From the NCBI GenBank assembly GCA_016187925.1, contig JACPIS010000010.1, forward strand, positions 1 through 64,000: a DNA stretch of 64,000 nt. The letters run 5' to 3'. The translations under genes were made by a program, and so were the position numbers. This DNA is from Opitutia bacterium (GTDB taxonomy: Bacteria > Verrucomicrobiota > Verrucomicrobiia > Opitutales > Opitutaceae). This document shows positions 1-64,000 of the stretch, one piece after another (position 1 is the first letter of the stretch; each line of letters begins with the position of its first letter). The notes below the pieces were generated by a model that did not search any database, had not been told where the DNA came from, and saw only the letters and a list, made by a program, of their open reading frames with translations.

Positions 1-165
1 AAAACACCGCCACTGGTGGCGCGTCCTCCTCCGCCAATTGAGCGACGCGGATCCCTGCTATGCAGTTGCCGCCCTCGCCGCCAGAGCCGGAAAAAATCAG
101 ATTATCTCGACCTCGACTGCATGAGTCCGGCTTAGGAAACCGCGCGGGAGCGGATCGCCGGTTGA

Positions 166-918
166 TCAGCGCCTGACTTTGGCCAGCCAGGCAAGGAACT
201 CATCCGTGCCGAGCACGTAATCGTAGCCGGTCTCATCAATCCAGCGTCGGCGGGTCGACTGGCGGGCATCGAAGGTGGCATCTTCGATACACAGCAAGCG
301 GTACCCTGCGCGCTTGGCGGATGCCGCGATCTTGCCCAGACAGGCGCCGGTGTGGCCACCGATCATGATCAGGTGCTTCGCGCCGAGATTGACCAGCACG
401 TTGCGGATGTTCGACGAGTTGAAGGCGTCCTGCCCGGACTTCGGGATGACGTACTCGCCCTCGCGGATGTGAAGGAATTTCGCCGGCTCCGTGCCGGGGT
501 CGCCCTCATGGTGATGCCACTTGGTGTAATCGGGGCCGTGCTCCGCGATGAACGCGTTGCGGATGGCCGGATCGAGGTCCATGCCGTCAGCGAACCGGCA
601 GCCCCAGTGAACGAAGACCATGGGTACGCCGAGCCCGCGGACGGCTGCGACAACCCGCTCCGCGTTCGGAAAGGCCACATCGAAGGCATAGTCAGTCGCC
701 GCGTTCGCGTCGGCGGCGGTGATGCCCATGCGTTGCCATTCCTTCGGCACCTGCGCATCCGTCATGTGCGTCCGCGATCCGGGTTCCTGGATGTCGATGC
801 AGACAAACACGCAATCCTTCAGGAAGGCCGCGTCGGGCAACATGGCCTGTGGAGTTGGCTCGGCGGCGACCACGATCGAGACCAAGGACAGGAGCGGGAA
901 GAGGCGAAGTGTGGGCAT
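166..918 (-). CDS. Secreted isochorismatase-like cysteine hydrolase
   Basis: This 250-residue protein belongs to the isochorismatase-like cysteine hydrolase superfamily, which cleaves amide or ester-type C-N/C-O bonds. The expected triad is visible: Asp42 (CIDIQ), Lys160 (VIPKSGQDAF) and Cys193 (GGHTGACLGK). I chose the ATG at 918 because it opens a hydrophobic signal peptide (MPTLRLFPLLSLVSIVVAAE); the reading frame extends upstream to 1011 but that extension looks non-coding. The enzyme is therefore probably periplasmic, which is unusual for a family that is mostly cytoplasmic. It diverges from the acyl-CoA ligase across a 336-base gap that contains the conserved palindrome at 1025-1044 and nothing else recognisable. 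The substrate is unknown. It could be an amidase such as a nicotinamidase-like enzyme, but the setting among glycosidases argues for a glycan-linked or acylated substrate. Confidence 0.8.
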   Translation of the reverse strand: MPTLRLFPLLSLVSIVVAAEPTPQAMLPDAAFLKDCVFVCIDIQEPGSRTHMTDAQVPKEWQRMGITAADANAATDYAFDVAFPNAERVVAAVRGLGVPMVFVHWGCRFADGMDLDPAIRNAFIAEHGPDYTKWHHHEGDPGTEPAKFLHIREGEYVIPKSGQDAFNSSNIRNVLVNLGAKHLIMIGGHTGACLGKIAASAKRAGYRLLCIEDATFDARQSTRRRWIDETGYDYVLGTDEFLAWLAKVRR

Positions 919-1024
919 AAAGAGAAAGCGGGAAGTGAGAACGACCGACGTGGGCAACAATACGCCGCGAGCAAACGGTATTATGCCGAGCACACACTGC
1001 GGCAACGGCATGGGCTCCTAACGC

Positions 1025-1044
1025 TGTCATCAAAAATGATGACA
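1025..1044. promoter_or_regulatory. Regulon palindrome, site 1
   Basis: The sequence TGTCATCAAAAATGATGACA is a perfect inverted repeat with 8-bp arms and a 4-bp centre. It is the most symmetric of eight related sites in the window. It lies between the divergent cysteine hydrolase (106 bases from its start) and the acyl-CoA ligase (210 bases from its start). Unlike the other seven sites, it has no WGAC directly beside it on either side and no TANNNT at the usual distance. It may therefore be an operator without the class-II-like promoter arrangement. Confidence 0.75.
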
Positions 1045-1254
1045 ACCCGGCTCGTGTACATTGCGCGCGAGTGGAACGGATGCGCACGGCACATCTCGCT
1101 AAGTGTTGCGGATAATCAACTCCCGCAATACTCATGGCGCCCCGTGCGCCCGCGTCGGCCAGGAGCCGCTCGTACCGCCGAAAAACGTCCCGCGATAAAT
1201 TCTCGCCGGACCGACCCCGGACGATTTGCTCTCGCCGCGTACCCCGTCAACCCC

Positions 1255-2826
1255 ATGGAAATCCCGCTCACCCCGTTGGATTTCGCCCGTCGCACGCGCA
1301 AGCTCTACCCTGAGCGCGAAGCGGTGGTCGAAGGAACCCTGCGTCTGAATTACCGGCAGTTCTTTGAGCGCTGCGATCGCTGGTCGGCGCACCTGCAACG
1401 CCTCGGCGTGCGTCCGGGCGACCGGGTCGCCTACATCGCGCCGAACGTCCACGCCCATCTCGAGGGTTACTACGCCGTGCCGCAACTCGGCGCCGTGATC
1501 GTGCCGATCAACTACCGACTCTCCGAGTCCGACTTCGCCTACATCATCGAGCACAGCGGCGCGCGTGTGGTCTGCGCCCACGCCGACTACCTCGTCGCGG
1601 TGGATCACATCCGCAGCCAGATCCCCGGGGTCGAGCATTTCGTGGCGCTCACCGGGCAGGCTCCGGGCTGGATCGACTACGAGGCGGCCGTCGCGGCGAC
1701 CGCGGCGACGTACACTAAACCCGAGATCAAGGAATCAGATCTCCTTTCCATCAACTACACCAGCGGCACGACGGCCCGGCCGAAGGGCGTGATGATCACG
1801 CATCGCAACGCGTGGACCAATTCCGTCGGCACGCTCGTCCACATCCACATGACGTGCGCCGAGCGCTACCTGTGGACGCTGCCCATGTTTCATGCGAACG
1901 GGTGGACCTTCGTGTGGACCGTCACGGCGGTGGGTGCCGCGCACATTTGTCTGCCCAAGCCCGATCCCCGCTCCGTTTTTGAGACCATCGCCGCGGAAAA
2001 GGCCAACTTCCTGTGCGCCGCACCGACTATCCTTATCGGTATTGCCAACGCCCCCGAGGAACTGCGCCGGCAGGCCCCGCGCGGAGTTCGCGTCATCACG
2101 GCGGGTGCGCCTCCGGCGGCCGCCACCATCGAACGCATCGAGGGGGAGCTGGGCTGGGAGATCACCCAAGTCTACGGCCTGACCGAGGTCTCCCCCTTCA
2201 TCTCCATCTGCGAACCCCGGCCGGAGCACGCCCAGTTGCCGCCGCATGCCCGCGCCGAGATCAAGGCGCGCCAAGGCGTGGAACTGCTGATCTCCGGCGA
2301 CCTGCGCGTGGTGGACGAGCAAAAGCGCGACGTACCTAGCGACGGCCAGACGCTCGGCGAGATCGTCGTACGAGGCAACGTGGTGATGGCCGGATATTAT
2401 CGAGACCCGGTCAACACGGACAACGCCATGGGCGACGGCTGGTTTCACAGCGGAGATGCGGCCGTGGTACACCCCGACGGCTACGTGGAGATTCGCGACC
2501 GCTTCAAGGACGTGATCATCAGCGGCGGCGAAAACATCTCCTCGATCGAGGTCGAGGGCGTGCTGCTGCGACACCCGGCCGTGCAGGAGGTCGCCGTCGT
2601 CGGTGTTCCCGACGAGAAGTGGGGCGAAACGCCGCTGGCGTTTGTCGTCCTGAAGAAAGGCGCTGCGGCGACCGAGGACGAGCTGAAGCAGTTTGCCCGG
2701 GAGAAACTCGCCCGGTTCAAGGTGCCGCAGAGCATCCGGTTCATCGCCGAACTGCCGAAGACTGCGACCGGAAAGATCCAGAAATACGTGCTTCGTGGTG
2801 GCCGCGCGAACATCGGCAAGCAGTAG
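1255..2826 (+). CDS. AMP-forming acyl-CoA ligase (class I adenylate-forming)
   Basis: This 523-residue enzyme activates a carboxylic acid as an acyl-adenylate and transfers it to CoA. The family motifs run in order: the P-loop YTSGTTARPKG, the YGLTE motif, GWFHSGDAA with the ribose-binding Asp, the hinge RFKDVIISGGENISSIE, and the C-terminal lysine region PKTATGKIQK. It resembles short/medium-chain or aromatic acyl-activating enzymes; the acid cannot be read from the sequence. The ATG at 1255 (MEIPLTPLDF) is the first start that gives a normal N terminus, and the open frame upstream overlaps the cysteine hydrolase. There is no signal peptide, so it is cytoplasmic. It is followed after 19 bases by the alpha-galactosidase, probably in one transcript. 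A second acyl-CoA ligase lies in another glycosidase operon at 51210-52901, which suggests salvage of acyl groups released from the glycan. Confidence 0.9.
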   Translation: MEIPLTPLDFARRTRKLYPEREAVVEGTLRLNYRQFFERCDRWSAHLQRLGVRPGDRVAYIAPNVHAHLEGYYAVPQLGAVIVPINYRLSESDFAYIIEHSGARVVCAHADYLVAVDHIRSQIPGVEHFVALTGQAPGWIDYEAAVAATAATYTKPEIKESDLLSINYTSGTTARPKGVMITHRNAWTNSVGTLVHIHMTCAERYLWTLPMFHANGWTFVWTVTAVGAAHICLPKPDPRSVFETIAAEKANFLCAAPTILIGIANAPEELRRQAPRGVRVITAGAPPAAATIERIEGELGWEITQVYGLTEVSPFISICEPRPEHAQLPPHARAEIKARQGVELLISGDLRVVDEQKRDVPSDGQTLGEIVVRGNVVMAGYYRDPVNTDNAMGDGWFHSGDAAVVHPDGYVEIRDRFKDVIISGGENISSIEVEGVLLRHPAVQEVAVVGVPDEKWGETPLAFVVLKKGAAATEDELKQFAREKLARFKVPQSIRFIAELPKTATGKIQKYVLRGGRANIGKQ

Positions 2827-2845
2827 CCGGCATCCCCGCAGTCTC

Positions 2846-4333
2846 ATGAAGGGAGCCTTCCTCCACAGCCTCGGACTCTGCTTGCTCCTCGCCAGCGTCC
2901 GGGCGACGGATCTATCCGGAACTTGGAAAGCCGATCTTGTCCGTCGCGGCGACGTGCATCAGCCGCTCTATCTCGTGCTGCGTCAGTCGGGTGGGCGACT
3001 CGAAGGCCGTGTATTCGCCCCGGCCGGAGGCGAACTGCCTCTCCTCAATGCCCATTTCGAAGGTGGTGACGCAGTTTTCGACACGCAGTTTGGCATGCAT
3101 TATCGGCTTCGTTCCGAAGGTCCGTCCTTGCACGTCACGGTCCGCTACGAATGGAGGCCGACCGACGAAACAACGGCGATCCGAGTGGCGGACACCGAAA
3201 TCAATCCGCCAGCGGTCGTCCCGCTGCCTGCCTTGCGGCTGGTCCCGGACAACGGACTGGCCCGGACTCCTCCGATGGGTTGGAATAGCTGGAATAGGTT
3301 TGGAGAAACGATCGACGACCGGACGGTGCGGGAAATCGCGGACGCCCTGGTCAGCAGCGGCATGGCGGCAGCGGGCTACACCTATGTGACCATTGATGAC
3401 ACTTGGGAAGGTGAACGGGACGCCACCGGGCGAATCCGCCCCAATGGCAAGTTTCCCGATATGAAGGCGCTGGGTGATTATCTGCACAACCGGGGCCTGA
3501 AGTTTGGTATCTATTCCTCCCCCGGTACCACGACCTGCGCCGGCTACACCGGCAGTTACGGCCATGAGGAGCAGGACGCACGCACCTTTGCGGACTGGGG
3601 CGTCGACTATCTGAAATACGATTGGTGCAGCGCGGGACGCACCTACCGACTGGAGGAGCGTCGGGCGGCCTGCCAACGAATGGGCGAGGCGCTGGCGGGT
3701 TGCGGACGCCCCATTGTCTACAGCTTGTCCGAGTCCTCGCCGGGCAGTGATGTCTGGCTCTGGGGCCCCCGGACCGGCGCCAATCTCTGGCGCACGACCA
3801 CCGACATCCACGACAATTGGGTCGAGATGGAGCAAATCGGGTTCAACCAGGGCAACTTTACCCCCTACGCCGGACCAGGGCACTGGAACGACCCGGACAT
3901 GCTGGAGGTCGGCAACGGCGGCATGACCGACACGGAGTACAAGACACATTTCAGTCTCTGGTGCCTGCTGGCGGCCCCACTCATCGCGGGAAATGATCTG
4001 CGCCAGATGTCCGCCGCTACCCTGTCCATCCTCACGAACCGCGAATTGATCGCTGTCGATCAGGATCCGTTGGGGAAACAGGCAACACGCCGGCTTGCGC
4101 GCGACGGTCTAGAGGTCTGGTGCAAGCCGCTCCAAGATGGAGGCATGGCGATCGGACTCTTTAACCGCACCAAGGAAACGATACTGAGCGCCCTGACTTG
4201 GCCGGAACTCGGCCTGCTTCAACCGCCCGTCAGTCTGAGAGATCTCTGGGAACACCGCGACCTGAAGGCGGCACCGGACGGCTATCGCAGCCGCATCCCT
4301 GCCCATGGGACGATTGTTCTGCGCGTTCGGTGA
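2846..4333 (+). CDS. Alpha-galactosidase, glycoside hydrolase family 27
   Basis: This 495-residue protein hydrolyses terminal alpha-galactosyl residues, such as the side chains of galactomannan. A signal peptide (MKGAFLHSLGLCLLLASVRA) is followed by a small beta-rich region of about 110 residues, then the GH27 barrel from the diagnostic LARTPPMGWNSWN at about residue 135. The nucleophile is Asp259 in YLKYDWCS; the acid/base Asp lies in WNDPDMLEVGN near residue 350. A short C-terminal beta domain completes the protein. The ATG at 2846 sits just before the signal peptide; the frame opens earlier inside the ligase gene. It lies 19 bases after the ligase, and its stop is only 15 bases before palindrome site 2, which gives the next gene its own promoter. 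Confidence 0.93.
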   Translation: MKGAFLHSLGLCLLLASVRATDLSGTWKADLVRRGDVHQPLYLVLRQSGGRLEGRVFAPAGGELPLLNAHFEGGDAVFDTQFGMHYRLRSEGPSLHVTVRYEWRPTDETTAIRVADTEINPPAVVPLPALRLVPDNGLARTPPMGWNSWNRFGETIDDRTVREIADALVSSGMAAAGYTYVTIDDTWEGERDATGRIRPNGKFPDMKALGDYLHNRGLKFGIYSSPGTTTCAGYTGSYGHEEQDARTFADWGVDYLKYDWCSAGRTYRLEERRAACQRMGEALAGCGRPIVYSLSESSPGSDVWLWGPRTGANLWRTTTDIHDNWVEMEQIGFNQGNFTPYAGPGHWNDPDMLEVGNGGMTDTEYKTHFSLWCLLAAPLIAGNDLRQMSAATLSILTNRELIAVDQDPLGKQATRRLARDGLEVWCKPLQDGGMAIGLFNRTKETILSALTWPELGLLQPPVSLRDLWEHRDLKAAPDGYRSRIPAHGTIVLRVR

Positions 4334-4348
4334 GCGAAACTGTGGCGC

Positions 4349-4368
4349 TGTAATCAATATCGGGGACA
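4349..4368. promoter_or_regulatory. Regulon palindrome, site 2
   Basis: The sequence TGTAATCAATATCGGGGACA reads in the same direction as the beta-mannosidase gene. It lies in the 69-base gap between alpha-galactosidase and beta-mannosidase, so it is inside a same-strand gene string rather than a divergent gap. The distal arm (TGTAATCA) is identical to that of site 4. Confidence 0.75.
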
Positions 4369-4395
4369 TGACGGCGGAGCGACGCCTGATAGAGT
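4368..4395 (+). promoter_or_regulatory. Predicted promoter of the beta-mannosidase gene
   Basis: TGAC directly follows the palindrome (4369-4372) as a -35-like core. TAGAGT at 4390-4395 is a plausible -10, 17 bases further on. Transcription would start near 4402, at or next to the chosen ATG at 4403, implying a leaderless or almost leaderless message. Confidence 0.5.
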
Positions 4396-4402
4396 GTCGC
4401 AC

Positions 4403-6892
4403 ATGCCCTTTCCCGCACGACAGCTCCCGCTCAATTCCGCACCGTGGCAGTTTCGCGACGCCAGTGTCCGCGGTCCATGGCGTGACGCGGTTGTGCCGGG
4501 TTGCGTCCACCGGGACCTGCGGCGCCACGGCGTAATCCCCGATCCCTTCCACGGCACCAACGAACTCGAACTCCAATGGATCGAAGAGCACGACTGGGAA
4601 TACACGGCCGTCGTCGATGTTCCCGCCGCTTTGCTCGCCGAGGAAGCGGTCGATCTGGTCTGCGACGGCCTCGACACCGTGGCCACCGTCACGCTCAACG
4701 GCCGGATCGTCGCCCACACCGAGAACATGTTCATCGGCTACCGCTGGAACGTCCGCAACTTCCTGCGGACGGGAGCCAACCGACTCACCCTCCGTTTCGA
4801 CAGCGCGCTGCGCTACATCCGAACGCATCGCAAAGGCCACACCTCCCGCGAATGCAACGATCCCGTCGGCCGCTGCCAGGTCATCCGCAAGCAGCCGTGC
4901 CAATTCGGCTGGGACTGGGGCCCGCGGTTTGTCACCGCCGGAATCTGGCGCGACATCCGCCTCGAAGCCTGGAGCGGCAACCGGCTCGAGGGCGTCCGCG
5001 TCCGGCAGCAGCCCGGCGCCGGCGAATCCGTCATACTCCTCGCCACGCCGGAACTCACCCGGAACGAGCGCCGCATCACCTGCCATCATCGCCTCACGCT
5101 CGACGGCGTTCTCGTGACGGAGGGAACAGGCACCACGGTGCGCGTCGAGCATCCGCAACTTTGGTGGCCCAATGGTCACGGGACACAGCCGCTCTACACC
5201 CTGGAGCTCGCGTTCACTTGCCGCGACGGCTCTCCGCTGGGGCGCTGGTCGCGGCGGCTCGGGCTGCGCACCGTCGCACTGGACCGTTCGCCGGATCCGG
5301 CCGGCGGTGAATTTTTCCGCTTCATTGTGAACGACCGCCCCCTCTTCGCCAAGGGCGCGAACTGGATCCCCGCCCACAGCTTCGTGGCCGGGTTGAAGCG
5401 CACCGACTACGCCCGCGACCTGCGCGCCGCCGCCGAAGCGCACATGAACATGATCCGGGTCTGGGGCGGCGGCATCTACGAGAGCGAACATTTCTACGAC
5501 CTCTGCGACGAACTCGGCCTGCTGGTCTGGCAGGACTTCATGTTCGCGTGCGACATCTATCCCGGCGACGCGGCCTTCCGGCGGAGTGTGCGGGCGGAAG
5601 CCGCCCACCAGGTGCGCCGGTTGCGGCACCACGCCTGCCTCGCCCTCTGGTCCGGCAACAACGAGATCGAGCAGATCAACCCCGAGCTGCTCAAGCAGCC
5701 GCGCCTGCGACGCAACTACGACAACCTCTTCCTCCGCGACCTGCCCGCGGCAGTCGCCCGTCACGACGGCGTCACCGCCTACTGGCCGTCTTCCGCCCAC
5801 CGCCCCGACGGCGGTCTCGCTCATCCAGCCGGCGAACGCGGAGGCGACACGCATTTCTGGGACGTCTGGCACGCCCGCCATCCGGTTAAGGACTACGAGA
5901 AATATCGTTTCCGCTTCCTATCCGAGTTCGGCATGCAGAGCTACAGCTCGCCCGAGACCAACGCCACCTTCTGCCCCCGAGGCGCCGGCAACATCTTCGG
6001 CGCGGAGATGGAGAACCACCAGAAGAACCGCGCGGGCAACCAGATCATCCTCGACTATGTTTCGCGCCGCTATCGTTTCCCGAAATCACAGGACGCCCTC
6101 ATCTATCTCTCGCAGCTCAACCAGGCGCACTGCATGCAGACGGGAGTCGAGCATTGGCGGCGTCACATGCCGCATTGTATGGGCGCGCTCTACTGGCAGC
6201 TCAACGACTGCTGGCCCGTCGCCTCCTGGAGTTCCATCGAGTTCACCGGCCACTGGCGCGCCCTGCACCATGCTGCCCGGCGCTTCTTCGCCCCGCTGCT
6301 CGCCAGTGCGCACGTCCCCGGCGATGAGACGACCGTCACCGGCAACTACCGTCGCTCCACCGTGCGCGAGGTGCACCTTTACACCGTCTCGGATGCGCCC
6401 ACCCCGGCGCGCGGCCGCCTCCGCTGGGACCTCTTTCATGTCGACGGCCGCCGCCTGCTGCGCGGGAGCAAGCCAGTCATGCTCCGCTATGGCGAGAGTG
6501 TGCGCCAGCGCACCCTTGATCTGGCCGGCCCCATCGCCGCCCACGGCCGGGAGCGTCTGGTGCTCCGCATCGCGCTCGACGCAGGTAGCGCGCGGGTGAG
6601 TGAAGAGAGCGTCTTTCTGACCGCGCCGCGCTTCGTCGCACTGCCCCGCGCCCAAACCCGCGTGCGCGTGGCGATGACCGGGTCGGACAAAGTCATCCTG
6701 ACCTTCACCTCCGATGCGTTCCAGCACCGCTTCGCTTTCGAACTGCCGGGGATCGCACATCGGGTCAGCGACAACTACTTCGACTTGTACCCCGGCGAGC
6801 CCAAGGCGGTGCGGGTCCGGTTCGACCGCCCGCCATCCGCCGCGCGGCTGCGGCGCGTGCTGCGATACCGCTCGCTCGTCGACACCTACTGA
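4403..6892 (+). CDS. Beta-mannosidase, glycoside hydrolase family 2
   Basis: This 829-residue enzyme releases mannose from the non-reducing end of beta-mannosides. The GH2 layout is complete. An N-terminal jelly-roll contains the FGWDWGPR signature typical of beta-mannosidases, an immunoglobulin-like domain follows, and the TIM barrel carries acid/base Glu421 (WSGNNEIEQ) and nucleophile Glu508 (FLSEFGMQ). A C-terminal beta domain follows. There is no signal peptide, so it probably acts in the cytoplasm on imported oligosaccharides. ATG 4403 is preferred; an in-frame GTG at 4394 would add three residues but overlaps the predicted -10. It has its own operator and promoter although it follows the alpha-galactosidase closely. 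It is convergent with the nitrilase-family gene, 24 bases away. Confidence 0.93.
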   Translation: MPFPARQLPLNSAPWQFRDASVRGPWRDAVVPGCVHRDLRRHGVIPDPFHGTNELELQWIEEHDWEYTAVVDVPAALLAEEAVDLVCDGLDTVATVTLNGRIVAHTENMFIGYRWNVRNFLRTGANRLTLRFDSALRYIRTHRKGHTSRECNDPVGRCQVIRKQPCQFGWDWGPRFVTAGIWRDIRLEAWSGNRLEGVRVRQQPGAGESVILLATPELTRNERRITCHHRLTLDGVLVTEGTGTTVRVEHPQLWWPNGHGTQPLYTLELAFTCRDGSPLGRWSRRLGLRTVALDRSPDPAGGEFFRFIVNDRPLFAKGANWIPAHSFVAGLKRTDYARDLRAAAEAHMNMIRVWGGGIYESEHFYDLCDELGLLVWQDFMFACDIYPGDAAFRRSVRAEAAHQVRRLRHHACLALWSGNNEIEQINPELLKQPRLRRNYDNLFLRDLPAAVARHDGVTAYWPSSAHRPDGGLAHPAGERGGDTHFWDVWHARHPVKDYEKYRFRFLSEFGMQSYSSPETNATFCPRGAGNIFGAEMENHQKNRAGNQIILDYVSRRYRFPKSQDALIYLSQLNQAHCMQTGVEHWRRHMPHCMGALYWQLNDCWPVASWSSIEFTGHWRALHHAARRFFAPLLASAHVPGDETTVTGNYRRSTVREVHLYTVSDAPTPARGRLRWDLFHVDGRRLLRGSKPVMLRYGESVRQRTLDLAGPIAAHGRERLVLRIALDAGSARVSEESVFLTAPRFVALPRAQTRVRVAMTGSDKVILTFTSDAFQHRFAFELPGIAHRVSDNYFDLYPGEPKAVRVRFDRPPSAARLRRVLRYRSLVDTY

Positions 6893-6916
6893 GTTCCAGC
6901 CGACCGCACCACTGCA

Positions 6917-7687
6917 CTACGACAGGACGATGTCGTGGGTGAAGAAGCGGAGTCCCCGGGCCGGCGCGCGACACGCCCAGTTCCCTTTCGGATCCACGAC
7001 ACCCGAAGGCGAGGAGCACGGCAGCTTGAGCGGCTCGGCGTTGTCCACCGTCACGACCCAGAGGCCGCCGGCCCGGGCCCGCATCCGCAGGTTGGCCTCG
7101 TGATACCGCCAGTTGAGCTCCGACGCTTCCCCGCCGTCGCGCCAGCCGTTCACGGCGTGGAAGACGATGCGGGCGCCCATGGTCGCGAGTCGCTGGGTCA
7201 GGTGCGGGTCCGGCATCGGGGTGCACTCCGGGTTGGCCCAGACATCGTTGCAGATGAGGCCGCCGATGGTGAGATGCGGATTCCACGGGAAGACCTTGAG
7301 CCGCGCGACCGCGTAGTGATTGATCTCGCCGGCGGGAGGCTCCGCCATCGTCCCGCAGACGAGCGTCTTGCTGTGGAAGCCAAGATACTCGCCGGTCGGA
7401 CGGTAGAAGCGGAGCTGGTTGTAGCACTTTCCGCCCCGTTCCTGGTAACAGGTGCCGAGCACCAGGCCGACCGAGTACAGGCGGGCGATGGTGGTCACAT
7501 GCTTGAGCGCCTGCGCCACCTCCCCGCGGTCGAAATCGTGCCGGTAGCCACTGAGCGAGCCTTCCGGCGTCAGCAGTATTTCCGCGCGCACCTTTGCGGC
7601 GGCCTCGATGCCGACGCAGATCTGCCGGACATTCCGGCTGATGTCATTGGTCACCGGCATCTGGAGGGCTGAAACACGGATTTTCAT
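6917..7687 (-). CDS. Nitrilase-superfamily carbon-nitrogen hydrolase
   Basis: This 256-residue protein has the full catalytic set of the nitrilase superfamily: Glu42 (LLTPEGSLSGY), Lys107 (FHSKTLVCGT) and Cys146 (GGLICNDVW). Such enzymes cleave amides, N-carbamoyl groups or nitriles through a cysteine thioester. ATG 7687 (MKIRVSALQMPV) is a typical family N terminus, and the frame upstream of it looks non-coding. There is no signal peptide, so it is cytoplasmic. It diverges from the large glycosidase at 7924 across a 236-base gap holding palindrome site 3. It is only distantly similar to the other nitrilase-like protein at 12045-12899 (different residues around the motifs), so this is not a recent duplication. 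The substrate is unknown. Confidence 0.85.
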   Translation of the reverse strand: MKIRVSALQMPVTNDISRNVRQICVGIEAAAKVRAEILLTPEGSLSGYRHDFDRGEVAQALKHVTTIARLYSVGLVLGTCYQERGGKCYNQLRFYRPTGEYLGFHSKTLVCGTMAEPPAGEINHYAVARLKVFPWNPHLTIGGLICNDVWANPECTPMPDPHLTQRLATMGARIVFHAVNGWRDGGEASELNWRYHEANLRMRARAGGLWVVTVDNAEPLKLPCSSPSGVVDPKGNWACRAPARGLRFFTHDIVLS

Positions 7688-7807
7688 GGAAGCAGTCGGA
7701 AGCGGGCGAAACGCGGAACGGCGGGCAGGCCTCGAAGGGGCGCCCACCCCGTCGCCGAAAACCAAACAGCTGGGCTCCGCACATACAGCAGAATTGTGCC
7801 GGGATGA

Positions 7808-7827
7808 TGTCACCAGTTTTGGTGACG
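7808..7827. promoter_or_regulatory. Regulon palindrome, site 3
   Basis: The sequence TGTCACCAGTTTTGGTGACG has 8-bp arms with one mismatch at the outer base. It lies in the divergent gap between the nitrilase-family gene (start 7687) and the glycosidase (start 7924). The GTTT centre and TGGTGACG arm point to the + strand gene. Confidence 0.75.
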
Positions 7828-7856
7828 AGACCCCCGCTGCCGCCGCGGAGTACGAT
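7827..7856 (+). promoter_or_regulatory. Predicted promoter of the 7924 glycosidase
   Basis: AGAC follows the palindrome directly (7828-7831), and TACGAT at 7851-7856 is a possible -10 after 19 bases. On the opposite strand only a weaker TATGTG is found at 22 bases from the palindrome. The evidence is for the rightward promoter. Confidence 0.4.
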
Positions 7857-7923
7857 GACGGTTTTCCCCGCTCCGGCGGAAAGCCCGGTTCATCGACCGC
7901 GCATTCTTCGCCGTTCACGCACG

Positions 7924-10752
7924 ATGTCATTTCCCCATCTCCCGATCCGATCCGGCCCGGTCCTGCTGGCGCTGGCGGCCGGTGCCGTCTTCGCGGCGGC
8001 CGGATCCGTGCAGGGCGAGTCCGCCGCGCCGGGTACGATCTGGCTCATCGGGTCGGATACTCCGGCGACGCCCCGCGCGTTCACGGTCGAGGTGAGCCGG
8101 GCGCTCGCCGAGCGCGGCGCGAACGTGAGAACGACAACGCCGGAACATTGGAGCAAGCAAGCCGACTCGCCCAGCGGTCCGGGAAACATCGCGATCATCC
8201 TGCCCGACACAGTGCTCACGGCGGACGGCCGACCGGCAATCGAGCGCTTTCTCCAGCAGGGCAACCACCTCCTGAGTTTGTCTCCGTCCGCATTCTCGTC
8301 CTTGAAGGAGCCGCCGATCCTCGAAACCCTGAGTCCGGCCTACAAAACACATTCCACCCGCACGGCTGCTCTCCGCTGGTCGGATCGGTCGATCAGCCGC
8401 ACAGCGGACGCAATGGTGACGATTCCCCTGCCGCGCGGCCGGGGGCTGGGCAGCGACCATGTGAGGCCGGCCCGCTTCATCCCGCTCGTGGAGGCCTTGG
8501 ATGCCGCGGGAGCGTACCAAGGCGCGGCGGCCCACCTCTATCTCAACCTTACGACACCTTATACCGGGTCTGTCTGGGGCGCGGTGGGGTTGCCTGCCAC
8601 CACCCTCGACAATACCCGGCCCGACAGCGTCCGCCTGGTGACAGACTTGATCGACCGCCTGCAACGCGGTCTCTTCCTCGCCGATGCCGGACCGGCGCAC
8701 GTTGCGTACGCCGCCGGAGAGAGCGTGGTCTGCGGTGCCGACCTGGTGAACCTTGCCCGCGAGCCAAGGACCGTCGACGTGACCCTAGTCATAACGGGCG
8801 ACGGAGGCCCGGCGCATGAGTGGTCCACGCGCGCGACCGTCCCGCCTCGCACCGCGGGCCAACCGCTGCACCTCACCGCGCCACCGGTGACGCTGACGAC
8901 CGGCCGGTACGGAGTGAGCATGCGCGTCCTTGCCGATGGCCAGCCGATCGACGCCATCGACTGCCCGCTCGAAGTGATCCCTTTCGACGCGGTGTCACGC
9001 CGTGAAGTGGTGGGCGTCGATGGCGGCGATTTCGTTCTCGATGGGCGCCCATGGCATCCGCTCGGGATGAATTATTGGCCGCACCTCTCCGTCGGACGTG
9101 AACCGGGGGACTTCTCGCTCAGCTGGCTTTCACCCGAGCAATACGATCCCGAACTCGTCGAACGCGACCTCGCGCTGGCGGAGGAACTAAGGCTGAACCA
9201 GCTCAGCATCCAGTATGCGGAACCGACCCAAGCTCGATCGTTGATGGATTTTCTGGCCCGTGCCGCGCGTCACCGGCTGAAGGTGAACCTGTACTGTCCC
9301 GCCTTCGAACCGCTGCGTCCGGATATCGAGAAGGCGCAGCGCCTGATCCGCGAGGCGCATCTGCGGGAGTCACCGGCGGTCTTTGCATACGACCTCTGCT
9401 GGGAAGGACATCTCGGTGGCGCTGCCGCTCGCCACGCCAGCGACCCGCGCTGGCAGACTTGGGTGGTAGAACGCTACGGCAGCATCGCTGCAGCGGAAGA
9501 GGACTGGCGGTTCCGGCCCCCGCAGATCGCAGGCGTCATCTCCGGGCCGACGGATGAACAGCTGACGACCGACGGCGGTTGGAGGGTTTTCGTGGCGGCC
9601 TATCGCCGGTTCTGGGACGACGAGATCAGCCACGGCTACCGGAACGTGCGGGACGCGATCCACGCGGTTGACCCCGTGCATCTCATCGGCGCGCGCAGCG
9701 GCTACGGCGGCAACGGCACGCCGATGTACGCCCACCTCATGCCCTTCGATCTCGCCTCCGGGGCCCGGTATCTCGACTTCATTTCCCCCGAGGGATACGC
9801 GCTGGCCGGCGATTGGCCGGCATTCCTGAAAGGCGGCCTCACCGCCGCCTACGCGCGCCTCGTCAGTGGAGGAAAACCCGTGTTCTGGGCCGAGTACGGC
9901 GTACCGCTCCGCTGGCAGGTCGAGGCGGCGGACTACCGACCGGCCGTCACCGCGGCCGAGTTCGAGCCGCAACGCGCCTACTTCGAAACCATGCTGCGCT
10001 TCGTCCGCGAGACCGGCGCGGCAGGCTCGTCCGGTTGGTGGTGGCCGGGCGGTTACCGCGTCGATGAGAAAAGCGATTTCGGCATCATCAACCCGGATCG
10101 CTCCCTGCGTCCCGCCGCCCGAGAACTGCAGCGCGCAGCGCGCGCCAACGCCGAGCCGCGGGCACGTTTCGCACCGGACGTCATGCTGGAAATGGACCGC
10201 GACCAGCATGTTTCCGGCTACGCAGGCATTCATACGACCCTCGCCGACCGGTATGTGAAACTCATCCTCGACGGCCATACTCCGGGGCTCGATACCGTCG
10301 GCACGGGCACGACTTCGGCGAACACGCCCCCGGTGGCCGTGGGCAACGTGCCTTGGACCGGACGCAACCCGCCCAAGTACCTCAACGCGGAGTTCACGCG
10401 CGTCGAGGTGCTGGTCGGCGACCGCTGGCACTCCGTCGAAAACGGGGAGACGGTCGCGCTGACCGGCGGCCTGGTTCACTGCCGCGTGAGCGTCGCCAAC
10501 ACCGCGGAGGCGCGCTGGCTCCCGCCCGCAGCAGATCTACCGAGCGGCGGGGTCTATCTCGCTGTCGCGGATGGTCGCAGCCTGGCCCGCCTCCTGCCGC
10601 TGCCCCATGCGGTGGCGTATCTGGAGGGGGCCACCTTCGCGGAATTCGAGATCGACGCCGCGCCCGGCCAGCCGGTCGACGTTGTGCTGCGACTTCGTGC
10701 GGAAAAGCGCACCGCGTTCGGCGAGGTCTTCCGGCTGCGGCTCGGGCGGTGA
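7924..10752 (+). CDS. Secreted large glycoside hydrolase, clan GH-A type barrel
   Basis: This 942-residue protein begins with a signal peptide (residues 1 to about 30). About 340 residues follow that look like a beta-rich or GATase-like N-terminal region. A TIM-barrel glycosidase region begins near VVGVDGGDFVLDGRPWHPLGMNYW. Candidate catalytic glutamates are Glu494 (YDLCWEGHLGG) and Glu657 (PVFWAEYGVPLRW), the latter in a typical clan GH-A nucleophile setting. The C-terminal 280 residues look like beta-sandwich modules. The opening FVLDGRPWHPLGMNYW is characteristic of GH5/GH42/GH2-type barrels, but I cannot name a family. ATG 7924 is chosen for the signal peptide; the frame is open from 7804, across the operator. 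It is convergent with the SGNH hydrolase gene, with 6 bases between them. Confidence 0.75.
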   Translation: MSFPHLPIRSGPVLLALAAGAVFAAAGSVQGESAAPGTIWLIGSDTPATPRAFTVEVSRALAERGANVRTTTPEHWSKQADSPSGPGNIAIILPDTVLTADGRPAIERFLQQGNHLLSLSPSAFSSLKEPPILETLSPAYKTHSTRTAALRWSDRSISRTADAMVTIPLPRGRGLGSDHVRPARFIPLVEALDAAGAYQGAAAHLYLNLTTPYTGSVWGAVGLPATTLDNTRPDSVRLVTDLIDRLQRGLFLADAGPAHVAYAAGESVVCGADLVNLAREPRTVDVTLVITGDGGPAHEWSTRATVPPRTAGQPLHLTAPPVTLTTGRYGVSMRVLADGQPIDAIDCPLEVIPFDAVSRREVVGVDGGDFVLDGRPWHPLGMNYWPHLSVGREPGDFSLSWLSPEQYDPELVERDLALAEELRLNQLSIQYAEPTQARSLMDFLARAARHRLKVNLYCPAFEPLRPDIEKAQRLIREAHLRESPAVFAYDLCWEGHLGGAAARHASDPRWQTWVVERYGSIAAAEEDWRFRPPQIAGVISGPTDEQLTTDGGWRVFVAAYRRFWDDEISHGYRNVRDAIHAVDPVHLIGARSGYGGNGTPMYAHLMPFDLASGARYLDFISPEGYALAGDWPAFLKGGLTAAYARLVSGGKPVFWAEYGVPLRWQVEAADYRPAVTAAEFEPQRAYFETMLRFVRETGAAGSSGWWWPGGYRVDEKSDFGIINPDRSLRPAARELQRAARANAEPRARFAPDVMLEMDRDQHVSGYAGIHTTLADRYVKLILDGHTPGLDTVGTGTTSANTPPVAVGNVPWTGRNPPKYLNAEFTRVEVLVGDRWHSVENGETVALTGGLVHCRVSVANTAEARWLPPAADLPSGGVYLAVADGRSLARLLPLPHAVAYLEGATFAEFEIDAAPGQPVDVVLRLRAEKRTAFGEVFRLRLGR

Positions 10753-10758
10753 AGGGGG

Positions 10759-12033
10759 TCAGGGCGCCGACTTGGGATCGATCTTGATCGGACCAAAGGC
10801 CGGCACGGCCATGTCGAGGCTGTCGGTGAGATTGGCGTACGGGTTCAATCCCGCCCCGTAGTACAAGCGGACCGGGGCTTCGATCGCCTTGGAGTACCAA
10901 ACGATGACCGCGTCCGGATGCTCGGGATCGGGCTCGACCTTGAAAACCATCGGCCCGTCTTTCTTCGGATCGTCCGAGCGAAGCTCGAATCCGGCGGGGC
11001 GCCCCTGCGCCTGGATGCGCCCGGTCACACCCGAGAAGGTCACCCGCAGCCGGTGATGCAGCACGTCGAGCGGCGGCAGAATCTCGCACGACTTGAAGTC
11101 AATGGGCGTGCCGTGACCCGGCAGGTGGTAGAGGTGCGTGAGCGCCACCTCGGCGACGCGGCGACCCAACCGCTCGTGGCCGGCTTCGCCGACGTGGATG
11201 AGATCATCGAGCGGCAGGTCGATGGCGGGCACCACCCAAAGGTTTCGCCGCTGCGCCGCCAGGGTGCGCTGGAGTTCGCGCACCTGCTCCCACTCGGGCG
11301 CGCCCGTTTGGTTCTCCATGCAGACCCGGGAAATCTGCACGTAGATCACGGGCAGGTCGGCAATGCCGGTGTCGCGACGGAGGCAGTCCACGAAGTTGAG
11401 AAACGCCGCCTGGAACTGGCCGACCGTCGACACGGCGGCGTCGCTCTCGCCCTGATACCACAGCAGGCCCTTGATTTTCCCGCCAGCCATCCGGATGCGC
11501 CGGACCATGTTGCCGTAGAGGGAGAGTTCGCCCTTCGCGAGGCCGGCCGGATCCCAATCGGCCATGGCCGTGGAGCCGAGCGCACAAGGAATCAGCCCGA
11601 CCGGACGGCCCGTGGCGCCGACCATGCTCACGGCGAAGGAGAGTTCGAGTCCGACGCCGCCGCTGGGTTTCTTCCGCGCGTCCGCCACGATCTTGTCCCA
11701 CGCCTCGACGGTCAGCGTCGGATTCTTCTGCAGAACGGTGTTCCGGTAGACCGGCGCGGCCGCAGTATAGACGCGATGAATGGGGGGCACCGCCGGCATC
11801 CACTCGTTGCTCAGGTCGAGCATCATGATCTTCGGGTTGGCGGGATACGTCCGGGTGATCAGGCCGCAGCCCTGCATGTTGGACTGTCCGGCCAGCACCC
11901 ACAGGTCGGCCTCGGGACCGAGCGGGCAAGGCAGGACGGGAACGCCTCCGCCTTGCTCCGTGGCCCGGGCGGTCAAAGTCAAAGTGGAGGCAGTGAACGT
12001 GGAGAGCAGCAGGAGCGAGGTGACGGTTTTCAT
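10759..12033 (-). CDS. Secreted SGNH / sialate O-acetylesterase-like carbohydrate esterase
   Basis: This 424-residue protein has a signal peptide (MKTVTSLLLLSTFTASTLTLTARA). It then shows the GQSNMQG block near Ser51, which marks the catalytic serine of SGNH esterases of the sialate-O-acetylesterase/CE6 type. LWYQGESDA in the middle is a second family block, and DDLIHVGEAGHERLG holds the Asp/His pair. Such enzymes remove O-acetyl groups from sugars. About 110 C-terminal residues form an additional beta domain. ATG 12033 was chosen for the signal peptide; the frame runs on upstream through the neighbouring gene. It is the last gene of the operon starting at 16387, 11 bases after the nitrilase-like gene. 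In this setting acetyl-mannan or acetyl-xylan type substrates are more likely than sialic acid. Confidence 0.85.
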   Translation of the reverse strand: MKTVTSLLLLSTFTASTLTLTARATEQGGGVPVLPCPLGPEADLWVLAGQSNMQGCGLITRTYPANPKIMMLDLSNEWMPAVPPIHRVYTAAAPVYRNTVLQKNPTLTVEAWDKIVADARKKPSGGVGLELSFAVSMVGATGRPVGLIPCALGSTAMADWDPAGLAKGELSLYGNMVRRIRMAGGKIKGLLWYQGESDAAVSTVGQFQAAFLNFVDCLRRDTGIADLPVIYVQISRVCMENQTGAPEWEQVRELQRTLAAQRRNLWVVPAIDLPLDDLIHVGEAGHERLGRRVAEVALTHLYHLPGHGTPIDFKSCEILPPLDVLHHRLRVTFSGVTGRIQAQGRPAGFELRSDDPKKDGPMVFKVEPDPEHPDAVIVWYSKAIEAPVRLYYGAGLNPYANLTDSLDMAVPAFGPIKIDPKSAP

Positions 12034-12044
12034 GGAGAAATTCT

Positions 12045-12899
12045 TCAAGTCATGGCGTCGGGGAGAGACTTCTTCGCGAAGTTCTCCCACTCCGCACCGC
12101 GGGCCGGGCGAGGCCGGGGTGAGACCCGGAGCAACATGATTTCTTCCGCCGTTGCGCCGAAGGGCCCCACGAGGGCAGTCCGGCCGGCAGGGTCGACCAC
12201 CATCGAACGACCGATGCAGAGGTAGCTGTTCCAGGGCCCGCCGGCAACCCGGCCCACATTGCTGCAACCCGCCACCCAGACGTGAAACTCCCGGGCAACG
12301 GCCGCGTAATTCCTCTCCCAGTCGGCGCCGTAGGGCCGCTTTTCGTTGTCGTGGTCCGGGCGAACCGCCCAGGCGGAGGGCGAGAGAATCACATCGGCTC
12401 CCTTCAACCCCAGCGTGCGGCCGACATAATGGCCGGGCACATAACCGTCGGCGCAGATCATCAAGCCGAAGGTCGCCAAGGGCGTGTGCACCACGCCCAA
12501 GCGGTCCCCTTGGTCGTACACATCGTGCCCGATCGCCAGTTCGTTCAGCTTGCGGTGCAGCAGCAACACGTCGCCTTCCGGCGAGAGCAGCACGGCGGCG
12601 TTGAAGACCCTGTCCCCCGCCCGCTCCGTCAGCCCGGCACAGACGTAGACCCGGTTCCGCCGCGCGGCCTCGCGCAACGCGGCGCAAGCCGCACCGTCGG
12701 GAATGGCCGTCGCCAGCTCGCGGCTGCGCGGATGCGTCCAGCCGACGTCCGCCGCCTCCGGCAGCAGGACCACTTCGGCCCCTTGCGCCTTCGCCGCGTC
12801 GACGAGTTCTCCGGCATGCCGCAGGTTCTCTTCCCGTTGTCCGCCGACGACGTTCATCTGGGCGATGGCTAACGTGAAAGCGCGAGGTCGAGGATTCAT
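12045..12899 (-). CDS. Nitrilase-superfamily carbon-nitrogen hydrolase
   Basis: This 284-residue protein carries the nitrilase triad Glu48 (LLPEAADVG), Lys117 (LHRKLNEL) and Cys149 (GLMICADGYVPG). The opening FTLAIAQMNVVGGQREENL is a normal family N terminus, so the start at 12899 is good. There is no signal peptide. It lies between the metallo-beta-lactamase-fold gene (33 bases upstream) and the SGNH esterase (11 bases downstream) in one operon. It is the second protein of this superfamily in the window and the third amide-type hydrolase. The exact amide is not predictable. Confidence 0.87.
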   Translation of the reverse strand: MNPRPRAFTLAIAQMNVVGGQREENLRHAGELVDAAKAQGAEVVLLPEAADVGWTHPRSRELATAIPDGAACAALREAARRNRVYVCAGLTERAGDRVFNAAVLLSPEGDVLLLHRKLNELAIGHDVYDQGDRLGVVHTPLATFGLMICADGYVPGHYVGRTLGLKGADVILSPSAWAVRPDHDNEKRPYGADWERNYAAVAREFHVWVAGCSNVGRVAGGPWNSYLCIGRSMVVDPAGRTALVGPFGATAEEIMLLRVSPRPRPARGAEWENFAKKSLPDAMT

Positions 12900-12932
12900 G
12901 GTGATTCGGAACGTGCGTCTTGTTTCGAGGAT

Positions 12933-14798
12933 TCAGCCAATCGTGACCCACGCCTCGGCCACCTGGCCGAACCTCCGACCCGCCACGCTCAATTCCAGCG
13001 CGATCATGTGACGCCCCGACGCGGCCCCTGGAGGAACGGACAACTTCAGCGTGAAGGTGCGCCTGCTCCGCGGCTCGAGCATGATCCTCGTCGACGTGGC
13101 GGACCAATTTTCCGACGGCAGCACCAGGCGAAGCTCCGCTTCCGCCGCTTGGCCGAAGGGATTGAGAACCCAGCCCTGCATCGGCACGGTCGCCGGCAAC
13201 AGCGACAGTCTCCGGGAATAGGGATGCAGCTTGGCCCCCGTGCTGTCCGCCCCGAAGTGCACGTCCTCCGTCTCCAGCGCCATGAGAGAGCGATGCGCGT
13301 CATCGAAGCCGCGGGCCCCGCTCTCGATCATCCGCCAAGCCGCCTCTGTGGGGCGATACGGTTTGGCATGACCGCTGAGAATCCAATCCGGGGCGAACGC
13401 GCGCAGATGCCGCAAGCAGTCGACGTAGCCGCCGAGCGCGAGTCCGTTGCGGTAGACGTGATTGGTGAAAAGTCCGCGGGCGGATTCCGGCGGCACGAGA
13501 GCGACGCCGGCCGCATCGAGGAAAAAGATCTGGTCGCCCGTGTGTGCGATGCGCCGGCCGTTGAGTTCGAGACAGATCAGGGTCGAGAACTCCGTGTGCC
13601 CGGTCATCGGGTGGAGCGTGATGGGCACGCCATCCCACTCGAAGGTTGCGCCCAAGGGCAGGCGACGGCTCACGCGCATCGGCTCCGGCCACAGGCAGGG
13701 ACGGTCGAAATCGCGCGGCTGCTCCAACAGATCGGCGAAATTCTCCCCGGCCCACAACTCGGTGCCGAACAGCCGCTGGAGCAATCCGATTCCGGCCACG
13801 TGATCGTCGTGGTAATGGGTCGCGATGACCACGTCTATCCGCGTCGCTCCGGTCTTCTCCCGCAACGCCTCAAGGCTGTGAAGCAGCGGGCGACGGGTGC
13901 AGTGAAGCGTGCGGTTGGGAAAGCAGATGCCTGCCGTATTGTAGCCGTAATCCAGCGCCAGCACCCGCCCGGTGCGCCCGACGACGAAATGTGTTTCCGC
14001 ATTGGCGTTCTGAGCGCGCCACAGTCCGGGACAAACCTCCTCGATCTCGGTTCGCCCATTCCGGGCGAGGCGCTCCGCCATGCCCGGCTGCACTTGATCG
14101 AGCTTCCGGAGATTCTCCCGCAGAGCGGCCACGGCGGCGGGCAGGGCGGCGAACGGCGCGCCCAAACTCGGGTAGGCCGCCACCGGTCCGAGCGCGAGCA
14201 GCCGTTCCCAGGAAAGGAGCAGGTTCTCGCCGCCCAGAAGATCGTTGTAGTTGTACTGGAGCGGCGAAAGCCGGGCAACCTTGCCCGGGCCCGCCATGAG
14301 CTCGCCGATGAACGCGACGCGACGGCCGGAGCGCAAGGTGACAACGTAGCTTACCGCGCCAAGGGTCACACCGGGCGTGGGCACCACTTCGATGTCGAGC
14401 CCGGCCACGTGATGTCGCGCGTAATCCATGAGCCAGAGGTCCACGCTGAGCGGAGTGATCGGAGCGAAGTGGTCCCACATCAGGTCATAGAGCATCTCCG
14501 TCGGCTTGGTGCGGCACGCCGGCTGCTCGCCAGCCAGATGATCGCGCTCCCAGTACGGGGCGCGCACCACCGTCCCGTTTTGGCGGAAGAGCTCCGTCCC
14601 CGCGGCGTGGTCACGAAAAAAATGAGTCAGAAGCAGATGCCGCACGCGAACGACACCCAGCCGCGCCAGTTGGCTGGCCGCCACGCCGGTGCCCGCGTTG
14701 ATGATGAGCCAGTCATCAGCCGTGCCGCGGACGGCGTAGACGTTGCAGCTGTCCGGCCAGAGGTAGACGTCCTCCTCCTGCTTGATCCACTCCTTCAT
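12933..14798 (-). CDS. Tandem metallo-beta-lactamase-fold hydrolase
   Basis: This 621-residue protein contains two metallo-beta-lactamase-fold domains followed by a C-terminal beta-sandwich of roughly 120 residues. The first domain has THFFRDH at residues 58-64. The central His of the usual HxHxDH zinc motif is Phe61, so its metal site is incomplete. The second domain has THYHDDHVAG near residue 327, an intact HxHxDH, plus downstream TGHTEFS and HTGDQIFF, so it should be the active one. Such folds act as lactonases, thioesterases or phosphodiesterases. The start at 14798 overlaps the stop of the carboxylesterase gene by an ATGA, which implies translational coupling. There is no signal peptide. 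The role in the esterase operon is unknown; a lactonase or thioesterase activity would fit. Confidence 0.8.
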   Translation of the reverse strand: MKEWIKQEEDVYLWPDSCNVYAVRGTADDWLIINAGTGVAASQLARLGVVRVRHLLLTHFFRDHAAGTELFRQNGTVVRAPYWERDHLAGEQPACRTKPTEMLYDLMWDHFAPITPLSVDLWLMDYARHHVAGLDIEVVPTPGVTLGAVSYVVTLRSGRRVAFIGELMAGPGKVARLSPLQYNYNDLLGGENLLLSWERLLALGPVAAYPSLGAPFAALPAAVAALRENLRKLDQVQPGMAERLARNGRTEIEEVCPGLWRAQNANAETHFVVGRTGRVLALDYGYNTAGICFPNRTLHCTRRPLLHSLEALREKTGATRIDVVIATHYHDDHVAGIGLLQRLFGTELWAGENFADLLEQPRDFDRPCLWPEPMRVSRRLPLGATFEWDGVPITLHPMTGHTEFSTLICLELNGRRIAHTGDQIFFLDAAGVALVPPESARGLFTNHVYRNGLALGGYVDCLRHLRAFAPDWILSGHAKPYRPTEAAWRMIESGARGFDDAHRSLMALETEDVHFGADSTGAKLHPYSRRLSLLPATVPMQGWVLNPFGQAAEAELRLVLPSENWSATSTRIMLEPRSRRTFTLKLSVPPGAASGRHMIALELSVAGRRFGQVAEAWVTIG

Positions 14799-16387
14799 CG
14801 ATGAAGGTCGCCGGATTTTTCCAAACACCGGCGGAAGAGAGGCACAAAGTCGCCGCGTTGCCGGGCATCCGCCACCGCCCGCGCTGCCTGCGTGAAACGC
14901 ATGAACCCGCGGCCCACCGGCTCGAACTCGGGCCACGCCGGCAGGCCGGCGCCGTTGGGGTCACCGTGCTTCGCAAAGTTGGTCCAGTAGCCGAGCATCA
15001 CGTCGGAGAGGTGCCGGTCCGCCGCGTCGAATTCACCGGACACCATGCCGCCGCGCCGGAGAAAATTGCCGAACACATACGCAAGTTCACTGGAGTGCTG
15101 CACTCGCGGATGCGGGGCGATGGCGCGGTCGAACTCGTACTGCCACACGCGGTTTCCCGCCGCCTGATGCCATTCGCCGTGGAGGATGCCGGGGATGCGG
15201 AAATTCAGGTCACTGCCCCACTGATCGCGGACGTCGCCGTAGACCGGGTCGACCGGCGGCTCCTGTTCACCCGCAATGCCGTACAGCCGCCACGCGTCCG
15301 GCGCCAGTTCTCCGAACCACGAGGCCATCGCCTGCCGTAGCTCTGGCAACGTGCCTTGCGCCGGAAATTCGCTGGCGTTGCCGCCGATGATGATCGGCAC
15401 CGGTAGCTCCTGCCGGCGCATCCACGCGGCTGAGGGTGGCTCCGGCAGGATCCAGCCGTCCTGCGTGAAAAGATTGAGCCCTTCGGCGGCGGCGATCACC
15501 TGCTCCGCCGTCAGGGAACGCAGGAATTTCATCGTGTCCGTGGACGGAGCGTGTGCCCGGGCCGCCATGGCTTCGCCCGCCTTTTCCGAATCGGCCAGCG
15601 TGCGCGTGACGGAGGGAGGCGGCACGCCGCTTTGCAGGATCGCTTTCTGGAAAAGTCCGCGCGCCAGCGGCGAGGTCATCAATGCCATGATATCCCAACT
15701 GCCGGCCGACTGGCCGAAGACGGTGACGTTGCCGGGATCGCCCCCGAACGCCCGGATGTTGTCCCTCACCCATTGCAGGCCGGCGATCTGATCCAGCAGT
15801 CCGTAATTGCCCGAAGAGTGATGCGGAGATTCCGCGGTCAGGCCCGGATGGGCCATGAAACCGAAAACCCCCAGCCGATACTCCAAGACCACCAGCACGA
15901 CGCCCCGGGCGACCATGGGCCGCCCCTCGTAGACCGGCTCCCATCCACCCGCGAGGGAAAGATTGGCGCCGCCGTGGATCCAGACCATCACCGGTCTCGA
16001 CGCCTGCGGGGGCAAGCCCGGGGTCCAGACGTCCAGATAAAGGCAACCTTCACGTCCGGCCGCCGCCAACTCGCGATCCCATTCGAAAGAAACCTGCGCC
16101 GGGGGCGGACCGGGTTTCAGGGCATCGCGGATTCCGCTCCAAGGTGCGACAGGTTGCGGAGGCTGCCACCGCAGCGGACCGACTGGCGGTGCGGCAAAAG
16201 GTATGCCGCGAAATACCGCCCCACCGTCTGCAAGCTCGGCACCGCGGAGCGCACCGCCCGCCACCGTCACGACCGGCCCCAGTCCTGCCGGCGACTCGGC
16301 CGCGGGCCCCGCCGCCAGCAGACCAGTGAGCAGGAAGACCATCGACCGAGCGGCGGAGCGGAGCAACTGATGTCGTGGGGAGAACAT
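14795..16387 (-). CDS. Type-B carboxylesterase (alpha/beta hydrolase), secreted
   Basis: This 530-residue protein is a type-B carboxylesterase (cholinesterase/lipase family). Its features are VVTVAGGALRGAELADGGAVFRGIPFA at the start, VMVWIHGGANLSLAGG as oxyanion-hole region, and the nucleophile in VTVFGQSAGSWDIM near residue 226 (GQSAG in place of the commoner GESAG). The mature protein follows a signal-peptide-like segment (SMVFLLTGLLAAGPAAE). I chose ATG 16387 (MFSPRHQLLRS), because the longer frame up to 16657 runs through the operator. It is the first gene of the operon 16387-10759 and overlaps the next gene by 4 bases. The likely job is de-esterification of an acylated (acetyl, feruloyl or similar) carbohydrate. 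Confidence 0.87.
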   Translation of the reverse strand: MFSPRHQLLRSAARSMVFLLTGLLAAGPAAESPAGLGPVVTVAGGALRGAELADGGAVFRGIPFAAPPVGPLRWQPPQPVAPWSGIRDALKPGPPPAQVSFEWDRELAAAGREGCLYLDVWTPGLPPQASRPVMVWIHGGANLSLAGGWEPVYEGRPMVARGVVLVVLEYRLGVFGFMAHPGLTAESPHHSSGNYGLLDQIAGLQWVRDNIRAFGGDPGNVTVFGQSAGSWDIMALMTSPLARGLFQKAILQSGVPPPSVTRTLADSEKAGEAMAARAHAPSTDTMKFLRSLTAEQVIAAAEGLNLFTQDGWILPEPPSAAWMRRQELPVPIIIGGNASEFPAQGTLPELRQAMASWFGELAPDAWRLYGIAGEQEPPVDPVYGDVRDQWGSDLNFRIPGILHGEWHQAAGNRVWQYEFDRAIAPHPRVQHSSELAYVFGNFLRRGGMVSGEFDAADRHLSDVMLGYWTNFAKHGDPNGAGLPAWPEFEPVGRGFMRFTQAARAVADARQRGDFVPLFRRCLEKSGDLHR

Positions 16388-16498
16388 GGGGAATACCAGC
16401 GGGACCAGCGCCGATTCGGATCGGCGGCTGGAGGAAGATTTTGTTCCGGTGATCGCCTGGTGCGGTGATACTTGGAGGAAAACCGAGACTGGCCCATA

Positions 16499-16527
16499 AA
16501 TGTACGCTACCGTCCGCAGGCCGTCTT
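16499..16527 (-). promoter_or_regulatory. Predicted promoter of the carboxylesterase operon
   Basis: Read on the - strand, AGAC directly follows the palindrome (16526-16523). TACATT at 16504-16499 follows exactly 22 bases after the palindrome, the same distance as at sites 5, 6 and 7. The predicted leader is about 105 bases. Confidence 0.5.
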
Positions 16528-16546
16528 GTCCCCCAAACTGATTACA
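16527..16546. promoter_or_regulatory. Regulon palindrome, site 4
   Basis: On the - strand it reads TGTAATCAGTTTGGGGGACA. It lies in the 281-base divergent gap between the carboxylesterase operon and the aldolase operon. Its polarity and the adjacent -35/-10 point to the carboxylesterase side. No comparable promoter is visible on the + side, so the aldolase operon either uses the site at a distance or has an unrecognised promoter. Confidence 0.75.
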
Positions 16547-16668
16547 CCGGCCGGTCTTGCTTCCCGCTGCGGCCGGCGAGGTAATTTCCGAGCATCCGGA
16601 GTCCAATTCAACGGAGCACATATCCCCGCGTTTGCCCCGACCTGCCATCCTTGTCATTTCCCTTCTGC

Positions 16669-17499
16669 ATGAAATATGCCCGCCTCAACCGTCTGTTCAA
16701 TCCCGGCACCGGCCGCTGTTTCGACGTGGCCATCGACCATGGCTTCTTCAACGAGGCCGGATTCCTCGCCGGCATCGAGAACCTGCCGAAAGCGATCACC
16801 ACGCTGGTCGCGGCGGCGCCCGACGCCATCCAGTTGACGGTCGGCCAGGCTCCGCACCTGCAGGCCGCCCCGGTCCGACCGAAGCCGGCCTTGGTGCTGC
16901 GCACCGATGTGGCCAACGTCTACGGCACGCAGCTGCCGCGCACGCTGTTTTCGCGCATGATCGCGGATCCGGTCGGCCAGGCGGTGCGGCTCGACGCCAC
17001 CTGCGTCGTCGTGAACCTCTTCCGTATCCCGGAGCAGCCGGAGGTGGCTGACCAATGCATCCAGAACATCCTCGCGCTGAAACCCGCCTGCGATCTGGCC
17101 GGTATGCCGCTGATGATCGAGCCGCTCGTCTTCCAGCCCAACGCCAAGGCCGGCGGCTACATGGTCGACGGCGATCCGCAGAAGATCATTCCGCTCGTGC
17201 GCCAGGCCGTCGAACTCGGGGCCGACATCATCAAGGCCGACCCCACCGACGATGTGTCGGTCTATCACAAGGTCGTGGAGACCGCCGGCGGCGTTCCCGT
17301 GCTCGTCCGCGGCGGCGGCCGCGTTTCCGACGAGGTTATTTTGCAACGCACGGCGGACCTCCTTGCCCAAGGGGCCAAGGGCATCGTCTATGGGCGCAAC
17401 ATCATCCAGCACCCGAAACCCGCGGCCATGACCCGCGCCCTGATGGCCATCCTCCACGAGAAGGCGACCCCGGCCCAGGCCGCCCGTTTCCTGCGCTGA
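16669..17499 (+). CDS. Class I (DhnA/FbaB-type) sugar-phosphate aldolase
   Basis: This 276-residue TIM-barrel aldolase belongs to the DeoC/LacD/DhnA group, which cleaves ketose phosphates through a Schiff base. The family opening FDVAIDHGFF is clear. The likely Schiff-base lysine is Lys189 in GADIIKADPTDD, followed by VPVLVRGGGR and GAKGIVYGRNIIQ, the phosphate-binding end of the barrel. ATG 16669 gives the normal N terminus (MKYARLNRLFNPGTGR); a TTG at 16651 would add six unlikely residues. It leads a tight run of five metabolic genes (11-base gap to the next). With the isomerase and PfkB kinase downstream, it would split the phosphorylated ketose into two trioses. Exact substrate (fructose-1-P, F1,6P2 or another) is inferred only. 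Confidence 0.87.
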   Translation: MKYARLNRLFNPGTGRCFDVAIDHGFFNEAGFLAGIENLPKAITTLVAAAPDAIQLTVGQAPHLQAAPVRPKPALVLRTDVANVYGTQLPRTLFSRMIADPVGQAVRLDATCVVVNLFRIPEQPEVADQCIQNILALKPACDLAGMPLMIEPLVFQPNAKAGGYMVDGDPQKIIPLVRQAVELGADIIKADPTDDVSVYHKVVETAGGVPVLVRGGGRVSDEVILQRTADLLAQGAKGIVYGRNIIQHPKPAAMTRALMAILHEKATPAQAARFLR

Positions 17500-17509
17500 T
17501 CTCCTTTCC

Positions 17510-18646
17510 ATGTCCCAAACACTCCTTGCCCCCCGCGTCGCCGTCATCGGCGCCGGCCTCATGGGCCGCGAAGTCGCCAGCGCCTTCGGTCGCTGGTTCT
17601 CCCTGCTCGACTGCCCGGTCCGACCCGAACTGGTCGCCGTCTGCGACGTGAATGCCGCCGCGCTGGACTGGTTCCGCCAAGTCCCCACGGTCCGTCACTT
17701 CGATCAGGACCACAAGACGATGCTCGCCCGATCCGACCTCGACGTCGTCTACGTCGCGGTCCCGCACCACTTGCACGAGGCGATCTACCTCGACGTGCTC
17801 CGCGCCGGCAAGGACCTCCTGGCCGAGAAACCCTTCGGCATCGATCTGGCCGCCGCCCGGCGCATCCGCGACGAGGGCGCAAAGCTCGGCCGTTTCGGCC
17901 GCGTCTCCTCCGAATTCCCGTTTCTGCCCGGCGTGCAGCGCGCGATCGCGGCGGCGCAGTCCGGCCGCCTCGGCCGGGTCCTCTCCCTGCGCAACAGTTT
18001 CCTGCATTCCAGCGACCTCGACCCGACCAAGCCGATCAACTGGAAACGCCAGAATCGCTTTTGCGGCGAGGCCGGCGTGATGAACGACCTCGGCCTCCAC
18101 GTCGCGCACGTGCCGCTGCGCCTCGGCTGGAAGCCGGTCCGGCTCTACGCCCAGCTCCAGAAAATCTACACCGCGCGCCCGGACGGCAAAGGCGGCACGG
18201 CACCCTGCGACACGTGGGACAACGCCACGCTGCATTGCACGGTCGACCTGCCCGGCCAGCCCGGCGTCCCGCTCCGACTGGAGACGAAGCGCATGAGCCC
18301 GACCGACACCAATTCCTGGGAGATCGAGATTCTCGGCACCGAAGGCGGCGTGCGCTATTCCACCAAGCGCCCCAAGACGCTGGAGACGTATACCCGCGGG
18401 AGCGAGCAGGCTTGGTCCGCCACGGACCTCGGTTTCGGCATGCCCTTCAAATCGATCACGGGCGGCATCTTCGAGCCCGGCTTCCCGGATCTGCTCCAGC
18501 AGATGTGGGCGGCGTTCCTCGCCGAGCGCGCCGGCAAACTGGAAAAACGTTTTGGCTGCGCCACACCGGATGAAGCCGTGACGCACCACGAACTGTGGGC
18601 CGCCGCCCTGAAGAGCCACGCCACCCAGACGGTGGTGACGCTCTGA
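17510..18646 (+). CDS. Gfo/Idh/MocA family oxidoreductase
   Basis: This 378-residue NAD(P)-dependent sugar or cyclitol dehydrogenase has the Rossmann motif VAVIGAGLMGREV at residues 9-21. Its family lysine sits in LLAEKPFGIDL near residue 107. The C-terminal alpha/beta substrate domain shows GEAGVMNDLGLHVAHV. No signal peptide is present, so it is cytoplasmic. It sits 10 bases after the aldolase and 8 bases before the mutarotase-like gene, clearly in one operon. The substrate is not predictable; inositol-, glucose- and uronate-type activities all occur in this family. It differs from the other Gfo/Idh protein at 37035-38159. Confidence 0.88.
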   Translation: MSQTLLAPRVAVIGAGLMGREVASAFGRWFSLLDCPVRPELVAVCDVNAAALDWFRQVPTVRHFDQDHKTMLARSDLDVVYVAVPHHLHEAIYLDVLRAGKDLLAEKPFGIDLAAARRIRDEGAKLGRFGRVSSEFPFLPGVQRAIAAAQSGRLGRVLSLRNSFLHSSDLDPTKPINWKRQNRFCGEAGVMNDLGLHVAHVPLRLGWKPVRLYAQLQKIYTARPDGKGGTAPCDTWDNATLHCTVDLPGQPGVPLRLETKRMSPTDTNSWEIEILGTEGGVRYSTKRPKTLETYTRGSEQAWSATDLGFGMPFKSITGGIFEPGFPDLLQQMWAAFLAERAGKLEKRFGCATPDEAVTHHELWAAALKSHATQTVVTL

Positions 18647-18654
18647 CCCGCAGG

Positions 18655-19815
18655 ATGACGAACCAACTCCAGCTCCGAAGGCTGGAAGGGCAGCCGTCCT
18701 GGCGACTGCGGAGCAACCGGGTGACGGCCTTCCTCACCCGCGCCGGCGGTCATCTCGGTCCGGTCACTTTCGAAACGGCGGCCGGACCGATCCAGCCTTT
18801 CGCCCTCGCTCCTTGGGCCACGGAGAAACTGGCGACGAAGACCGCGCCGGTTTTGCGCGTGCTGCGGGGCGACTTCTTCTGCGCGCCCTTCGGCGGAAAC
18901 GACTCGCCTTGGCGAGGGGAACGGCACCCCGCTCACGGCGAGGCGGCCAATCGCAACTGGACTCTCCGCCGCCACACCGCGCGGAGCGGCGGAGTCGAAC
19001 TCACCGCGGAGCTGCGCCCGCGCGTGCGCGCCGGACGGGTCGTGAAGCAGATCACACTGCGTCCCGACGAAACCAACCTCTACTGCCGGCACGAACTGCA
19101 CGGTTTCACCGGGCCCGTGTGCCTCGGCCATCACGCCATGCTCAAGTTTCCCGACGAGCCGGGCTCGGGCCGCATCGCGCTTTCGCCCTGGCACCACGGT
19201 CGGGTTTGCCCGCGTCCATTCGAGAACGCCGCCCACGGTGGCTATTCCGCGCTCGCGATCGGTGCACGCTTCCGTTCCCTCGACCACGTCCCGCTCGCGC
19301 ACGGCGGCTGGGCCGACCTGACGCGCTACCCGGCCCGCGCGGGCTACGAGGATCTGGTCATGGTTTCGGCCCGGCGATCCGCCGGACGCACCGCACTGGC
19401 CTGGACGACCGTCACATTCCCTCGGCAAAGGTACGTCTGGTTCGCGCTGAAGGACCCGCGTGTGCTCGCCTCCACTGTCCTTTGGCACTCGAACGGCGGG
19501 CGGCATTATCCGCCGTGGAACGGCCGTCATCGCGGAGTGCTCGGGCTCGAGGAGGTGACGAGTTATTTCCACTTCGGCCTGGCCGAGTCCGCCGCCCCGA
19601 ATCTGTTGTCCCGCGCGGGAGTGCCGACGGTGCTCCGCCTCGATCCTGTCCGGCCGCTGACGGTGCGCTATGTAATGGGTGTGGCGGCCATCCCCCGCGG
19701 CTTCGACGTCGTCCGTCGGGTGCTTTTCCGCCGCGACCATATCATCCTCTGCGCCCGCTCGGGTCGCCGGGTGGAACACCCCGTCGATCTCTCCTTCTTC
19801 CCTGACACCCCATGA
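18655..19815 (+). CDS. Uncharacterised protein, probably galactose-mutarotase-like fold
   Basis: This 386-residue protein has no family motif I recognise with certainty. It is rich in short beta-strand-like segments, with conserved-looking pieces such as AGGHLGPVTF near the start and LGHHAMLKFPD near residue 160. The layout is reminiscent of aldose-1-epimerase/DUF4432-type mutarotase folds. There is no signal peptide or membrane segment, so it is cytoplasmic. ATG 18655 is preferred to the upstream in-frame start at 18595, which lies inside the oxidoreductase gene. Its stop overlaps the start of the isomerase gene by ATGA, so the two are translationally coupled. A role in anomer conversion before isomerisation would fit but is inference. 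Confidence 0.6.
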   Translation: MTNQLQLRRLEGQPSWRLRSNRVTAFLTRAGGHLGPVTFETAAGPIQPFALAPWATEKLATKTAPVLRVLRGDFFCAPFGGNDSPWRGERHPAHGEAANRNWTLRRHTARSGGVELTAELRPRVRAGRVVKQITLRPDETNLYCRHELHGFTGPVCLGHHAMLKFPDEPGSGRIALSPWHHGRVCPRPFENAAHGGYSALAIGARFRSLDHVPLAHGGWADLTRYPARAGYEDLVMVSARRSAGRTALAWTTVTFPRQRYVWFALKDPRVLASTVLWHSNGGRHYPPWNGRHRGVLGLEEVTSYFHFGLAESAAPNLLSRAGVPTVLRLDPVRPLTVRYVMGVAAIPRGFDVVRRVLFRRDHIILCARSGRRVEHPVDLSFFPDTP

Positions 19816-20390
19816 AACGCTCCATCATCAACCGTGCTTTCCACGATGCGTCCGCCTGCTTCGCCCGTCACGGCTGGGCCCTGCCCCCGAACGCGAAATG
19901 GGACATCACCGACTTCGGCTTGGGCGACTTCGCCCGCTTCGGTCTCACCCTGATCAACCTGGCCGAGGAACGGGAGTACTGCGAAAAACTCATGTACGCC
20001 CGGCGCGGGCAGACCACGCCCTGGCACACCCACGCCAGGAAGAAGGAGGACATCATCTGCCGGGCGGGCGAACTCACGCTGGAACTCGCCTCCGCCAAGC
20101 CGGGCACCACGCAGGCCGCGACCGGTGCGTTCGCGGTCAACGTCAACGGCGAGCCGCGAAGCCTGGCCGCCGGCTCGAAGCTGGTCTTGTCCGCCGGCTC
20201 GCGCGTGACGCTCGTGCCGGGAGTATGGCACGCGTTCTACCCGACCAGCGATGAATGCATCATCGGCGAGGTCTCCACCGCCAACGACGATCAACACGAC
20301 AACTTTTTCCTCGACTCCGATGTCGGCCGTTTCCCCGGCGTCGAAGAGGACGCGGCGCCCGCCATCCGGCTCTTGAGCGACCGTCGCTGA
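19812..20390 (+). CDS. D-lyxose / D-mannose isomerase family (cupin ketol-isomerase)
   Basis: This 192-residue cupin protein matches the D-lyxose ketol-isomerase family (former DUF1498), which interconverts D-lyxose and D-xylulose and also D-mannose and D-fructose. The diagnostic segments are MKRSIINRAF at the start, WDITDFGLGDFARFGLTL, and the metal site TTPWHTHARKKEDIICRAGE with His72, His74 and Glu79. A further His lies in VPGVWHAFYP. It is cytoplasmic and coupled to the mutarotase-like gene by a 4-base overlap, with the PfkB kinase 11 bases downstream. In a locus with mannanase, beta-mannosidase and alpha-mannosidase, mannose to fructose is the likely reaction. The family assignment is firm, but the in vivo sugar is inferred. 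Confidence 0.87.
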   Translation: MKRSIINRAFHDASACFARHGWALPPNAKWDITDFGLGDFARFGLTLINLAEEREYCEKLMYARRGQTTPWHTHARKKEDIICRAGELTLELASAKPGTTQAATGAFAVNVNGEPRSLAAGSKLVLSAGSRVTLVPGVWHAFYPTSDECIIGEVSTANDDQHDNFFLDSDVGRFPGVEEDAAPAIRLLSDRR

Positions 20391-20401
20391 CGCCCCCGGC
20401 C

Positions 20402-21523
20402 ATGAACACCATCCCTGCCCGCGCCCAACTCGCCGCCCGCCTGCGCGGTCACACTGCTCCTCTGCCCGTCGTGACCATCGGCTTCGACGGCTTCGTGGAC
20501 GAGATGATCCGGTTGGTGGCCGAGCGGCAGAGCCTCGAGTCCTTCACGCCGGTCCCGAGCATCGCGGCCTTCGGAGAACTGGTGAGCGGTGCCGCCGGAC
20601 ACAGCAGCCTGCGGGAGATTGTCGTGACCGCCGTGCACGCGGGCGGTTGTGCCGTCAACATGGGCGACGGCCTCGCGGCGCTGGGCGTTCCCGTGGATGC
20701 CTATGCCACGCTGGGCATGCCGCCCCACCCGGCCTTCGCTCCCATCACCGGCCGTTTCCGTCAGGCACACAGCTGGGGCCGCGAACCCGGGCGGACCCTT
20801 GCCTACGAGTTCGCCGATGGAAAACTCATGTTCAGCTCGGTCACCCAGCTGGCGGAGCTCACCGCGGAGAAGGCGGGCGAACTCCTGGCCGACGGCGCCT
20901 ATGCCCGCTCCTGCCGGGAGGCCCGGCTGATCGCGCTCACCGACTGGACGTTGTATCCGCACATGACCGCAGTCTGGCGGCGCCTGCAAGAGGGCGTCCA
21001 TCGCTGGCTCACGCATCGTCCGGATTTTTTCATCGACCTCGTCGACCCCTCCAGCCGCGCTCCGGCCGACATCCGCGCCATGCTGGACGTGCTGCCCGGA
21101 TTTGAAACGGCCGGTCCGCTCACGCTCGGACTGAACGGCAACGAGGCGAACATCCTGGCGCGCCTCCTCGGTCTGTCCATCTGCGCGGAAAGCGAACCGG
21201 CGAGCACGGCAACTCTCGCCGAGCAGCTGCGCACGCGACTCGGCATCAGCACGGTCGTCATCCATCACATCAAGTCGGCCGCGCTTGCGGCCGCGGACGG
21301 GAGCGCCGCATTGGCCGGTCCCTTCTGTCCCAAACCGAAAAAGAGCACCGGCGCGGGCGATCGTTTCAACGCCGGCTACGCGCTCGGCCTGCTTCTGCGG
21401 CTGTCGCCCGCTGAGCGGCTGCTCTGCGCCTGCGGCGCCTCGGGCTTCTTCGTGCGCGAGTCTCGCAGCGCCAGCCTGCCCGAACTCGCCGACTTCCTAG
21501 GTCATCCGGCATGGCCGGGCTGA
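20402..21523 (+). CDS. PfkB-family carbohydrate kinase
   Basis: This 373-residue ribokinase-like enzyme has PVVTIGFDGFVDE near the N terminus, the HAGGCAVNMGDGLAALG substrate-binding glycine motif, and the signature KSTGAGDRFNAGYALGLLL. Asp320 is the likely catalytic base. It probably phosphorylates the ketose made by the neighbouring isomerase, feeding the class I aldolase at the head of the operon. ATG 20402 gives the normal N terminus; the frame upstream overlaps the isomerase gene. The last four codons overlap a decayed copy of the 5' end of the lipoprotein gene at 26127, which begins here. The family is longer than usual by roughly 50 residues, mainly before the ATP site. Confidence 0.87.
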   Translation: MNTIPARAQLAARLRGHTAPLPVVTIGFDGFVDEMIRLVAERQSLESFTPVPSIAAFGELVSGAAGHSSLREIVVTAVHAGGCAVNMGDGLAALGVPVDAYATLGMPPHPAFAPITGRFRQAHSWGREPGRTLAYEFADGKLMFSSVTQLAELTAEKAGELLADGAYARSCREARLIALTDWTLYPHMTAVWRRLQEGVHRWLTHRPDFFIDLVDPSSRAPADIRAMLDVLPGFETAGPLTLGLNGNEANILARLLGLSICAESEPASTATLAEQLRTRLGISTVVIHHIKSAALAAADGSAALAGPFCPKPKKSTGAGDRFNAGYALGLLLRLSPAERLLCACGASGFFVRESRSASLPELADFLGHPAWPG

Positions 21524-21650
21524 AGCCCAAATTCCTCCTCTCCATGCCGGTCCATCCTCACGCGGTTGCCCGCTGGTTGCTCCTGCCGGCCGGTCTGTTG
21601 CTGCTCTCCCGCGGCGACACACCGGATCGCGACGCCAGCCCCGCCGCCTT
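21511..21650 (+). pseudogene. Decayed duplicate of the 5' end of the 26127 lipoprotein gene
   Basis: About 140 bases match 26158-26297 closely. Translated, LKPKFLLSMPVHPHAVARWL aligns with LKPKFPLSVPVNPRAVARWL of the intact lipoprotein, followed by the shared LLPAGLLLLS. The lipobox is destroyed: LLLLSGCGTPDR has become LLLLSRGDTPDR, losing the lipidated Cys. Similarity fades after about residue 47 and no beta-helix follows. The open frame continues to 21771 without recognisable content. The rest of this 331-base gap (21651-21854) holds no gene, palindrome or terminator that I can see. Confidence 0.75.
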
Positions 21651-21854
21651 CGGCCGGAGCAAAGGCTCGGTCCACGGCGCCAAACTCCGACACGCAACGA
21701 CCAGCCAAGCTCACTTCGGACAAACCCGCACTCCCAAGCATCCGCTCGATCAATGTGATACAGCCACCTGATCCGAAGTAGCACCAAAGCCATGCCGCAA
21801 GGACTTTGACCGGTCGCGGCCGCTCTCCCTCGCAACAGCAAACCCCGATCCCCA

Positions 21855-23828
21855 ATGAACATGAATCGCCGCATCATAAATCGCCTGGTGTGCAGTGGAG
21901 TCCTGCTTCTGGGAACAGCGCATCGAGTCCTGGCCGCAGATCCCCTCGCCGTCTTCCGCCTCGAGGCCGACCCCGTCCATGCCCGGATTCCCGTGTTGAG
22001 CTGGGACACGGAAGGCGGAGACCGGGCCAGGATGAATCTGCTGCGGGCCGACACCGCCGTCGGCTTGCGGGTGAAAATGGACGGGCAATGGCGCAGTGGC
22101 GGGACGTTCGCGACCCGGACCGAGAAAGCCGGCAGCGCGGAAACGTGCTACCGCCTCACCCTTGCTCCGGATGCAGAGTTGGTATGGCGGCTTCAGCCGG
22201 GTGCAGGCCGGCTGACGATGAGTTTCGCCGCCGAAGGCGTCGGATTGCGTCGGGTGGAAGGCCTCGAGTTGGAATTCCCCTTCGACCCGCGGGTGGCCGC
22301 CACCACGCTCCTCCCCAAGATTTGGGACGACGCAGGAAAGCTTCACCTGCCGGCCATCATCAATGCACCGGATTTCGGCCCGATGCTTCTCCGCGCCGCT
22401 CCGCAGGCGGACCTCAAGGGCCGGCTGACCGGCAGCCGCACCAACCACATCGTCGATTTCACGCTGGAACTGTCCGTCCCGCAGCCGGGCTCGGCCATCA
22501 CACTCTCACTGGAGCCGGTGCACCTGCCGGCGCCCGCGGGCGTGCCGGACCCCTCGCTGTGGCGCGCAGCGCGGCGGGGCTGGTTCAATGCCATCGAACC
22601 GAGTGCCCAGTGGGGGGATTGGGGCTATGGCAACCGCGTGTTCGGCGCCCCTCCGGGAATTCTCGCCAACAATGTGATCAGCGACCCGGTCAGCTGCCTG
22701 ATCCATATTTGGGCCGATCAAGCCCTGCTGACGCCGTCACTGCCGGCGGATATTTCCATGCCCAGCTTGGTGCGCCGCACCGTGGATTGGTGGCTTGACG
22801 ACCGCACCAAGCCCACCGGCGAGGTCATCGCTTACTGGGATTATGCGGACATGCTCGACGCCAATGCCAGCCCGCTGATCTCCGCGTGGGATTATGTCGA
22901 GGCCAGCCGCGACCGCGCCTGGCTGACGCGGCGCATCGAGCGTCTGGAGTTCATCGCCCAGTATCTGGTCAAGCGCGACGTGGACGACGACGGGCTGGTG
23001 GAGTCGACCCACAGCGGCAATTACGGAACCCTCGTCGAACCGATGCGCGCCGGGTCCGCTTACGACACCATCAACGCCGGCTACAAAGACGCCTACTGCA
23101 ACGCCCTGGTCTACCGTGCATTCAGATGCCTGGCCGACTTGGAAAAGCAATTGCAGCGCACGGTGCAGCAGCAGCACTACACCGCGCGGGCCGATCGCCT
23201 CAAGGCCGCCTACCTCAAAACCTTTTTCAATCCCGCGACCGGCTGGCTGGCCTGGTGGAAGAGCGAGGACGGCGAGATGCACGACTTGGCCTCGCCCATG
23301 ATCAGTAGCCTGGCGATTTGCTACGGCTTGGTCGAACCGTCGCAGGGACGCCAGATACTCGACCGGCTCTGGAAGAAGATCGAAGCCGTCGGGTTCAAAC
23401 GGTTCGACCTCGGCGTGCCGCTCACGCTGGTCCCCGTCCGGCGCGGCGACTACCTGATCGGATTGGAGGGGCCCGGTGCTCCCAAGAAAGAGGACGGCTC
23501 GGACGGGTTCGGCTACTATCTCAACGGCGGATGCTGCGTGAGCGACGCAGTCTATTTCATCACCGCGCTGCACATCGCCGGCGAACACGCGCGCGGCGAT
23601 CGTATCCTGCATGCGATGGTGGAACGGCAGGAGCGGGGCGTTTTCCCCAACGGCGGCGGCTTTCAGAACGGCGTGATCAACGAAGGCGGGCGCGGCGCCG
23701 AGTTTTACACTTGGGACGGCGAGCCCAGCGGCTACGAGGGGCACTTGACCTACAGTTTCTCGTTCCTGCAGGCGATCCTGCTGCGCGAACCGGCGTGGCG
23801 CGCGCGGCTTTATCGTCCACTCCAGTGA
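21855..23828 (+). CDS. Secreted six-hairpin (alpha/alpha)6 glycosidase-like protein
   Basis: This 657-residue protein has a signal peptide (residues 1 to about 27, ending HRVLA) and an N-terminal beta-sandwich region. A helical catalytic region from about residue 240 carries segments typical of (alpha/alpha)6 toroid glycosidases such as GH15/37/63/78/94-like enzymes. These include DVDDDGLVESTHSGNYG, YDTINAGYKDAYCNALVYRA and FFNPATGWLAWWKSEDG. Candidate acids are in DDDGLVE and in the C-terminal WDGEPSGYEGHLTYSFS. I cannot assign a GH family. ATG 21855 (MNMNRRI) or 21861 could be used; both give the same mature protein. It follows the kinase after the 331-base gap holding the decayed repeat. 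The symporter gene follows 285 bases later, in a gap with no visible feature. Confidence 0.72.
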   Translation: MNMNRRIINRLVCSGVLLLGTAHRVLAADPLAVFRLEADPVHARIPVLSWDTEGGDRARMNLLRADTAVGLRVKMDGQWRSGGTFATRTEKAGSAETCYRLTLAPDAELVWRLQPGAGRLTMSFAAEGVGLRRVEGLELEFPFDPRVAATTLLPKIWDDAGKLHLPAIINAPDFGPMLLRAAPQADLKGRLTGSRTNHIVDFTLELSVPQPGSAITLSLEPVHLPAPAGVPDPSLWRAARRGWFNAIEPSAQWGDWGYGNRVFGAPPGILANNVISDPVSCLIHIWADQALLTPSLPADISMPSLVRRTVDWWLDDRTKPTGEVIAYWDYADMLDANASPLISAWDYVEASRDRAWLTRRIERLEFIAQYLVKRDVDDDGLVESTHSGNYGTLVEPMRAGSAYDTINAGYKDAYCNALVYRAFRCLADLEKQLQRTVQQQHYTARADRLKAAYLKTFFNPATGWLAWWKSEDGEMHDLASPMISSLAICYGLVEPSQGRQILDRLWKKIEAVGFKRFDLGVPLTLVPVRRGDYLIGLEGPGAPKKEDGSDGFGYYLNGGCCVSDAVYFITALHIAGEHARGDRILHAMVERQERGVFPNGGGFQNGVINEGGRGAEFYTWDGEPSGYEGHLTYSFSFLQAILLREPAWRARLYRPLQ

Positions 23829-24113
23829 GAGACGTTCCCTGCCACCAAGCCTCGAAGTCCCCGGCGAACGAATCGCGGCCCGGTTGCCAACTCACGCGCC
23901 TTCCTTTCTCCCCCTCTCCTGCCTCTTCCCATGAACCGTCAACGCGACCGTGCACGCAAGATCAATCCAGTACGGGACGCCGACCGCGCCTCCAGGCCGC
24001 CGACGGAATAACTCGCCAGGAAAACAAACCCCCGCCTCGAACCGCCCGACGATCACCATCTCGCTCCGCCTGATCCGGACCGCACCGGTCGCGCCGCGGC
24101 CACTCCAACGCTC

Positions 24114-26078
24114 ATGCATACCCTCGCTCCCCTCGACTACGCCATCATCCTCGGCTACCTCGGCCTGAGCCTGGTCATGGGCGTCCTCATGACGCGCAAG
24201 GCCAGCGCCGGCCTCGACCACTACTTCCTCGGGGGCCGCACGCTGCCGTGGTATCTCCTCGGGGTCGCCGGCATGGCCAACTGGTTCGATCTCACCGGCA
24301 CGATGCTCATCACCTCGTTCCTCTACCTGCTGGGGCCGCGCGGGCTTTATATCGAGTTTAGGGGCGGAGCGGTGCTGGTCCTCGCCTTCATGCTGGTTTA
24401 CACCGGCAAATGGCACCGCCGCTCCGGCTGCATGACCGGGGCGGAATGGATGACCTACCGTTTCGGCGAGGGCAAGGCGGCGGAAGGGGTGCGCCTGCTG
24501 TCAGCGGTGATCAACATCCTCATCACGGTCATGGGCCTGGCCTATCTCATCCGGGGAGTGAGTTTGTTCCTAGGCATGTTTTTCCCCTGGCCGCCGCTCT
24601 ACACCACGCTGGGGCTGATCACCGTGACGACGCTCTACACCATGGGCTCGGGTTTCTACGGTGTGGTCCTGACGGATCTGGTGCAGGGGCTCATCGTCAT
24701 CGCCTCGTGCATCATCATCGCTTTTCAGGCGTGGCAGCTGGTGCCCGACACCGCCAGCCTGGCGGCCGTCTCCGCGCACGTCACCGGCAATCCCAACTGG
24801 ACCGACGCCCATCCCGCCTGGCACACGCCGATGCCTCCGGGTTACGAGCAGTATTCGCTGCTGCTCGTGATGATGTTGTTTTATCTGGCGCGTAACACCA
24901 TCGGCGGTGCGGGCCTGGGCGCCGAACCGCGCTACTTCGGTGCCCGCAGCGACCGCGACTGCGGACTGCAGTCACTCCTGCAGGGCATCATGGTGATGTT
25001 CCGCTGGCCGCTGATGATCGGTTTCGCGGTCATGGGAATCTATCTGGTGTATTCCTTCTATCCCGATCCGACCGTGGTCCAGCGCACCGCCGAACTGATC
25101 CAGGTCCACTATCCGCACACTACGGCGGCCTTCTGGCACGATCTGACCAGCGACATCATCAACGCCCCGGCAAAGTATCCGCCCGAACTGATCAACCAGC
25201 TCCAAGCCCTCCTCGGCCACGATTGGCAGGGCAAGCTGCCGCTGGTCGGCATCCGGGGCACGGTCAATCCCGAGCAGATCCTGCCCGCCGTGCTCATGAA
25301 CATGATCCCGACGGGGCTGAAAGGCCTGATCGTCGTGGCCATGTTCGCCGCGATGATGTCCTGCAAAAACGGCTTGGTGAACATGTCCAGCGGCTACTTC
25401 GTCAAGGACATCTACCAGTACTTCCTCCGGCCCGAGGCTTCCAATCGCGAGCTGATCATCGCCGCTTACCTCTCGACGCTGGGCATCGTCATCGCGGGCT
25501 TCTACTTCGGCATCGCGACCACCAGCATCAACAACATCGCCGGCTGGAGTCTCATGAGCCTGAGCGCGGGTCAGCTCGCGCCGCAGATGCTGCGGCTCTA
25601 CTGGTGGCGCTGCAACGCCTGGGGCATCGTCGGCGGGATGGTGCTCGGCGGCGTGGGCGCGGTGGGGCAACGCGCCCTCTACCCGCAGATGCCCGAGGCG
25701 ATCCAATTTCTGATCATGGTCGCGCTCTCGTTCGGTGGCACGATCGGCGGGTCGCTGCTCACCGCGCCCACCCCGCTGCCCGTGCTGCGGAATTTCTACC
25801 GCACGACGCGGCCCTTCGGGCTGTGGGGGCCGCTGCGCGGGGAATTCCAGGGCGCCGAGCGCGCGGCCGTCGACCGGGAGAACCGCACGGACATGATCGC
25901 CGTCCCCTTCGCCCTGTTGTGGCAGGTCACTCTGTTCCTCCTGCCCATGCAGCTGGTGATCAAATCCTACCACTCCTTCTGGTGCACACTGCCGCTCTTC
26001 CTCGTCGGCCTGACCGGCATGTATTTCTTCTGGTGGAGGCCGCTCATGCGCAAAGAGACGCCGGCAGCGGCGGCATGA
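24114..26078 (+). CDS. Sodium:solute symporter (SSS family)
   Basis: This 654-residue inner-membrane protein has 13 or more hydrophobic segments. SSS features are the N-terminal YAIILGYLGLSLVMG helix, YFLGGRTLPWYLLGVAGMANWFD as sodium-site region, the conserved FYGVVLTDLVQG, and GLIVVAMFAAMMSCKNGLVN. It should import a monosaccharide or small oligosaccharide with Na+. A soluble loop of about 80 residues around DLTSDIINAPAKYPPELINQ is a shared peculiarity with the second symporter at 40241-42232; the two are roughly two-thirds identical by eye over the full length. The ATG at 24114 (MHTLAPLDYAI) matches the paralogue start (MHSLATIDYVI), which supports both. The beta-helix lipoprotein follows after 48 bases. 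Confidence 0.92.
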   Translation: MHTLAPLDYAIILGYLGLSLVMGVLMTRKASAGLDHYFLGGRTLPWYLLGVAGMANWFDLTGTMLITSFLYLLGPRGLYIEFRGGAVLVLAFMLVYTGKWHRRSGCMTGAEWMTYRFGEGKAAEGVRLLSAVINILITVMGLAYLIRGVSLFLGMFFPWPPLYTTLGLITVTTLYTMGSGFYGVVLTDLVQGLIVIASCIIIAFQAWQLVPDTASLAAVSAHVTGNPNWTDAHPAWHTPMPPGYEQYSLLLVMMLFYLARNTIGGAGLGAEPRYFGARSDRDCGLQSLLQGIMVMFRWPLMIGFAVMGIYLVYSFYPDPTVVQRTAELIQVHYPHTTAAFWHDLTSDIINAPAKYPPELINQLQALLGHDWQGKLPLVGIRGTVNPEQILPAVLMNMIPTGLKGLIVVAMFAAMMSCKNGLVNMSSGYFVKDIYQYFLRPEASNRELIIAAYLSTLGIVIAGFYFGIATTSINNIAGWSLMSLSAGQLAPQMLRLYWWRCNAWGIVGGMVLGGVGAVGQRALYPQMPEAIQFLIMVALSFGGTIGGSLLTAPTPLPVLRNFYRTTRPFGLWGPLRGEFQGAERAAVDRENRTDMIAVPFALLWQVTLFLLPMQLVIKSYHSFWCTLPLFLVGLTGMYFFWWRPLMRKETPAAAA

Positions 26079-26126
26079 ATCCGGCGCCAGCGATCCGCCC
26101 TTTATGCCTTCCGAACCACCCGCAGC

Positions 26127-28394
26127 ATGACCCGAACAACGAACCTAATCGCCGGCCTGGCCAGGCTGAAGCCGAAGTTCCCTCTCTCCGTGCCGGTCAA
26201 TCCTCGCGCGGTTGCCCGTTGGTTGCTCCTGCCGGCCGGGCTGTTGCTGCTCTCCGGCTGCGGCACACCGGATCGCGGCGTCAGTTCCGCCGCCACCGTG
26301 CGCGCGGACGTTCCCTTCCCGAGCAATCCGGCGATCACCCCGCGCTATCAACCGCCCGAAAGCCGGCCTGCCGTGGAATTCTTCGTCGCACCGGACGGTG
26401 ACGACCGCAACGACGGCACCGCCGTGGCACCGTTAGCCACTCTCGCGCACGCGCGGGATGTGGTCCGCGGCCGCGTGGCACGCTTCGGGCGGCCCGCCGG
26501 CGGAATCGCCGTGACCCTCAAGCCGGGCACCTACCGCTTGACGGAGACACTCCGTCTGTCCGCCGCCGATGGAGGAACGGAGGAGTCGCCGGTCATCTAC
26601 CGCGCACAGCAGCCGGGTACCGCGGTGTTGTTCGGCGGAGCAGAAGTTTCCGGATTCACTCCGGTTGTCGACCCGGCCATTCAGGCGCGGCTTCCGGATG
26701 AGGCGCGCGGCCGCGTGTGGCAGTGCGACCTCCGCGCCCAGGGCATCACCGACTACGGCCAGCTCGCCATCCGCGGTTTTGGCCACCTTTCTCCCCCACC
26801 GACCCTCGAACTTTACTTCAACTGCGCGTCCACGACCTTGGCGCGTTGGCCGAATCGCGGATTTGTGGGAATTGAGCGCTTGATCGAACCCGGCGCGAAG
26901 TCCGCCCACCAGCCGACCGTTTTCGCCTACCAGGGAGATCGGCCTGGGCGATGGACCACCGCCCTCGATGCGTGGCTCTTCGGCTATTTTCGTTTCCTGT
27001 GGGCCGACAGCACCCTGCCGGTCGCCCGCATCGACCCCGTGGCGCGCACCATCGCCACCGCCGAGCCGTACGAGTACACCGGACTCGGCGGCGCGGACAA
27101 CACACAGGGCATCCGCTACCGCGTCTTCAATCTCCTCGAGGAGATCGACGAGCCGGGCGAGTGGTACCTCGATCGTCGCACCGGCATCCTTTACCTCTAT
27201 CCGACCGACGATCCGACCCGCGCCACGGTGGAAATCTCCCTGCTTCCCGGCCCGATGATCGAGGCGGAACGGGTGCGGCATCTCCGCTTCGAGGATCTCG
27301 TGTTCGATCTCGGGCGCTCGGACGGCGTCGTGTTGCGCGATGCCGAGGATTGCCTCGTCGCCGGATGCACGATCCGGCGCATGGCCGCCAACGGCCTGCG
27401 CATCCTCGGCGGGCACCGGGACGCGGTTTACGCCTGCGACATCCACACCCTCGGTCGCCGCGCCACTGAAATCATCGGGGGCGACCGCGCCAGCCTCGCG
27501 CCGGGCGGCCACCGGGTGGTGAACTGCCGCATCCACGACTTCGGGCGCATCGACCGCACCTACACGCCGGGCATCGAGCTCAACGGCGTCGGCCACCACG
27601 TCGCGCACAACCTGCTCTACGACTGCCCCAGCAGCGCCATCCACATCGAAGGCAACGACCACGTCATCGAGTTCAACGAGGTGCGCGACGCCGTGCTCGA
27701 GTCGGATGACCAGGGTGCGATGGAACTGTTCGGCAACCCCACCTATCGCGGAGTGATTTTCCGCTACAATCTGTTCCGAGACATCGGCCCGAAGGCGCGC
27801 CCCGAGGCGGCCGTGGCGGGCCAGGCGGCGTTGCGCTTCGACGACGTCATCAGCGGCATGCAGGTCTACGGAAACATCTTCTACCGCGCCGCCGCCGGAG
27901 CCTTCGGCGCGATCCAGATCAATTCCGGCCGGGACAGCATGATCGAACGCAATATCTTCATCGAGTGTCGCGAGTGCGTCACCGGGGGCTGGGAGGAGTC
28001 CAACAGCTTCTGGGCCCAGATTCGCGACGGCCAGCCGCCGGCGGAATTCTATCTGAACAAACTGTACCTCGAGCGCTACCCGGAGCTGGCGGGGCTGCTC
28101 CGGAGACCGGCCCTGAACTATGTCTGGCAAAACGTCGCGCTGCGTTGCCCCGGGGCCTGGGAGGCGCATCCGGAACGGACAGAGCCCAAGGCGATCGTGC
28201 CGCCCGCCCGTGCCCGGCTCGACCGCTGGCACTTCTTCGGGAACCGGGAGCTGGCGGATGACGACCCGCTGGTCCGCGAGTCCGACCCGACTCTCGGTTT
28301 GGATCCAGCCAGACTGGCCGAGCTTGGCCTGGGCGATCTGCCCGTGGCGGAAATCGGCCCGTATCCGGACACGCGCCGGACCACATACCCCTGA
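26127..28394 (+). CDS. Right-handed parallel beta-helix lipoprotein
   Basis: This 755-residue protein starts with a short basic region and a lipoprotein signal ending in LLLLSGCGTPDR, so Cys at about residue 51 should be lipidated and the protein membrane-anchored. The mature part opens with FFVAPDGDDRNDGTAVAPLATLAHARDVVRGR, the usual N-cap of parallel beta-helix proteins (polysaccharide lyase / DUF1565-like). It continues with repeated short strands (for example LRFEDLVFDLGRSDGVVLRDAEDCLVAGCTIRRM) that build the helix. A glycosidase or lyase role is likely, but no catalytic residues can be fixed. The N terminus is long for a lipoprotein signal, and this same segment is duplicated in decayed form at 21511-21650. 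Nine bases separate it from the ABC-transporter remnant. Confidence 0.8.
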   Translation: MTRTTNLIAGLARLKPKFPLSVPVNPRAVARWLLLPAGLLLLSGCGTPDRGVSSAATVRADVPFPSNPAITPRYQPPESRPAVEFFVAPDGDDRNDGTAVAPLATLAHARDVVRGRVARFGRPAGGIAVTLKPGTYRLTETLRLSAADGGTEESPVIYRAQQPGTAVLFGGAEVSGFTPVVDPAIQARLPDEARGRVWQCDLRAQGITDYGQLAIRGFGHLSPPPTLELYFNCASTTLARWPNRGFVGIERLIEPGAKSAHQPTVFAYQGDRPGRWTTALDAWLFGYFRFLWADSTLPVARIDPVARTIATAEPYEYTGLGGADNTQGIRYRVFNLLEEIDEPGEWYLDRRTGILYLYPTDDPTRATVEISLLPGPMIEAERVRHLRFEDLVFDLGRSDGVVLRDAEDCLVAGCTIRRMAANGLRILGGHRDAVYACDIHTLGRRATEIIGGDRASLAPGGHRVVNCRIHDFGRIDRTYTPGIELNGVGHHVAHNLLYDCPSSAIHIEGNDHVIEFNEVRDAVLESDDQGAMELFGNPTYRGVIFRYNLFRDIGPKARPEAAVAGQAALRFDDVISGMQVYGNIFYRAAAGAFGAIQINSGRDSMIERNIFIECRECVTGGWEESNSFWAQIRDGQPPAEFYLNKLYLERYPELAGLLRRPALNYVWQNVALRCPGAWEAHPERTEPKAIVPPARARLDRWHFFGNRELADDDPLVRESDPTLGLDPARLAELGLGDLPVAEIGPYPDTRRTTYP

Positions 28395-28402
28395 ACACGA
28401 CC

Positions 28403-30081
<1,679 letters not shown>

Positions 30082-30099
30082 TCACGTCACCTCCAGCCC

Positions 30100-31122
30100 A
30101 TGAATAAGCTCCCCCTGCTCGTCTCCTCCCTGCTGCTCGCCGGCTGTGGCCTCATCCACGCCGCTGAAACCACCCTGCCCGGGATCGTGCTGACCCACGG
30201 CCAGCTGCGAGCCCGCTTCACTGACAACTCTCCCCGGTTGAATTCCGCGGGCGACGAGGTCCTGCCGGGCTACAGCAGCGTGGCGGCACTGATCGAGGCC
30301 GGTCAGCGGCGGAACGTCTTCGCCCCCGCCGGACTGAACTACGAGATGTGCAGCACCGTGCCCCGGCTCGGGAAACTCGCCGACAAATGGAACGCCCCGC
30401 GCGTGGCCCCGTTGGTCATGACCCAAGTCGACGAGCATACCGTCCGTTACACGCAGGATGGCGCCGAGACCTCGGGCCTGAACGTCGAACTGATCTACCG
30501 GCTCGGTCCGGATCACATCGATCTGACCTTCACCACCTGGCCCATCGCGGACATCGAGTCCTCGCACACTTTCTGGGCCTCCTACATGCTCTTCGTCCAA
30601 AACACCTCGCTCTACCTCCGGGCGTCCCTCCAGGGCGACCCGCAGACCCGCTGGTGGGAACTGACCAGCGCCGGCCACAACGGCGAAGGGGACGGCACCT
30701 ACTTCCGGCCGGTCGATCCGGCGGGCAAGCGCTGGGACGAGTTCCTCGTCGACAATCCCGTATTGCGGCAGGCCGTCTTCGAGACCCCCGCCTCGCGCGC
30801 CGCCACGCTGGCCGCCGGCTTCAAGGCCGGACGGCTCGTCTCCTTCGATAATTTCTACTTCGGCTTCGTCGACGACCACGTTTTCCTGACCATTTTTCGG
30901 AAACCAACCGACGGCTACTTCGCCCCGCGGCTCTCGGCCAGCGGCGCCCAGGCGCTGCGCCGCCCGGCTTGGGATTTCGCCATCGAGTCCGGCCCGCAGA
31001 GGGCGGGCGAGCGCCGCACCTTCGAGGTCCGGTTCGTCTACAAACCCTACGCCGGACTGGACGATCTGCTGCAGGAAGTCGCCCGCTTCCAGAGCGGCGC
31101 CCCGTCTTCCTCCGGCCGCTGA
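30100..31122 (+). CDS. Uncharacterised secreted lipoprotein
   Basis: This 340-residue protein has a signal peptide with a lipobox-like LLLAGCGLIHAAE, so it may be a lipoprotein, although cleavage after IHA is also possible. No family is recognised. The sequence is beta-rich with many aromatic residues (for example SHTFWASYMLFVQNTSLYL and FDNFYFGFVDDHVFLTIF), as in carbohydrate-binding beta-sandwich proteins. It is the last gene of the + strand series, 18 bases after the ABC remnant. Its stop lies 6 bases from the end of the convergent GH28 gene, leaving no room for a separate terminator on either strand. Confidence 0.65.
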   Translation: MNKLPLLVSSLLLAGCGLIHAAETTLPGIVLTHGQLRARFTDNSPRLNSAGDEVLPGYSSVAALIEAGQRRNVFAPAGLNYEMCSTVPRLGKLADKWNAPRVAPLVMTQVDEHTVRYTQDGAETSGLNVELIYRLGPDHIDLTFTTWPIADIESSHTFWASYMLFVQNTSLYLRASLQGDPQTRWWELTSAGHNGEGDGTYFRPVDPAGKRWDEFLVDNPVLRQAVFETPASRAATLAAGFKAGRLVSFDNFYFGFVDDHVFLTIFRKPTDGYFAPRLSASGAQALRRPAWDFAIESGPQRAGERRTFEVRFVYKPYAGLDDLLQEVARFQSGAPSSSGR

Positions 31123-31128
31123 GGAAAA

Positions 31129-32805
31129 TCAGCCGCCGGACGGATTCCCGGCCGTGTCGGGAACGTCGCGGACATCGCGCGCACTGAAATCCTCCACCTG
31201 CCGGTGAACCACGACCGGCACGCCCGGTTCGTGCTCGGCGCGGATGTCGCGCAGTTCGGCCTCCTTCACATCGTCCAGCGCAAAAGCCGGTCGAGAGTCG
31301 GGCCGGGCATACGTCAACCGGATGCCGCTGAATTCCACTCCGCGGGCATGGCGCACAAAAAAACCGTAGACCGGCATAGGGCCGTGGCGATTCGGCTCCG
31401 GATACTCCTTCAGGTTTTCCGGCGGCTCGATTCCCACCCAAGCCGGGTCGCCGCCGCCCTTGCAGTGGATCTGGATATCGCTGAAGCGCAGTTCCTCGAT
31501 GGGACGCCCCGGCGAGCCCGCGATGATCGCACCGAAGCGCGCGTCCACATTGCTCGCGACGACATGGTTGATGGAGACCCGGCGGACGTGCCCGTCCTCC
31601 CCACCCGGGCCGCGATGCCGTTCACCGAGGCGGACGTAGAATGGCGAGTCGCCGATGTCGCGCATGGCGAGGTTGGTGATGGTCACGTCCTCGATCAATC
31701 CGCCATCGACACTCTCCAGCGCCAAGCCGAGGCAGGAATCGAAGGTGCAGTTGGCGATAGTGATGTTCCGGAAGCCACCGTTCGACTCCGTGCCGAACTT
31801 GATGCGACCGACCCCGGGCACGATCTCGTCGCCGCGACGCCAGCGCAACCGGGTGCCGTCCAACAGCGTGCCCTCCCGGTAGCCGCTGACGTGGCAATTG
31901 ACGATGGAGACGTTCTCGCAAGCGCGGGCGCATCCGAGGGCGTAGCTGCTCTTGAGGCAGATGGCGTCGTCGGCCGGCGAATTGACGGTACAGTTGGAGA
32001 TGGTGACCCCCACGCAGGCGTCCACGTCGATGCCGTCGCGGTTGGTGTCGATCGTCAGATGGTCGATCGTGAGGTCGTCGGTGCCGGTGGCCAGCACGGC
32101 GAAATGCCCACCATGGAAAATCGTGAGGTCACGGAGCAGGACGCGCCGGCAGTTCTTCAGGGCAATCGCCTTGTTGCCGACGCGAGGCGGCAGCGAATCC
32201 TTGACGGAAGGATAGCCGAAGGGCCCCGGAGTGATCGAACCGGGCCGGGGTGCATTCGCCGCCTCCGGCAGCGTGACGCCCGCCAGGAATTCCTGCGGCC
32301 GTAGGTCGCGCACCGCATGGGTGAGTCCGCGACTGAGGCCTCGTCCGTCGATCCGGCCCTGCCCCACGACGGCGACATTCTCCAAGTCCTCGCCCCAGAT
32401 CAGGCTGTTGTGCCAATGCGAATGACCGAAGTCCTGATAGAGCTCGGCCGGGTTCGGTTCGGCCGGATCGTAGCCTGCGCTGCCGTCGCCCGGCGGCTCG
32501 GCGGCGAGCAAGGTCGCTCCCGCCTCGAGATGAAGCGTGATGTTGCTCCGCAGGCGCACGGAGTAGCACGCATACGTGCCGGCCGGCAGCACGACAGTGC
32601 CGCCACCGGCCCGGTGGGCCGCCTCGATGGCGCGATTGATGGCCTCCGTGTCGAGAGTCCGGCCGTCGCCGACGGCGCCGAAGCTGCGCACGTCGTAAGC
32701 CGTCCCGTCCGCCGCCGAGCACAGAACGATCACGGCCAACATCCCCGGCGCCGCCAGGAGACACCGGACGATGCGGCGGAGGAAAAAAACGGAGGTGGTG
32801 TGCAT
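31129..32805 (-). CDS. Glycoside hydrolase family 28 (polygalacturonase-like), secreted
   Basis: This 558-residue protein has a signal peptide (MHTTSVFFLRRIVRCLL onwards) and the GH28 N-cap YDVRSFGAVGDGRTLDTEAINRAIEAA. It then forms a parallel beta-helix with the family active-site motifs: NRDGIDVDA (first Asp), ADDAICLKSS (Asp-Asp pair), and RIKFGTESNGGF (the Arg-Ile-Lys motif). GH28 enzymes invert alpha-1,4 bonds of galacturonan or rhamnogalacturonan. The usual His-Gly motif is not obvious. It is the last of the ten genes in the operon beginning at 48426, 12 bases after the DUF5060-type glycosidase. A second, clearly different GH28 lies at 58854-60560. Confidence 0.87.
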   Translation of the reverse strand: MHTTSVFFLRRIVRCLLAAPGMLAVIVLCSAADGTAYDVRSFGAVGDGRTLDTEAINRAIEAAHRAGGGTVVLPAGTYACYSVRLRSNITLHLEAGATLLAAEPPGDGSAGYDPAEPNPAELYQDFGHSHWHNSLIWGEDLENVAVVGQGRIDGRGLSRGLTHAVRDLRPQEFLAGVTLPEAANAPRPGSITPGPFGYPSVKDSLPPRVGNKAIALKNCRRVLLRDLTIFHGGHFAVLATGTDDLTIDHLTIDTNRDGIDVDACVGVTISNCTVNSPADDAICLKSSYALGCARACENVSIVNCHVSGYREGTLLDGTRLRWRRGDEIVPGVGRIKFGTESNGGFRNITIANCTFDSCLGLALESVDGGLIEDVTITNLAMRDIGDSPFYVRLGERHRGPGGEDGHVRRVSINHVVASNVDARFGAIIAGSPGRPIEELRFSDIQIHCKGGGDPAWVGIEPPENLKEYPEPNRHGPMPVYGFFVRHARGVEFSGIRLTYARPDSRPAFALDDVKEAELRDIRAEHEPGVPVVVHRQVEDFSARDVRDVPDTAGNPSGG

Positions 32806-32817
32806 GGAGCGAACCGG

Positions 32818-35055
32818 TTACTGGCGGGTGATAACGGCCGCCACGTCCTCGGTGTAGTCCGGCAAGGACAGCCGCAAGGAACCGTCTGACACCAAGTCCG
32901 GAGTCGTGCCAATCAGCTGGGCCGTGGCCGGGTCGAACCACTCGGCCTTGAACCGGCCGCGGGGCCAGTCCTGCAGAATCGCCTGATGTCCCTGTTGCCT
33001 CGGGCCAGCCTCACGCAGAGCGCCGGCCGGATACACCATCGAGGGAGACACGACGTAGACGACGGCACGGTCATCCTGCCGCAAGGCGACCGCCTCGGGC
33101 GGGAAACCCGCGGAGTCCGCCGGGCTGACGACCAGCCCTTGGACAGAGCAGCCGTCGAGGATTGTCCAACCGGCCTCGGCAATCTCGAGCCGGACGGTGT
33201 GCTCGCCCGGTGGTACGGCCACGGTGAAGGTTTTGTCGACCAACTGACGGTAAGGGAGGTCCGGCTTGGGGGTGTCGATGTGGAGCCGGCTGACTTCCTT
33301 CCCATCGACAAGGCCGCGGAGATCGGGAGTCCCCATCACGGCGCGGAGGTGCACGGTAAGGGCGGCGGTCGCGCCCCACTGCCCCGAGACTTCCAGTGAC
33401 TGCGGCCCGAAACGGGCGTCCGTTCCGCGCAGGATGGCCGCGAGCGAACCGTACGCTCGCTCCGCGCTCAGCGGACCGGTCAACCGCACCTTCCCCGGGA
33501 CCTTGCTGCGCAGGAGTCGGTTCAAATTCACGATGCCGGAATATTCCGCCGGGGCGGCCCGCTCCCCAGTCGGCGCGACCTCCGCAGTCACCGTCGCCGG
33601 GCGCCAGTCGCCGGCCTCCCAACCTGCATGCTTGAGGATGGAGCTGAGCGCAGCGAAGACCGGGTAGACGTTGCTCTGATCCATCTCGTTCCACCACCAC
33701 GTCAACGGAGTGCCTGCGGCGCCGCCAACCGCCCCGCCCCAGAGCGACTGGCGCAGGCCGCGCAGATGGGGATCGGAGGCGCGCGCCCAGCCGAGCGAGT
33801 CGACGCCATACTCGCCGATCACGACCGGCTTGCCGTAGCGCCGGTGGAAGTCCTCCGCTAGCACCGCGTTGGCCCGGGCCGGAGCGGACTCGTCGTAGGA
33901 GTGATACACGGCGAAATCCATCTCCGGAATCTTCCAGATGATCTCCCGGTCCGAGCCGCCCGTCAGGCTGGTGGTCACGAGATGTCCGTACGGATCATGG
34001 GCCTTCAGCCAGCGTCCGACCTCGCCATGCCAGGCCGCTACGTCCACCCCGCGCAGCCCGCGCGGCTCAAAGACATTGTCGATTTCGTTGAAAAACTGCC
34101 ACGCGAGCAGCCGGGGGCTGGCGCCATACCGCGCGACCAGGTAGCGGAGACGCTTCTCGTAGATCGTCCGCGCCGCCGGGCTGGTGAAGAAATCGTTGGG
34201 CGCCGGACATGGGCCGCCGTTGGCGGCGTTGTACGGATTTTTCGGCCAGAAATTTCCGCTGCCACCCCAGGCCGGATTGTCGGATTGAAACCGGCCATGG
34301 AAGTCCAGGCAGAGGATCAGATAGATGCCTTCCCGCTCCGCCGCTGCGAAAACCCGGTCGAGCTGCCACGACGAATCCTGACGGTAGCGCGTCAGGCTGT
34401 CCGGATCCTGCTCGATGGCGGCCCACCAGGGCGCGATCCAGAGACGGGCACAGTTCTGCCCGGAATCATGGAGCGACTTGAACCAGCGGTCGTAATCCCG
34501 CGTGCCGCCCTTTTCCGGCCAACAGACATTTTCACCGATCAGCCGCAATGGGCGGCCGTCTGAAGTCTGAAAGTAGCGTCGGTCGGCCGCGATCCCCACC
34601 CAGCCGTGGCGCTCCCCGATGGTCTCCGCGGCGACGGCAAAGGTGAAGCCCGCGAGCGTGGCCGGAGGTTTCCCGGCTCGAGTCGCGGTGACGGTCATCG
34701 CGTAGTTTCCCGGTTCGGTCGGAGTGTACCGCAAGCGCCAGCCCGGCTCGCCGGTCGCCGACAGTTTCTCGCCGGTCTCCGTCTCCGTGCGGGTGAAATC
34801 CTGGAACCAGAACGCCGGCACCCGCTGAACTAGGCCGGACGGCGTGGAGATCTCGGCGTCGAGAGCGAGCTCGTCGGGATCGCAGTTATTGGCCGTCACC
34901 GGCGCACCATCGAGCCGGAACTCGACGGGGATCCACAGACGGGGCGAAGCGAGGGGCTGCACGGTGATGGTTGCCGTTGCTGCCGAGCTTGTGGTCAGCA
35001 GCAGGCACAGGCACAGACCCGGGAGGAGGCGGAGACATTGCGTGGTGGTTTTCAT
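32818..35055 (-). CDS. Secreted DUF5060-type glycosidase, clan GH-A barrel
   Basis: This 745-residue protein has a signal peptide (MKTTTQCLRLLPGLCLCLLLTTSSA) and an N-terminal beta-sandwich of about 110 residues like DUF5060. A TIM barrel follows with acid/base Glu324 (WQFFNEIDNV) and nucleophile Glu415 (PVVIGEYGVDSLG), the normal GH5-like arrangement. The C-terminal 250 residues are beta-rich and probably bind carbohydrate. ATG 35055 opens the signal peptide; the frame upstream runs through the GH26 gene. The start overlaps the GH26 stop by ATGA, so the two are translationally coupled. Placed between GH26 and GH28, it is likely another endo-acting enzyme on the same glycan. Confidence 0.82.
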   Translation of the reverse strand: MKTTTQCLRLLPGLCLCLLLTTSSAATATITVQPLASPRLWIPVEFRLDGAPVTANNCDPDELALDAEISTPSGLVQRVPAFWFQDFTRTETETGEKLSATGEPGWRLRYTPTEPGNYAMTVTATRAGKPPATLAGFTFAVAAETIGERHGWVGIAADRRYFQTSDGRPLRLIGENVCWPEKGGTRDYDRWFKSLHDSGQNCARLWIAPWWAAIEQDPDSLTRYRQDSSWQLDRVFAAAEREGIYLILCLDFHGRFQSDNPAWGGSGNFWPKNPYNAANGGPCPAPNDFFTSPAARTIYEKRLRYLVARYGASPRLLAWQFFNEIDNVFEPRGLRGVDVAAWHGEVGRWLKAHDPYGHLVTTSLTGGSDREIIWKIPEMDFAVYHSYDESAPARANAVLAEDFHRRYGKPVVIGEYGVDSLGWARASDPHLRGLRQSLWGGAVGGAAGTPLTWWWNEMDQSNVYPVFAALSSILKHAGWEAGDWRPATVTAEVAPTGERAAPAEYSGIVNLNRLLRSKVPGKVRLTGPLSAERAYGSLAAILRGTDARFGPQSLEVSGQWGATAALTVHLRAVMGTPDLRGLVDGKEVSRLHIDTPKPDLPYRQLVDKTFTVAVPPGEHTVRLEIAEAGWTILDGCSVQGLVVSPADSAGFPPEAVALRQDDRAVVYVVSPSMVYPAGALREAGPRQQGHQAILQDWPRGRFKAEWFDPATAQLIGTTPDLVSDGSLRLSLPDYTEDVAAVITRQ

Positions 35056-36149
35056 AAAATCGTTCGGCTGCCGGTCAGACCCGCTGGCAGATCTTCCCGG
35101 TTCACCATCAGGGGATCGCAGATGAAGTCCCGGCCGCGCCGATTGCGCATCGGGCTCCAGCCGGCGTTCCAAGGGATGAAAAAGGTGGTGCGGGGGAAAT
35201 GGCGGCGCACGGAGGGCAACAGGCGGCCGTAGTCGAAATCGCCCGGCGGGAACCCGCTCCCGTGCGGGCCGAATTCCGCAAAACCGAAAGGCTTGGTCCG
35301 CCGCGCCACCCGCTCGTAACCCTGGAAGTGCTTCCGGTCGACGTGGTCGCCGTACGCATCGAGTCCGGTAACGTCCACGTAGTGGTCGCCGGGATAGTAA
35401 TCGCCGGCATTCCCACCGTAGTTCGGACTGAACACCCACAGCAGGTTGTCGAGGCGCTTGGTCCGGCTGAAGTAGTCGAACATGTGCCGCCAGACCCGAA
35501 TGAAAATCCGGGGCGGCTTTCCGCCCCACCAGAACCAAGGGCCGTTCATTTCGTGGAGCGGCCGCCACAACACCACCACGCCGGCGTCGCGCAGTTCCGC
35601 CAGCGCCCCGGCGAGCTCGTCGAGTTGCCGCATCCAACGCCGGTGCGTCGCGGTGCCCCGCCGCAACAGGGAGGCCAGATCGACTCCCTGGTCGCGAAGG
35701 CCGCCGCCACGCGGATTGGCCGGGTTGTAGCAATGGGCGCTGATCGTCACGAGTCCTCCGGCCCGCCATTGTTTGAGGGCGACGCGATTGGGCGCGCGCG
35801 GGTGCAGGTTGTCGTGACGGACCAGATCGAAGCGGTTGAGCGCGATGGCGCTGATGAACTGCTGGGTGGTGAGTCTCCGGCCGTCGCGGGTGGAGAACTC
35901 GGCGTAATCGACGCCCAGCACCGCCGGCCACCGGCCCGACAACCGGTGAAACTCGTTCGCCTGGCGCCAGGAGGCCAGCCGGCCGAAGTTGGTGAACTGG
36001 CCGGAGAGGATCCGACCGCGCGCACGCGCCTCCAAACTTCTCAGGTAATGCAGAACCTCCCGAGTGCACGGGGTCGCGGCCGGGTTGGCGGGTTCGGTGA
36101 CATGACCCCGGCGTGGAACGGAGCCGTGGGATGTCGTCTGGTGGTTCAT
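35052..36149 (-). CDS. Glycoside hydrolase family 26, beta-mannanase-like
   Basis: This 365-residue protein shows the GH26 hallmark WRPLHEMNGPWFWWGG with acid/base Glu200, and nucleophile Glu292 in GFAEFGPHG. YYPGDHYVDVTGLDAYG is another typical GH26 strand. GH26 enzymes are mostly endo-beta-1,4-mannanases, and the mannose-rich setting agrees. The chosen ATG at 36149 (MNHQTTSHGSVPRRGHV) gives no signal peptide; the frame extends to 36254, overlapping the isomerase gene, and that extension is not a signal peptide either. A cytoplasmic mannanase would be unusual, so an oligosaccharide-acting GH26 is possible. It lies 7 bases after the sugar isomerase and overlaps the next gene by 4 bases. Confidence 0.88.
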   Translation of the reverse strand: MNHQTTSHGSVPRRGHVTEPANPAATPCTREVLHYLRSLEARARGRILSGQFTNFGRLASWRQANEFHRLSGRWPAVLGVDYAEFSTRDGRRLTTQQFISAIALNRFDLVRHDNLHPRAPNRVALKQWRAGGLVTISAHCYNPANPRGGGLRDQGVDLASLLRRGTATHRRWMRQLDELAGALAELRDAGVVVLWRPLHEMNGPWFWWGGKPPRIFIRVWRHMFDYFSRTKRLDNLLWVFSPNYGGNAGDYYPGDHYVDVTGLDAYGDHVDRKHFQGYERVARRTKPFGFAEFGPHGSGFPPGDFDYGRLLPSVRRHFPRTTFFIPWNAGWSPMRNRRGRDFICDPLMVNREDLPAGLTGSRTIL

Positions 36150-36156
36150 CAGAGTC

Positions 36157-37038
36157 TCAGCAGTTGCGTCTTGGATGCGGCAGTCCGGCGAGCAGCTTTT
36201 GCACGTACGGCACCTCCCGCCGATAATACTTGAACAGGTTGGCACCCGAGACATGCGGCTCCAGTGTCAGCCAGCCTGCATAACCGTCGCGGTGCAGCGC
36301 CCGGATCATCGCCTCCACGTTGAAGGCGGCGTCCGGCAGCGGCACGTAGCTGATGAAGTCGCGGTTGGTATCGCGCATGGGATAACCCTTGCGGATGCCG
36401 GGTCGGCCCGGGTGGTACTCGCAACCGCCCTTGAGATGAACGTAGCGGATGTGCCGGCGGATCGTCGTGTAGGCGTGCGGGAAGGGCTCGATCCCGGCGT
36501 GGTAGTAGTTGCACGGATCGTACTCGGTGCCGAGCCCGACCGAATCAACCGACTCGACGGCCGCCGCAACCTGCTCGGGCAGGCCGGACTCGTCGTGCGC
36601 CTCGTTCTCCAGCGTGATGACAACGCCTTTCGCGCGCGCGTACTCGGCCGCGGGTCGAGCCGCCGCAGCCCAAAGCGAAAGCGGAATGCCGACGCTGTAT
36701 GTGTTGACCACGGCAGCCCCGAGGGTCGTCGCGGCGTCGACCGCCCCCATGAGGGCGGCGGTGTAGTTGCGCGCGCCGCCGGAGGCGAAACAGAAGGGGG
36801 CCGCGCGGAAACCGAGGGTTACACAGGCGCAGGTGATGCCGCGTTGGCGCAGGAGGTCCGCCGCGCCTTCGACATCGCGCTTCTCGTAGCGCTGCTCGTC
36901 CTCCTTTCCCTTCCCCTTTCCGGGAATGTTCCAAGGCCAAAGTTCGATGGCGGTGACCTCGAGCCTATCCAGCACGTCCAGAATCCGGGACAAGACATGT
37001 GTACGAGCAAGCTGCTGACCGTTGATGGCGAGTTTCAT
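36157..37038 (-). CDS. Sugar phosphate isomerase/epimerase (xylose-isomerase-like TIM barrel)
   Basis: This 293-residue protein belongs to the AP-endonuclease-2-type TIM barrels. Features are AIELWPWNIPG early on, a metal-ligand Glu in VVITLENEAHDESG, EYDPCNYYHAG, and IRYVHLKGG with the metal-ligand His. The start at 37038 (MKLAINGQQLARTHVLSRIL) gives the family-length protein and overlaps the stop of the oxidoreductase gene by ATGA. It is cytoplasmic. Pairing of this isomerase family with a Gfo/Idh dehydrogenase is very common in sugar-catabolic operons of this bacterial group, where the two often process an oxidised sugar. The actual substrate is unknown. Confidence 0.85.
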   Translation of the reverse strand: MKLAINGQQLARTHVLSRILDVLDRLEVTAIELWPWNIPGKGKGKEDEQRYEKRDVEGAADLLRQRGITCACVTLGFRAAPFCFASGGARNYTAALMGAVDAATTLGAAVVNTYSVGIPLSLWAAAARPAAEYARAKGVVITLENEAHDESGLPEQVAAAVESVDSVGLGTEYDPCNYYHAGIEPFPHAYTTIRRHIRYVHLKGGCEYHPGRPGIRKGYPMRDTNRDFISYVPLPDAAFNVEAMIRALHRDGYAGWLTLEPHVSGANLFKYYRREVPYVQKLLAGLPHPRRNC

Positions 37039-38159
37039 GGCGAAGAGAAGCGGGCAAGCGCAGCGCTGGCGGTCTCGACCGGAAAACCCACGGCATCGCG
37101 GCGCAAGGTATCGAGCAGCAGCGCGTCGGCGAGTGCGTCCTCGGGCGAGGGGCTCCACGAGCCACCGGTGAGCAAGGCGGCCGAGAAGTGCTCGAACTCC
37201 CGCCGGTAGTTGTCGAAGTGCGGAATCCGGACGTCGTTCCGGGTATCCAGCACCAGATCGATGTCCTTGCCTTGGCAGGTGAGGCAGGCGCCAGGCGTCT
37301 GCCGGAAGGCCTGGTCCAAGACCACCAGGCCCGTCGAGCCGTAGAAACGGATGACGCTGGCGTTGTGGGAAAAGGTGGTGACGAAGGTGCCGGGCGTGCC
37401 CTGCTCCGTGCGGAAACAGGCCAGCGTGCTGTCGCGCACCGCGGCCCCGTCCGGTGCGACGGTGTCGCAGTTCACCGGCCAGAGCTGCGCGATGCGCTCG
37501 CCGAGAATTTCCCGGATGCCGAAGGCTAGATAGACGCCGATGTCGAGGAGCGGCCCGCCACCCAGCGAATCCGTCCAGCGCCAGCCACCGGGCGCGCCCG
37601 GCGGATATGAATCGAGGCAGCAATAGGAGAAGTGAGCGTCGACGTGGGTCACCTTGCCGATTGCGCCACCTTGGACGAGTTCGACGGCCTTCCGGAACGG
37701 ATCGCTGAAGCGAGACATGTAACCAGTCATGAGCGGCACGTCGTGTTGGCGGGCGGCGTGGATCATGCCGGCGACCTCCTCCGCGGAGCGCCCCAGTGGT
37801 TTTTCGCAGAGGATCGACTTGCCGGCCTGCGCCGCGGCAATCACCGCCCCGGCGTGCAGTCCGGTCGGCAACGCGATGTAAACGGCATCCACGTCCGGGT
37901 CCGCGAAAAGGCTGGCTGCATCCGGATGGGGCCTCAGGCCGGTCACGCCAGCGTCGGCCGCCAAACCGAGGGCCAGGGAGCGACGAGCGGGCAGGACGTC
38001 GGCAACGGCAACCAGCCGGACGCCGGAGGCGGCGAGGAGCGCGGGCACGGTCTTGTCGATGGCGATCTGGCCGCAACCGACCACACCCCAGCGGATGACC
38101 TTACTCTTCCGCCGGGAACGTCTCTTCCCGATCACATCGGACGTTTTTTGGGCTGCCAT
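37035..38159 (-). CDS. Gfo/Idh/MocA family oxidoreductase
   Basis: This 374-residue dehydrogenase has the nucleotide-binding motif IRWGVVGCGQIAIDKTVPAL after a short basic leader (MAAQKTSDVIGKRRSRRKSK). The conserved ILCEKPLGRS follows near residue 115, then GGGPLLDIGVYL near residue 200. The basic leader is not a signal peptide. A start at an internal codon is possible, since the leader is atypical. It is translationally coupled to the downstream isomerase through an ATGA overlap, and lies 32 bases after the GH14-like gene. A role in cytoplasmic oxidation of a released sugar is likely; the sugar is unknown. Confidence 0.87.
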   Translation of the reverse strand: MAAQKTSDVIGKRRSRRKSKVIRWGVVGCGQIAIDKTVPALLAASGVRLVAVADVLPARRSLALGLAADAGVTGLRPHPDAASLFADPDVDAVYIALPTGLHAGAVIAAAQAGKSILCEKPLGRSAEEVAGMIHAARQHDVPLMTGYMSRFSDPFRKAVELVQGGAIGKVTHVDAHFSYCCLDSYPPGAPGGWRWTDSLGGGPLLDIGVYLAFGIREILGERIAQLWPVNCDTVAPDGAAVRDSTLACFRTEQGTPGTFVTTFSHNASVIRFYGSTGLVVLDQAFRQTPGACLTCQGKDIDLVLDTRNDVRIPHFDNYRREFEHFSAALLTGGSWSPSPEDALADALLLDTLRRDAVGFPVETASAALARFSSP

Positions 38160-38191
38160 TGGGTGATGACTGAACGGGCGCCGGGTGCAGG

Positions 38192-40207
38192 TCAGTGCAG
38201 GGTGATCGACTTGGCCGGAACCTCGACCGGCTTGCCGCCGATCTGGATCGTCTGGCTGGTCGCCTGGAGATTGAGCACCCACAGGCCGGCGGCGGTCTGG
38301 ACTTTGTAGACGTCGGGCACATCGAGATTCAGCGTCGGAGGCTCCTGCTTGAGTTTCCCCTCGGCGATGCAGCGGCGCAGGCTGTCGCGGAGGAAGCGCA
38401 ACGGGAGCTGCTTCGCCGTGACCCAGCTCATCTCCTGCACCTTCAAGTCCATGGGGCCAAAGTAGGCATAGACCTGGCCGGCCCCGAGCGGATGACGCCA
38501 GGCAACTCCGAGTTGGTCGGAATATTCCATGCCCAGCAGAATCTCGCAGTCCTTCGTCTGGCCGGTCAGTGCAACCGTCCCAAAGAGGTCGGTCAGCGGG
38601 GCGATCGAGGGATAGGCCTTCGGATCGCGGACCTTGATCAGATTGATACCGGTCATCTCATCCGCCTCGGGCGTGAGCCCGAGAAGACTGTCGTAGCCCC
38701 CCTTGTGGCCATCGAGGTCCGTGCCGCGGGAAGAGAAGAAGAACGCGATGCCGCCACCCTTGACCCAGTCGCGGATGCGCTCGAGGACATCCGCGGCCAG
38801 GGACTTGTTGTTGTAGACGAGGAGCAGCCGCTTGTCCTTGAGCGCGCCGTCGCGGATCAGCCGGTCGTCCACGAAATCGTAGTCGACGAAACGCCGGATC
38901 GCGCTGGCGATGTCCCCAAGGTCGTTCCGGTCGTACCACTGGTCCGTCATCAGCGGATTGGACTGGTAGACCGCGACGTCGAGCTGCGGCTGCTGGACGC
39001 GCATCAGCTCCCGGTAGTGGAGGTAGTGCAGGCCGCTGGGCCCGGGGGCGTAGGTGCCGTCGGGCTGCTTGGCGACCATGTCGCCGGTCATATAGGTGAA
39101 GAGCTGGCGGGCGCCGCTGGTGAGGGCATTGAACTGCCGGCCGAGGATGCCGTCGGGCGTGACGATGGCCGCCGGTTCGTTGCCGAAGTAGGCGCCGTAG
39201 AACCGGCCCGCCGAAGCCACCATGCGGGTCAGGCGGACGTTGCTCGGATAGGAGCTCGCCTCGTTGGTGACACGGACACCGGCCCCGTACTTGGCTGCGA
39301 TCTTGGCCTGGGCGCTGAAGTCGGCGCCGTGCTCGGGCGCCATGTCGCCGCCGGTGCAGAGGTAGATGTCGGTGCCGGGAAAAAGCTCCCGGGTCGTGCT
39401 CAGCCAGAATTCCGACCAATCGGTCATCGCGCCGCGATACCAGGCGAGCATTTCCTGCCAGGCGCGCTCGGACGGAGCATGGCTGGGCAGGAAGGGATGG
39501 ATTTCGCTGAACGTGGCGTAACGCGTCAGCCAAGCGTGGTTGAGCTCATTCACGCCTCCCGGGTAGAGCTGGCGCAGGTGTGTCTGGAAATCCGCGACGG
39601 CCAGCGCGTCGCCGCACCAGTAGCCGTAATGCGAGTGATAGGCGCCGGGCCAGTTGCCGATGGCCGAGTAGATGGCCTCGCCGTAATCGCCGGTGATGCC
39701 GATGTTCACCGACTCCAGCACGCCCATCGGGCGGTAGTGCTCGGCGAATTTCCGCAGGTAGTCGCGCACGTACCCCTTGAGCTTGGGCGACCAGAGCGAC
39801 GGCATGCCGCCGTCCCGATCGTGGTCGAGACAGCGGTACATCGTGATTTCCGGATCCTTCCGGACAAACTCGGGCGTCGCATACCATGGGCCCGCAATGA
39901 CGAATGGAACCCATTTGAGTCCGTACTTCTGGTAGAGCCGGACTTCGGCATCGTATTCCGACCAGTTGAGCACCCCGGGTGTTTTCTCGACCTTGTTCCA
40001 GTAGATGTAGGTTTGGATGCTGGTCACGCCCAGCTGCTTTAACACGGCCAGCTTGGCCTCGGCGTCGACCTTGTCGTCCGGAATCCACGAGTTGATGGTG
40101 ATCGCCATGGGCGCACCGGCGTTGGCGGCGGGCTCGGCCGCGCGGGGGACGGCCGCCCAAGCGAGGAAGTTCAGGAGCAGCAGGAGGAGGAGTCGGATGG
40201 ATTTCAT
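38192..40207 (-). CDS. Secreted GH14/GH42-like TIM-barrel glycoside hydrolase
   Basis: This 671-residue protein has a signal peptide with a long leucine run (MKSIRLLLLLLLNFLAWAA). The barrel begins AITINSWIPDDKVDAEAKLAVLKQLG and includes YIYWNKVEKTPGVLNWSEYD, as in GH42/GH14 enzymes. NIGITGDYGEAIYS resembles the GPAGELRYPS acid segment of beta-amylases, making its Glu the best acid/base candidate. The C-terminal third looks like a glutamine-amidotransferase-like trimerisation domain (VDYDFVDDRLIRDGALKDKRLLLVYNNKS), as in GH42. The specificity cannot be read. It is the sixth gene of the 48426-31129 operon, 33 bases after the symporter. Confidence 0.72.
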   Translation of the reverse strand: MKSIRLLLLLLLNFLAWAAVPRAAEPAANAGAPMAITINSWIPDDKVDAEAKLAVLKQLGVTSIQTYIYWNKVEKTPGVLNWSEYDAEVRLYQKYGLKWVPFVIAGPWYATPEFVRKDPEITMYRCLDHDRDGGMPSLWSPKLKGYVRDYLRKFAEHYRPMGVLESVNIGITGDYGEAIYSAIGNWPGAYHSHYGYWCGDALAVADFQTHLRQLYPGGVNELNHAWLTRYATFSEIHPFLPSHAPSERAWQEMLAWYRGAMTDWSEFWLSTTRELFPGTDIYLCTGGDMAPEHGADFSAQAKIAAKYGAGVRVTNEASSYPSNVRLTRMVASAGRFYGAYFGNEPAAIVTPDGILGRQFNALTSGARQLFTYMTGDMVAKQPDGTYAPGPSGLHYLHYRELMRVQQPQLDVAVYQSNPLMTDQWYDRNDLGDIASAIRRFVDYDFVDDRLIRDGALKDKRLLLVYNNKSLAADVLERIRDWVKGGGIAFFFSSRGTDLDGHKGGYDSLLGLTPEADEMTGINLIKVRDPKAYPSIAPLTDLFGTVALTGQTKDCEILLGMEYSDQLGVAWRHPLGAGQVYAYFGPMDLKVQEMSWVTAKQLPLRFLRDSLRRCIAEGKLKQEPPTLNLDVPDVYKVQTAAGLWVLNLQATSQTIQIGGKPVEVPAKSITLH

Positions 40208-40240
40208 GAAAGCAGGAAAAGAGAGTTCAGCTGGGCGTTG

Positions 40241-42232
40241 TCAGGGAGCGTCGGGATCGGTGGCCAGCTCCCCCTGACGGTGGAACGGGCTGCCCTGCAG
40301 GAGCGGGCGCCACCAGAAGACAAACATGCCGCCGGCCCCGATGAGAAAGAGCGGCAGCGTGCACCAGAACGCGGTGTACGATTTGATCACGAGTTCCATG
40401 GGCAGGAGGAAAAGCGTGACCTGCCAGAGCAGCGTGAAAGGAACGGCAATGATGTCGTTGCGGTTCTCGCGATCCATGGCCACGCGCTCCTCGCCCGTGA
40501 TTTCACTGTGCAGCGGTCGCCACCAGCCGAAGGGACGCGTCGTCCGGTAGAAGTGGCGTAACACCGGCATCGGGGTCGGCGCGGTCAGCAGCGAGGCGCC
40601 GATGGTGCCGACGAAGGACAGACAGGTGGTGAAGAGAAACTGGGTCGTCTCCGGCAGGTGCGGGTAGAAGATGCGCTGCAGCACGGCGCCGAGCGCGCCG
40701 AGGATGCAGCCGCCAGCCGTGCCCCAGGCATTGCAGCGCCACCAGTACAGGCGCAGAAGCCCGGGTGCGAGCTGACCGGCCATGAGGCTCATGATGATCC
40801 AGCCCCACAGGTCGTTGATGCTGCTGGCCGCGACACCGAAGTAGAAACCGAGCAGGACGATCGCAAGCGTGGCGACATAAGAAGCCACCAGCAGTTCGCG
40901 GGTGGACGCCTTCGGCCGGAGGAACGCCTGGTAGATGTCCTTCACGAAGTAGGCGCAACTGCCGTTCACCATGCCGTTCTTGCACGACATCATCGCGGCG
41001 AACATGGCCACCACGATCAGACCGCGGAGGCCGTTGGGCACGAGGTTCAGAAGCACGGCCGGCAGAATCTGCTCCGGATTCACCGTGCCTTGGTAGCCGA
41101 TGAGAGGGAGTTTCGCGGCCCAGTCAGTGCCGAGGACCGAGCGCAGGCCCTGGACCAGTTCCGGCGGGAACTTGTCCGGCGAGTTGACGATCTCGGCGGT
41201 CAGGTCGTGCCAGTGCGCCGCGGTCGTCTGCGGCGCGTACTGGCGGATCACTTCGGCGGCGTGCTGCAAGACGGACGTGTCCGGGTAGAGCGCGTGGACG
41301 AGATGGATGCCCATGACGGCGAAGCCCATCATCAGCGGCCAGCGGAACATGGTCATCAGCGCCTGCTGGAAGGACTGCAGGCCGCAATCGCGGTCGCTGC
41401 GCGCACCGAAATAGCGCGCCTCGGCGCCTGTGCCCAGACCCCCCAGCGTGTGGCGCATCAGATAGAACGCGGCCATCAGGATCACCGGCGAATACGCCTC
41501 ATAGCCTGGTGGCATCGGGGTTTGCCACGCCGGCAAAGCGTTCGTCCAGTCCGGATTGCCCGTCACCTGTGCGGCGACGGCGGACAGGCTGGCCGTGTCC
41601 GGCACGCTGTGCCAGGCCATGAACCCGATGATAACGCAGGTGATCATGATGATGACACCCTGCACGAGGTCGGTGAGCACCACGCCGTAGAAACCGGAAC
41701 TGACCGTATAGAGGGTCGTCAGCGTCACCAGCGCCAGCGTCGTGTAGAGCGGAGGGAACGGGAAGAACGTGCCGAGGAAGAGGCTCGCACCGCGCACGAG
41801 GTAGGCGAGCATCATGACGGCGGTGGTGATGGTCATGACGGCGCCGAACACGCGCATGCCCTGCGCGACCTTGTTATCACCAAAGCGGTAGATGCCCCAC
41901 TCCGCCCCCGTCATGCAGCCGGAACGCCGGTGCCATTTCCCGGTGTACACGATCATGAAGGCGAGGATCAGCACCGCGCCGCCCCGGAACTCGATGAAGA
42001 GGCCGCGCGGCCCGAGCATGTACAGGAACGATGTGATGAGCATCGTGCCGGTGAGATCGAACCAGTTGGCCATGCCCATCACCCCGAGGAGGTACCACGG
42101 CACGGAGCGTCCCCCGAGAAAGTAGTGGTCGATGCTGGAGCTGGCCCGGCGGCTCATCACGAGCCCCATGACGATACTCAGACTGAGATAGCCGGCGATG
42201 ATGACGTAGTCGATGGTGGCGAGGGAATGCAT
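40241..42232 (-). CDS. Sodium:solute symporter (SSS family), paralogue
   Basis: This 663-residue membrane protein is collinear with the symporter at 24114-26078. It shares the same start, the same YFLGGRSVPWYLLGVMGMANWFD and VVAMFAAMMSCKNGMVN motifs, and the same large soluble loop (DLTAEIVNSPDKFPPELVQ). Differences cluster in the middle helices, which could alter substrate choice. It has about 13-15 hydrophobic segments and should be a Na+-driven sugar or oligosaccharide importer. It lies 48 bases after the GxGYxYP gene and 33 bases before the GH14-like gene. Having one copy in each of the two big operons suggests two related uptake substrates. Confidence 0.92.
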   Translation of the reverse strand: MHSLATIDYVIIAGYLSLSIVMGLVMSRRASSSIDHYFLGGRSVPWYLLGVMGMANWFDLTGTMLITSFLYMLGPRGLFIEFRGGAVLILAFMIVYTGKWHRRSGCMTGAEWGIYRFGDNKVAQGMRVFGAVMTITTAVMMLAYLVRGASLFLGTFFPFPPLYTTLALVTLTTLYTVSSGFYGVVLTDLVQGVIIMITCVIIGFMAWHSVPDTASLSAVAAQVTGNPDWTNALPAWQTPMPPGYEAYSPVILMAAFYLMRHTLGGLGTGAEARYFGARSDRDCGLQSFQQALMTMFRWPLMMGFAVMGIHLVHALYPDTSVLQHAAEVIRQYAPQTTAAHWHDLTAEIVNSPDKFPPELVQGLRSVLGTDWAAKLPLIGYQGTVNPEQILPAVLLNLVPNGLRGLIVVAMFAAMMSCKNGMVNGSCAYFVKDIYQAFLRPKASTRELLVASYVATLAIVLLGFYFGVAASSINDLWGWIIMSLMAGQLAPGLLRLYWWRCNAWGTAGGCILGALGAVLQRIFYPHLPETTQFLFTTCLSFVGTIGASLLTAPTPMPVLRHFYRTTRPFGWWRPLHSEITGEERVAMDRENRNDIIAVPFTLLWQVTLFLLPMELVIKSYTAFWCTLPLFLIGAGGMFVFWWRPLLQGSPFHRQGELATDPDAP

Positions 42233-42280
42233 GGCGTGGAAATGAGGTCCGTCGGACGGAAGGGCGGAGGGTGGTTAGGA

Positions 42281-44095
42281 TTAGGGAACACTGAATTGGG
42301 AAGGCTGCTTTCGCTCCAGGTGCTCTTGGGCGAGAGCGAAAAAGGTGTGCGGGTCCAAGACTTCGAAATCCAATTCCGGGTGTTTGCGGCGCAGCGTGGC
42401 CAGCATGTCGCGGACGGCGGCGGGGTTTACCCAGACGAAGCGGAACAGGTGGAAGGCCGGCACCTTGCCGCCACCCCGTTGGGCGATGGCGTTGGCGACG
42501 ATGTCGGCGGTCTTCTCGGCGCCGGGAAATTCGTTGGCATCGTTGATGAGTTCGAGGATCGGCATGTCCTTCCAGACCTGCGGCGTAGGGCGGTCGCCGC
42601 GGTTGGCATGATAGTCCCAGACGAGCGTGCCGAAGCCGTCGGGAGCAAACTGGCGGTAGGCATCCTTCACCGCGGCGGTCGGCGGCGACCAATCGAGCAC
42701 CATCGGCGCGATCGTCATGCTGGCTTCGCGGAAATAGGTCTGATTGTGCCGCACAAACAGCGGCAGATGCTCCGGCCGGATGCGGTTCGGGTTGAAATAG
42801 CCGGCGGCGGTGGCGTCGGCGGTGAACGTGTCCGCGGGCGAAGCGGTTTCGTAGAAATACGCGATCAGGTCGGGAAAGGTGTCGAGCAGGTTGGGGTTGA
42901 GCCCCCACGCCAGCGGCAGCTTGCCGCGATCGGTGTTGTCCCAGTTTTTTGGCAGAAAGTCGTAGAGCACATAGGCCGAGTCGTAGTCGGCCATCAGGAA
43001 GCAGAGATAATTCTTGTTCTCGATCCGCTGCGCGCGCGCGGCACGGGCCTGCCTGAGCGGCGCGCGCGGCGCCTGGCTGTGCAGCGACTGGTTGTAGCAG
43101 TCGCTCGACGAGGTGTTCTGATAGACGTTGTAGGGGGAAATCAGCCACACCGTCTCCCATTCCGTCGGCACGGGCTCATGCTTGCTCACCCGGCCGCCTT
43201 CGCTGGTGTATTTGCTGAATTCAAAGAAGCCGGTCATCTCCGTCATGTGCCGGCCGGCCGACCGGCGCAGGGTCTCTTCCAGGATCATCCTGTACGTTTC
43301 CAGATCGAGTCCGGGCCGCTGGCCCGGATCATCCGCCGGCGGTTCGTCGCCCCAGGGCGAAAGATCGAACACAAATGACCGGTTCTTCACCGCCCAGTCC
43401 CGCGTGACGACGTAGCCGACATCGCCCTTCTCCCGCGCGAACCAAGAATCATGGAACAGGCAAAGCAGCCGGGGGGAACACAGGCCCTTGGCGAGGTATT
43501 CGCGAAAGGCCCAGCGATAGGCGTCGTTCTTCTTGCTGCCGGTTTCCGCACCGGTGAACCGGCCGCGCAAATCCTCAAGGACGGGCAGGTGCCAGGCCGC
43601 AAGGTACCGGCCAGCCAACTCTGGGCTGAGGACCACCCCTTCGCGCACCCCGGCGATGGTCGTCGCGACGTTCAGGGTGGCTGGCACAGCCGGGTCCCAG
43701 ATAACGGCACCCTTCAGCTTTTCGCCCGCCAGTCGGACCAGCGCATCCAGTCCCGCCACGGCCACGCGGGGACGGCCTTCCAGCCAGCGCCCCTCCTTCG
43801 ACAAAAGATCCAGCCAGTATTGTGGCCGGGTGTTTTTGTCCGACAGGACATAAAGCCGAGGCACCTCCCGGTTGATAATACCCTGCAGGCAGGCCACCGC
43901 CACCGATTCGTCATAGGAAGTGGTCGTACCCTGGTGCGAGAGAGTGTAAGTATAGAGAGGCTCCCGCGCAGGAGCCGACTGACCATGATCGGTCTCCGCC
44001 GCTGTGACACCGGAACCAAGTCCAACGAGCAACGCCACGAGGCCGCCAAGCCAGCGGCGCCGCGTGCGAACGGGGAGATGCCTCACGCGGTTCAT
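42281..44095 (-). CDS. Secreted GxGYxYP-domain putative glycoside hydrolase
   Basis: This 604-residue protein fits the GxGYxYP family, which is a putative glycosidase domain with no settled activity. Support comes from the N-terminal YDESVAVACLQGIINREVPRLYVL, which is the usual opening of this family. It is also supported by the mid-protein WGLNPNLLDTFPDLIAYFYETAS and DATAAGYFNP segments. A signal peptide is likely after a basic N terminus (VRTRRRWLGGLVALLVGLGSGVTAAE). Its ATG overlaps the stop of the GH38 gene by 4 bases, so the two are coupled. The partner of the alpha-mannosidase by position, it is a candidate for a new activity on mannosides. Confidence 0.72.
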   Translation of the reverse strand: MNRVRHLPVRTRRRWLGGLVALLVGLGSGVTAAETDHGQSAPAREPLYTYTLSHQGTTTSYDESVAVACLQGIINREVPRLYVLSDKNTRPQYWLDLLSKEGRWLEGRPRVAVAGLDALVRLAGEKLKGAVIWDPAVPATLNVATTIAGVREGVVLSPELAGRYLAAWHLPVLEDLRGRFTGAETGSKKNDAYRWAFREYLAKGLCSPRLLCLFHDSWFAREKGDVGYVVTRDWAVKNRSFVFDLSPWGDEPPADDPGQRPGLDLETYRMILEETLRRSAGRHMTEMTGFFEFSKYTSEGGRVSKHEPVPTEWETVWLISPYNVYQNTSSSDCYNQSLHSQAPRAPLRQARAARAQRIENKNYLCFLMADYDSAYVLYDFLPKNWDNTDRGKLPLAWGLNPNLLDTFPDLIAYFYETASPADTFTADATAAGYFNPNRIRPEHLPLFVRHNQTYFREASMTIAPMVLDWSPPTAAVKDAYRQFAPDGFGTLVWDYHANRGDRPTPQVWKDMPILELINDANEFPGAEKTADIVANAIAQRGGGKVPAFHLFRFVWVNPAAVRDMLATLRRKHPELDFEVLDPHTFFALAQEHLERKQPSQFSVP

Positions 44096-46890
44096 GCTCC
44101 GGTCGATCCCCGGTCAAAGCGCAAGGTGACAATCTCCTTCGGGCGGACGCGGGTGCGGTGCCGACCGTCGCGCACCGCCTGCGCCCGGCCGATGGCCCGG
44201 CCGGTGAAATCGACTGGCTGCACAGAATCCGGCCGGCTGGCGCTCCGCGGCCGACCGCGGAAGTCGAGCACCGACAGCTCCGACCGATTGCCGGGATTGT
44301 AGAGGCGCACCTCGAGGCGGTCGCCGACTTCGCGGACGCTAGTGACGAGCACCTTGCCCTGCACGCGGAGGAAGGAGGCCTGCGGCGGCAGGCCCGACGC
44401 CTGCCGGTGGAGACGACAATCGATCGCGGTCATCTGCACGTCGCGCAAGCCGGCGCCGAGGAGGACGCCGTCCTCCCCCAGCCCGACCGGATCGATCGGT
44501 CCCTGCACGGGCACGATCCAGTAGTTGAAGGTCAATTCGCCGGCCAACTGGCCCTGCGGTTGCCCGTCAGTGAAAACCGTCCGTCGCGTGGCGCGAAACA
44601 GCGTGAGGGCGAGCGGACGCTCGGGCAGATCGCGGGCGGCGGCCTCGAGCAGGCCGGTCGTCACGACCGCGAGGCCGCGGCGCCGGTCGGCCACGGCCGA
44701 CCAAGTCTGGTGCGGATGGGTTTCAACCGCCATCTCGCGGCCGACATGGTTGTCGGTTGGCAGACCGATCTTCCGCTCGACCACATCGAAGGCGCCGTCG
44801 GCGAGACAGACGTCCGTGCGGGCGCCCGTCGGCAGCAACACGCGGAGTCGGTGGTCGCGGACGGTGTTCTGAACGGTCGTGCTCACCTCCAAGCGGTCGC
44901 TGCCCTTCCGGAGGGTGAGGTGGCTGTCGATGACCAGCTCGGTCAGTTGCTCGGAGCGGACCATGCGGTCGAAACGAAACTCGACCGGCACGCGCATCAC
45001 GGTGCGAACGCGCAGCCTTGCCAGCTGCGGGCCATCCGCGACCAACGCGACATCGGACGCGCAGGCCGTCGAGACGAAAGCCTGGTCGTTGACCGCCTGG
45101 CCGTGGTACCAGCCGTCGCCGATGTCCGCGATGTCCTCGAAGGTGAGCAGGCGACGGTAGACTTCGCCGTTGCGCCGGTCGGCGAGGGTCACGCTGCCGC
45201 TGCTCTCCACGGTCACCGCGATGATGCCGTTGTCGAGCGAGCGCTCGCTGGTCGCGAAACCGGGGGCCGCCGGGTGGCGCGTGGGCCATTGGTGTGGCCA
45301 GCTGATGTCGTCTTTCGGCGCCATCTCGCCTTCCCGGACGGTGAGAACGGTGTAGCCCAGCGCGGGAATTCGGAGCGGCAGCGCCACCGTGATGTCGTTT
45401 GTTTTGTACGATTGAGCAAATTTCGCGGGCCAAATCCGGACCTTCGCCCGGTTCATGTCCTGCGCGAGGCGCTGGTAGGGCACCTCCTTGCCATCGGCCG
45501 CGTAGAGGCGAAAACCCGGCTTTGGCTCGAAACCGAAGTGCTCCTGGAAGCACTGCCATTCGGCCGGCAACTGGAGCGTGAGCTCGGTCGTAGCGTCGTA
45601 GTCGCGGGTCAGCGGGTTGGCCACCAGCACGCGGATTTCCTTCGCCCCGGGCTCGCCCTCGACCGCGGCGGCCAGCTTGCGCAGCCCGTCGGTGACGGTG
45701 CACTCGGCGATCTGCCGGCACTGGGCGAAGCGGTATTTCATGTCCTCGTGCACCTCGTCCACGCTGCAACCGCAGATGGAGTCGTGCGGGTGGTTCATGA
45801 GCAGCCAGCGCCACGCCACCTCGAGCGAGCCCGCCGGAGATTGCGCCCCGGCGAGCAAACTGGCCATCGCGCCGACCGGCTCCGCCCAGTGGCACAGGAG
45901 CGCTTGGCAGCGGGCATTCTGCTGCTTGATCCACACCCGGCTCGAGAGCACGCCGGGGATGAGCCACTGCTGATCCTCGACCAGAGGAAGAACACCGCGC
46001 TCGCGCAGCTCGCCCTTCACCACGTCCTTGACCGAATCGGCGAAGGGCAGCAGCTCCGCCAGGTAGGCATCGAGGGTGCTGTGCCGGACCTCGTAGGGGA
46101 AATCCGCCCCGGGCTTCGCCGCGAAGAGCATTCGGTAATACTCCTCCTCGTATTCCATGTGGTCGGCGCCATCGAAGACCAGCACGGGCGGCAGGGCCGT
46201 CCGCTGCGCTTCCTTGGCGAGGTGGGCGAGAAGGTCGCGGCGCGCCCGCTCCGACTCGAACCGGACGTCTTGCTGGTGGCAGCGCCGCACATCGTAGGAA
46301 AAGTCACAATAGCCCGTCCGACCGAATCGATAGCAGAGCAGCCGGGTTCCGTCGCTGCCCTCCCACCAGAAGTGGGCATGCGGCCGGGGTTCGAGACCGC
46401 GCCAGAGGAAGCCCGCCTTGATCCCGAAGCCGCTCAGAATCTGGGGCAGCTGGCCGATGTGGCCGAAGGTGTCGCAGACGAAACCGGCATCGGAAGGCTT
46501 GCCGCCGTAGGCTTGCGCGATTCGGCGGCCGAGCTGCAGGTTGCGGATGATCGCCTCGCCCGATACGAGCCATTCATCGGGCATGACGAACCAGGGACCG
46601 ATCTTCAGACGCCCCTCGCGGGCGAGCCGCTCGACCTGTGCGCGACGCTCGGGGCGAACTTCGAGATAGTCGTCCAGAACGATCGATTGTCCGTCCGTGG
46701 TGAAAGGGCCTTTCAGTTTCCCCGCCTCGATATCATCGATGGTCCGATCCAGGAGATGCACGAGGCGTTGCCGATAGACCTGGAAAGGTTGATACCACTC
46801 GCGATCCCAATGCGTGCTCAGCACGTAATGCACCGGCCGGGCGCGCGTCTTCGTCGGCTTTTTCTTCGGGTGGTCTGGGCTTCGTTTCAT
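44092..46890 (-). CDS. Alpha-mannosidase, glycoside hydrolase family 38
   Basis: This 932-residue enzyme begins with the zinc-binding motif STHWDREW (His27, Asp29). It carries the nucleophile Asp140 in FVCDTFGHIGQLPQ and a further zinc-site segment MNHPHDSICGCSVDEVHEDM near residue 370. The C-terminal half contains the beta-sandwich domains of GH38. There is no signal peptide; the N terminus is strongly basic (MKRSPDHPKKKPTKTRARPV). It should act in the cytoplasm, releasing alpha-linked mannose. GH38 next to GH26, GH5 and GH2 enzymes is unusual for a simple plant beta-mannan and hints at a glycan with both alpha- and beta-mannose. It is 36 bases after the first gene of the operon. Confidence 0.92.
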   Translation of the reverse strand: MKRSPDHPKKKPTKTRARPVHYVLSTHWDREWYQPFQVYRQRLVHLLDRTIDDIEAGKLKGPFTTDGQSIVLDDYLEVRPERRAQVERLAREGRLKIGPWFVMPDEWLVSGEAIIRNLQLGRRIAQAYGGKPSDAGFVCDTFGHIGQLPQILSGFGIKAGFLWRGLEPRPHAHFWWEGSDGTRLLCYRFGRTGYCDFSYDVRRCHQQDVRFESERARRDLLAHLAKEAQRTALPPVLVFDGADHMEYEEEYYRMLFAAKPGADFPYEVRHSTLDAYLAELLPFADSVKDVVKGELRERGVLPLVEDQQWLIPGVLSSRVWIKQQNARCQALLCHWAEPVGAMASLLAGAQSPAGSLEVAWRWLLMNHPHDSICGCSVDEVHEDMKYRFAQCRQIAECTVTDGLRKLAAAVEGEPGAKEIRVLVANPLTRDYDATTELTLQLPAEWQCFQEHFGFEPKPGFRLYAADGKEVPYQRLAQDMNRAKVRIWPAKFAQSYKTNDITVALPLRIPALGYTVLTVREGEMAPKDDISWPHQWPTRHPAAPGFATSERSLDNGIIAVTVESSGSVTLADRRNGEVYRRLLTFEDIADIGDGWYHGQAVNDQAFVSTACASDVALVADGPQLARLRVRTVMRVPVEFRFDRMVRSEQLTELVIDSHLTLRKGSDRLEVSTTVQNTVRDHRLRVLLPTGARTDVCLADGAFDVVERKIGLPTDNHVGREMAVETHPHQTWSAVADRRRGLAVVTTGLLEAAARDLPERPLALTLFRATRRTVFTDGQPQGQLAGELTFNYWIVPVQGPIDPVGLGEDGVLLGAGLRDVQMTAIDCRLHRQASGLPPQASFLRVQGKVLVTSVREVGDRLEVRLYNPGNRSELSVLDFRGRPRSASRPDSVQPVDFTGRAIGRAQAVRDGRHRTRVRPKEIVTLRFDRGSTGA

Positions 46891-46926
46891 GGGGAATCCG
46901 GGTCGATTGGTTGGGAAGGAGCCGGT

Positions 46927-48426
46927 CTACCAGCGGCCCGCCGCCTCCGGCTCGAGCGGGGTGTCGGTGAGGACGGTAAGACTGAACGCGGGGAGCAGGC
47001 AGGTGGCCTTGCCTGCGCGGCATGGCAGAGAGGCGTAGCGCAGCGTTTCCTGCGGCGCCGCGCCGGCCACCGAATTCAACTGCCAGAGCGGCCGGTCGAA
47101 CACCGGTCCGGCCACCGTGGCGGTCCAGGGTTGGTCGGCATCATTGACGATCAGCACGGTCACGCTGGAGTCGCTCGGGCTGCATACCGCCGCCGTCCAT
47201 ACCCGCGGGCCGTCCTGCACCCGGCCGCCCTCCTCGAAGGTTGCCAGCACGCCGGCCCGATGGGGCACGTGCCGCATCGCGAGGCCGAGGACGTGGTACG
47301 CATCCCGATGCGGCACGCATTCGGGAAGCCATTGCTTCCACTGCCGGTCCCATGTGTCCACCAGCTGCCACTGGCCGTCACAATCACCGCGATTGGTGAA
47401 ACTCCAATGGTTGAGACCGTCCACGCCCAGATTGAGCGCCCGGATGAGGAGTTCCGTGTCCTTCAGGGACGCCTTGAACGAGCCGGGGGCCGGATCGTCC
47501 GCCTTGTAGCCGTAGGTTTGCGTACCGAATTCCGTCAGGAAAAGTCCTTTCCCCGCCGCCGCGGTCTCCGCGCGGTAGGGTTGCAACGTTTCCTTCAGCC
47601 GGGTCCCGAGACGATACGCGCCCACGGCGGGTTGCGCGGCCGGATCCTCCCAGTCGAAGCAGGAACAGTAGCTGTGAAAGTCCACGTCGTCGACATGCGG
47701 CCACCAAGGCTCGCCGGCCAGTCGGGGCAACACCGGCAGGTCGGTGTAGTCCGGCCCCATAATCTTCACGGGTAGCTGGGCCACGATCAGTGCCTCCCGC
47801 ACGCGGGCGAGCGCCGCGCCGAGGTGCCGGGCCTGCCGGAGCCGATCCTGCGTCTCCGGGATGTCGGGCGGCACGAGCCACCAGTAGTGGTTCGGCTCGT
47901 TGACCAGCGTGATCCATTTGATGCAGGTGTAGCCGCGCCGCTGCACGAGTTCGCGCAACAGCAGCACCCAACTCTCGGCCAGCGCCTCTAGGTCGGACGG
48001 CGCGGAAGTCTGCACTTTTGCAGGGTCATCCCGGTACGCGGGAAACGCCAGCCACTCGACGTCCAGCCACATGCATTGCAGCATCACGTCGCTGCCGTGC
48101 TGCTGCGCCCAGCGCAGGATCCGATCCAGGATTTGCATCTCCGGACTTGTCCAGGTGAACACGCCCCGCTGCGGCTGCCATTGACGCCAGTCCATCTCGG
48201 CGCGGATGAATTTCAGCCCCAGCCAGGCGGCCTGTCGCTCCAGCGAGCGCCACAAGCCCTCGTGCGCCGCAGTCACCGGCGGCGTCCCGCCGAATGCGCT
48301 CCCGCCGTGGCTGACGGTCGGACGGAGGAGCGAGTGCCAGGACGCCCCCACCCCGCTCTTCATGCGATGCACGACCCGGTCGGAGACGGAGAGGGTGACG
48401 CCGGCGGCGGCGGCAAGGGAATTCAT
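46927..48426 (-). CDS. Clan GH-A glycoside hydrolase (GH5/GH39-like), cytoplasmic
   Basis: This 499-residue protein contains a TIM barrel with acid/base Glu177 (WITLVNEPNHYWW) and nucleophile Glu299 (LFLTEFGTQTYG). The opening ERQAAWLGLKFIRAEMDWRQWQP is also typical of clan GH-A. The C-terminal 130 residues form a beta-sandwich. It has no signal peptide, so it probably acts on imported oligosaccharides. I cannot distinguish GH5, GH39 or a related family. It is the first gene of the ten-gene operon; its promoter with palindrome site 5 lies 90-140 bases upstream. The start has a C-rich upstream region and no Shine-Dalgarno sequence. Confidence 0.78.
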   Translation of the reverse strand: MNSLAAAAGVTLSVSDRVVHRMKSGVGASWHSLLRPTVSHGGSAFGGTPPVTAAHEGLWRSLERQAAWLGLKFIRAEMDWRQWQPQRGVFTWTSPEMQILDRILRWAQQHGSDVMLQCMWLDVEWLAFPAYRDDPAKVQTSAPSDLEALAESWVLLLRELVQRRGYTCIKWITLVNEPNHYWWLVPPDIPETQDRLRQARHLGAALARVREALIVAQLPVKIMGPDYTDLPVLPRLAGEPWWPHVDDVDFHSYCSCFDWEDPAAQPAVGAYRLGTRLKETLQPYRAETAAAGKGLFLTEFGTQTYGYKADDPAPGSFKASLKDTELLIRALNLGVDGLNHWSFTNRGDCDGQWQLVDTWDRQWKQWLPECVPHRDAYHVLGLAMRHVPHRAGVLATFEEGGRVQDGPRVWTAAVCSPSDSSVTVLIVNDADQPWTATVAGPVFDRPLWQLNSVAGAAPQETLRYASLPCRAGKATCLLPAFSLTVLTDTPLEPEAAGRW

Positions 48427-48516
48427 GGGTGATGGGGAAACTCACGCCGCGGCAGTCCGTGCGGCTGGAGGCGGCATTGAGGAAGTGCCCAAGCGAAAAT
48501 GGATAACGGCGCGGGA

Positions 48517-48545
48517 AGCATAGCCGCCCCCTCCCGTGCAGTCAT
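48517..48545 (-). promoter_or_regulatory. Predicted promoter of the ten-gene glycosidase operon
   Basis: On the - strand, TGAC (48544-48541) directly follows the palindrome, and TATGCT (48522-48517) follows 22 bases after its end. This is the best -10 among the set. Predicted leader is about 85 bases before the ATG at 48426. Confidence 0.55.
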
Positions 48546-48564
48546 GTCACCGAAACTAATTACA
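48545..48564. promoter_or_regulatory. Regulon palindrome, site 5
   Basis: On the - strand it reads TGTAATTAGTTTCGGTGACA. It lies in the 246-base gap between the frameshifted gene's stop (48673) and the first gene of the ten-gene operon. Nothing else is recognised in that gap; in particular no clear terminator for the upstream operon. Confidence 0.78.
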
Positions 48565-48672
48565 GCCGCGCCTTCCGCGCACCCGAGACCGGAGGAACAA
48601 AAGAGGTTGTCGCTGTTTCCAGTGGGCAAATGCGGTGTAGCAACCCAAGTGGGCTAACCGGCAGGCACCATC

Positions 48673-49925
48673 TCACTTGCCGGTCCAAAGGTCGCGAATC
48701 GTGTCTTCGTCGCCGAACCCGTCGGGCACCGCGATGCTTGGTCGGTTCGCGAAATACCGCCGTTTCCCGTCCTTGGGCGAGGCCAGCGTGCGACCGCCGG
48801 GCATTTCGAGATGACCGTTCGGATCCATCCGTTGCACCCACGCCCAGGCATAGCGCAGCCATTGATCGCGATACTCCCGGCTTTGGTGCGCGAACCAAGT
48901 GATTTCATCGTAGCCCCAAACCCATATGCCTCCAGCTTTCGCCTGGCCCGGCTCGAGGCTGGGGCCCCAGTTGTCGATCTCGACCAGGTAAGGCAGGTGT
49001 TCGCAGCTCCACCCGCTGAAAGTCGTACCACCCTTGCTCCGACCATAAATACTGTCGAGGAATCCCGCCCTGAGTACCGCTTCCTGAGGCCGATCGGGCA
49101 CCTCCACGATGCGCAGAGGAAAAGAATGAAAATCCATCAGCAACCGGCCTGCTTGCACCAAGCCGCCGCTCGGGACAGGCGAATCGCAGAGCACCATATG
49201 CCGCCGGGCATGGTTGGCCGCATGGGACCGGATCAATGCCAACATCTGGGGATAGTGGTCCAGATTGGGATCATTACCGTTCATCAGCTCTGTCTGCCCG
49301 AAGTGAATCGCCTCAAAGCCGGCATCGATGAACGAGGCGGCAAGAAAATAGAACCAGAGTTTGGTCTCCATTAGGTTGACATCGGGAACCGCCTGGTTTT
49401 CGCCCCAATGATTCCTGAAGCGGCCATCCGGATACAGCATGGCGGCATAGCGAAAATTCCTTTTCTCTGCGCGTTGGCCCAAGGCGGCGAAGGCCCAGGC
49501 CGGGACGGGAACCTGCTCCACGCTGGTGGTTACGATTTCAAAAATGCAGGCCTGCAAAATCCGGTCCGGATCGCTGGCAAGCACCTTCGGCACCAGTTGC
49601 ATCGCCCGCCCGAGCGCGCCCGGCAGATCAGCTTCATCACCCCACAGGCAAAAGCTGCGTCCGATGAATTTCGCCCCAAGGCCCCCGAGCATCCGTATAT
49701 TGTCATCGAGATGGCGCGCCCATTGAACAGGCCTTCCATCGTGATCGCCCGTGACAGGTAGTTTTCCAGCGTTTCCCTGGTAATGGTCCGGTCGAAGCGA
49801 TAGCTGCCTGAAGCCGGAAAAGGAACCGAATCGGCCCACAGTTTTGTGCGCGGACAGATAACGGCCAGACAAACGGCGCCCGCGAGCACGGCATTCCGGC
49901 CGATGGTTTCCAGATGCTTTTTCAT
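48673..49925 (-). pseudogene. Frameshifted secreted protein of unknown function
   Basis: The N-terminal part starts at ATG 49925 (MKKHLETIGRNAVLAGAVCLAVICPRTK), a signal peptide, and runs SYRFDRTITRETLENYLSRAITMEGLFNGR. It then becomes nonsense-like in that frame. The convincing protein continues one frame over from about 49720 (ARHLDDNIRMLGGLGAKFIGRSFCLWGDE) to the stop at 48673, ending RDLWTGK. A single-base indel at roughly 49711-49722, in a run of GC-rich sequence, would restore one protein of about 416 residues. The segments LWFYFLAASFIDAGFEAIHFGQTELMNGND and VWGYDEITWFAHQS suggest a TIM-barrel-like secreted protein, but I recognise no family. It is unusual in having a Shine-Dalgarno-like GAAGGA before the ATG. 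It is the last gene after GH5 in this operon, 147 bases downstream. Confidence 0.7.
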
Positions 49926-50072
49926 ATCAGTCCTTCGCGAATCTTCTGATGAATGCGGTTCCCATTGGCCGGATCCATGCGGCATGGACGAGTGAAGAAA
50001 ATATTCGGGCTAACGGCCACAACCCCTGGTTCGGCTGGAGAAGAGGGTACAAGTGGCTTCGTCGTCATGACG

Positions 50073-51170
50073 TCAGTGCGAAAGGAGCAGTTCGAGCATC
50101 CGGCGGTCGAGCTGGTGCCCGTGGAAGCTCTCGTATTTCACGTCGCTGCGGCGGCTGTCCATCACGCCGAAGTCGCCGCGCAGATTCCACATGGACCAGC
50201 CCCAGCCAGCCTCCTGCCAGAGATCGAGCATATCGGTCATCCAACCCAGGCAGGCGGCGTGGGGCGTGCGGCTGTAGCAGCCCCATTCTCCCACGTGCAC
50301 CCGGCCGCCGCGGCGGACCAGCGGCTGCCACTTCTCGATCAGCTCGGCGCGCAGCTTCTCCTTGTCCCAGCGGATGCCGCGCTGGTCGGTCATCGGCCAA
50401 GTGGGCACTTCGCGCGACTCGAACTCGCGCTCCGGCACCCATTGGGCCGTGTAGTGGCTGACCATCTTGGGCAGATAGCCGCGTGTGCTCTGGATGACGT
50501 TGTCCGGCAGCAAGGCCAGGACCGGCGTCTGGCCGATGTCCGCGCCGTCGACGAAGATCAGCCGCTCGGGCGAGACGGCGCGGATGGCCGCGATGAGCGC
50601 CCGGCAGATTTGCACGTACTCCGTGTGCTCGGTCATGAACGGCGGCTCGTTGAGCAGATCGAAGCTCAGGCGGCCGGACGGCACCTGTCGGTAGCGCCGC
50701 GCGAGGAATTCCCAGTGCTGGACCGCGACCGCCAGCGCCCGCGGGCTCGCCGGCAGCTTCCCCGTGAAGAGCTGCTCGGGCTCGCGCTCGCGTTCGTTGA
50801 CACAATAGCCGGGTATCCGATGGAGGCACAGGTTCAGATGGATGCCGTATTGCCGCCCCCACTCGATGGCCTCGTCGAGCGGCACGAGTGCGCGTTCGTC
50901 GATCGCCTCCCAATGCGCCGGTTGCGACCAGCACCAGTACGACACCGGCAGCCGGGCGAAGTTGAAGCCCCACTCCGCCATCAGGGCGAAGTCGGACTCC
51001 TCGAAGCGCGGGGGCGACATCCAGCCGCTCATCTCGGTGAGGTTGAAGCCGCGCCAGCGGGGGGCGACCGGCGGCGGTGCGGCCTGGAGCGCCCGGGGGA
51101 GCAGTGCAGCAGCGGCCGCGGCGGCGGCTCCGAGCATGAATTGGCGGCGGGTCAGTTCGGTCGGTTTCAT
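50073..51170 (-). CDS. Glycoside hydrolase family 5 with Tat-type signal
   Basis: This 365-residue protein begins with a twin-arginine-like signal (ELTRRQFMLGAAAAAAAALLPRALQA). The mature enzyme is a compact GH5 barrel: RGFNLTEMSGW at the start, acid/base Glu175 (FDLLNEPPF) and nucleophile Glu295 (VHVGEWGCYS), with AGWGWSMWNLRGDFG at the end. GH5 includes endo-mannanases and endoglucanases; the sequence alone does not separate them. It is the third gene of the operon starting at 54674, 39 bases after the acyl-CoA ligase. Export through Tat implies folding in the cytoplasm before secretion. Confidence 0.9.
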   Translation of the reverse strand: MKPTELTRRQFMLGAAAAAAAALLPRALQAAPPPVAPRWRGFNLTEMSGWMSPPRFEESDFALMAEWGFNFARLPVSYWCWSQPAHWEAIDERALVPLDEAIEWGRQYGIHLNLCLHRIPGYCVNEREREPEQLFTGKLPASPRALAVAVQHWEFLARRYRQVPSGRLSFDLLNEPPFMTEHTEYVQICRALIAAIRAVSPERLIFVDGADIGQTPVLALLPDNVIQSTRGYLPKMVSHYTAQWVPEREFESREVPTWPMTDQRGIRWDKEKLRAELIEKWQPLVRRGGRVHVGEWGCYSRTPHAACLGWMTDMLDLWQEAGWGWSMWNLRGDFGVMDSRRSDVKYESFHGHQLDRRMLELLLSH

Positions 51171-51209
51171 CGGTAAATTCAGCCAGTGGGAGCTGCGCGG
51201 CGAGGTCGC

Positions 51210-52901
51210 TCAAGCCGTCCGGACCTCCTGCAAGCCCAACTCGTCGGCCACCTGTTTCCGGAGAATGAATTTCTGGATCTTGCCCGTCACCGTCATCGGG
51301 AACTTGTCGACGAAACGGAAGTAGCGCGGGATCTTGTAGCGGGCGATCTGACCCTGGCAGTAGGCCCGGAGTTCCTCTTCGGTGCAGGTCGCACCGGGGC
51401 GCAGCACGACGCAGGCACAGACCTCCTCGCCATTCCGCTGGTCGGGCACGCCGACACAAGCGACCTCCTGGATGCGGGGGTGCTGGAAAAGGAACTCCTC
51501 GACCTCGCGCGGATAGATATTCTCGCCGCCGCGGATCACGACGTCCTTCGAGCGGCCGACGATGTTGCCGTAGCCGTCCTCGTCGATGGTCGCCAGATCG
51601 CCGGTGTGCATCCAGCGGGCGCGGTCGATGGCCTCGGCCGTCCGCTCCGGTTCGTTCCAATAGCCGAGCATGACCGAATAGCCACGGACCAGCAGTTCGC
51701 CCTTGGTGCCCCGCGGAACGACTCTCCCGCTGGCGTCGACCACCTTGGCCTCGAGATGGGGCTGGATCCGCCCGACGGTCGAAACGCGCCGCTCGATGGT
51801 ATCGTCCCACGCGCTCTGAAAACTGACGGGTGAGGTTTCCGTCATGCCGTAGGCGATGGTGATCTCACTCATGTGCAGCTGCTCCACCACCCGCTTCATT
51901 ACCTCCACCGGGCAGGGGGCTCCGGCCATGATGCCCGTCCGGAGTGATTTCAGGTCGAAGCGGCCGATCTCCGGATCCTCGAGGATGCGGATGAACATGG
52001 TGGGCACCCCGTAAAGCGCGGTGCAGCGTTCGGCCTGGACGGCCTCCAGCACGCTGCGGGGATCGAAGGCCTCACCGGAGAAAACCATGCACGCGCCGTG
52101 CGTGATGCAACCGAGGGTACCCATCACCATCCCGAAGCAGTGATAGAGTGGCACGGGGATGCACAGGCGGTCGTGCTCGGTGAAGCGCATGGCCTCCACC
52201 ACATAGCGCCCGTTGTTGAGGATATTGTGATGGGAGAGCGTCGCTCCCTTCGGCAGACCGGTCGTGCCCGAGGTGAACTGGATATTGATGGCATCGTCGG
52301 CCTGGAGCGCGGTCTCCACCTCCGCCAGCCGGGCCCGCTCCGCGGCTTCCGGCTCCGGCAGCAGGTCGTCGAAATTGAATATCCCCGGAGTGGCCTCACG
52401 GCCCAGGCGGATCACCAGCTGCAGGTCCGGAAGACGCGCAGCCTGCAGGTGGCCGGGAGGCGCGCTCCGGAGTTCGGGGGCGAGTGACTGGAGCATCCCG
52501 AGGTAGTCGTTGCCACGGAAAACCGGCGCGAGGACCAGGGCGCGGCAACCCACGTGCTTGAGGACGAACTCGAGCTCCCGCAGCTGATAGGCGGGATTGA
52601 TGGTGACGAGAATGATCCCGGCCTTGGCCGCCGCGAACTGGGTGAGCACCCACTCGGCGCAGTTGGGTGACCAGATGCCCAGGCGGTCACCCGGGTTGAG
52701 CCCGAGACGGAGCAGACTGGCCGCCAGCCGGTCCACGCGGGCGCCAAGCTCCGCGTAGGTCCAACGGATGCCCTGATGCCGGACGACCAATGCGTCCCGC
52801 TTCGGGAAGCGGGCGATGGTCTGCCGCAGGCACTCGCTGATGGTGACACCGAGCAGCGGGCGCGCGGAGGCACCGTGGACGTAGCTGGGGCGTGAAGCCA
52901 T
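51210..52901 (-). CDS. AMP-forming acyl-CoA synthetase (fatty-acyl type)
   Basis: This 563-residue enzyme has all adenylate-forming motifs: [19 protein letters not shown], the AYGMTETSP motif, [38 protein letters not shown] and the C-terminal [14 protein letters not shown]. Its overall look is that of medium-chain or ACSF2/FadD-like synthetases and differs from the ligase at 1255-2826, so the two likely activate different acids. It is cytoplasmic. It is sandwiched between the CocE-type hydrolase (24 bases upstream) and GH5 (39 bases downstream) in one operon. This suggests that an acid released by ester cleavage is activated for catabolism. Confidence 0.9.
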
Positions 52902-52925
52902 GGAGACAGAAACCGAACGGCGCGT

Positions 52926-54674
52926 TCAGGGCACGATGGGCAGGATCAGCGCGGAGGGATGAGCAGCATCGTGATAAATCGTGTTGGTGGCGGTCGCGAA
53001 CGGCTTGGAGCCGTCGTCCCGTCCGCCGTTCTGCGGATTCCGGTCGAACCGCGGGAAGTTCGCACTGGCGATCTCCAAGCGCAGCTTGTGCCCCGCCAGG
53101 AAGACGTTGGCGGTCGACCACAGATCGACGGCGATCTTGCAGATCTCGCCCGGCTTGAGGGGCTCGGTCTTCTCCGGTGAATTGCGGAAGCTCGCACGCA
53201 GAATCCCGTCGGTCAGATTGAACGCGCGGCCGTCGGGGAAGACGTCCACCAGCTTGCCGGTGAAGTCGGTGTCCACCGCGGAGGAGCTGACATAGAGTTC
53301 GAGTGAGACCGGGCCGGTCACCTCCACGTCATGCGTGAAGGCCGGCGTGGTGTAGACGAGGACATCCGTCCGCTCCTCGACCTTGCGCTGGTCGAGTGGA
53401 CCGTTCGGATAGGTGCCCAGGTCACCGAGGATCGGACCGCCGTGGGTCGGGACCGGGCGATAGGGATCGGAGACATACTGGTCGGCCGGTTCACTGGCCG
53501 GGGCGGCTGAACTGAGGCTGCCGTAGCCGGCGAGTGAATTAGCCCGCCCGCCGGAATGAAGATAGTAGCGGGTCGGCCGCGCCCGGGCGAGCGGCCACTC
53601 GTCCTCGGCGCGCCAGACGTTCTTTCCCATCACGAAAATCTTCACCGATTTCTCCTTCTCGAAACCGTTGTCGATTCCCTTCAGGAGGTGGTCGAAGAAG
53701 CGGAGCGTGTAGCCCCAGCTGTCGAAGAGAGCTACCTTCCCGAACTCAATCTCGCCGATCTTCTCGCCGAAGCCGGCGTGCCCGCCGGGCATGATGACCA
53801 GCCGCTGGCCCTTGCGTGCGGCTTCGGTCGCGCCCTGCGCCCGGATACCGGTGTAGTTGCGGATGGAGCCGTCCTGAAAGAGATCGTACCAAGCGGCGAA
53901 GTGCACGGCCGGCACGGTGACCTTGCCGAATTGCTCCTCGATCGACCACTGTTTCCAGTAGTCATCGTAGGCCGGATGAGCCCACCAGTCGAAATAGTAA
54001 TCCGCCAAACCCTTGCTGGTGCCGACATCGAGCACGGGATAGGCGGAGGGCGGACGCTGGTAGTCCCAGTGGGAGGGAAGCGCACTGCCCATCGTCTTGC
54101 GGGAGGCAACATTGATGGACAGCACCGAAGTCCAGGCCTGTGCCAGCATCTGCATGAACGCCCCGCCTTGGTAGGCCCAGTGCCCGTGGTAGTTCGACGC
54201 GGTGATCATTGGCGCGATGCCCGCGAGATGCGGCGGGGCGCTGACCGCCGCCTGCATCACCGGGACACCAACGTAGGAGCCCCCGACCATCCCGACCTTG
54301 CCATTGGAGTACGGCAAGGCGGCCGCCCACTCCACGGCGTCGTAACCGTCGTTGGCCTCGTACTTGAAGGGATACCACTCGCCACCCGACAGGTGCCGCC
54401 CGCGCACATCCTGCAGGATCATCACATAGCCGCGCGCGGCGCCCTTCAGACCCATATCGACGTTGGCGTACTTGTCGTAGCAGGTGCGCTGGAGGATCAC
54501 CGGGAATTTGCCGTCCGCCTTCGGCCGGTAGATGTCGGCGTAGAGAACCACGCCGTCGCGCGTCTTCATCTGGACGTTGTTCTCGAATACAACCGCGTAC
54601 TCCTCGGTCGCCCAAGCCGCGCAACCCGCGCCGAGGGCAAGGCCGATCACCGCACACTTGAGGTAGGCATTCAT
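52926..54674 (-). CDS. CocE/NonD-family alpha/beta hydrolase (S15-like), secreted
   Basis: This 582-residue protein has a signal peptide (MNAYLKCAVIGLALGAGCAAWA) and the CocE opening VQMKTRDGVVLYADIYRPKADGKFPVILQRTCYDKY. The catalytic-serine motif is GMVGGSYVGVPVM. The C-terminal jelly-roll (VEVTGPVSLELYVSSSAVDTDFTGKLVDVFPDG) completes the X-Pro-dipeptidyl-peptidase/cocaine-esterase layout. Activities in the family are acyl esterases, glutaryl amidases and peptidases. ATG 54674 opens the signal peptide; the frame extends upstream through the operator to 54893. It is the first gene of its operon, 132 bases or so from the predicted -10. Here an esterase acting on a glycan-borne acyl group is the most attractive role. 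Confidence 0.88.
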   Translation of the reverse strand: MNAYLKCAVIGLALGAGCAAWATEEYAVVFENNVQMKTRDGVVLYADIYRPKADGKFPVILQRTCYDKYANVDMGLKGAARGYVMILQDVRGRHLSGGEWYPFKYEANDGYDAVEWAAALPYSNGKVGMVGGSYVGVPVMQAAVSAPPHLAGIAPMITASNYHGHWAYQGGAFMQMLAQAWTSVLSINVASRKTMGSALPSHWDYQRPPSAYPVLDVGTSKGLADYYFDWWAHPAYDDYWKQWSIEEQFGKVTVPAVHFAAWYDLFQDGSIRNYTGIRAQGATEAARKGQRLVIMPGGHAGFGEKIGEIEFGKVALFDSWGYTLRFFDHLLKGIDNGFEKEKSVKIFVMGKNVWRAEDEWPLARARPTRYYLHSGGRANSLAGYGSLSSAAPASEPADQYVSDPYRPVPTHGGPILGDLGTYPNGPLDQRKVEERTDVLVYTTPAFTHDVEVTGPVSLELYVSSSAVDTDFTGKLVDVFPDGRAFNLTDGILRASFRNSPEKTEPLKPGEICKIAVDLWSTANVFLAGHKLRLEIASANFPRFDRNPQNGGRDDGSKPFATATNTIYHDAAHPSALILPIVP

Positions 54675-54807
54675 CAGGATGTCGAAGGGGAGGGTAATAG
54701 ATACGGCCGACCGGCGCAAAACACAGCCGGATCTCTGCCTGGATGGGGTTGGGGGCAACTTTTGGAGCGTGGGGGCGCCACCAAGGCCGACACCCATGTC
54801 CGGGAGC

Positions 54808-54836
54808 AGTCTAGGCGTCCCAAGCGCCTCCGTCTT
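54808..54836 (-). promoter_or_regulatory. Predicted promoter of the CocE-hydrolase operon
   Basis: On the - strand, AGAC (54835-54832) follows the palindrome directly and TAGACT (54813-54808) follows 22 bases after its end, identical spacing to sites 4, 5 and 7. Confidence 0.5.
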
Positions 54837-54855
54837 GTCGCCAAAACTGAGTACA
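54836..54855. promoter_or_regulatory. Regulon palindrome, site 6
   Basis: On the - strand it reads TGTACTCAGTTTTGGCGACA. It lies only 11 bases beyond the U-tract of the TonB-receptor terminator, so one unit ends immediately before the next one's operator. Confidence 0.75.
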
Positions 54856-54866
54856 GGATCGACGAC

Positions 54867-54901
54867 AAAAAAACGGCCCCGGCATGCACACACCGGGGCC
54901 G
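54867..54901 (-). terminator. Rho-independent terminator of the TonB receptor gene
   Basis: A perfect 9-bp stem (CGGCCCCGG at 54874-54882 pairing with CCGGGGCCG at 54893-54901) encloses a 10-base loop. On the - strand it is followed by seven T residues (54873-54867). It lies about 32 bases after the receptor stop codon and is the only strong intrinsic terminator found in the window. Confidence 0.9.
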
Positions 54902-54932
54902 TCGATACGGACTGGCTATGAACTCAACCTAA

Positions 54933-57900
54933 TCAGAATTCGAGGGAGTTGGTGAGAGCCCAAGTCATGCCTTCCTGAATGCGAGAAAGGGCCAGGGAGC
55001 CGTCCGGCTCATAATAGGACGGAACCAAGCGGGTCTTCTCACCAACGTTGCGCAGGTTGACTTGGATGTGCCAGGCGAGGTTGCGGTAGTTGAGCTTCTT
55101 CGTGTAACCGAACCACAGGTCGTAATGCGAATCCTGCGGCCCTTTGAGCGGTTGGTTCACGTCCAGGAACCCGAGGCTCGCGTTGTAGCGGTAACCCGAG
55201 ATGCGGCTCGCTTCGAAGCGCCCCGCGCCACCCACCATGAGGCCCTTGAGCTTACCGTGATCGAACGTGTAGTTGGTCACGAGGTTGAGCCGCCAGGGTG
55301 CCACTTCCGGAGCCGACTGCCCCTGCGAAGCGAGAGCGACCTGATAAGGCAGCCAGAGACCGTCACGCCAAGCCGAGCTGACGATGAACGCCGACGAATT
55401 CACACCGAACTGCCTCAGGTAACCGGCGTCGCCACTGTAGAACGTGTTGAGCTGCTCCATGAAGATGCGCGTGGCGCCGTCGATGTTGGTGCGAGTCGCA
55501 TTGGTGCGGACATAGTTCACCGCAATGTTCCAATTGTCCACAGGCTGGAAAATGACCTCGAACTCCGAACCCTTTGAAAGGGTGTCAACCGTCGTGACCG
55601 GCAGGGTGCTCGCCGAGGGGCTGAGCACGGTAACGGCAGTGAGGAAATCGGAGAAGGGTGACGTACCGCCGAAGGCATCGTGGAGGAAGCCCGTGGCTCT
55701 CGCCTTGTCGGGATCGAGCGGCACCGGCACATTCCAGAAGGTGTAGAACGCCTTGTTGAGGAAGGACGGCGCGTTGAGCCACGCTTGAACCATCTTCTTC
55801 GCGTTAATGGTCTGCTGGGCCGTCTGGTAGGCCGAGGTGGGGCTGGTGTTCGTGAGGTCATCCGTGATCGAGACCCCCGGGACACCATCGGCGTAGGCGT
55901 AGTTCTCCCAGCCAGCCAGCGCGGTATCCAGACCGATGCCATCCGAGATGCCGTTCATGCGATCCTGCACGATGGCCGCGGAGACGTAACCGAACGCGGC
56001 CAGCCGGTACATGAGATAGCTGCCGTTGCCGAAAAGCGCCGTGGCACCAGAAGTGAGGGTCGCGTTGGTTGTCACCGTCTTGTACCAATTGGCCCGGAGG
56101 GTCAGGCGATCATTCAGGACGCTGACGACCACGCCCTTCTCGCGGGTCTTGCCCTGCGGATTGTCGATCACATTGCCCATGAGGTTGCGGCGGGGAGCAT
56201 CGGCCTTGAAGTTGCTGGACTCATTGTAGAGGAACGAAATCCTGGTGCCGCCGAGGAATTTGGAGGTCCATTTCTTCGGCAAGTGGTAGACTCCGCTCCA
56301 ATTCCTGCTTTGTCCCTGCGCGACCCGATAGCTGCTGGGCTTCAGATCGTAATCCAGCGCCGCGGTGCCGTTGGCGGAGTTGAGCGGTGCGTTCGTGTCG
56401 TAATTGACCACGCGATCCTTGCGCCAGCCGAAGGTGGGGATCAGGTCGCCGCCCAGCAGGTAACCCTGCCAAGTGAAGCCCTGGGAGTTGTCGACGAACT
56501 TGCTTCGATTTCCACCGGTGACCAAGCTGGGGAAATCCTTGGGGTTGTCGGCACTCAACCAATTGACACCACCGTTGGTCCAGCCGACGTAGTTGGCCGG
56601 ATTGTCGACCTGCGTTCCTGTGACCGTCTGGCCGGTATTGATGTTCACATAAGTGTAAGGATCGGTCTTGTTGACCGTGCTTGGCGCATTCCAAGTGCTG
56701 TTGAAGTAACGTACCACCGCGGATGCTCCGGGCGTAAGCGTGGTGGTGATCCGATTGAGGTTTGCGCCCGATGCCGAGGATTGGGAACTGAGGCTGCCAC
56801 CCAGATAATAGATCCAATCCCAAGCCCGGGTACCAGTGATGGAGCCGTACGAGGAGGTCGCTCCGGGAGTAATGAGATCGATCAATTCAGGCGTAGCGGC
56901 ATGTTGCGCCCAAGAGAGCGAGCGCTGTTCCTTGATGTCCTGATTGACAAGGCCGGTGAACACACTCCGTCCCAGCACCTTGGTCAGCCAGTTTTTGCCG
57001 AAATAATCCGCGGAATCGAGGTCCAGCGTCACGATGCCGCGCTTGCTCTTGCGATCGATGTTCGACGAACCGTTGCCGAAGGCATCCGTTGAGGCGACAT
57101 AGGGGCGGCCCAAGTTCGCGTTGGTACTGCCGTCGGAAAGCGTCTGGTTAATCTCGACGCCGACTGCGTAGAATTTGCCCGTCAACCACGAGACTTGTCC
57201 GGCGTGATACGCCTGATGGTCGTATGTAAGGTCGAACGCCAGCTTGTCGTTGAAGAAGGTCTGTTGAACATCGATATTTTCGGCTCTCCAGTTCTGCCAT
57301 TCCCGCTTGTTTGGTCCGTCGAGCAGGTTGTCGAAGAAGTTGAAGACGCTGGAATCGGTCAGCACCTTGTCGTAGTAGAACGCTCCGCCTGGCAGGGCCG
57401 AGGCGGCATAGAAGGAGTAAGTCGGCACGGTGCCCGGACGATAGGCCTGGCCCGGGCCGCCGTTGCCACCGTAAGAACTGTTGGCCATACCGACGATGAC
57501 CTTGCCCGGCAGATTGGAGCCATCGGTATAGTAGTACTTCACGTCGGGCGTGCTGCTGATGCCTTGGAAGGAAAAATTGCCGACACCACCTGGGCTATAA
57601 AGCAGCACGATAGGATCGGTCGGCGACTGCGAGCCGTGACCGGGCAGAAGCGTGTTCAGTGTGGCCTTGTTGTAGAGGCCGTTGAACCACGGCGTAATCA
57701 GGTCGTTCGGAGGAAGGATGCGCGGATTATTGGAATGTACCCGGCCATCCTCGATCTTGGCGCGCACGGTGGTATGGTTCCCGTTGCCAAACAGGTCGGC
57801 ATCGTAGCGCAGGGCTGCGTAAACTCTCTTCTGGTTGTTGAATGCCGGCTCCTGCTGGAATTTCTGTTTATCGTCTAGCAGCGAAACCCTGAGCGCCAGC

Positions 57901-58631
57901 TTGTTCTTGAGCAGAACTTGATTGGCATCGAGCGAATTGCGGAACGAGCCGTATTCATCGACCCGGTTCTGCAGTTTGTAGGAATTCCGGTAACTCGCAT
58001 CGTTGACGCTGGCGTTGATGATACCGGCCGGGCTGCCGACGCCGAACAGGATAGAGTTGGGTCCGCGCTGGAGGTCGATGCGTCCGACGTTGAAGCTGTC
58101 CCATGGAATATCCGTCAGAAAATAATCCCGCGTATTATCCGCCGCACTGAGGCCGCGCACGCGGTTGTTCGAACTGGGATTGATCAGGGTCGTCACCTCG
58201 TTGGGGGTCTTGACTCCGGCCGAACCGGAAAAATTGCCGCCAAAGCCAGCGACTTCCGTGCTCGGAGTGTAAATCAGGAGGCCTTGGTTGCCCGTCACGC
58301 CGGTGTCCTTTAGAAACTGCGAGGTGATGACGCTGATGGCCGAAGCTACGTCGTTCAAATCGGTTCGCACTCGCGTTCCCGCCAAGGTGCTCGTCGCACG
58401 GTAAGTGTTGGTTCCGACGGTGTCCTCCACCACGAAGGGTGAGAGGGTGTACACTTCTTCGTCGTTCTTACGCTGGACATCCTTTTGCTTCAGCTTGGAT
58501 TGATCTTCCGGCTGGCTGACGCTGGCAGGGTCGGCGGGCTTGGCTTGGGCGTGGAGGTGGGTCACGCCACCGACGGCAAGGGACACGGCGAGAAGAACTG
58601 CGCCGGCCCGGGGTGTGCTGTTACGGCTCAT
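54933..58631 (-). CDS. TonB-dependent outer-membrane receptor
   Basis: This 1232-residue protein has a signal peptide (about 30 residues, ending HLHA) and a TonB-box-like segment EVYTLSPFVVEDT. The plug domain is TSTLAGTRVRTDLNDVASAISVITSQFLKDTG, and a very long 22-strand-type barrel ends in an aromatic residue (TNSLEF), the usual outer-membrane insertion signal. It should import oligosaccharides or another large ligand across the outer membrane, powered by TonB. There is no carboxypeptidase-like N-terminal extension and no SusD partner next to it, unlike Bacteroidota systems. ATG 58631 (MSRNSTPRAGAVLLAV) opens the signal peptide. The gene forms its own unit between palindrome site 7 and the terminator at 54867-54901. 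Confidence 0.93.
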   Translation of the reverse strand: MSRNSTPRAGAVLLAVSLAVGGVTHLHAQAKPADPASVSQPEDQSKLKQKDVQRKNDEEVYTLSPFVVEDTVGTNTYRATSTLAGTRVRTDLNDVASAISVITSQFLKDTGVTGNQGLLIYTPSTEVAGFGGNFSGSAGVKTPNEVTTLINPSSNNRVRGLSAADNTRDYFLTDIPWDSFNVGRIDLQRGPNSILFGVGSPAGIINASVNDASYRNSYKLQNRVDEYGSFRNSLDANQVLLKNKLALRVSLLDDKQKFQQEPAFNNQKRVYAALRYDADLFGNGNHTTVRAKIEDGRVHSNNPRILPPNDLITPWFNGLYNKATLNTLLPGHGSQSPTDPIVLLYSPGGVGNFSFQGISSTPDVKYYYTDGSNLPGKVIVGMANSSYGGNGGPGQAYRPGTVPTYSFYAASALPGGAFYYDKVLTDSSVFNFFDNLLDGPNKREWQNWRAENIDVQQTFFNDKLAFDLTYDHQAYHAGQVSWLTGKFYAVGVEINQTLSDGSTNANLGRPYVASTDAFGNGSSNIDRKSKRGIVTLDLDSADYFGKNWLTKVLGRSVFTGLVNQDIKEQRSLSWAQHAATPELIDLITPGATSSYGSITGTRAWDWIYYLGGSLSSQSSASGANLNRITTTLTPGASAVVRYFNSTWNAPSTVNKTDPYTYVNINTGQTVTGTQVDNPANYVGWTNGGVNWLSADNPKDFPSLVTGGNRSKFVDNSQGFTWQGYLLGGDLIPTFGWRKDRVVNYDTNAPLNSANGTAALDYDLKPSSYRVAQGQSRNWSGVYHLPKKWTSKFLGGTRISFLYNESSNFKADAPRRNLMGNVIDNPQGKTREKGVVVSVLNDRLTLRANWYKTVTTNATLTSGATALFGNGSYLMYRLAAFGYVSAAIVQDRMNGISDGIGLDTALAGWENYAYADGVPGVSITDDLTNTSPTSAYQTAQQTINAKKMVQAWLNAPSFLNKAFYTFWNVPVPLDPDKARATGFLHDAFGGTSPFSDFLTAVTVLSPSASTLPVTTVDTLSKGSEFEVIFQPVDNWNIAVNYVRTNATRTNIDGATRIFMEQLNTFYSGDAGYLRQFGVNSSAFIVSSAWRDGLWLPYQVALASQGQSAPEVAPWRLNLVTNYTFDHGKLKGLMVGGAGRFEASRISGYRYNASLGFLDVNQPLKGPQDSHYDLWFGYTKKLNYRNLAWHIQVNLRNVGEKTRLVPSYYEPDGSLALSRIQEGMTWALTNSLEF

Positions 58632-58768
58632 TTGGTATGTGGGGTTAGGTTTGATCAAAGCACGCCGCAAAGCGGCATGATTTTATCAGAAATTCGTGCG
58701 CAGTCGGGTAGAGGGGTGGCGCGAGGGGTGAACCGGACTCGGGGTTGTCCGGCAAATGCGATGAGCAA

Positions 58769-58797
58769 AGCTTATCGCTCGCCGTGATTTGCGTCAC
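58769..58797 (-). promoter_or_regulatory. Predicted promoter of the TonB receptor gene
   Basis: On the - strand, TGAC (58796-58793) follows the palindrome directly and TAAGCT (58774-58769) follows 22 bases after its end. The leader of about 130 bases contains a small hairpin (GCCGC/GCGGC, 58664-58676) of unknown meaning. Confidence 0.5.
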
Positions 58798-58816
58798 GTC
58801 ACCAAAACTAATGACA
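58797..58816. promoter_or_regulatory. Regulon palindrome, site 7
   Basis: On the - strand it reads TGTCATTAGTTTTGGTGACG. It lies 37 bases after the GH28 stop codon, between two genes on the same strand, so the receptor has a separate promoter from GH28. Confidence 0.77.
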
Positions 58817-58853
58817 CCCTCCCACCGACCTGCGGCGAGGCCTGCTCTCTCGG

Positions 58854-60560
58854 TTACGGACTATCCGGCACGACTGTCACCGTGCCTACCGGGAGGCCCT
58901 GGTCGAGGGAGACGACCGTACGGACGTTCTTCAGGTCGTTGCCGCGGAGCAGTACTCCCGAGCTTTCTCCGTCAACGCGGAGAAAGGTCGTAGCGTCGGG
59001 AGAGACCCTCGTTCCCGTGAGTCTCGCGCCCTTCACGTCATGCAGCCGGACAACCGGCTGGGCACCCGGCTGCACGGTGGTCCTCAATCCATCGATGGAA
59101 ATATCCTCCGCCCGGTCGCACACGATGGCCGAACGAAAATCGGGCTCCTGGCACACGATCTCCAGGTTCTGGATCGAAATCCCGCGAGCGTGCCGGATGA
59201 AGAACCCATACCCCGGCAGCGGCCCGTACATTGAATACTCGGGATAGTCTTCCGCGTGTTCGCCGATCTCTCCGAGGGAGATCGCCTCGGCCTCGGCCAA
59301 GGTGTGCCCGCGCAGATTGGTGATGCGGATATCCCGCAGCGTGATGTTCTCCACGGGATGCCCCGGAAGGCCGGCGATCGAACTGGCGAGCGGTCGCGCG
59401 TCGGCCGGACAAAAGACTGTGGCGGTGACCCGGCTGATTGAAATGTTCCGCACAGTGCCAACCGCACGGTCCTCGGGTTTCATCCAGCGGCGGCCACGAT
59501 CCCCGAGACGCACGAACACGGCCGCCCCGACGTTGGTCATCGTGATGTCGGACACCTGCACGTCTTCCATCGTACCGCCGTCCACGATTTCCAAAGCGAG
59601 ACCGGCCGCATTGACGTCGTGCATCGTGATGCCCGAGATCCTGATGTTCCTAAAACCACCGTTGGAGGCGGTGCCGAACTTCACCCCGTTGGCCAACGAG
59701 CTCAGGGTGCAGTTGGTAATGCGCACATCCTCGCAGTCGCGCAGATTGGCCTTAAGGCAGATGGAATCGTCACCCGAGTTGAAGCGGCAGTTGTCGACAC
59801 GCACCTGCCGGGAGCCATCGATGTCGATGCCGTCGTTGTTCGCGTCGTTCTTGCGACTGTCTACGGTCACTCCCGTCACCTCGACTCTTTCGCAATTGAG
59901 GTAGTCCTGGCACCAGAAGGCCATGTCCACGAGGGTGACCCCGCTGACTTTCACATCCACGCAGCCGACGAAGCTCAGCCCATAGGGGCGTTTGAGGTAT
60001 GCATCGCGCTCCGGCACCCCGCGCTGGCGGAGCGCCTGCTTGGAGAGATTCGGATGACTGCCCTGGCCGTTGATGCGGCCGGCTCCGACGACGGCCACAT
60101 TCTCCTGCCCGGCGGCATAGATCAGACTGTGGCGACCGTACTCGAGGTTCTCGGGGTAAAGATGACGGATACGCCGGGCGGGGACACTGTCGTCGAGCGC
60201 CGGAGCAGGGCTCTCCGGATAGTCGCCCAGCTCCGTGCTGCCCAGCAGCTCTGCTCCCGCTTCCAGTTGCAGCGTGACGTGGCTCCGCAGATAAATTGTG
60301 CCGGTGAGAAATCTTCCGGCCGGCACGACGACGGTCCCGCCGCCCGCCTGCACCGCGGCATTCACTGCGTGGTTTATCGCGCTCGTATTCAGCGTCACCC
60401 CATCGGATACGGCGCCGTAATGGCGAATATCGTGGACAGCCGCGCTGGCCGCGAAACCGGGAAGGTGCAAGGCAAGCATTCCGATCAGACCGGCAGCCAC
60501 TCGACGGAGGCAGACGTATGCGGTTGTCGCTTGCGCTGCATCGTTTGCAGAAGACAACAT
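58854..60560 (-). CDS. Glycoside hydrolase family 28 (polygalacturonase-like), secreted
   Basis: This 568-residue protein starts at ATG 60560 (MLSSANDAAQATTAYVCLRR) with an export signal whose hydrophobic core is AAGLIGMLALHLPGFAASAA. The GH28 N-cap is HDIRHYGAVSDGVTLNTSAINHAV. The family motifs are NNDGIDIDGS, NSGDDSICLKAN and GVKFGTASNGGF, where the last replaces the usual Arg-Ile-Lys by Gly-Val-Lys. Loss of that Arg could change substrate binding. The open frame extends upstream across the palindrome to 60686 but that part is not coding-like. It diverges from the sensor kinase across palindrome site 8. With the GH28 at 31129-32805 it suggests a galacturonan- or rhamnogalacturonan-like part of the substrate. 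Confidence 0.87.
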   Translation of the reverse strand: MLSSANDAAQATTAYVCLRRVAAGLIGMLALHLPGFAASAAVHDIRHYGAVSDGVTLNTSAINHAVNAAVQAGGGTVVVPAGRFLTGTIYLRSHVTLQLEAGAELLGSTELGDYPESPAPALDDSVPARRIRHLYPENLEYGRHSLIYAAGQENVAVVGAGRINGQGSHPNLSKQALRQRGVPERDAYLKRPYGLSFVGCVDVKVSGVTLVDMAFWCQDYLNCERVEVTGVTVDSRKNDANNDGIDIDGSRQVRVDNCRFNSGDDSICLKANLRDCEDVRITNCTLSSLANGVKFGTASNGGFRNIRISGITMHDVNAAGLALEIVDGGTMEDVQVSDITMTNVGAAVFVRLGDRGRRWMKPEDRAVGTVRNISISRVTATVFCPADARPLASSIAGLPGHPVENITLRDIRITNLRGHTLAEAEAISLGEIGEHAEDYPEYSMYGPLPGYGFFIRHARGISIQNLEIVCQEPDFRSAIVCDRAEDISIDGLRTTVQPGAQPVVRLHDVKGARLTGTRVSPDATTFLRVDGESSGVLLRGNDLKNVRTVVSLDQGLPVGTVTVVPDSP

Positions 60561-60617
60561 GCGATTCCTAGTGATTGCGGAATGAGATGCGGCGCAACCC
60601 GAAAGCAAAGCTGGGGC

Positions 60618-60637
60618 TGTCATCAGTATTGGTGACA
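60618..60637. promoter_or_regulatory. Regulon palindrome, site 8
   Basis: The sequence TGTCATCAGTATTGGTGACA has one mismatched arm position. It lies in the 158-base divergent gap between GH28 (58 bases to its start) and the sensor kinase (82 bases to its start). The TGGTGACA arm points towards the kinase. Confidence 0.77.
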
Positions 60638-60666
60638 GTGACTCGGGAAGTATCCGACGGAAAAAT
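60637..60666 (+). promoter_or_regulatory. Possible promoter of the sensor kinase gene
   Basis: TGAC at 60639-60642 begins one base further from the palindrome than at the other sites, and AAAAAT at 60661-60666 follows after 18 bases, the usual TGAC to -10 spacing. The -10 match is weak. Confidence 0.3.
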
Positions 60667-60718
60667 AGTTTCCAAGCGCACCACACCCGCCTGAGAATGC
60701 ATCAGCGGCCCAATCAGA

Positions 60719-63700
60719 ATGTCTCCTCGTCTCCCCTTCCCTCCTGCACGGCGTGTGTTCAGGTGGTTCCCCATTGTCCTGGCATTGCTCCTTACCGTCA
60801 CGGCATGGGGTCGGAACAAGTATCTCGTCCGCTCCTGGGACATTGAGACCGATATCTCGGCCAGCGGATTGAACTGCCTCTGTCTCAGCCGGGAAGGTTT
60901 TCTCTGGCTCGGTGCATTCGAGGGCTTGATCCGTTTTGACGGCATCCAGTTCACGCGGGAAAATTTCCCCGACTCAAGTCCGATCCACGGCAACAACATC
61001 ACGGCCTTGTGGGAAAGCGACCAAGGCGTGCTCTGGATCGGATGCGAATCTGGCGAGATGTTCAGCTGGGACTACCACCGCGGCCAACTGACGCAACAGC
61101 CCCAACGCTGGCCGGCGCAATCGGTGCGCTCGATCGCCGGTGACGGGAGGGGCGATATCTGGCTCGCGCTGGACACTCATGACATCGTCCGGCTGCGAGA
61201 TGGCTGGACACTGCATGCCCCGCCTTCAGCCACGGCGTCCGGCAACGTTCAGCACTTGTTGTCCACCTCCGACGGTCGGCTGTATCAGCAGTTTGGTACG
61301 GTCCTCCAATTGCAGGGTGGGTCGAAAGAACAGCCGTACTGGCAGGAACTGCAACTGCCTGGTGTCATCATCCAACGCATCGCTCCCTCGCCGGGTGGCC
61401 AGTGGATTTTCGCCAACGACCGTATCCGGCTCTGGACGGGCAAAGCCTGGGGCGAAGAGCGGGGAAAGGTACCGCCCGGTACCTACATCATTCGCATGCG
61501 CGAAGCGAGTTCGGGCGATCTCTTCGTCGGGACGCTACGCAGCGGGCTCCTCGTCTTCCAAGCCGACGGCAGCATGCAGGAACTCGATGTCATACCCGGG
61601 GTTGGCGAGCGCATCCAGGACATGATCGAGGATCGGGAGGGCAACATCCTGGCGTGCAGCCATAATCGCCTGGTTTGCGTCAGCCCGAGCCGGGTCCGGG
61701 TCGTCTCCTCCGAGGACAACTGGGGAAATAGCCGCCCGGTCTCTGTCGCTAGCACTCCGGACGGCAGCTGGTGGCTGGGCACCGAAGGGTCCGGTCTCTA
61801 TCGGATCAAGGATGAACAACGGGTGCATCTGGCGGAAACCGCCGGTTTGAGCCCGTTCGTCTGGAGTCTGTTGCCGGAGGGGGACAATCGGCTGTGGATC
61901 GGCACCTGGGGTGGCGGCATGTATCGCTATCAGGATGGCGCTGTCAGTCCGGACGAGCACTGGAATAGATCCATTCAGGGCTGGGTGGTCCCTGCGATTC
62001 TGCGCGACCGGGCTGGAACACTCTGGGCCGGAACCAACACAGGGTTATGGCACCGGGAAAAGGATGAATGGATTCCGGTGCGCGAGGCCGATGGCTCACC
62101 TGTTATGCAGATCCGCGGAATGGCAGAAGATCGGGAGGGCAGGATATGGCTGGCCACCAATGGCCAAGGTCTGAAGTACTGGGCCGCTGGGCGGATCCAT
62201 GCCATTGAACCGACCGAGGGCATTCCGGCCCGCTTCATCTCGGCCGTTCACTGTGACAGGTCTGGCCGAATCTGGGTCTGTACCCTGGGCATGGGCCTGT
62301 ACCGGCTGACCGGCAGGCAATGGTCCCACATCGGCTATGCACACGGACTTCCCACGAACGATCTCTACTCTCTTTCGGAGGATCAGCACGGGAAATTCTG
62401 GTTCACCTCGCCCGCGGGCATCTTCGCGATTGCCGAGAAGGAACTCATCGAGTTGACGGGAGGCCTGCTGGAGAGGCTCCATCCTTTCATTCTCGACCAT
62501 AACGACGGCCTGCCTTCCACCTATTGCTCCCGAGGGACCCAGTCCGCTGCTTGGTTGTGCCCGGATGGCCAACTGCTCGTGCCGACCTCGATGGGGCTCG
62601 CGGCGGTGCCGACCGCCGAGCTCGCCGCGAGCAAGACGAAGGTGAACGTGATTTTCACTGCGGCGAGCATTGACGACCAGGTGGTCAACCCAGTCGCCGG
62701 CCGTACGCTGCACATCCCGCCCGGCACCCGGCGCACCCAGTTCGAATTCACCTCTCCTTCCTTCAGCAACGCGAAGCGCATTCATTTCCGTTACCAACTG
62801 CTCGGCTTGGACAACCGGTGGGTCGATCTCGGCTCACGCCGCAACGTGCTCTTCAGCCACCTCCCTCCCGGCGATTATCTTCTCCGGGTCATGGCCTCGA
62901 ATCCCGACATGGTGTGGAATCCGATCCCCGCGACACTGGCGCTGAGCATCGAACCCTATTTCTGGGAGACCGAGTGGTTCCGCCTCGGCAGCCTCATGCT
63001 GCTGGTCCTGCTGGTGGGCCTCACCGTCTGGTACATCGTCCGCCGACGCACGCGCCTGCAGCTCGAGCAGCTGGAAGCCCAGCAGGCGATTGAGCAGGAA
63101 CGTCGCCGCATCGCCCGTGACATCCACGACGAACTCGGCGCCTCCCTGACCCAGATCATGATGATGAGTCAGGTTCCGAACCCGGTTGATGAGGGCGTGA
63201 GCACGGACGCCACCCTGCTGCCCCGGATCCATACAGTCGCCTGCGCCATCACCAAATCCATGGACGAGTTGGTCTGGGCCGTGAATCCGTCGCACGACAC
63301 CATCGAGAGTCTCGCGGCTTACGGAGTTCGCATCGCGCAAGAACTCGTCTCGGCCGCCGGTCTGCGCCTTCGGCTCAACATTCCCGGCCTGCTTCCCGAT
63401 CTCAAGCTAAGCGCCGGCCTGCGTCATCACCTCCTGCTCTTCCTCAAGGAGGCGATCAACAATGCACTACGCCATGCCCGTGCCCGCGAGATTTCTCTCA
63501 CCCTGATGGTCGAGAATGCCCAACTGCGGCTCGAAGTCAGTGACGACGGCCAAGGCTTCACTCCCGCCTCCGCTCCGGAGGAGGGGAACCCCGACCGCTC
63601 GGGCGGCCATGGACTCCCGAACCTGCGGCGCCGAGCCCAAGAGATGGGAGGCACCCTGGAGATCGTGTCGGCCCCGCAACGCGGCACCACCCTCCGTCTC

Positions 63701-63724
63701 ACAGTTCCACTGTCGTCAATCTGA
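60719..63724 (+). CDS. Membrane sensor histidine kinase with propeller and Y_Y_Y domains
   Basis: This 1001-residue protein has an N-terminal membrane segment (FRWFPIVLALLLTVTAWG). About 600 residues of two-component-regulator propeller repeats follow, such as SREGFLWLGAFEGLIRFDG, DQGVLWIGCESGEMFSWD and DRSGRIWVCTLGMGLYRL. A Y_Y_Y domain occupies roughly residues 655-745 and a transmembrane helix (LGSLMLLVLLVGLTVWYIV) lies near 757-775. The cytoplasmic part is a HisKA_3 kinase with the phospho-acceptor His in RRRIARDIHDELGASLTQ near residue 804, and an ATPase with DDGQGF and GGHGLPNLRRRAQEMGG. Periplasmic propeller sensors of this type typically detect oligosaccharides. It is followed after 20 bases by its response regulator and itself has palindrome site 8 upstream, so the sensor may be part of the regulon it controls. 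Confidence 0.9.
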   Translation: MSPRLPFPPARRVFRWFPIVLALLLTVTAWGRNKYLVRSWDIETDISASGLNCLCLSREGFLWLGAFEGLIRFDGIQFTRENFPDSSPIHGNNITALWESDQGVLWIGCESGEMFSWDYHRGQLTQQPQRWPAQSVRSIAGDGRGDIWLALDTHDIVRLRDGWTLHAPPSATASGNVQHLLSTSDGRLYQQFGTVLQLQGGSKEQPYWQELQLPGVIIQRIAPSPGGQWIFANDRIRLWTGKAWGEERGKVPPGTYIIRMREASSGDLFVGTLRSGLLVFQADGSMQELDVIPGVGERIQDMIEDREGNILACSHNRLVCVSPSRVRVVSSEDNWGNSRPVSVASTPDGSWWLGTEGSGLYRIKDEQRVHLAETAGLSPFVWSLLPEGDNRLWIGTWGGGMYRYQDGAVSPDEHWNRSIQGWVVPAILRDRAGTLWAGTNTGLWHREKDEWIPVREADGSPVMQIRGMAEDREGRIWLATNGQGLKYWAAGRIHAIEPTEGIPARFISAVHCDRSGRIWVCTLGMGLYRLTGRQWSHIGYAHGLPTNDLYSLSEDQHGKFWFTSPAGIFAIAEKELIELTGGLLERLHPFILDHNDGLPSTYCSRGTQSAAWLCPDGQLLVPTSMGLAAVPTAELAASKTKVNVIFTAASIDDQVVNPVAGRTLHIPPGTRRTQFEFTSPSFSNAKRIHFRYQLLGLDNRWVDLGSRRNVLFSHLPPGDYLLRVMASNPDMVWNPIPATLALSIEPYFWETEWFRLGSLMLLVLLVGLTVWYIVRRRTRLQLEQLEAQQAIEQERRRIARDIHDELGASLTQIMMMSQVPNPVDEGVSTDATLLPRIHTVACAITKSMDELVWAVNPSHDTIESLAAYGVRIAQELVSAAGLRLRLNIPGLLPDLKLSAGLRHHLLLFLKEAINNALRHARAREISLTLMVENAQLRLEVSDDGQGFTPASAPEEGNPDRSGGHGLPNLRRRAQEMGGTLEIVSAPQRGTTLRLTVPLSSI

Positions 63725-63744
63725 GCCCCTCATACCACACCCCT

Positions 63745-64000
63745 CATGAACATCCGTACCGTCATCGTGGAAGACGACCCGGGCACCAGTGCCCTGATCA
63801 CCGGCTGGCTCGAACGCGCCGCCGGCTTCAAGCACCTGCGCACTTTCGCCCATCCCGTCGCCGCGCTCAAGGAGCTGGCGACGCTCAACCCCGACGTCGT
63901 GCTGACCGACATCAACCTGCCGGAAATCAACGGCATCGAGTTCGTGCGCGCAGCCAAGCAGCAGCTACCCTCCACACAGTTCGTCATGCTCACGGTCTAC
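63745..64000 (+). CDS. Response regulator (NarL/FixJ-type receiver), truncated by the window end
   Basis: The first 85 residues are visible: MNIRTVIVEDDPGTSALITG with the acidic pair, then VVLTDINLPEINGIEFVRAA with the phospho-acceptor Asp near residue 54, and the conserved Thr in FVMLTVY at the edge. It is the expected partner of the HisKA_3 kinase 20 bases upstream, and such partners usually end in a LuxR-type helix-turn-helix. That domain lies beyond 64000, so DNA binding cannot be judged. It is the only candidate DNA-binding regulator in the window. Confidence 0.87.

Follow-up and report, generated by a model that had tools for sequence, protein, structure and literature searches.

Several described systems lead from a free sugar through a phosphorylated ketose to trioses. 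In mammalian liver fructolysis, ketohexokinase and aldolase B act on fructose, with fructose-1-phosphate, DHAP, and glyceraldehyde as further intermediates. The haloarchaeal pathway of fructose and mannitol degradation described in PMC11519228 comprises a ketohexokinase, a 1-phosphofructokinase (1-PFK), and a class I fructose-1,6-bisphosphate aldolase (FBA). The sulfo-EMP operon yihRSVT encodes, in the order of chemistry YihR-YihS-YihV-YihT given in PMC9594981, a mutarotase, an isomerase, a PfkB kinase, and a class I aldolase, while the synthetic xylulose-1-phosphate pathway of PMC5029101 was engineered for D-xylose. For characterized D-lyxose isomerases, a reversible conversion between D-mannose and D-fructose is described in PMC6746899.

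In the window, that is, the whole stretch of 64,000 nucleotides analyzed here from contig JACPIS010000010.1 of an Opitutia bacterium, an operon was found that would share its predicted intermediates with liver fructolysis; it differs in starting from mannose, in the prokaryotic family of its kinase, and in the DhnA/LacD kind of its aldolase. With the haloarchaeal pathway it has in common a ketohexokinase-family kinase, as assigned by Pfam, and a class I aldolase, whereas no 1-PFK accompanies them and the sugar would derive from mannose and not from a polyol. The predicted order of chemistry is that of yihRSVT, albeit with an isomerase of another family, other gene surroundings, and a different presumed sugar. 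The xylulose-1-phosphate pathway is a ketose-1-phosphate route of the kind that a pentose reading of the operon would imply, whereas the sugar of the window is most likely a hexose. Finally, the isomerase belongs to the D-lyxose/D-mannose isomerase family PF07385, possesses the conserved cupin residues, and would be expected to act on mannose and fructose, but it is a short form which remains well under the cut-off of the NCBIfam equivalog NF051472 (134.9 versus 350 bits).

Gene Organization and Recurrence

The five genes follow each other on the forward strand between positions 16669 and 21523, with gaps of 8 to 11 bases or a 4-base overlap (Table 1); the compact five-gene module of the original prediction is confirmed by gene calls and protein families. 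The first start of the MUT reading frame, at 18595, runs into GFO, and the ATG at 18655 clears it.

Seventy kinase loci were obtained from a collection with one genome per species (84,980 species). The five-gene arrangement is not due to chance, because the aldolase, oxidoreductase, isomerase, and kinase genes occur together in 5 of these 70 loci (L024, L025, L027, L038, and L044, of which L038 and L044 are two clusters within one genome); L025 contains all five genes in the order of the window, and the four further loci have retained the four-gene set. Genes in the fetched loci were called by amino-acid composition score and similarity, by which neighbors may be missed, and the Lut-type, GlpX-like, PMI-like, and aminotransferase-like neighbors were identified by eye. 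In the same way, a symporter similar to that of the window was seen adjoining the KHK orthologue of L023.

Table 1. Genes of the operon and of its surroundings in the window.
Gene	Assignment	Position	Strand	Spacing	Profile matches
ALD	DhnA/LacD-type class I aldolase	16669..17499	+		PF01791
GFO	Gfo/Idh/MocA oxidoreductase	17510..18646	+	gap of 10 after ALD	PF01408 2.6e-17; PF22725 8.4e-9
MUT	mutarotase-like protein	18655..19815	+	gap of 8 after GFO	
LYI	D-lyxose/D-mannose isomerase-family cupin	19812..20390	+	4-base overlap with MUT	PF07385
KHK	PfkB-superfamily kinase, prokaryotic ketohexokinase family	20402..21523	+	gap of 11 after LYI	PF25270; PF00294
	(alpha/alpha)6 glycosidase-like protein	21855..23828	+	downstream, outside core operon	Bac_rhamnosid6H 9.4e-7
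	sodium/solute symporter, candidate sugar importer	24114..26078	+		PF00474 6e-27
	GH27 alpha-galactosidase	2849..4333	+		PF16499 8.8e-68
	GH2 with mannosidase Ig domains, beta-mannosidase-like	4394..6892	+		PF22666 1.4e-57; PF17753 6.7e-11; PF17786 1.3e-7
	GH26, beta-mannanase family	35052..36254	-		PF02156 3e-48
	GH38 alpha-mannosidase	44092..46890	-		PF01074 3e-32; PF07748; PF09261
	GH5 glycosidase	50073..51170	-		PF00150 3.9e-24

Isomerase and Mannan Surroundings

LYI matches the Lyx_isomer profile PF07385 with an E-value of 2.6e-51 (174.4 bits; curated cut-off 20.8) and, in a PDB sequence comparison, the D-lyxose isomerase 3kmh with 9.3e-29. At least 32 of 33 isomerase sequences keep the stretches TPxHxHxxKKEDI and GEVSTANDDxxDN together with H72, H74, K78-E79-D80, H140, E153, and D159-D160; these align to 3kmh, and by the residue roles in that structure we take them to be the cupin metal ligands and catalytic acids. 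The loci L185 and L169 were excluded from the alignment of the isomerases, since L129 and L185 represent a single locus and L056 and L169 match the same query proteins at 100%; both members of each pair are counted in the tallies of glycosidase neighbors and of kinase, aldolase, and oxidoreductase neighbors. LYI is predicted to be a mannose-fructose isomerase. Mannitol-dehydrogenase-type domains are fused to or located beside its relatives, a context that also fits fructose.

A genome was regarded as carrying a window-type LYI when the match started at profile position 51 or beyond with an E-value of at most 1e-30, which applies to 22 of 108 matching genomes, with weaker matches starting near position 53 (1e-9 or worse) left uncounted. 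As a point against the proposed route, neither kinase nor aldolase lies within 6 kb in 6 of the 21 window-type loci examined (20 fetched loci and the window; G401 was left out).

The module is best explained as the monosaccharide end of a mannan-utilization region (Table 1). GH38 alpha-mannosidase genes share an operon with isomerase relatives in L029, L167, and L183, the enzyme of L167 being 59% identical to that of the window, and a GH2 gene is found beside the isomerase relative in L173, with Ig_mannosidase, and in L176, without it. GH38 is present in 18 of the 22 window-type genomes as against 187 of 365 others (Fisher p 0.004, confounded by relatedness) and in all 15 genomes reached via LYI loci. 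By similarity search, GH38, GH2, or GH26 genes are located near only 5 of 44 LYI loci, 9 of these having a distant LYI (28–41% identity), compared with 2 of 86 other loci. An Opitutales isolate is described in PMC13274419 as growing excellently with mannose but failing to grow with lyxose, xylose, or mannitol.

Kinase, Aldolase, and Mutarotase-Like Protein

KHK matches the prokaryotic ketohexokinase profile PF25270 with 6.9e-46 (157.5 bits; cut-off 35). Among 58 close sequences, a set that includes duplicates, at least 57 share its GAGDRFN motif. A solved structure close in sequence was not found by PDB sequence search (best E-value 0.0027). The ketohexokinase of Haloarcula forms fructose-1-phosphate and is inactive on the six other named sugars, all of them aldoses, in PMC11519228; as KHK is likened to it by family name, phosphorylation at C1 is predicted for KHK by analogy. 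Around the KHK homologue of Haloferax mucosum (L087), neither FruK nor FBA was recognized by eye among open reading frames of at least 200 amino acids.

A 1-PFK is found neither in the operon nor, above the model cut-off, in the genome (best 78.5 versus 292 bits), this cut-off being strict, with matches in 14 of 14 control genomes and 4 of the 14 above it. The genome does contain a phosphomannose isomerase, four PFK-family genes, and, as judged by eye, a fructokinase-like PfkB protein. A XylA-like query gave no match in it, and the same query retrieved xylose isomerases of canonical length from most other genomes searched.

In a profile search, ALD was assigned to PF01791 with 6.9e-36 (124.4 bits; cut-off 23.8), and its nearest PDB sequence is MJ0400 (4.1e-23), followed by LsrF. 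The residues K189, E151, D23-H24-G25, R214-G215-G216, and G242-R243-N244 are invariant in all 26 aligned sequences. K189 is the candidate Schiff-base lysine; the stretch of MJ0400 aligned to its region reads IVKTSYTGD, the lysine of which is presumably the Schiff-base lysine of that enzyme. ALD is predicted to cleave a ketose-1-phosphate. The similarity of MUT to Aldose_epim (PF01263) is below the cut-off (E-value 0.038; 13.8 versus 27 bits); its predicted structure, only moderately reliable at a mean pLDDT of 64.6, may have the fold of the galactose mutarotase 4bze (Foldseek E-value 3.6e-11).

Alternative Readings

The original prediction had allowed for a different sugar; the mannan context makes a hexose most likely, and D-lyxose/D-xylulose stays the main rival. 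There, LYI would convert D-lyxose into D-xylulose, the kinase would form D-xylulose-1-phosphate, and the aldolase would release DHAP and glycolaldehyde, to be oxidized via glycolate by GlcDF. Two of the observations against the mannose route also favor this pentose reading, which we nevertheless consider unlikely: every D-lyxose isomerase in the table of PMC6746899 has a lower efficiency with D-mannose than with D-lyxose (ratios of 0.0165 to 0.8607 among the entries covered), and some relatives carry GlcD/GlcF-type genes, better suited to a C2 or 2-hydroxyacid product than to glyceraldehyde, after the kinase or its neighbor (L030, L039, L040, L044, and L068; in fused form L038, L043, and L047). 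XylA-like isomerases, too, fill the isomerase position of other aldolase clusters. The surroundings are, however, those of mannan and not of pentosan degradation, GH38 occurs within isomerase operons, and GlcDF was not recognized by eye beside the operon of the window. Of the 22 genomes with the aldolase, 16, that of the window not among them, carry a XylB above cut-off and so need no such xylose route. For a 6-deoxyhexose of the rhamnose or fucose type, cleavage would give DHAP and lactaldehyde, and oxidation of the latter lactate. This is improbable, even if the aldolase cluster of L125 is adjoined by an L-rhamnose mutarotase (TIGR02625, 154 versus 99.6 bits) and a GH78-family enzyme, the cluster of L056 includes an aldehyde dehydrogenase with Lut-type genes nearby, and the gene downstream of the operon weakly matches a rhamnosidase domain; L125 has a XylA-like isomerase and another kinase instead of LYI and KHK, and RhaM, not found in the genome of the window, is present in 10 of 22 genomes but next to the aldolase only in G397. 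The configuration favored by D-lyxose isomerases is, moreover, the mirror image of that of L-rhamnose.

If KHK formed fructose-1-phosphate and another kinase fructose-1,6-bisphosphate, ALD would be an ordinary bisphosphate aldolase, as in Haloarcula. ALD belongs to a fold family that includes archaeal FBA, but it falls far under the archaeal class I FBA equivalog NF040816 (97 versus 430 bits), and because a 1-PFK above cut-off is missing, the step from fructose-1-phosphate to fructose-1,6-bisphosphate would have no obvious enzyme; the probability of this reading is likewise low. The order of chemistry shared with the sulfo-EMP pathway might suggest that the isomerase, the PfkB kinase, and the class I aldolase process 6-deoxy-6-sulfo sugars, but this is highly improbable: a sulfolactaldehyde reductase was not recognized in the operon, and the sulfoquinovose reading was rejected on the mannan-active neighbors and on the families of the sulfoquinovose isomerases known from the literature consulted (YihS, PF07221; SqvD, PF02952).

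Proposed Route

Within the mannan-utilization region, the operon would probably serve the conversion of mannose via fructose and fructose-1-phosphate into DHAP and glyceraldehyde. Free D-mannose would be isomerized to D-fructose by LYI, assisted by MUT; fructose would be phosphorylated at C1 by KHK, and fructose-1-phosphate would be cleaved by ALD, through a Schiff base on Lys189, into DHAP, which would enter central metabolism, and D-glyceraldehyde. We infer every substrate and reaction of this route; gene order, families, motifs, mannan context, recurrence, and the lack of a 1-PFK above cut-off were seen directly. The original prediction had proposed that mannose is turned into fructose, phosphorylated, and split by a class I aldolase, and it is supported by the mannan genes, the mannosidases in isomerase operons, the ketohexokinase match, and the lack of a 1-PFK above cut-off. 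The bypass of mannose-6-phosphate and phosphofructokinase that it proposed can be upheld as an added route but not as an obligatory one, since phosphomannose isomerase and four PFK-family genes are present in the genome. The oxidoreductase, described there as not fitting the simple scheme, is still without a place in it. GFO tracks ALD across related clusters: of the 26 rows compared, 20 have both genes on one fetched stretch, L129 and L185 being one locus, and in 17 of these 20 the two are neighbors. GFO might perform a redox step at the aldehyde or sugar level, most likely on the free sugar or on the aldehyde released by ALD.

A bacterial route of mannose isomerase, ketohexokinase, and fructose-1-phosphate aldolase was not found described in the titles and opening parts of abstracts searched, which cover few subscription journals. 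If true, the proposal would provide bacteria with a way of cleaving fructose-1-phosphate that draws on the mannose of mannan, a job for a kinase family for which, in the literature consulted, only haloarchaeal enzymes had been assayed (PMC11519228), and a physiological role for the short D-lyxose-isomerase-like cupins, and pathway maps routing all mannose via mannose-6-phosphate would need correction. In addition, c3, an unannotated family present in many Verrucomicrobiota records, would become a predicted aldolase.

More tentatively, a modular counterpart of liver fructolysis may exist in Verrucomicrobiota and Planctomycetota. Exchangeable front enzymes would supply fructose from free hexose: LYI where the hexose is mannose, or else a XylA-like isomerase or proteins of the mannitol-dehydrogenase type. 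KHK and PfkB2, kinases of different subfamilies, would be the two alternatives for C1 phosphorylation, and the class I aldolases ALD, of the DhnA type, and c3, possibly a new fructose-1-phosphate aldolase family, those for cleavage. In many relatives, c3 takes the place of the aldolase. The one member scanned has no Pfam match; its predicted fold is the class I aldolase fold (VIA Z 21.5), with YihT and sulfohexulose-1-phosphate aldolase among the structural matches, a likeness that also speaks for the sulfo-EMP reading. The combination of c3 with isomerase and kinase is found in Coraliomargarita sp. SDUM461004 (L056) and Botrimarina hoheduenensis Pla111 (L059), presumably cultured strains, since their records are not marked as MAGs.

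Organization of the Five-Gene Operon

The compact five-gene module of the original prediction is confirmed as stated, all genes lying on the forward strand with gaps of 8 to 11 bases or a 4-base overlap, within a genome of 3.99 Mb in 48 contigs. Encoded are a DhnA/LacD-type class I aldolase (ALD), a Gfo/Idh/MocA oxidoreductase (GFO), a mutarotase-like protein (MUT), a D-lyxose/D-mannose isomerase-family cupin (LYI), and a PfkB-superfamily kinase (KHK); none of the five proteins scores above a curated NCBIfam cut-off. A stretch of ~128 bases at the KHK stop codon (21521-21648) is a diverged copy of 26167-26294, the start region of a beta-helix gene at 26127, and perhaps the remnant of a gene lost between kinase and glycosidase. 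By eye, two similar sodium/solute symporters are recognized in the window (24114-26078 and 40241-42232), and a third of like kind adjoins the kinase in locus L023.

Features of the operon and of related loci
Feature	Position	Strand	Family evidence and remarks
ALD	16669-17499	+	Pfam DeoC/LacD aldolase, 6.9e-36
GFO	17510-18646	+	Pfam GFO_IDH_MocA, 2.6e-17; gap 10 after ALD
MUT	18655-19815	+	Pfam mutarotase, sub-threshold, sole Pfam hit; gap 8 after GFO
LYI	19812-20390	+	Pfam Lyx_isomer, 2.6e-51; 4-base overlap with MUT
KHK	20402-21523	+	Pfam "Prokaryotic ketohexokinase", 6.9e-46; gap 11 after LYI
Mannitol-dehydrogenase-type/D-lyxose-isomerase fusion	L060:6940-8622 (scanned member)		related ORFs in L069, L071-L075
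c3	L041:7181-8236; L056:5860-6906; L059:7373-8389; 21 more loci		with isomerase and/or kinase

Predicted Chemistry of the Pathway

Every step of the proposed route from mannose via fructose and fructose-1-phosphate (F1P) to triose is already known somewhere. D-lyxose isomerases are described as acting on mannose (PMC6746899), a ketohexokinase is known in haloarchaea, and F1P cleavage occurs in liver (both PMC11519228). The Haloarcula ketohexokinase is reported to form F1P and to be inactive on six further named sugars, each of them an aldose. The window's KHK is placed in PF25270, Pfam's prokaryotic ketohexokinase, of which the haloarchaeal enzyme is taken to be a member from the family's name, and F1P cleavage is here predicted for ALD. 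The literature searches turned up neither a bacterial mannose operon that unites these steps nor the c3 family.

Against the 1-phosphofructokinase model, the window's genome yields six matches, KHK among them, none near the cut-off (best, 78.5 vs 292 bits); judged by eye, the three highest-scoring ones resemble RfaE, a fructokinase, and a ribokinase. Without a 1-phosphofructokinase, direct cleavage of F1P by ALD would be the simplest reading. The genome also carries a phosphomannose isomerase, four PFK-family genes, and a fructokinase-like protein, so that the ordinary mannose-6-phosphate route may run alongside. The ALD motifs DHG, Glu151, Lys189, GG, and GR are kept in 26 of 26 sequences. 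Where MJ0400 has the Tyr of MMYPRG, ALD has Gln156 (Gln in 20, Arg in five, Ala in one of the 26); because of this replacement, ALD is predicted to be other than a plain archaeal-type fructose-bisphosphate aldolase. GFO goes with ALD, and among the LYI rows it is found together with c3 in L024 only. In L056, an aldehyde dehydrogenase takes the place of GFO in the c3 cluster, which weakly suggests that GFO acts on the aldehyde product.

Identity of the Sugar

A pentose version, proceeding from D-lyxose via D-xylulose, is kept alive by GlcD/GlcF-type genes in some relatives, which would suit glycolate or another 2-hydroxyacid; the L134 pair reaches neither the GlcD nor the GlcF cut-off. The identity of the sugar is best answered by the mannan-active surroundings in the window, where GH27, GH26, GH38, GH5, and GH2 with Mannosidase_ig and Ig_mannosidase domains are encoded, additionally a TonB-receptor plug and a GH28-like gene. 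Elsewhere, operons of the type GH38-LYI-KHK (L029), GH38-LYI-PfkB2 (L183; PfkB2 is a kinase of another subfamily), and c3-LYI-PfkB2-GH38 (L167, with a GH38 59% identical to the window's) are found, and GH2 genes adjoin LYI in L173 and L176. Genes similar to the window's GH38, GH2, or GH26 occur in 5/44 LYI-bearing loci vs 2/86 others; these two are L156, a KHK locus lacking LYI, and L161, which lies farther along the contig of the window. Stretch lengths differ between loci, and L029 was missed by this search.

Of the 22 genomes that have window-type LYI, 18 encode GH38, vs 187 of 365 other sampled genomes (Fisher p 0.004); GH38 is absent from all 12 genomes with a XylA-like isomerase among 22 searched (p 0.001 for nine of them), p-values that are not independent evidence of function because the genomes are related. 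It is found in 15/15 genomes reached through LYI loci of the KHK scan, and not in G338, the genome of an LYI-PfkB2 mix. In planctomycete loci, a mannitol-dehydrogenase-type protein fused to a Lyx_isomer domain lies upstream of KHK, and in L183 a Mannitol_dh_C protein follows the kinase; the ketose shared by mannose and mannitol is fructose. Uroporphyrinogen-decarboxylase-family proteins are encoded directly upstream of GH38-LYI in L183 (5662-6705; Pfam 5.8e-61) and, by eye, of the kinase in L031 (7927-8937).

Recurrence in Other Genomes

The KHK query over the genome contig collection gives 70 loci; by tblastn, 23 contain a Lyx_isomer relative and five contain ALD, each with GFO (L024, L025, L027, and L038 plus L044, the last two from a single genome). 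The complete set of five genes recurs in the window's order in L025, and in L024 c3 occupies the position of MUT. Among 387 genomes sampled from the phylum, 22, counting that of the window, have an ALD orthologue (at least 60% identity); the remaining matches reach at most 43%. Where ALD identity exceeds 55% (26 rows, window excluded; L129 and L185 are one locus), GFO lies on the same fetched stretch in 20, directly adjacent in 17 of these; those without it are L130-L133, L140, and L142. The aldolases of L130-L133 are paralogues, 69-72% identical, accompanied, by eye, by class III aminotransferase-like or FGGY-kinase-like genes, and probably belong to a different pathway. The LYI sample comprises 21 examined loci including the window; 15 of them, again including the window, have a kinase or aldolase within 6 kb, and six have neither.

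Exchangeable Modules

Many loci with kinase or isomerase and lacking ALD have in its place c3, a family of ~351 residues (nine rows with KHK, three with PfkB2, four with neither kinase, both L056 and L169 being counted); L024 has both. The one c3 member scanned has no Pfam match, even with E-values as high as 1 allowed. The structure predicted from 21 sequences (mean pLDDT 80.5, pTM 0.83) has, among the Foldseek matches listed, LsrF, the M. jannaschii ADH synthase, and tagatose-bisphosphate and archaeal fructose-bisphosphate aldolases, with E-values of 2.3e-8 to 1.2e-6; alignment to 2qjg (VIA-align) gives Z 21.5 and rmsd 3.3 over 251 residues. The invariant K237 lies in FLKIxYxGP, similar to the MJ0400 stretch IVKTSYTGD. 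The predicted fold of c3 is that of class I aldolases, and, judging from shared cluster position and modelled fold, ALD and c3 seem to be two aldolases filling one pathway position. In L056 (Coraliomargarita), a second kinase of the KHK family (29% identical) is encoded upstream, on the same strand, in the stretch 1-4926, together with a DUF4432 protein and, by eye, Lut-type genes.

Aldolase clusters of other genomes use a XylA-like TIM barrel as isomerase and PfkB2 as kinase, and L129 is mixed (ALD-GFO-LYI-PfkB2). The nearest solved relatives of the XylA-like isomerase are short-form xylose isomerases (4.1e-44); it scores 178.9 bits vs a xylA_Arthro cut-off of 447. The aldolase cluster L125:3114-13818 combines this isomerase with an L-rhamnose mutarotase, a GH78-family enzyme, and, by eye, a GH95-like gene, and is possibly a rhamnose pathway using non-standard enzymes.
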